21,347 bases of DNA from Pseudomonadota bacterium (GTDB lineage Bacteria > Pseudomonadota > Gammaproteobacteria > Steroidobacterales > Steroidobacteraceae), in assembly GCA_021817875.1 (NCBI GenBank), contig JAKAFQ010000009.1, positions 1 through 21,347 of the forward strand, written 5' to 3'. The notes beneath the pieces were generated by a model. It saw only the letters and a program-made list of their open reading frames with translations, was not told the DNA's origin and made no database searches. The translations under genes and the position numbers were made by a program. Below, one piece after another: positions 1-21,347 of the stretch (position 1 is its first letter; each line of letters opens with the position of its first letter).

Positions 1-397
1 CGGCGAGTGAGACTCGGCCAATGCCGCGGCCCCGGTAACGTCTCGAGACCATGGCGGTGTCGAGAAAAAAATCGGTTCCCGCCACCGTGATCTGATCCGG
101 CCACTCCCAGTAACCGAAACAGCAGCCCTCCAATGTGCCGTTGACTTCGAGTATCAGAAACAGCGCATCGGGATCGGCGCACACCTCATCGAGTCCCAGG
201 CGATCGAAGGCCACCCCGGGGGCACCGAATGCATCCCGTTCGAGGTCGAGGAGTCGATTCTCCATCTCGTGCGTGATGGATTCGACCAGCCTGAAGACAC
301 ACCGCTTGCCGCATTGCGCCGTGGCCGCACAGCCCATGGCCTCGAGGATCGCCCGCGCCTCCGGAACGTCCTTCTCGAAGTACTCGAGTTTGATCAC
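1..397 (-). CDS. GNAT-family N-acetyltransferase, C-terminus beyond the window
   Basis: An open frame of 132 codons runs from a GTG at 397 to the left edge with no stop. The translation begins (M)IKLEYFEKDVPEARAIL and near the edge contains SRRYRGRGIGR (residues 118-128). That is the R-x-x-G-x-G acetyl-CoA pyrophosphate-binding loop of GNAT enzymes, preceded by a hydrophobic strand and 'FFLDTAMVS' as expected for motif A. The GTG overlaps the TGA of the cyanophycin gene (GTGA, 4 bases), so the two are probably translationally coupled. No clear Shine-Dalgarno sequence precedes it; an in-frame ATG at residue 21 is a weaker alternative start. Family knowledge gives acetyl transfer from acetyl-CoA to an amine. 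The substrate is unknown; the context suggests a cyanophycin-related amine (Asp-Arg dipeptide, arginine, polyamine) or the polymer itself, which is inference only. Confidence 0.8.
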   Translation of the reverse strand, partial: MIKLEYFEKDVPEARAILEAMGCAATAQCGKRCVFRLVESITHEMENRLLDLERDAFGAPGVAFDRLGLDEVCADPDALFLILEVNGTLEGCCFGYWEWPDQITVAGTDFFLDTAMVSRRYRGRGIGRVSLA

Positions 398-3300
398 GAC
401 GGAGGCCGCATCAGATAGGCGTTGCCCCCCGCAGGCTGCATCGAGACCGCTGCCCGCGGCCGCATCGCCGGGCGGAAACCGACCACCTGGTCCCAGGTGC
501 GCTTCAGGTCATCGGCAAACAGCAGCAGCAGGTCGCCCGGCCGCGCGGCCCGCAGACCCGTCATGATCGCCTCTACCTCCGACGGCACCACGCGGATGCG
601 CTCCTCGGGGACCCCTGCGGACAGGAACCCTTCCCGCAGCAGTTGCGGCACCTCGTCCGGACCGCGACCGCGCAGCGAATCATCGCGACGGCAGATGTAC
701 AGGTCGAACAGGCCGGCTGCCGCCCGGGCGACTTCCCGGATGTCCTCGTCCCGTCGATCCCCGGGCGCCGCGATGACACAGATCCGGCCGCCGTCCTCAC
801 CGAGCTCCACCGCCGCCCTGCACATGGCGTTCACCGCGGCCGGATTGTGGCCGTAGTCCACGACCACCCGGAAGGGGTGGCCGTCGTAAATGTTGACGCG
901 TCCCGGAGTCTGTTTCAGGCTGGCGGCGAACGTCGAAAGACCGGCATGCACGGTCCGCGCACCGAGACCCATCCCGAGCGCGATCGCGGCCGCGAATGCC
1001 GCATTTTGAATATTGAAGCGCACCTTGCCGTTCACGGTGGCAGGGATATCCCGCACCCGGATCAGCTGCCTGCGCACGGCACCCTGGCATGCGATGAGCG
1101 CGGCCTCCTCGCTGTCGTCGAACACCACGGCCATGCCGCCGCCGGCAAGGTGGCGCTCGACGAGCGGATTGCCGCTGTCCATCGTGACGAGGCAGATCCT
1201 GCGTGCGCCGGCGTGCTCGACCATCGCCATGCAAAGCGGATCGTCGGCGTTGAGCACGGCCACATCCGTCGCCACCTCCACCACCATGCGCTTGACGACC
1301 GCCAGCTCCTCCGGGGTATCGATCCCGCCGATCCCGAGGTGATCCGCCGTGACATTGAGCACGGCCCCCACGCTGCAGTGTCGAAAGGCAAGGCCTTCCC
1401 GCAGCATTCCGCCCCGCGCCGTCTCCAGCACGGCCAGATCGACCGCCGGATCGTGCAAAACCATGCGGGCCGAAGCCGGACCCGTGGTATCACCGGCCGC
1501 GATCAGCTCGCCGTCGATGTACACGCCGTTCGTGGTGGTGAGACCGACGCGCCGCGCGGTCTTTGAGGCCACGTGGGCCACCATCCGCGCCGTCGTGGTC
1601 TTGCCGTTGGTCCCGGTGATCGCGGCGATCGGCACCGTGCTCGGCCGACCCCGGGGAAACAGGTGCGCGAGGATCCGGTCGGCAACCGGACGGGCAGCAC
1701 CCTCCGATGGCGCCAGATGCATGCGCAGTCCGGGGGCGGCATTCACCTCCGTCACGGCCCCTCCCACCTCCAGGTGCGAGCGGCAGATATCCGGTGTGAT
1801 GAAATCCACGCCGGCAAGGTCGAGACCGAGCGCACGCGCGGCGCGGACCGCCAGCAGCCGGTTGTCCGGATGAACGTCCTCCGTCACGTCCACCGCCGTG
1901 CTGCCGCGGGACAGGTTGGCGGCAGCACGCAGCCATACCCGGATGCCGCGGTCCGGCACGCTGTCGCGACAGTATCCGGCCCGCTTCAACATCCAGTCCG
2001 CTTCCTCGTCGAGTTCCAGGCGCGTCAGCACGTTTTCGTGTCCGTCACCGCGTCTCGGATCCTGGTTGAGACGCTCCACCAGTTGACCCACCGTGCTCGA
2101 GCCGTCGCCCACCACGTGGCCGGGAATCCGCCGGGCCGCGGCGATGAGCTTTCCGTCCACGACGAGCAGCCGGTGATCGAGGCCATCGATGTGCTTCTCG
2201 ACGAGCACACGGGCCCCTTCCCCCTGCGCTGCGCCGTACGCATCCTGCACTTCCTCGGCCGACCAGACGTTCGGCCGCACGCCCCGCCCCTGGTTGCCGT
2301 CCACCGGCTTGATCACCACCGGGAATCCCAGTCGTTTCGCCGCGGACACCGCCTCCGCCACGTCGTGCACCCGCAGCTGCGCAGGCACCGGGATCCCCAG
2401 GGTTCCGAGTACCCGATTGGTCAGGATCTTGTCCTGCGCGATGCTGACCGACAGATAGGGCGTCTCGCTGGTGATCGACGCTTCGATACGCCGCTGACGC
2501 GAACCCGTTCCGAACTGGATCAGGTGGTCGTCATCGATTCGCTCCCAGGGAATCCGGCGTCGCTCCGCCGCCTGCACCAGCGCCGCGGTGCTCGGACCCA
2601 GCCTGCGCCGCTCAGCCACGCTTCTGAACTCGGCGAACGCCGTCGCGAAATCGAACGCCGGCGCGGGCGCCGTCCCGCGCAGCGTCTGCGGCAGCAGCGA
2701 CTGCAGCAGTCTGAAGGCGAGCTCACCCGCCGCATGGCCGAGTTCCCGATCGCGAAACTCGTACACGACATCATAGACACCCCGACGGCCTTTCACTTCC
2801 CGCGCCCGACCGAAGGACACCGCGGAACCCACCATGTTCTGCAGCTCGATGGCCACGTGCTCCAGGATATGCCCGAGCCAGGTGCCCTCCCCGTCCGTGA
2901 GCCGGCGGACGAACCCCCCCGCAACGCCGTAGGAGCACCGATGCGTCCGCAGACCCGGGAGCGCCGCGAGCAGGGCCTCCTGGAACTGCCGTCCGAGGCG
3001 GCCGCTCGGCCACTGCTCGAGATCTCCGAGATCGAGCCGCAGCCTGATCACGGGGAAATAGGCCCAGACATTCGGACCGGCGTAAGTGGACGTCTCTTCA
3101 ACCTTCATGGCAAGTGTCTCCCGAGAAATCCCGTTCGGAAGCGTCGCGGTGCGCGAAGGCAGCTGAAATGCCGCGCCGTGAACCAGGAAATGGAATGTGA
3201 GATCCGTGATACCAATGGAAACGTGCCGTCCGGGCGGTCGGCCGAAACCGGTCCTGGCCCGACTCGGATCGATGAGGACGACGGTCCCCTCGCCGACCAC

Positions 3301-3960
3301 CTCGAGCGAGTCCTCCCCGACAAATGCCGCCGTATCCTCTCCGAGCCCGAGCCCCATCGCATCCGGGCACAAGGCAAGCGCGGTCAACAGGCGACCCGTG
3401 CGGTTGCGTCTTCCGAAATGTTGATCGATGATGAAGCGCGAGGTCAGGCCGAGCCCGGGCGCGAGATCCACCATGCCGGTGCGCGGCACCGACCCGCTCC
3501 TGCCGAAGCGGATCATGTGGGCTGAGAGGAACGAGGCCCCCGCGGAAGTGCCGCCCACGGTGACACCACGCGCATGCGCCGCACGGATCGCCCGCTCGAG
3601 ACGGGTACCGAGAACACGCTCGGCGAGCCGGCATTGTTCCCCGCCCGTGAAGAAAATGCCGGTCCCCTGTTCGAGCAGATCGGCCACACTCTGCCTGTTG
3701 GCTTCTCTGCGACTCCCGGCCTCCAGGATGCGCACCGAGCGCACTCCGAGACCCTGGAACATGCCCGCGTACCGCTCGCCGGTCGACTTCAGGGCCGATG
3801 CCATCGGCAGGACCACCAGCCGGGCGCGCGACCCACCGGATATCTGCACGAACCGCTCGAGAATCACCGATCTTCGGCCCGCGCCCCAATTCTCCGCACC
3901 GCCGATCAACACCAACGGGCCCGGCTGCGGATGCCCGACGCTTTTCGACTTCGAAGCCAT
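394..3960 (-). CDS. cphBA: Cyanophycinase-cyanophycin synthetase fusion (CphB-CphA)
   Basis: A single 1188-residue frame joins two enzymes that are normally separate. Residues about 14-275 are cyanophycinase (peptidase S51), an exopeptidase releasing beta-Asp-Arg: the nucleophile elbow GGTSAGAS (Ser139), DQHFGRRNR (His181) and GLGEDTA (Glu208) are intact. Residues about 285-1188 are cyanophycin synthetase, which adds Asp and Arg to the polymer using ATP. This part has an N domain (GPNVWAYFPV at 295-304, H-x-x-E-H at 364-368), an ATP-grasp domain (QDKILTNRVL at 509-518, IKPVDGNQGRG at 550-560, TEVNAAPG at 737-744) and a Mur-ligase domain (P-loop GTNGKTTT 783-790, GDTTGPAS, ETARGGM, NVTADHLG, DYGHNP). 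Each half has the usual family length, with a linker of only about 10 residues. No stop or frameshift separates them. The start at 3960 has no obvious Shine-Dalgarno sequence. Cytoplasmic. The family calls are very secure; whether the full fusion protein is made is less sure because of the internal start noted separately. Confidence 0.96.
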   Translation of the reverse strand: MASKSKSVGHPQPGPLVLIGGAENWGAGRRSVILERFVQISGGSRARLVVLPMASALKSTGERYAGMFQGLGVRSVRILEAGSRREANRQSVADLLEQGTGIFFTGGEQCRLAERVLGTRLERAIRAAHARGVTVGGTSAGASFLSAHMIRFGRSGSVPRTGMVDLAPGLGLTSRFIIDQHFGRRNRTGRLLTALALCPDAMGLGLGEDTAAFVGEDSLEVVGEGTVVLIDPSRARTGFGRPPGRHVSIGITDLTFHFLVHGAAFQLPSRTATLPNGISRETLAMKVEETSTYAGPNVWAYFPVIRLRLDLGDLEQWPSGRLGRQFQEALLAALPGLRTHRCSYGVAGGFVRRLTDGEGTWLGHILEHVAIELQNMVGSAVSFGRAREVKGRRGVYDVVYEFRDRELGHAAGELAFRLLQSLLPQTLRGTAPAPAFDFATAFAEFRSVAERRRLGPSTAALVQAAERRRIPWERIDDDHLIQFGTGSRQRRIEASITSETPYLSVSIAQDKILTNRVLGTLGIPVPAQLRVHDVAEAVSAAKRLGFPVVIKPVDGNQGRGVRPNVWSAEEVQDAYGAAQGEGARVLVEKHIDGLDHRLLVVDGKLIAAARRIPGHVVGDGSSTVGQLVERLNQDPRRGDGHENVLTRLELDEEADWMLKRAGYCRDSVPDRGIRVWLRAAANLSRGSTAVDVTEDVHPDNRLLAVRAARALGLDLAGVDFITPDICRSHLEVGGAVTEVNAAPGLRMHLAPSEGAARPVADRILAHLFPRGRPSTVPIAAITGTNGKTTTARMVAHVASKTARRVGLTTTNGVYIDGELIAAGDTTGPASARMVLHDPAVDLAVLETARGGMLREGLAFRHCSVGAVLNVTADHLGIGGIDTPEELAVVKRMVVEVATDVAVLNADDPLCMAMVEHAGARRICLVTMDSGNPLVERHLAGGGMAVVFDDSEEAALIACQGAVRRQLIRVRDIPATVNGKVRFNIQNAAFAAAIALGMGLGARTVHAGLSTFAASLKQTPGRVNIYDGHPFRVVVDYGHNPAAVNAMCRAAVELGEDGGRICVIAAPGDRRDEDIREVARAAAGLFDLYICRRDDSLRGRGPDEVPQLLREGFLSAGVPEERIRVVPSEVEAIMTGLRAARPGDLLLLFADDLKRTWDQVVGFRPAMRPRAAVSMQPAGGNAYLMRPPS
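3106..3122 (-). promoter_or_regulatory. Internal ribosome binding site and in-frame ATG at the CphB/CphA junction
   Basis: On the minus strand GGGAG (3122-3118) sits 9 bases before an in-frame ATG (3108-3106, Met285). That Met is where stand-alone cyanophycin synthetases usually begin. This would allow separate synthesis of a 904-residue CphA beside the fused protein. It looks like the remnant, or the still-working start, of a once separate gene. Confidence 0.4.
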
Positions 3961-3963
3961 TCA

Positions 3964-4143
3964 CTACACCACGACCCGTCGCGTCCGACGCGACACGCGC
4001 CCCGCCCAACCGGCCGCCAGGCCCGTCTGCCTGTTGCTGCCCCCGCTCGGATTGTTCCCTGCGCGTCCGACGCCGCGCGAATTCACGTTCTCCGGGCCAG
4101 TACCCTCGAGTTCCGCAGACATCCCGGTCACCATGCACATCAT
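3964..4143 (-). CDS. Candidate small upstream ORF (59 aa) with Arg-rich tail, hypothetical
   Basis: A short frame starts at tandem ATG ATG (4143-4138) preceded by the purine-rich AGGGTGGAAAGG. It ends with TAG only three bases before the cphBA ATG (TAG-TGA-ATG). Its last residues are GRVSRRTRRVVV, five arginines in seven codons (GRVSRRTRR). cphBA itself lacks a clear ribosome binding site, so coupling to this frame, or an arginine-sensing leader peptide, is conceivable because CphA consumes arginine. There is no domain or homology I recognise, and the composition is also what noncoding GC-rich DNA gives by chance, so this is weak. Confidence 0.2.
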   Translation of the reverse strand: MMCMVTGMSAELEGTGPENVNSRGVGRAGNNPSGGSNRQTGLAAGWAGRVSRRTRRVVV

Positions 4144-4230
4144 CCTTTCCACCCTGGTCCGATCCAGTCGTCCGGCGACATCGGCAGCCGCAGTTTCCGC
4201 CTGTAGGATTCTGGTCCGCGCGGCACTGTA

Positions 4231-4255
4231 ATTCGAGTTTCATTCAGAAACGAAT
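4231..4255. promoter_or_regulatory. Imperfect inverted repeat, possible operator between divergent operons
   Basis: ATTCG-ag-TTTC (4231-4241) and GAAACGAAT (4247-4255) form 9-base complementary arms around ATTCA, with a two-base bulge on the left. It lies in a locally AT-richer patch about midway between the two divergent genes, where a shared regulator could bind. The protein that would bind it is unknown. Confidence 0.3.
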
Positions 4256-4525
4256 ATGCGGATGTACCTACGAGACGACACCGCTCCGGCTGCAGCTCGC
4301 CCGGCCACCGTCTCCATGTCCGCCGCCGACGCGATCACCGACCCCATGCCCGGCGCACTGCTCGGTAGTTTCCCGTATTTTTGCCCTCACGCCATGGAAC
4401 GACGATGAACCGTATGACATTGACACTCACCTGACCCCGCCGCCGATACCCGCGCCCTACCCGGACCGACGCATCAGCATCCGACCCTGTCCCGCTGCGC
4501 CCTCCATGTCACTCGGAACACCCCC

Positions 4526-5722
4526 ATGACGTCAACCAGCGACTCCGAGGCACGCATACGAAAACTCGTCGCCGATTCGGGCCGCATCTCGACGCCGGCC
4601 TTCATCGTCGACGAACGGCAGCTCACCGCCAACATCACCACTGCGGCCGCCGCCATTCGCGGTGAACGCACCCGGCTGCTGTTTGCCATGAAGTCGTTTT
4701 CCGAGCGTGCCGCGCTCGCGCACATCGCGGCGCGCCTCGACGGCCTGCACGCCAGCTCGCTGTTCGAGGCGCAACTGGCCCGCGAAGTGCTGCCTCAGCG
4801 CGGAATCGTGCACCTGACCGGACCCGCGCTCAAACCAGCCGAGATCGGCAGGCTCTCCCGCCTGTGCGACTACATTTCCTTCAACTCCCTGTCACAGTGG
4901 AAACTGCACCGCGAACAGGCGAACGGTCGGGTCTCCTGCGGATTGCGCATCAACCCACGGCTGTCTCTGGTCGCGGACAAGCGCTACGATCCCTGCTGCG
5001 CCCATTCGAAGCTGGGTGTTCCGCTCGACCAGCTGGCCGACGTGCTCGGGTCCTCACCGAAGACCCTCGAGGGCATCGAGGGGCTGCTCGTACACAGCAA
5101 CTGCGATGCGACCGACTTCTCGCCCCTGCTGCGCACCGTGCAGAGACTCGAGCGACACCTGCAACCGCTGCTCGAGCGAGTGACCTGGATCAACCTCGGC
5201 GGCGGCTATCTGTTCGACGAAGCACCGGACCTGAGCCCGTTGCATCAGACACTCGATCATCTGCGCGCGAAGTATGCGGCCGACATCCTGTTCGAGCCGG
5301 GCGCCGCGATCAGCCGCAGTGCCGGCTACATCGTCTCCGAGGTCGTCGATCTGTTCGAAAACGATGGCCTGCCGATCGCGGTGCTCGATACCACCGTCAA
5401 CCACCTGCCGGAGCTGTTTGAATACCAGCTCAGCGCGGAAGTGCTGGACAGCAACGCCGGCGGCCGATACCGCTATCTGCTCGCCGGTGCGACCTGCCTG
5501 GCCGGCGACCTGCTCGGCGAATTCACATTCGAGGCACCGCTGCATGTCGGGCACCGCGTCATCATTGCCGACGCCGGGGCCTACACCCTGGTCAAGGCCA
5601 GTCTGTTCAACGGCGTCAATCTGCCCTCTTTCTACCGGCTTACCGAGTCCGACCAACTGGTGCTCGACAGGACTTTTACCTACATGGACTATCTGTCTCG
5701 ATGCGGAGCACACCCATGCTGA
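4526..5722 (+). CDS. nspC: PLP-dependent carboxynorspermidine decarboxylase-like protein (fold III)
   Basis: The 398 residues match the alanine racemase/ornithine decarboxylase fold III group and best fit the NspC branch. NspC removes CO2 from carboxynorspermidine or carboxyspermidine to give a polyamine. Visible motifs are FAMKSF with the PLP lysine Lys56, RINPRLS (141-147), SKLG (161-164), VHSNC (189-193), NLGGGY (223-228, phosphate grip), FEPGAA (256-261), LDTTVNHLPE, GATCLAGD (Cys324, catalytic acid from the partner subunit) and DAGAY (349-353). The length fits the family. The expected partner, carboxynorspermidine dehydrogenase (saccharopine dehydrogenase fold), is not in the window, so the natural substrate may differ. 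It is first in a two-gene operon with the DUF3326 gene and divergent from cphBA. The start ATG has only a weak upstream CGGA. The symbol marks the family, not a proven function. Confidence 0.85.
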   Translation: MTSTSDSEARIRKLVADSGRISTPAFIVDERQLTANITTAAAAIRGERTRLLFAMKSFSERAALAHIAARLDGLHASSLFEAQLAREVLPQRGIVHLTGPALKPAEIGRLSRLCDYISFNSLSQWKLHREQANGRVSCGLRINPRLSLVADKRYDPCCAHSKLGVPLDQLADVLGSSPKTLEGIEGLLVHSNCDATDFSPLLRTVQRLERHLQPLLERVTWINLGGGYLFDEAPDLSPLHQTLDHLRAKYAADILFEPGAAISRSAGYIVSEVVDLFENDGLPIAVLDTTVNHLPELFEYQLSAEVLDSNAGGRYRYLLAGATCLAGDLLGEFTFEAPLHVGHRVIIADAGAYTLVKASLFNGVNLPSFYRLTESDQLVLDRTFTYMDYLSRCGAHPC

Positions 5723-7032
5723 GCGTATATGAGGAAGAGTTCGAGGTTCCGGCAGTACCCGGCCATGCCGGGCTGCTCCGTCACCTGCGCACGCAGGTGC
5801 TCGCGCGACTGCGCGCCGACGCGCTGCCGGTGCGACTGACGGTCCCTGAGACCACCTCGAGCGGCTACCAGTGTGAGCTTGGCGTCATCAGCGGGCCGCG
5901 AGGCGCAGCGGCCAGACCGTTTCGGTCGATCTTCGATTTCCAGTCACGGCCAAACGAAGACTGTGGCGCGTTCAACACGGTATTTCTGATCCCGACCGGA
6001 ATCGGCTCGGAGCTCGGTGGTCACGCGGGCGACGCCAATGTCGCGGCGAGGCTTCTGGCCGCCGCCTCCGACCGGCTCATCACCCACCCGAACGTGGTCA
6101 ACGCCTCCGATCTCAATGAATTGCCGGAGAACGGACTGTACGTCGAAGGCAGCATCATTGCCCGGCTGCTGATGGGCACCATAGGTCTGCAACCGGTACG
6201 CGCCAACCGGGTGCTGGTGGTTCTCGAGCGGCATCCGGACAGTTACTTCTCCGACATGGCCATCAACTCCGTGAACGCCGCACGCGCCTCATTTGGCCTG
6301 GATGCCGCGGAGATCGTGATGCTCGATCCGGCCGTGCGACTCGAGGCGCTGTACGCGTCCTCGGGAAGGGCAGTAGGTCGCGTGGAGCGCCTGGAGGGCC
6401 TGTTGCGGGTCCTCGACGAGCGGCGAGGCAGCTACGATGCCCTGGCCATCAGCACCCAGATCGAGATGCCCGCCAATTATCACAAGGATTATTACGTCGC
6501 GCGCGGCGACATGATCAACCCGTGGGGCGGTGTGGAGGCGATTTTCACTCATGCGCTGTCCAGTCTCTACGACATTCCGGCCGCTCACGCGCCGATGGAG
6601 GCATCGCGGGAAGTCTCCAATCAGGATCTCGGCGTGGTCGATCCGCGGATGGCGGCCGAAGCGATCTCGAACGCGTATTTCATGTGCGTGCTCAAGGGTC
6701 TGCAGCGAGCACCACGCATCATCCGCGACATTTCCCCGGCTCCTCCGCCGGGAGTTCTCACCGCCGCCCAGGTCTCCTGCCTGGTGATCCCCGTCGGCTG
6801 CGTGGGCATCCCGACTCTGGCCGCCCTCGAGCAGGGAATTCCCGTCATCGCGGTGCGCGAGAACCGGAACATCATGAAAAACGATCTCGAAGCACTGCCC
6901 TGGCGCCGGGGACAGCTGCATGTCGTCGAGAATTATTGGGAAGCGGTCGGCGTCATGACCGCGCTGAAAGCCGGGCTCGATCCCGCCGGCGTTCGCCGCC
7001 CCCTCGGCGAAGCACGCTGCAACGGGGCCTGA
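5716..7032 (+). CDS. DUF3326 family protein of unknown function
   Basis: I recognise this as the DUF3326 family, known from cyanobacteria and scattered other bacteria, with no established activity. The ATG at 5716 is preferred over the one at 5701: GGAG (5705-5708) lies 7 bases upstream and the ATGCTGA overlap with the nspC-like stop is a classic coupled start. This gives 438 residues. Conserved-looking blocks are IPTGIGSELGGHAGDA (92-107), HPNVVNASDLNELPEN (124-139), EMPANYHKDYYVARGD (250-265), INPWGGVEAIFTH (267-279) and IPVGCVGIPTLAALEQ (358-373) followed by GIPVIAVREN. The last block resembles the donor-binding loops of nucleotide-sugar enzymes, only a loose likeness. There is no signal peptide or membrane segment, so it is probably cytoplasmic. 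Strict coupling to an NspC-like decarboxylase suggests both act on one amine pathway. Confidence 0.8.
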   Translation: MLSVYEEEFEVPAVPGHAGLLRHLRTQVLARLRADALPVRLTVPETTSSGYQCELGVISGPRGAAARPFRSIFDFQSRPNEDCGAFNTVFLIPTGIGSELGGHAGDANVAARLLAAASDRLITHPNVVNASDLNELPENGLYVEGSIIARLLMGTIGLQPVRANRVLVVLERHPDSYFSDMAINSVNAARASFGLDAAEIVMLDPAVRLEALYASSGRAVGRVERLEGLLRVLDERRGSYDALAISTQIEMPANYHKDYYVARGDMINPWGGVEAIFTHALSSLYDIPAAHAPMEASREVSNQDLGVVDPRMAAEAISNAYFMCVLKGLQRAPRIIRDISPAPPPGVLTAAQVSCLVIPVGCVGIPTLAALEQGIPVIAVRENRNIMKNDLEALPWRRGQLHVVENYWEAVGVMTALKAGLDPAGVRRPLGEARCNGA

Positions 7033-7053
7033 TGGTCCGCGGACCCCGTCATC
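7022..7053. terminator. Palindromic hairpin between convergent genes, possible bidirectional terminator
   Basis: GGTCCGCGGACC (7034-7045) is a perfect 12-base palindrome. ACGGGG (7022-7027) also pairs with CCCCGT (7044-7049), and GATG (7031-7034) with CATC (7050-7053). It lies between the convergent ends of the DUF3326 gene and the SDR gene. There is no T-tract, so a standard intrinsic terminator is not shown. Confidence 0.35.
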
Positions 7054-7070
7054 GGAGGCGCGGGTTCGGC

Positions 7071-7838
7071 TCACATTCCGGCGGAAAAGCCCTCGTCCAT
7101 CAGCACCGTCGTGCCATGCATCGGGCGGGCTTCTTCGCTCGCGAGAAACGCCACCATCCCCGCCATCTCCTGCGGCGTCGAATACGTGCGGCCGCTCGGC
7201 GTGCGCGCCCCCATCGCCTCGAGCATCGAGCGGTACTCGGCACGCGTGCGAATCGCCTCGTTCATTGGCGTTGCCGTGTTCCCGGGCGCAATTGCATTGA
7301 CACGGATGCCGAGCGGCGCGAGCTCGCAGGCGAGCGCACGGGTCATCATCACGATGCCCGCCTTGGTCGCGCAGTACACGGAATAGCCCCCGATCCCCAT
7401 GAAACCGGCAACGGAAGCGACGTTGATGATCGAGCCCGCGCTGCGCAGCTTCATCGACGGCACCACGGCATCCACCATGGTGAACGTTCCGGTCAGATTG
7501 GTGGCAATGGTGAGATCGACGCTCTCATCGGCGCTTTCTCCGGCTGGAGTCGCCAGAAAGACGCCCGCGCAATTGACCAGGACATCGATGCGCGCGTGCC
7601 GGGCAAGAACCCGGGAAACGAGCATGCGTGCGCTGGGCCGATCCGTGACATCCGCGACCTCGCCGTGCGCGGTTCCTCCCTGGGCGCAGATCCCAGCCGC
7701 GACCTGCTGCGCACGCCCGAGATCACGGCGGGCCACGACCACGACCCGGGCTCCCTCCGAGGCGAGTCGTTCGGCAACGGCCCGACCGATGCCCTGGGTG
7801 CCTCCGGTGACCACGGCAGTCTTGTCTTTGAATCTCAT
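7071..7838 (-). CDS. SDR-family NAD(P)-dependent oxidoreductase
   Basis: A classical short-chain dehydrogenase of 255 residues. The Rossmann motif is TGGTQGIG (11-18), NCAG is at 89-92, the catalytic residues are Asn114, Ser142 and Tyr155-x3-Lys159 (YCATK), and PGN follows in the cofactor loop. The ATG at 7838 is chosen because MRFKDKTAVVTGG is the usual SDR beginning and GGGG lies 5 bases upstream. A GTG at 7856 would add six residues. It is last in the leftward operon, 30 bases after the BKACE stop, so it probably oxidises or reduces an alcohol/keto intermediate of the same pathway. The substrate cannot be read from the sequence. Confidence 0.9.
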   Translation of the reverse strand: MRFKDKTAVVTGGTQGIGRAVAERLASEGARVVVVARRDLGRAQQVAAGICAQGGTAHGEVADVTDRPSARMLVSRVLARHARIDVLVNCAGVFLATPAGESADESVDLTIATNLTGTFTMVDAVVPSMKLRSAGSIINVASVAGFMGIGGYSVYCATKAGIVMMTRALACELAPLGIRVNAIAPGNTATPMNEAIRTRAEYRSMLEAMGARTPSGRTYSTPQEMAGMVAFLASEEARPMHGTTVLMDEGFSAGM

Positions 7839-7868
7839 CGCAACCCCGAACTCCACCCGCGCCGCCGC

Positions 7869-8849
7869 TCAATAGGAACTCGGCACCGCCGATAGGCCGA
7901 GCATCCTGCGCGCCTGTGCCGGGGTCGCCACCTGCCGATTCAGCTCGTGCGCGATTCTGACCGTGCGCGCCACGACCTCCGCATTGGACTTCAGCTTATG
8001 CCCACGCTTCAAATACAGATTGTCTTCGAGACCGACGCGGACGTGTCCACCCAGCAACAGGGCGAATGTCGTCATCGGCAACTGAAATGGTCCGATCCCG
8101 GAACAGAGCCAGATCGCGCCGGCGGGCAGTTCCTTGACGAGTTGCAGCACATTCTCCGGCGTCGGGAAGCTCGAAGTCTGATAGCCCATCACGGTCTGCA
8201 CGTATACCGGTGAGTCGATGAGCTCATGCTCGATCAGGTCCCGCATCACCCACGCGCCTCCGGAGTGGTAGGTCTCGAGCTCCGGCTTGATGCCCCTCGC
8301 CTTCATGGCGCGGGCGAATTCCTCCACCAGGCGGTAGGTGAAGGGAATGCAGTCGTCGAACTCGATCGCACCACGGGGATTCGGCAGCGGCGGCTTGCGT
8401 TCCTTCAGCCTGAAGCGGCTCATGTCCGGGGTGAGATTGAGTGAGGCGAGCTCCGGTTTGGCGTCGAGACAGGACAGCCGGTTCTCCATGGTGGAATTCG
8501 GACCGCCGCCGGTCGTATTGTTGATGATGATGTCCGGACAGCGTGCCCTGATCCTGGAATTGACCTCCCACCAGGCCTCCGTCGTGATGGCAGCCTCGGG
8601 CAGATTGCGGGGATCCCGCGCATGCACGTGAACGACGCTTGCTCCGGCACGGTAGGCGTCGTACACGGAGTCGGCGATCTCCTCCGCGGTCTCCGGCAGG
8701 GCCGGGTGGGATTCCTTGCCCTGTACACCGCCGTTGCACGCGACGCAGATGATCGCCGGCGGCATTCCCTGCTGTACGCGCTCCATGAATTCGTACGTGT
8801 CGGCGTAGCGCCAGGATCCGGGAATTTCCACTGTGTCAATCGCGTTCAT
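7869..8849 (-). CDS. Beta-keto acid cleavage enzyme (BKACE/DUF849)
   Basis: 326 residues of the BKACE family, typified by 3-keto-5-aminohexanoate cleavage enzyme (Kce). These zinc enzymes transfer the acyl part of a beta-keto acid to acetyl-CoA, releasing acetoacetate and a new acyl-CoA. The zinc ligands are the His-x-His of HVHARDP (His74, His76) and Glu275 in HVRVGLEDN, with Arg271 and Asp276 as the usual neighbours. LPETAEEIAD, NTTGGG and ELETYHSGG are further family blocks. An extra N-terminus of about 30 residues (SWRYADTYEFMERVQQG) precedes the usual first strand and suggests a particular subfamily. It overlaps the hyuB end by 14 bases. Its presence argues that the operon's product is a beta-keto acid. 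The exact substrate is unknown. Confidence 0.9.
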   Translation of the reverse strand: MNAIDTVEIPGSWRYADTYEFMERVQQGMPPAIICVACNGGVQGKESHPALPETAEEIADSVYDAYRAGASVVHVHARDPRNLPEAAITTEAWWEVNSRIRARCPDIIINNTTGGGPNSTMENRLSCLDAKPELASLNLTPDMSRFRLKERKPPLPNPRGAIEFDDCIPFTYRLVEEFARAMKARGIKPELETYHSGGAWVMRDLIEHELIDSPVYVQTVMGYQTSSFPTPENVLQLVKELPAGAIWLCSGIGPFQLPMTTFALLLGGHVRVGLEDNLYLKRGHKLKSNAEVVARTVRIAHELNRQVATPAQARRMLGLSAVPSSY

Positions 8850-10632
8850 GAGAGGTACTCACTTGTGTGGAGCGCAGCGCACTCGTTGCTTGCTCATCGA
8901 CCCTGCCGTCCGCATCGACCGCGACCCGGTAGACCTGCCGCGCACGCTGCGCCGTGATCCAGCGCTCGCGCAGGTCGCTTGCCACCAGAAGCGGATCCCG
9001 CAGATCCGGCGGGCCATATCCGCCGCCGCCCGTGGAGACGGACAGGACTCGCTCGCCGGCGCGCAGACTCACTTGTGCACAGGCAGGCAGGGGCTCGCGA
9101 CCGCCATCCGCGCGCACCCGCCACTGATTCGCGCGGCCGCCGTCCAGGCCGCCGCGCACGCCCCGCGCGGGATTGACTGCGCCGTCGCTGACGTACCCGA
9201 CCGAAATTTCCCCGGCGAGGGGCCCGAATTCGACCGCGATGGAGGGCGCCCCCCGGTACCGTCCCGCCCCCTCGGAGTCGACCACCAGGCGGCGGCTGTA
9301 GACGTGAATCGGCTGACGCAACTCATCGAGTTCGATACTGTCGAGAAAGCACAGGCCGGCATTGCCGACGTGCCCGATCGTGAGCCAGGCATCGCAGCTC
9401 GGCGCCCCCGCCCCGCTCGTCATGCCGAGGAAAATCTGATTGACGAACGGCTCGCCGGTTTGCGGGTGTCGGCCGGAGATGACCCCCACGGCCGGAGGAA
9501 TCACCCCGCCGCACTCGGCGAGGCCGAAGCCCTCGGCCAGCTCGGCCAGGGCAGCCTGCACGGCGTTCGCGACCCGGTCCGCGACGTTGGTGGTTGCAAC
9601 CGACGTGCTGGTGGGGTGGCGGGGAATGCCGACCACGCAGTTTTCACGCAGCAGCAGCCGTATCCGGCCGCAGCTGCCGGAGTTCTTGGGTACCGTGTGA
9701 TCGATGGAGTTGAACACGCCGACCATTCCGGCCGTGCGGGCGCAGGCTTCGGAAAGGTTCATCCCGCAGGGGAAGCAATCGGGGTTGTCCCGCAGGTCGA
9801 CCTCGATCCAGCCGTCTTTCGGATCGGTGGTCACCTTGACTCGAACCGGTATGCCATCCGGCGGCGTGCCCGGAAACGGATCGTGGCGGCTCTCGCGTGT
9901 CACCGAGCCGCCTGGCAGCCTGCGAATGGCGTCGCGCATTCGCCGCTCGGAATAGCGCAGCCATTCCTCCTGGAAAGCCTCGATCGTGTCCCAACCGAAC
10001 TGCGCACCGAGCTCGAGCAGCTCCCGCTCGCCGATCCGCGCCGCGCCGACCATGGCGAGGTAATCACCGTGCCACTGCTCCGGAACTCTGATGCGCATCT
10101 GGCACATACGCAGGAAATCGGGATTGGTCCGGTAATTTTCCTGAACCTTCACGCAGGGAAAAATGAGCGCCCCTTCCTCGTAGACATCCCGCGCCGCTCC
10201 GTGGTAGGTGGTCGGGATCGAATTGCCGATGTCGGCCTGGTGCGCCTTGACCGCCAGCGTGAAACGATGCACGCCGCCGGCATCGACCACCGGAGCAAGG
10301 AAGGTGTGATCTGCGGCGTGCGAGCAGCCGTGGTAGGGCGAATTGTGCAGAAAGCCGTCGCCGGCACTGACCTTGGGGTGAAACTCCTTCATGACCCGGC
10401 ACATGATGTCAGGGCCCGACAGGACGTGGATGGGCAATGCCTCGTTCGTGACCAGGAGCCTGGCATCTGCGGTGACGATGCAGCAGGAGAAATCGCGGGC
10501 GCTGTTGAGCACGCCGGAGCGTCCGGTGCGCAGCAGCGTGTTCGCCATTTTGCGCGTGATGCCTTCGAATCGTTTGCCCAGGATCGCGAGCGTCACGCCA
10601 TCGAGCAGCGGCCGGGCAACGAAATCGTTCAT
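8836..10632 (-). CDS. hyuB: Hydantoinase B/oxoprolinase-family subunit (HyuB; carboxylase-like alpha subunit)
   Basis: 598 residues of the HyuB family, the catalytic partner of HyuA in N-methylhydantoinase, caprolactamase, 5-oxoprolinase and acetone/acetophenone carboxylases. The metal-site region AGDGFLHNSPYHGCSHAADH (90-109) and AHQADIG (130-136) are present, giving His105, Asp108, His131 and Asp134 as candidate ligands. The usual N-D-P-Y reads N-S-P-Y here. The C-terminal half has RGAPSIAVEFGP, RGGLDGG and the glycine-rich STGGGGYGPP that closes the family domain. It overlaps hyuA by ATGA and the BKACE gene by 14 bases, so it is strictly co-translated. Substrate (cyclic amide hydrolysis or ketone carboxylation) is not decided by the motifs; the BKACE neighbour favours carboxylation, which is inference. 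Confidence 0.9.
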   Translation of the reverse strand: MNDFVARPLLDGVTLAILGKRFEGITRKMANTLLRTGRSGVLNSARDFSCCIVTADARLLVTNEALPIHVLSGPDIMCRVMKEFHPKVSAGDGFLHNSPYHGCSHAADHTFLAPVVDAGGVHRFTLAVKAHQADIGNSIPTTYHGAARDVYEEGALIFPCVKVQENYRTNPDFLRMCQMRIRVPEQWHGDYLAMVGAARIGERELLELGAQFGWDTIEAFQEEWLRYSERRMRDAIRRLPGGSVTRESRHDPFPGTPPDGIPVRVKVTTDPKDGWIEVDLRDNPDCFPCGMNLSEACARTAGMVGVFNSIDHTVPKNSGSCGRIRLLLRENCVVGIPRHPTSTSVATTNVADRVANAVQAALAELAEGFGLAECGGVIPPAVGVISGRHPQTGEPFVNQIFLGMTSGAGAPSCDAWLTIGHVGNAGLCFLDSIELDELRQPIHVYSRRLVVDSEGAGRYRGAPSIAVEFGPLAGEISVGYVSDGAVNPARGVRGGLDGGRANQWRVRADGGREPLPACAQVSLRAGERVLSVSTGGGGYGPPDLRDPLLVASDLRERWITAQRARQVYRVAVDADGRVDEQATSALRSTQVSTSHERD

Positions 10633-12701
10633 GACTCGCTCCTCACGTCGATCGAAATGCTGCCGGATGGCCGCCGCACGGCCGTCGCGCCCGGATCGAC
10701 CACGATCGTGGTGAATGCGCTCTCTATGATGGCCGGCCCCTGAATCTCGACCCCGGTCTCGAGCGCATTCAGCGCATGAATCCGCGCCTCAACCCATCCC
10801 GTCGGGGCGAAGTACGCGCGCCTGTGCCGCACCGCAGCCGCCATCCCGGGCTCGTGCAGGCGCATCTGCGCGCTCCTCGGCAGTCGGCAGGACACGTGCG
10901 CCGACCAACCGATGAATTCGACGGAAGAAGCGCGGTCGGCGAAACTGAACAGTTCCTCGTGGGTGCGATGAAACTCCTCGACCAGCCGCTCGAGGTCCCG
11001 GTCCGAGCCGAAAGACTCGCAAGGCAGCCGTGTCTCGATCTCCCAGACCTGCGTCGAGTAGCGTGCCTGCGCGCTGTAGTGCACGCTGCCACCCGAGCAG
11101 CCCGCGCCGGCGGTTCGGATGAATTCCGCGCAGTGCGCGCCGAGGCCCGCGAGCACTCGGTTCACTCCCTCGAAGTCGAAGCGATGACTCTCGGTGACGA
11201 AGGCGCGATCGTAGTCGGCCCGCAGATCGGACATCATGGCTCCGGCGGCCGAGAGCGCCGCGCCGACCGTCGGGATGAGCACCCGCCGGCAACCGAGACG
11301 ACGGGCGATTTTCACGGAGTTCAGCCCCGCCGCCCCGCCGCCACCCACCAGTACCGCCGAGCGCGGATCGATCCCCTGGTTCACGGTGATGTCGACGATG
11401 GCCTGCACCATGTTCTCGGTGGCCACCTCGATGATGGCCGACGCCGCCTCGGTCACGTCGCGACCGAGCGGCGCGGCGACCTGTTCAGCGATGGCGGTGC
11501 GCGCCGCCTGCGCATCGAGTGGCATCGCGCCCCCGAGGAAAAAGCACGGATCGAGGTGGCCGAGCACCAGCGAGGCATCGGTCACCGTCGGATTCCGTCC
11601 TGCGCGGCCGTAGCAGGCCGGCCCCGGCACGGCGCCTGCGCTCTGCGGTCCGACGTGCAGCATCCCGCCGGCATCGATGTGCGCAATCGAGCCGCCTCCG
11701 GCGCCGATGCTGCGCACGTCAACCCATGGAAATCCCACCATCGTGCCGCTGTATTGAGGTCCGATCCAGGTGTCCCGGGTCACGGGAATGATCCCGTTGC
11801 GCACGAGGCTGACGTCGTAGGTGGTCCCCCCGGTGTCCGCCACGATGATGGTGTCGGCCTGCTCGTCGACTTGTCCGAACCATTTGCCCGCAACCGGCGC
11901 CATCGACGGCCCTGAATTGACGATCCGTATCGGCGTCTCTGCCGCGTCCTGCGCGTCGATGACCCCCGCCTGCGAAGTGACGATGAGCAGTCGGCCGGCG
12001 AATCCCGCTTCGCGCAGGCGTTGCTCGAGGCCGCGCATGTAGGGGCCCATGAGCGGCTTCAGCGAGGCGTCGATCGCCGCGGACGACGCGCGTCGAAACT
12101 CGCGGATCACCGGATTCAGCCGATGCGAGAGCGTATACGGCACTCCGGGCAGATGCCGTTCGATCAGCCCGCCCAGGTACTCCTCGTGGCTCGGATTGAC
12201 GATCGACCACAGCAGGCACACGGCGATCGCTTCGGCGCCCGCGGCGTGCGCCCGGCGCAGGACCTCCAGCGCCCGAGCCTCATCGAGCGGTTCCATCTGC
12301 GAGCCGTCGGGCCGCATACGCCCGGGCACCTCGAAGGTGAGCGAGCGGGGAATATACGGCGGCGGATAAGGCATTTCGAAATTGAACGGATCGGTTCGTC
12401 CCCCCTCGCGCAGCACCAGGATGTCCGGATGGCCGGCGCTGGTGAGCAGCGCCGTACGCGCCGTGCGCCCGGTGATGATCGCGTTGATCGCATGTGTGGT
12501 GCCGTATATGAAGTGACTTCCCTGCCCCAGAAGCTCGCGCCGCGAGCTCCGACACGCAGCGGCCGCCAGCTCGAGGGCCTCGAGCATCCCGAGCACGGGA
12601 TCCTCGGGCGTCGTCGCGGACTTGAACATCCGCTTGCCGCCCGAATCATCCTCGACGATCAGGTCGGTGAAGGTTCCGCCGGTGTCAACCGCGAATCTCA
12701 T
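10629..12701 (-). CDS. hyuA: Hydantoinase A/oxoprolinase-family ATPase subunit (HyuA; carboxylase-like beta subunit)
   Basis: 690 residues, the normal HyuA length. The protein opens with the family signature DTGGTFTD (6-13), an ATP-binding acetate/sugar kinase-type phosphate loop. It continues with YGTTHAINAI, the long hydantoinase A domain including VADTGGTTYDVS, then GAGGGSIAHID, PGPACYGR and PTVTDASLVLG, and GGGGAAGLN near the second ATP site. The role is to phosphorylate or activate the substrate with ATP for HyuB. The ATG overlaps the TGA of the upstream SDR gene (ATGA) and its own stop overlaps hyuB the same way. It could belong to a hydantoinase, a lactamase or a ketone carboxylase; single-gene 5-oxoprolinase is excluded because A and B are separate here. 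Confidence 0.92.
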   Translation of the reverse strand: MRFAVDTGGTFTDLIVEDDSGGKRMFKSATTPEDPVLGMLEALELAAAACRSSRRELLGQGSHFIYGTTHAINAIITGRTARTALLTSAGHPDILVLREGGRTDPFNFEMPYPPPYIPRSLTFEVPGRMRPDGSQMEPLDEARALEVLRRAHAAGAEAIAVCLLWSIVNPSHEEYLGGLIERHLPGVPYTLSHRLNPVIREFRRASSAAIDASLKPLMGPYMRGLEQRLREAGFAGRLLIVTSQAGVIDAQDAAETPIRIVNSGPSMAPVAGKWFGQVDEQADTIIVADTGGTTYDVSLVRNGIIPVTRDTWIGPQYSGTMVGFPWVDVRSIGAGGGSIAHIDAGGMLHVGPQSAGAVPGPACYGRAGRNPTVTDASLVLGHLDPCFFLGGAMPLDAQAARTAIAEQVAAPLGRDVTEAASAIIEVATENMVQAIVDITVNQGIDPRSAVLVGGGGAAGLNSVKIARRLGCRRVLIPTVGAALSAAGAMMSDLRADYDRAFVTESHRFDFEGVNRVLAGLGAHCAEFIRTAGAGCSGGSVHYSAQARYSTQVWEIETRLPCESFGSDRDLERLVEEFHRTHEELFSFADRASSVEFIGWSAHVSCRLPRSAQMRLHEPGMAAAVRHRRAYFAPTGWVEARIHALNALETGVEIQGPAIIESAFTTIVVDPGATAVRRPSGSISIDVRSES

Positions 12702-13495
12702 GCTTCGTATTCGACGTTTCCGTCGACTCCAATATGCTGACCGGAAATGTGTCGACCGGCAGCCGAGGCGAGGAACGCCACCATCGCCGCGATGTCCTCG
12801 GGCTCCACCATGCAGCGCAGCGACACATAGCGCAGCAGTGTCCTCTCATACTCTTCAGGCGATTCGCCGAGTGCGCGCGCCTTGTCGTCGATGACCTGCT
12901 GCAGGCGCTGTCCGCGGATGGCTCCCGGCAGGATGGCGTTCACCCGGATGCCGAACGGTCCGAGTTCGCGCGCCAGGTTCGACGTCATGCCAAGCACAGC
13001 CACCTTGGACACCACGTACGGCAGACGGCGCGGCAACCCGGTACGGGCGCTCCCCGAGGAGATATTCACGATCAGGCCGTCCCGCCGGCTTTTCATCGCG
13101 GGCACCGCCCGGCGCACGCAGAGGAAATGACTGGTGACGTTGCTCGCGAGCGTTCGATTCCAGTCTGCGCTCGAGATGGCCTCGACCTCGGCCGTGGGAC
13201 CCGCAATCCCCACATTGTTGACCAGCACGTCGATGCCCCCCAACCGACTTTCCGCCTCCGCGAACAGCGCATCCACGATCCGCTCGTCGCTGACATCCCC
13301 TGTGAAGGTGAGGATGTCCGCCCGCTGCGCATTGAGCTCCGCGATGCGATTTGCATCGATATCACACGCCATGACCGCCGCGCCGAGGTCCGCCAGCGTG
13401 CGACTGATGACCAGGCCGGCGCCCCCGGCCCCGGCAGTGACCAGCACCCGCCGCCCACTGAGTTGCAGCTCACATCTTTTTTTATCATCTATCAT
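12698..13495 (-). CDS. SDR-family oxidoreductase, first gene of the hyuAB-BKACE operon
   Basis: A classical short-chain dehydrogenase of 265 residues from the ATG at 13495. The Rossmann motif is TAGAGGAG (20-27), CDID (44-47) follows beta-2, so NAD preference is likely, NNVG is at 93-96, and the catalytic pair is Ser146/147 with Tyr160-x3-Lys164 (YVVSK). The frame is open 51 bases further upstream, but that stretch holds the promoter, so the shorter start is preferred. There is no Shine-Dalgarno sequence before it and the predicted transcript start is only about 5 bases upstream. It overlaps hyuA by 4 bases. Probably it oxidises an alcohol to the ketone or lactam used by HyuAB (inference). 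Confidence 0.88.
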   Translation of the reverse strand: MIDDKKRCELQLSGRRVLVTAGAGGAGLVISRTLADLGAAVMACDIDANRIAELNAQRADILTFTGDVSDERIVDALFAEAESRLGGIDVLVNNVGIAGPTAEVEAISSADWNRTLASNVTSHFLCVRRAVPAMKSRRDGLIVNISSGSARTGLPRRLPYVVSKVAVLGMTSNLARELGPFGIRVNAILPGAIRGQRLQQVIDDKARALGESPEEYERTLLRYVSLRCMVEPEDIAAMVAFLASAAGRHISGQHIGVDGNVEYEA

Positions 13496-13505
13496 ATTTT
13501 CATAT

Positions 13506-13514
13506 ATTATATCA
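13506..13514 (-). promoter_or_regulatory. Extended -10 promoter of the SDR-hyuAB-BKACE operon
   Basis: The minus strand reads TGATATAAT, that is TG-n-TATAAT, a perfect extended -10. A start of transcription near 13499-13500 would leave a leader of about 5 bases before the ATG at 13495. The -35 region at 17 bases (TCCATA) is poor, as extended -10 promoters allow. A TTGATC-17-TATGAA alternative exists. The AT-rich island contrasts sharply with the GC-rich surroundings. Confidence 0.6.
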
Positions 13515-13518
13515 CTAG

Positions 13519-13528
13519 TTTGATCAAA
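13519..13528. promoter_or_regulatory. Palindrome TTTGATCAAA, probable GntR operator (copy 1)
   Basis: A perfect 10-base palindrome in the divergent region between the SDR operon and the GntR gene, about 20-29 bases before the predicted SDR transcript start, inside the promoter spacer. The same palindrome occurs in the receptor promoter at 19384-19393. A repressor bound here would block the operon and could autoregulate the GntR gene. Confidence 0.5.
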
Positions 13529-13693
13529 TATGGAGCGCGCGCACACGGCGCCCGGATTTGCCTGGCCGCTCGAACCTCAGGCATAGTAGTTGGAGTGTCG
13601 GACGCGCACCGACCGGACACGATGACGCGAGCCATGCCCCCTCGGAATGCACGACCACCCGCGCGCCTGCTCCGGCGCAAGACGCCGCCGGCC

Positions 13694-14410
13694 ATGACGG
13701 ATGCCGCACCGTCCGAAAACGGCGGTCGCACCGCGTACGAACAGGCCTACGAAGCACTCCGCGGCACGATACTGGCCGGCGGCTTCAGACCCGGCGAAGT
13801 GCTGACCTTGCGCGCGCTCGAGCACAAGCTCGGTCTTGGAGCCATGCCGGTCCGCGAGGCGCTCAAGCGGCTCATTTCCGAGGGCGCCTTCGAAGGCCTG
13901 CCGAATCGTTCCGCACGCGTCCCCTCGCTCAAGCGCCACCAGGTGGAGGAAATTCTGGATCTGCGCCAGGACCTCGAGGGCAAGGCCGCCTATCTGGCCG
14001 CGAAAAATGTCACGTTGCGCCAGATCGAGTACCTGCGCGCGCTGCAGGAGCAGATGACCCGGTGTGCCGCCGACGGCGATGTCCGGCGCTACGCCGAGCT
14101 CAACATGACGTTCCATTTCGAGATCTATCGCATCGCGGAAAGCCCGGTGCTGCTGACACTGATCCAGGCCCTCTGGCTGCGCATGGGCCCCATTCTCACC
14201 AGCAGCGTCGCATTGATTGCCCGCGACCGGCAGGCGTTCAATCGAACCGGCGTGCATTATCACGAGAAGATTCTCGACGCCTTTCACAAGCGGGACCCCG
14301 CCGCCGCGCAGACCGCCATGCGTGCCGATCTGATCACGCCGACCACTGCCAGGGGTTACTGGGAGGCAATCGAGCAACGCTCCGCAGAACACGGGCCGCG
14401 CCCGCTCTGA
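13694..14410 (+). CDS. GntR-family transcriptional regulator, FCD subfamily
   Basis: 238 residues. The N-terminal winged helix (YEQAYEALRGTILAG...GEVLTLRALEHKLGLG...VREALKRLISEGAF, about 14-75) is typical of GntR, followed by the all-helical FCD ligand-binding domain. FCD metal ligands are seen at His141 (MTFHFEIY) and His190 (HYHEKILDAF); the usual Asp before the first His is Asn137 here. The ATG at 13694 gives the usual family length. ATGs at 13622 and 13634 and a GTG at 13595 are in frame with no better ribosome site, so the start is uncertain. It is divergent from the SDR-hyuAB operon and convergent with the permease operon, so it is the obvious local regulator, probably a repressor released by a carboxylic acid pathway compound. 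Confidence 0.9.
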   Translation: MTDAAPSENGGRTAYEQAYEALRGTILAGGFRPGEVLTLRALEHKLGLGAMPVREALKRLISEGAFEGLPNRSARVPSLKRHQVEEILDLRQDLEGKAAYLAAKNVTLRQIEYLRALQEQMTRCAADGDVRRYAELNMTFHFEIYRIAESPVLLTLIQALWLRMGPILTSSVALIARDRQAFNRTGVHYHEKILDAFHKRDPAAAQTAMRADLITPTTARGYWEAIEQRSAEHGPRPL

Positions 14411-14431
14411 CGCCTGACCGGATGGCGACGC

Positions 14432-15853
14432 TCAGCACGCCGGCTCCCGAGCCTCGGCGCGTCTTTGCAGCAAAAGACTGAGGCAGGCCGCCAGCAGGAG
14501 CGTCGCTGGCGCGGATACGCTCGCCAGGGTGCCACCCGCCAGCATCAGGCCGGTGCCCGCCGCCGCCGCCGCGAGCCAGGCCGCCATGCCCGGAAATCGA
14601 AACCGCCGCGGAGCGCCCGGATCCGCACCACGGCCTCCGCCATCGGTTGCGCCGCCTGCCGGCCAGCGACGCAAGTCGCGCCAGACCTGGATCAGCGCCA
14701 CCCCCACCCATGCCGTGATGAACACGGCCTGGTAGGCAAGGGCCTTCAGCAGGTATGCGAATACGTCCGTAGACCACATCAGGGCGAGAACCGCGACCGC
14801 CACGCTCAGGGCGCAAGCCGCTCTCGGCACCCTGAGGCCGGACAGTTCCTCGAGCGCGGCCTGCAGATTGAGCGCTGACACGTAGAAGTTGACGGAATTG
14901 ATCCGGGTCTGGGTGACAAACACCCACAGCAGGCCCGCCGCCGAGCCGAGCACCGCCAACGCACCCGCCACCACTGACGTCTCGGTAACGTGCGCCGGAC
15001 CGGCCGCGGCCACCAGCACTATCCCCACGAAGCCGCTCAATACGATGGTGAGCAGATAGAACGGCACTCCAAACGCCACGCGCGCATGAAAGCGCTGGTC
15101 CGACACCCGGCCGAAGCGGGCGAATTCCATCGTGACCATCGTGAGGACCAGCAGCCCGAAATAGGCGACGAAGCTGCGCCATATCCCGGCGCCGCCGGCC
15201 GCGGGCCGTCGCCCCTGCCCGGGCGCGCCGACGCCGGCCAGCGAGTGGATCAAATGTGGCGTGTGCGCCAGAATCAAAGCCACTGCCAGCAACAGACCGC
15301 CGAGATAGAACGGCAGCAGCAGCCCGTTGAGCTTGTCCAGAAACCTCTGCACGCCGCCGACCGCCAGGGGAGCGCTGTAGAGCACGACGATGAGCGCGGC
15401 CTCGGGGTACGACAGCGCGGGAATCACCTTGGTCGCCGCCACCGCAAGCACCGAGCCTTCGAAGACCGCGTAGTAGACGCCGGCGAGCGACAGGATGAGG
15501 GCGGGCACCGCACTTCCGGCGCGTCCCAGCATCACGCGCGACAGGACCGAACTCGACGCGCCGGTGCGCACGGCGTGGCCGGCCAGCACCCCGCCGATGA
15601 CGCCGAACAGGACGGACGCGGCACACATGCCGATCAGGGCATTCACCGTTCCGTAAAGCAGCGCGACATCCGCCCCGAGGAACACAAAGACCATGCCGCT
15701 GGCACAGCCCCACCACGCCATGGTCAGGCGGAACCGGGACATTCTCCGCGCGGCATCGAGCGCCATGCCGGCTCTTTCGTCCTGATATGCGTGGCGTGCG
15801 GATCCGGACACCCGCTCTGCCGCCCGACCACTGCCCGACATGACTTCAGGCAT
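14432..15853 (-). CDS. NCS1-family nucleobase/hydantoin-type cation symporter
   Basis: 473 residues with about 12 hydrophobic membrane segments (for example GMVFVFLGADVALLYG, LLLPFYLGGLLLAVALILAH). It fits the nucleobase:cation symporter-1 family (cytosine, allantoin and hydantoin permeases). QTRINSVNFYVSALNLQ is the conserved helix region of this family. It would import a nucleobase-like or hydantoin-like heterocycle across the inner membrane. It is last in the leftward receptor-oxidoreductase-permease operon, 14 bases after the oxidoreductase stop, and ends 21 bases from the convergent GntR gene with no clear terminator between. The first 30 residues are hydrophilic; internal Met codons are possible starts. 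The NCS1 call is fairly sure, the substrate is not known. Confidence 0.82.
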   Translation of the reverse strand: MPEVMSGSGRAAERVSGSARHAYQDERAGMALDAARRMSRFRLTMAWWGCASGMVFVFLGADVALLYGTVNALIGMCAASVLFGVIGGVLAGHAVRTGASSSVLSRVMLGRAGSAVPALILSLAGVYYAVFEGSVLAVAATKVIPALSYPEAALIVVLYSAPLAVGGVQRFLDKLNGLLLPFYLGGLLLAVALILAHTPHLIHSLAGVGAPGQGRRPAAGGAGIWRSFVAYFGLLVLTMVTMEFARFGRVSDQRFHARVAFGVPFYLLTIVLSGFVGIVLVAAAGPAHVTETSVVAGALAVLGSAAGLLWVFVTQTRINSVNFYVSALNLQAALEELSGLRVPRAACALSVAVAVLALMWSTDVFAYLLKALAYQAVFITAWVGVALIQVWRDLRRWPAGGATDGGGRGADPGAPRRFRFPGMAAWLAAAAAGTGLMLAGGTLASVSAPATLLLAACLSLLLQRRAEAREPAC

Positions 15854-15867
15854 GCCTTCGCGAGTCG

Positions 15868-16959
15868 TCAGTTGGTCGGAACATTCCGCCAGGCTCCCGA
15901 CTGCTCACTCTCGTAGATGGCGAGCAGCGCCTGCAGCGCCCGAATACCGTCTTCCGCGCACGACGCCGGCTCCTCGCTGCGCTCGATGCCTGCGCAGAAC
16001 TGCCGCAGCTGCGCGCCAAAATGCCAGGGTGTGGTCGCGTCCGGCAGGCGAACCGATTCCAATTGCCCGGAGCGATTGACCAGCAGCCGGTTCGCGTAAT
16101 GAAATATTCTGAGCGCCCCGGTGCTGCCGAAAACCCGGATCTGTCCCGGATGCGCATCCCAGGCGCCGCTGTCGCCGATCCAGCCGCGCTCATCGACCCA
16201 GGTGCGTGCGCCGCTGAAAATCCCTTCGGTTGGCAGGTCCAGCCAGCGGCTGCTCTGATCGTAGATGAGCACTCCCTGAGTCCCGCTCGCCAAAGCGAGC
16301 CATGCCAGCTCCGGCCGTGCTGACGCACCGGAGCGGTCGCCGCGGCCGAACACGGCGCTGATCGGCGAGCCGCACAGCCAGGGAAACACATCGAGCATGT
16401 GGATGCCGTGATCCACCAGGCCGTAACCGCCTCCCCCCGGGCCTCCCTGCGGATAATGCGCCATCGACATCGGCCGATACGCCGCTGCGCCATCGCCACC
16501 GACCACCTGCTCGAGGATCAGGCGGACCTCCCCGATCTCTCCGGCGCCGATCCGGCGCCGCGCCTCGATGAGCGCCGGCAGGAAACGATACGACGATCCG
16601 TAGAAGAAGCTCACCCTCGCCGCGCGGCAGGCCGCGGCCATCGCCCGGGCGTCCTCCAGCGTGATCGCCATCGGTTTTTCACACAGCACATGCACGCCGG
16701 CGGCGGCGCACTGCTCGGTAATCATCCGATGGGTCGCCACGGGCGTGAGCACGCAGGCCACATCGGGTCGCGAACGCTGCAGAAGCTCCGCGCAGCTTCC
16801 ATAGCCTGGCACCCCGTAACGTCGCGCCAACTCCTCGCGCCGCTCGCCTCTCGGCTCCGCGAGCCCGATCAACCGCACGCAATCGAGGCGCGCATAGGCT
16901 TGAAGATGCGACTCCGCGACCGTACCGCCGCCGATCACCGCTAGCGTATACGTCTTCAC
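15868..16959 (-). CDS. Gfo/Idh/MocA-family NAD(P)-dependent oxidoreductase
   Basis: 363 residues, the standard length. The N-terminal Rossmann fold starts AVIGGGTVAESH (7-18). The EKP motif (94-96 in CEKPMA) with Lys95 and the later D-H-x-x-H (Asp183, His184, His187 in VDHGIHMLD) are the family's catalytic and substrate-binding positions. Members oxidise or reduce sugars, inositols and related hydroxy compounds. The start is GTG (16959), with GAGGCGG about 12 bases upstream, 15 bases after the receptor stop. Placed between receptor and permease genes, it probably modifies the imported compound. No signal peptide is seen, so it is cytoplasmic. Substrate unknown. Confidence 0.88.
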   Translation of the reverse strand: MKTYTLAVIGGGTVAESHLQAYARLDCVRLIGLAEPRGERREELARRYGVPGYGSCAELLQRSRPDVACVLTPVATHRMITEQCAAAGVHVLCEKPMAITLEDARAMAAACRAARVSFFYGSSYRFLPALIEARRRIGAGEIGEVRLILEQVVGGDGAAAYRPMSMAHYPQGGPGGGGYGLVDHGIHMLDVFPWLCGSPISAVFGRGDRSGASARPELAWLALASGTQGVLIYDQSSRWLDLPTEGIFSGARTWVDERGWIGDSGAWDAHPGQIRVFGSTGALRIFHYANRLLVNRSGQLESVRLPDATTPWHFGAQLRQFCAGIERSEEPASCAEDGIRALQALLAIYESEQSGAWRNVPTN

Positions 16960-16974
16960 GGCCGGCGAACCGCC

Positions 16975-19299
16975 TCAAAAGTGGTAACTGACCGTGGCGC
17001 TGATCCAGCGCGGCGTACCGTAGGCGACCTGTTCCTCGCCGAACAGCACCGCGACGTCGAAGCCGACCGTCTTGTAGCGCTTGTCGCTGAGGTTATTGCC
17101 ACGCACCGCCACGCTCCACTTTCCGTTGGCGCTCATCCACGAGGCGTTCAGATCGAACAGCGTGAAGTCAGGCTGCCGCGTCGCGCTGTAGTTGGTCAGC
17201 GAAAAGAAGTATGTGCCGGTGAACTTCGCATCTCCCTGCAGACTCAGCGCGCCGCCCAGGAACGGCCAGGTGTATCGAACCGTGGCCGTGGCCTGCCACG
17301 GGGAGGTAAACGGCGCGTGCTTGTCGTAGTAGTAGGGAAGACCCGACACCGTCGCGATATTCACCCGATACACCGTGTTATCGACACGATCGACCGCAAG
17401 CCGGGTGAACAGCCGCGACGTCGGCTTCGCCTCGATCGACAATTCCGCGCCGCGGGTGCGGGCCGGGTTGTTGCTCAGGATCGTGGTGAGCGGCGGCAGC
17501 AGCACGTACGACTGATAATTGCGATCGTGATAATAGAACGCGTCGGCGTTGACGATCAGCCGATCGTTCAGCCACTGGCTCTTCATCCCCAGAGTGTAAT
17601 CGGTCAGATATTCCGGCTTGTACGGCAGGCTTGCGGGAGGCTGCACCGTGGGCGGGGTGGTGCTCAGAGGAAAGTTGAACCCACCGGCTTTCGCTCCACG
17701 GCTGTAACTGGCGTACAGCAGCAGCCCGCGCCGTGGTCGATATTCCAGCCGCGCCGTATCGCTGATCATCTGGTCATTGCGACTGAGAGAAACCGCCGGA
17801 TAGAAGATGACACCGCAGGGGGAAAAACCCGGACAGAGGTGTTGAACATAATCGTAGTAGCGACGGTCGTCCGTGTAGCGCAGCCCGAGCACCAGCGTCC
17901 ACTTCGGCGCGAACCTCCAGTCGGCCTGGCTGAAGGCCGCATAGGACTTCGTCCACTGCGTCGCCGTACCCCTGAAATAGTCCACCGGCTCGATGATCTG
18001 AAAGTTCGGATCCATCTTCGCGTCCATGTACAGATAGATGAGTCCGCTCGTCAGACGCAGATTTCGATAATGGTAGAATGAATCCAGCTCTTCGGACCAC
18101 TGGTCGAAATCCGCGTGATCATAGGTATCGAAAACCGAAATCGGCACCGCGGTGTCGTCCAACTGCATCAGGGAACTGTAATTCTTGTAGTCGCTGATCG
18201 AGGTGAAGCGCCAACGGGCCAGCCGGTAAGTCATGCGAATGTCGCCGCCCTGCATGTCGAAATAGTCGCCATGGCTCTGCGCATTGTGCGCATTGAGAGT
18301 CAGATCGGCGGGATTCGAGGTGTTCGTCGGCCACAGAAAACTGGTGGTCGCAGGCACGGAATCGATCTGCCGCAGCAGCGGGCCGCTGCCCGTATAGACC
18401 GCCCGCTCCGGCATGCTGAAATACGGCCCCCACGACGTCAGCCAGCGCGTGAAAAAGCCGGTTCCCAGCACGTCGAAGTGCGAGTTCGGCTTGATGTCGA
18501 TCTTGGCCCTGACGCCCCAGTTGCTCTCGCCGCCGAGGTTGCCGCCGGTCGGAGCCAGATTTCTGATATAGGCCCCGTTGTGGTTGTAGAGCAGCGCCAG
18601 CCGGCCGGTGACCTTGTCGCTGCCGAGCGGCCCGGTAACCGCCGCCTGCACCGTGTTGGTATTGTATGAGCCGTAGGTGTAATCCACGTAACCGCCGAAG
18701 TGATCCGACGGCTCGTTGGTCACGATGTTGATCAGCCCGCCGATGGCGTTACGGCCGTACAACGTTCCCTGTGGACCCTTCAGCACCTCGACGTGATTGA
18801 TGTCGAAGAGCCCGACCGCGGATATATTGTTGATACCGACATAGCCGCCGTCGATGTATACCGCGTTCGGCCCTTCCGAGATGTCATTGAAGTCCTGCTG
18901 GGCGACGCCCCGAATCGCGATGGACGCGTCCTGTCCGGCGAACGACCCGGACAGACCCAGTCCCGGTGTGTAGCGCGCCAGACCGGTGAGCTTGGTCACG
19001 CCGGCGGCCTTGAGAGTCGCCGCGGTGTAGGCCACCACCGGGATGGCGACGTTCTGGATGTTTTGATGTCGTTTCTGCGCAACGATGATGATTTGACTGA
19101 GCCGGGTCGATCCCTGATCGCTCATCGGGGTTTGCGCCCCTGCGCCGGCATCTGCGGCTGCCGCCGAGCGCACGGCCGCGGCGCTCGCATGCGCTGCAAT
19201 GCTCATGAGGAGCGTCAGCGCGACGCGCAACCCGACTGTTCGGATCTTTGCGGCACCGGCATCAGTCCGACACCGCCACTTTTCGAATTTGCCGGTCAT
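16975..19299 (-). CDS. TonB-dependent outer membrane receptor
   Basis: 774 residues from the ATG at 19299, chosen because GGGGG lies 8 bases upstream; a GTG at 19308 would add three residues. A signal peptide follows a basic N-terminus (RTVGLRVALTLLMSIAAHASAAA). After it comes a TonB-box-like stretch with IIIVAQKR, then the plug domain (IRGVAQQDFN, VYIDGGYVG, VEVLKGPQGTLYGRNAIGG, INIVTNEPS) and a 22-strand-type barrel ending in the aromatic YHF. This matches receptors of sphingomonads and other Proteobacteria that take up non-iron organic nutrients. It heads the receptor-oxidoreductase-permease operon under its own AT-rich promoter. No siderophore-specific genes are nearby, so the ligand is more likely the compound degraded by the flanking hydantoinase/carboxylase genes (inference). 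Confidence 0.93.
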   Translation of the reverse strand: MTGKFEKWRCRTDAGAAKIRTVGLRVALTLLMSIAAHASAAAVRSAAAADAGAGAQTPMSDQGSTRLSQIIIVAQKRHQNIQNVAIPVVAYTAATLKAAGVTKLTGLARYTPGLGLSGSFAGQDASIAIRGVAQQDFNDISEGPNAVYIDGGYVGINNISAVGLFDINHVEVLKGPQGTLYGRNAIGGLINIVTNEPSDHFGGYVDYTYGSYNTNTVQAAVTGPLGSDKVTGRLALLYNHNGAYIRNLAPTGGNLGGESNWGVRAKIDIKPNSHFDVLGTGFFTRWLTSWGPYFSMPERAVYTGSGPLLRQIDSVPATTSFLWPTNTSNPADLTLNAHNAQSHGDYFDMQGGDIRMTYRLARWRFTSISDYKNYSSLMQLDDTAVPISVFDTYDHADFDQWSEELDSFYHYRNLRLTSGLIYLYMDAKMDPNFQIIEPVDYFRGTATQWTKSYAAFSQADWRFAPKWTLVLGLRYTDDRRYYDYVQHLCPGFSPCGVIFYPAVSLSRNDQMISDTARLEYRPRRGLLLYASYSRGAKAGGFNFPLSTTPPTVQPPASLPYKPEYLTDYTLGMKSQWLNDRLIVNADAFYYHDRNYQSYVLLPPLTTILSNNPARTRGAELSIEAKPTSRLFTRLAVDRVDNTVYRVNIATVSGLPYYYDKHAPFTSPWQATATVRYTWPFLGGALSLQGDAKFTGTYFFSLTNYSATRQPDFTLFDLNASWMSANGKWSVAVRGNNLSDKRYKTVGFDVAVLFGEEQVAYGTPRWISATVSYHF

Positions 19300-19345
19300 A
19301 GGCAGCACCCCCAGTACCCGGACCTTCTGCAGTCCGTTCTTAGTA

Positions 19346-19355
19346 TCCGATCAAA
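19346..19355. promoter_or_regulatory. Imperfect operator-like palindrome TCCGATCAAA (copy 3)
   Basis: It differs from TTTGATCAAA at two positions and continues with TTAT like the perfect copy 38 bases away, so GATCAAATTAT occurs twice as a direct repeat (19349-19359 and 19387-19397). It lies near or just after the predicted transcript start of the receptor gene. Confidence 0.35.
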
Positions 19356-19363
19356 TTATGACA

Positions 19364-19392
19364 TTTATAGCATCTATTATGGATTTGATCAA
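19364..19392 (-). promoter_or_regulatory. Promoter of the TonB receptor operon (TTGATC-17-TATAAA)
   Basis: On the minus strand TTGATC (19392-19387) and TATAAA (19369-19364) are exactly 17 bases apart, and TGC directly before TATAAA makes an extended -10. The predicted start near 19357 leaves a leader of about 58 bases. The -35 lies inside the palindrome, so a bound regulator would block polymerase. Confidence 0.6.
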
Positions 19393-19394
19393 AT
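19383..19394. promoter_or_regulatory. Palindrome ATTTGATCAAAT, probable GntR operator (copy 2)
   Basis: A perfect 12-base palindrome whose 10-base core TTTGATCAAA is identical to the site at 13519-13528. It covers the -35 of the downstream receptor promoter and abuts the upstream -10. Two copies in two AT-rich promoter islands around one regulator gene is the pattern of a small regulon. Confidence 0.5.
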
Positions 19395-19401
19395 TATAGC
19401 A
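19393..19401 (-). promoter_or_regulatory. Second extended -10 element (TGCTATAAT) upstream of the receptor gene
   Basis: TGCTATAAT is a perfect extended -10 on the minus strand, 29 bases upstream of a near-identical TGCTATAAA at 19372-19364. No good -35 is seen. It may be a tandem promoter for the receptor operon. The 142-base gap 19309-19450 holds nothing else I recognise. Confidence 0.4.
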
Positions 19402-19450
19402 TTTCGATAATAAACCACCATCCGTGCCGCCGCGCCGCGTTGCAGCCCGC

Positions 19451-20701
19451 TCAAAGGGCTTCAGCCCTGGCAAGGACGGCGCTGAGCAACACATCGGCGC
19501 CGGCGGCGAGATCGGCCGGTTCGGCGCTCTCCTGTTCGTTGTGGCTGATACCCTTGGCGCAGGGCACGAAGATCATCGCGGTGGGGGCAATCCCGCTGAT
19601 GAATCCCGCATCATGAAATGCGCCACTCACCATTCTCATGCTGGAATGGCCCAGCCGGCCGGCGCATGCCTCCACGAGTCCCACCAGGGATTCATCGAAC
19701 CGGATCGGCGGGCTTTCCATGATGGGCTGGATTTGCCCGATGACCCCGTGTCGCGCGCTGATGCTCTGCAGTTCCTCCTGCAGGCGGGCCGCGACCCGGC
19801 TCAACGTGTCCGCTGCCGGGTGCCGCAGATCGATGGTAAAGGTGACCGATCCCGGAATCGTACTCATGGCATTGGGTGACACCTCCAGGGATCCGACGGT
19901 CATCCTGGTGATCGGATCAGCCTCGAGCGCCAACTGACGCAACCGCACGATCATCTCCGCGGCGCACACCAGCGCGTCCCGGCGGCTCGACAGCGGCACC
20001 GTGCCGGCGTGGCCGTCCTCGCCCGTCAGTTGCGCGCGAAATGCGCGGATACCCTGAATCTGCGTGACCACGCCGATCGTCTTCGCCTGCGCTTCCAGCA
20101 CCGGGCCCTGCTCGATGTGCGCCTCGAGAAAGCACTCGAAGCGGCGCGCGCCCGGGGTTTCCTCGCCCGCCTGGCCCAGGCGAATCAGGTCGTCTGCGAC
20201 CCGCGTGCCGTCCCGGGTGCGCGCGTTCAGCACCGTTTGCGGCGCGACCCGACCGCAAAAGGCCTGGGAACCCGCAAGCGGCGGTGCGAACCGCACGCCC
20301 TCCTCGTTGGTCCAGACGACCGCGAGGACACCGCGACGGGTGCGGACGTTCGCGTCGTTCAGGCAGCGCAGCACTTCGAGCGCCGCCATGACACCGTAGA
20401 CACCGTCGAACCGACCCCCGTGGGGCTGGGTGTCCAAATGGCTGCCGGTCGCGATCACCGGCAGATCGGCTTCGAGCCCCTGACGCAGTGCATACAGGTT
20501 GCCCACCGCGTCGCAGCTCACCACGCAGTTCAGCTCCTCGCACCAGGCCGCGAATTGCCGCCGCGCGCGTCCGTCCTCCTCCGACAGCGCCAGCCGACAG
20601 CAGCCGCCTCCCGGCAGTGCGCCGATCTGCGCCATCTGCGTCAACGACCCCCAGAGGCGATCCCGACTGGTCCGCAGCGCAGGGGGGCTGGCACGGCTCA
20701 T
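19451..20701 (-). CDS. M20-type N-carbamoyl-L-amino-acid hydrolase / allantoate amidohydrolase
   Basis: 416 residues, the normal length of the Zn-dependent AmaB/HyuC/AllC group. Metal ligands are His88 (GSHLDTQ), Asp99 (GGRFDGVYG), Glu134 (TNEEGVRF), His195 (EAHIEQGPVLE) and His387 (GISHNEQE). The lid-domain block GEDGHAGTVP (227-236) and FHDAGF are also intact. These cytoplasmic enzymes hydrolyse N-carbamoyl amino acids, the ring-opening products of hydantoins, or allantoate, releasing CO2 and ammonia. The ATG directly follows the HyuB TGA with no gap, and GGGGA lies 10 bases upstream. The direct link to a HyuB gene favours an N-carbamoyl or N-acyl amino acid substrate over allantoate, since no other allantoin genes are seen. 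Exact substrate uncertain. Confidence 0.9.
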   Translation of the reverse strand: MSRASPPALRTSRDRLWGSLTQMAQIGALPGGGCCRLALSEEDGRARRQFAAWCEELNCVVSCDAVGNLYALRQGLEADLPVIATGSHLDTQPHGGRFDGVYGVMAALEVLRCLNDANVRTRRGVLAVVWTNEEGVRFAPPLAGSQAFCGRVAPQTVLNARTRDGTRVADDLIRLGQAGEETPGARRFECFLEAHIEQGPVLEAQAKTIGVVTQIQGIRAFRAQLTGEDGHAGTVPLSSRRDALVCAAEMIVRLRQLALEADPITRMTVGSLEVSPNAMSTIPGSVTFTIDLRHPAADTLSRVAARLQEELQSISARHGVIGQIQPIMESPPIRFDESLVGLVEACAGRLGHSSMRMVSGAFHDAGFISGIAPTAMIFVPCAKGISHNEQESAEPADLAAGADVLLSAVLARAEAL

Positions 20702-21347
20702 TCAGGCCGATTCCCCGCTGCGCAGCGCCCGCGTCTGCCGCTCGTCGACCGTCTCCGGCGTCAGCGCGACGCGGTAAGCGGCCAGCGCAGTTTCAGGCGT
20801 GACGAGCTCATCGAGCACATCCTGCAGAACCGCCGCAGGATCACGCCGCGAAGCCGGACCGAAGCCGCCGCCCGTGCCGCCGATTACGGTAAGCCGGTCC
20901 CCCTTGGCAACCGGAACCGCACTCGTCATGGAGGGCAGATCAACCGTCTCGCCGCTCGCGCGCCTCAGTACCACGCGGCCGAGCAGGCCGGCCTCGCCTC
21001 CCTGAAATCCCCAGGCCTTGTGAGCATGGCCATCGCCTTCGATGGCGATGAAACCGGGTGCCAGCAGCTCTATCTCCTTGATGGAGTTCGCACCGCCGCG
21101 CCACTGGCCGGCGGCGCAGGCATCCGGGGCGCGCAGTTCATACCGGGTCACCCGCAGCGGAGCATGCGCCTCTATGTCTTCAACCGGGTTGTTGCGTGTA
21201 TTGGCATACAGCGTATCGACGCTGTCCATGCCGTCCTTGCCGAAGCGCCCGCCGTAGCTTCCCTCGAATATCTCCATGTGAACCCAGGGCTTCTCGGCAC
21301 TCGTACCGGAGAACACCACCGCCTTCACCCCGGCAATGCCCGCGCAC
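20702..21347 (-). CDS. Second hydantoinase B-family subunit (HyuB), N-terminus beyond the window
   Basis: The frame is open to the right edge and ends at TGA 20704-20702; about 215 C-terminal residues are visible. A GTG at 21328 is internal, not the start. Family blocks are NTRNNPVEDIEAHAPLRV, QWRGGANSI and the closing GGTGGGFGP followed by RRDP. It is a diverged paralogue of the HyuB at 8836-10632, with similar tails (TGGGFGP/TGGGGYGP, AYRVA/VYRVA). It is fused transcriptionally to the carbamoyl-hydrolase gene with no intergenic bases. A matching HyuA is expected just outside the window (inference). Confidence 0.9.
   Translation of the reverse strand, partial: CAGIAGVKAVVFSGTSAEKPWVHMEIFEGSYGGRFGKDGMDSVDTLYANTRNNPVEDIEAHAPLRVTRYELRAPDACAAGQWRGGANSIKEIELLAPGFIAIEGDGHAHKAWGFQGGEAGLLGRVVLRRASGETVDLPSMTSAVPVAKGDRLTVIGGTGGGFGPASRRDPAAVLQDVLDELVTPETALAAYRVALTPETVDERQTRALRSGESA

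Follow-up and report, generated by a model that had tools for sequence, protein, structure and literature searches.

The enzymes of cyanophycin metabolism closest to those considered here are the S51 cyanophycinase CphB, the cyanophycin synthetase CphA1, and CphA2, a beta-Asp-Arg polymerase with the cyanophycin synthetase fold. The site of CphB is formed by the catalytic Ser, His and Glu together with the substrate residues Gln101, Asp172, Gln173, Arg178, Arg180 and Arg183. In a genome survey cphB and cphA are treated as separate clustered genes (535 of 658 genomes), and the excerpted text of that survey makes no mention of a fused or bifunctional form (excerpt of PMC10206079). A Cys and an HxxEH motif in the N domain occur in 83% of CphA1s (excerpt of PMC9262961). 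Within the open-access literature searched, as far as its available text goes, no natural CphB-CphA fusion was found; most subscription journals lie outside that body of literature and an earlier report is possible.

The window analyzed here is a stretch of 21,347 nucleotides from a genome of the Steroidobacteraceae (contig JAKAFQ010000009.1), in which the two enzymes are encoded as one polypeptide. The structure, relatives and probable origin of this gene are described below, together with the residues that were kept or changed in each half and the activities that the joined protein may have.

A cyanophycinase-cyanophycin synthetase fusion and its origin

The gene occupies positions 394..3960 of the minus strand as a single open frame of 1188 codons that starts at ATG and contains no internal stop, as an earlier note on this DNA had described. 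That note also placed cyanophycinase and CphA in one chain of 1188 aa, and both halves exceed the cut-offs of the corresponding NCBIfam equivalogs in hmmscan: TIGR02069 (cyanophycinase) scores 211.5 bits against 126.6 over residues 16-260, and TIGR02068 (cyanophycin synthetase) 1068.1 bits against 850 over residues 286-1160. NF010623 reaches 1069.5 bits (cut-off 877) over residues 285-1161, the Pfam domains agree with the NCBIfam assignment, and the closest solved structures by sequence are the cyanophycin synthases 7lgm, 7lgn and 7lg5 and the cyanophycinases 3en0, 7uqw and 7uqv. The order of domains, all on the minus strand, is an S51 cyanophycinase (3151..3927, about residues 12-270; TIGR02069 and alignment to 3en0 and 7uqw), a linker of residues 271-284 (3109..3150) which by comparison with locus L001 corresponds to the C-terminus of a separate CphB and to the probable site of a lost stop, and a synthetase of the CphA1 type. 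The latter comprises an N domain (2626..3108, about residues 285-445; PF18921 at 307-423 and alignment to SuCphA1), a G or ATP-grasp domain (1633..2625, about residues 446-776; alignment to SuCphA1) and an M or Mur ligase domain (466..1632, about residues 777-1165; PF08245, PF02875 and alignment) that includes GTNGKTTT, Asp873 and His874.

A protein search for S51 and CphA in one chain, as suggested in the earlier note, covered about 5.8 billion proteins and gave 867 relatives among 7987 scored candidates. The top five of the best 120 of these 867 (P0001-P0005) are clusters of 1156-1189 aa, 76-96% identical to the window protein, with Pfam domains from S51 through Mur ligase; the closest relatives are thus fused as well, contrary to the possibility raised earlier that all of them might have two genes. 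Residues 1-284 used as query with a whole-protein length filter returned 14 matches, namely P0001-P0005, P0122, P0124 and seven proteins with other domain arrangements. Distant fusions might be missed, since in both searches (7987 candidates for the whole protein, 7991 for residues 1-284) only the candidates sharing most words were scored. Both domains are also present in P0122 (745 aa) and P0124 (851 aa), which were not counted as clean fusions, their Arg- and Ala-rich stretches resembling out-of-frame translation. Next in rank comes P0006 (905 aa, 78% identical), which starts at the position of Met285, followed by P0007-P0018 (about 900-930 aa, 62-68% identical across the CphA part). A tree built from 44 CphA rows places the six fused proteins in one group (97/97), adjoined by P0006 (100/100) and then by P0007; L001 and L047, both loci from Gemmatimonadota, belong to an adjacent clade of 11.

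Turning two genes into one requires merely a vanished stop, and the long matches P0122 and P0124 do look like frameshift products, so that a sequencing or assembly slip (a missed stop or a frameshift) was considered as the source of the join. It was rejected as extremely improbable because the same in-frame junction recurs in five other clusters, down to 76% identity; moreover, third-position G+C over codons 271-300 (0.67) is inside the range found along the gene. The CphB-CphA join is therefore confirmed as a genuine gene fusion.

Outside this clade the genes were found apart, in line with the earlier statement that cphB and cphA are usually separate neighbours. Eighty loci were fetched among the matches listed, partly through peptide patterns in the N domain or the G domain; cphB lies upstream on the same strand in 76 of them, three have no cphB in the stretch covered, one has only a weak match on the opposite strand, and none contains a fused cphB-cphA. 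Matches were obtained in 99 of 395 sampled genomes of the phylum of G001, where all 19 near-full-query matches contain a stop, and in 67 of 196 genomes of the order of G004, where each of 28 such matches contains at least one. Further genome searches, which overlap the former set, gave no unbroken match over both halves, and the 23 pattern matches in viral_contigs included no relatives.

In L001 cphB and cphA share one frame with a single TAG between them, the junction from the CphB terminus into CphA reading RTATPPPGTSEA, stop, RT and Met. The window reads RTATLPNGISRETLA followed by Met285, whose counterpart is the CphA start in L001 and in the aligned unfused relatives. The cphB and cphA of L047 do not share a frame. 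A frame common to both genes is seen in many of the top-ranked loci, an observation to be read with care as a tblastn match can cross a single stop and the ranking favours such loci. Since the old CphB C-terminus and the old CphA start are both still recognisable in the window, the loss of one stop codon would suffice, and loss of a single in-frame stop between neighbouring cphB and cphA is the most likely origin of the fusion, as judged from one neighbour, L001.

Residues kept and changed in the two halves

Ser139, His181 and Glu208 of the S51 half align with Ser132, His174 and Glu201 of Synechocystis CphB and are kept in all six fused proteins, which bears out the earlier claim of an intact catalytic set; the catalytic Ser is replaced by Ala in the solved chain 7uqw. 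All nine catalytic and substrate residues listed above for CphB are identical in the alignment of six fused proteins and 74 separate CphBs. The S51 changes confined to fused proteins occur around the site, among them Gly or Ala in place of the Asp that precedes the catalytic Glu and is present in 74/74 separate CphBs. P0004 and P0005 begin late and, as called, miss the first S51 strand. Pairs within the fused clade whose CphA parts are 78-84% identical show 65-76% identity in S51, and among 2701 unfused pairs the 5-95% range of CphB identity is 65-84% at CphA identities of 75-80% and 67-85% at 80-85%. The S51 half does not look decayed, since its identity falls at or inside the unfused range, near the low end.

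The CphA half was compared across 201 rows collected on the basis of similarity, and the N-domain motif contains one of the two peptide patterns used to find loci, so that the invariance of residues is partly selected. The equivalents of N-domain His57, Cys59, His79, Glu82, His83 and Glu87, those of K261 and R309, and the M-domain P-loop Lys787, Asp873 (Asp585) and His874 (His586) are the same in 201/201 rows. By alignment to SuCphA1 the N-domain metal site of the window protein consists of Cys342, His364, Glu367 and His368, with HxxEH at residues 364-368 (2857-2871); the Cys-to-His spacing is 21 rather than 19, and 21 is also found in 121 of 130 sequences scanned. Identity as CphA2 was rejected because the latter is described as having no such N-domain motif (excerpt of PMC9262961).

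The earlier note had seen all ATP-grasp and Mur-ligase motifs in this half. This holds for the Mur-ligase residues checked, the N-domain HxxEH being intact as well, and fails at two G-domain positions, where Gln557 (2290-2292) stands for the P-loop His267 of SuCphA1 and Ser506 (2443-2445) for Glu215. His267 has been located by the acylphosphate, with Glu215 contacting the last unit's arginine (excerpt of PMC9427784); H267A serves as a G-site knock-out (excerpt of PMC9262961), and E215A removes most of the activity of TeCphA1 and leaves SuCphA1 nearly half (excerpt of PMC9427784). The first position is His in 183 of the 201 rows and Gln in 18, namely the six fused proteins, P0006 and 11 sequences related to them. 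Outside the fused six Gln is seen in P0006, P0008, P0010-P0013, P0015-P0018, L001 and L047, and His in P0007, P0009 and P0014. The change from His267 to Gln hence did not come with the fusion, as P0006 and unfused relatives also carry it. At the second position all six fused proteins have Ser, 15 sister rows have Asn, Asp or Glu, and the 180 others have Glu (173) or Asp (7). In the fused proteins the large loop near Asn394 has changed too, and R309, R323, N394, S396, D431, E450 and R458 are kept in all six. With His267 and Glu215 replaced, the chemistry of the CphA half is assigned by family.

Conserved changes found only in fused proteins number 35: the G domain has 22 of them, the M core 10, the N domain two and the M lid one. 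Six lie in a set of 24 G-site residues, for which five control groups gave 4, 3, 0, 0 and 0 changes; sister clades account for the 4 and the 3, and the groups with 0 have just 0, 3 and 12 changes overall. Hypergeometric P values were 0.002 for the G domain, 0.0002 for the 24-residue set and 0.05 for the three changes in the set that are not shared with relatives, all of them optimistic because the set was picked after the changes had been seen and shared ancestry was ignored. To judge from these residues, the G site appears altered and not obviously dead, and one half of the enzyme may be weak or altered, given Gln for His267, Ser for Glu215 and Gly or Ala for the S51 Asp.

These changes permit two further readings of the protein. 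The S51 half might no longer be a peptidase and might now serve as a polymer-binding or granule-targeting module, which would agree with the fused-only changes near its site, including the loss of an Asp invariant in all 74 separate CphBs; yet Ser, His, Glu and six more site residues are intact in 6/6 and divergence stays at or inside the usual CphB range, so this is unlikely. Less probable still, the clade could make an altered cyanophycin-like polymer, the G site having changed where it reads the growing end. The replacement of Glu215 and His267, the loop changes near Asn394, the concentration of fused-only changes in the G domain and the conserved decarboxylase, DUF3326 and GNAT neighbours (see below) are consistent with it, but the aspartate-binding R323, N394, S396 and R458 are retained, the M lid holds just one of the 35 changes and the enrichment was measured on a set chosen after the fact, its unshared part giving P of about 0.05.

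The former CphA start and the gene neighbourhood

The ATG of Met285 (3106..3108, minus strand), the former CphA start, is a possible internal start. A Shine-Dalgarno-like GGGAG (3118..3122, minus strand) precedes it by 9 nt, and anti-Shine-Dalgarno pairing is -7.4 kcal/mol there vs -3.9 at the annotated start. Seventy-nine cphA starts in the fetched loci (among the matches listed), each taken as the nearest start codon at or upstream of the match, have a median of -5.7, and about 80% of them are no stronger than Met285, so that free CphA is a possible further product. In the linker region all six fused proteins agree at Glu281, Leu283 and Met285, while residues 276-280 differ among them. Glu281 is preceded by Arg, Pro or Gly, and because each of these has a codon ending in G, GGAG could be what the linker keeps, a point drawn from the residues, the DNA having been read for the window gene. 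One gene would then give two products, full-length CphB-CphA and free CphA, and mixed tetramers with few cyanophycinase domains would limit a futile cycle. Such a scheme, compatible with the preferred reading of a bifunctional enzyme, is held tentatively and at less than even odds: although the ATG of Met285 is third of 23 internal ATGs in pairing energy, two later ones pair more strongly, and a stretch of equal strength precedes 7.6% of all codon positions.

Downstream of the fusion the window edge cuts a GNAT acetyltransferase gene (1..397, minus strand; PF00583, 26.3 bits, cut-off 20.7), whose GTG start and the cphA stop overlap (GTGA), an arrangement also present in L001 and L047. In L001 (5612-7585) and L047 (7201-9192) the GNAT part that overlaps the cphA stop is joined to an MFS transporter. 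On the other side, divergently, lie a PLP-dependent decarboxylase like carboxynorspermidine decarboxylase (4526..5722, plus strand; TIGR01047, 292.5 bits, under the cut-off of 409) and a DUF3326 protein (5701..7032, plus strand; PF11805, 300 bits) whose gene overlaps that of the decarboxylase by 22 nt. The two genes occur near cphBA in the window (4526-7032, plus strand), L001 (7644-10131) and L047 (9233-11720); among the matches listed, whose flanks are unequal, their homologues are absent from the remaining loci except L109, a second cut of the contig of L001. DUF3326 homologues 78-85% identical were found on contigs equal in size (26576, 13623 and 29248) to those of P0002, P0003 and P0004, which suggests that they share these contigs. 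DUF3326 matches were also seen in 1 of 61 genomes of the order of G001 and, among 14 control genomes, in one, that of Synechococcus elongatus. The 369 genomes of the class of G005 gave none at 1e-100, in a search with no positive control, and no PDB sequence matched at E up to 1. In Synechocystis a DUF3326 gene is placed beside fed3 (excerpt of PMC4284462).

Sigma-54-type activators lie directly upstream of cphB in L001 (1030-2016) and L047 (2231-3655), where the window has the decarboxylase gene. The remainder of the window (7071-21347, mostly minus strand) is a catabolic run including two SDRs, a 3-keto-5-aminohexanoate-cleavage-like enzyme, hydantoinase/oxoprolinase A and B like caprolactamase, a GntR/FCD regulator (plus strand), a GFO/IDH/MocA oxidoreductase, a TonB-dependent receptor, an M20 hydrolase and a second hydantoinase B, present in part; the set suggests the use of a lactam- or hydantoin-type compound. 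No Rfam RNA was detected in the window at gathering scores, and a simple consensus scan found no promoter or terminator at 3900-4600.

A possible bifunctional enzyme compared with CphB and CphA

The reading that we prefer, with a probability of about 0.62, is a fusion of single origin by stop loss that yields a bifunctional granule enzyme, able to build as well as to mobilise cyanophycin. One chain would hold four sites: the S51 exo-cyanophycinase, an N-domain endo-cyanophycinase that would make primers, the ATP-grasp G site that would add backbone Asp, and the Mur-type M site that would add the side chain. Acting on polymer granules, the enzyme would both build and mobilise polymer, with the net direction probably set by the supply of ATP, Asp and Arg and by the enclosure of chains in granules; any free CphA started at the kept Met285 codon could lower the cyanophycinase dose further. 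Joining the activities need not be fatal, because aspartate acts cooperatively on TeCphA1, half-saturating it at 18 mM (excerpt of PMC9427784) and precipitation has been argued to shield chains from the N-domain hydrolase (excerpt of PMC9262961). The primer trimming by the peptidase that was suggested earlier is not needed and seems less likely to be the point of the fusion, since the CphA N domain retains the residues of its own primer-making site (excerpt of PMC9262961). A self-contained machine for a non-standard cyanophycin could also be imagined, in which the same chain with its altered G site builds and exo-degrades the polymer, the internal start supplies free synthetase, and the decarboxylase, the DUF3326 protein and the acetyltransferase provide the side-chain amino acid or act on it, a combination that we regard as improbable.

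Among the relatives examined, polymer making and breaking are kept in separate proteins, and a clade in which they are joined, spread down to 76% identity, indicates that both can be inherited at a fixed stoichiometry. With that stoichiometry fixed, avoidance of a futile cycle becomes testable in terms of granule burial, substrate supply and a second translation start. The fusion may offer a single enzyme for making cyanophycin and releasing beta-Asp-Arg units, and the step from the gene pair of L001 to the fused gene provides a natural series for the study of gene-fusion formation.

Compared with the known systems, the cyanophycinase half resembles CphB (3en0, 7uqw, 7uqv) in its TIGR02069 score over the cut-off and in having the Ser, His and Glu of the catalytic set with six other site residues, and differs in running on into CphA and in the Gly or Ala before the catalytic Glu. 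The synthetase half shares with the CphA1 structures (SuCphA1 7lg5, TeCphA1 7wac, 7lgm, 7lgn) the N, G and M domains over residues 285-1161, and with SuCphA1 the N-domain HxxEH and the M-domain residues; unlike them it has an N-terminal cyanophycinase domain, Gln for His267, Ser for Glu215 and a Cys-to-His spacing of 21 instead of 19. The gene pairs of L001 and L047 encode both enzymes in the order found in the fusion, with a shared frame as well in L001, but as two proteins with a stop between, 64% identical to the window protein in CphA and 52-53% in S51, whereas the window has, in place of a separate cphB-cphA pair, one frame of 1188 codons with no intervening stop.
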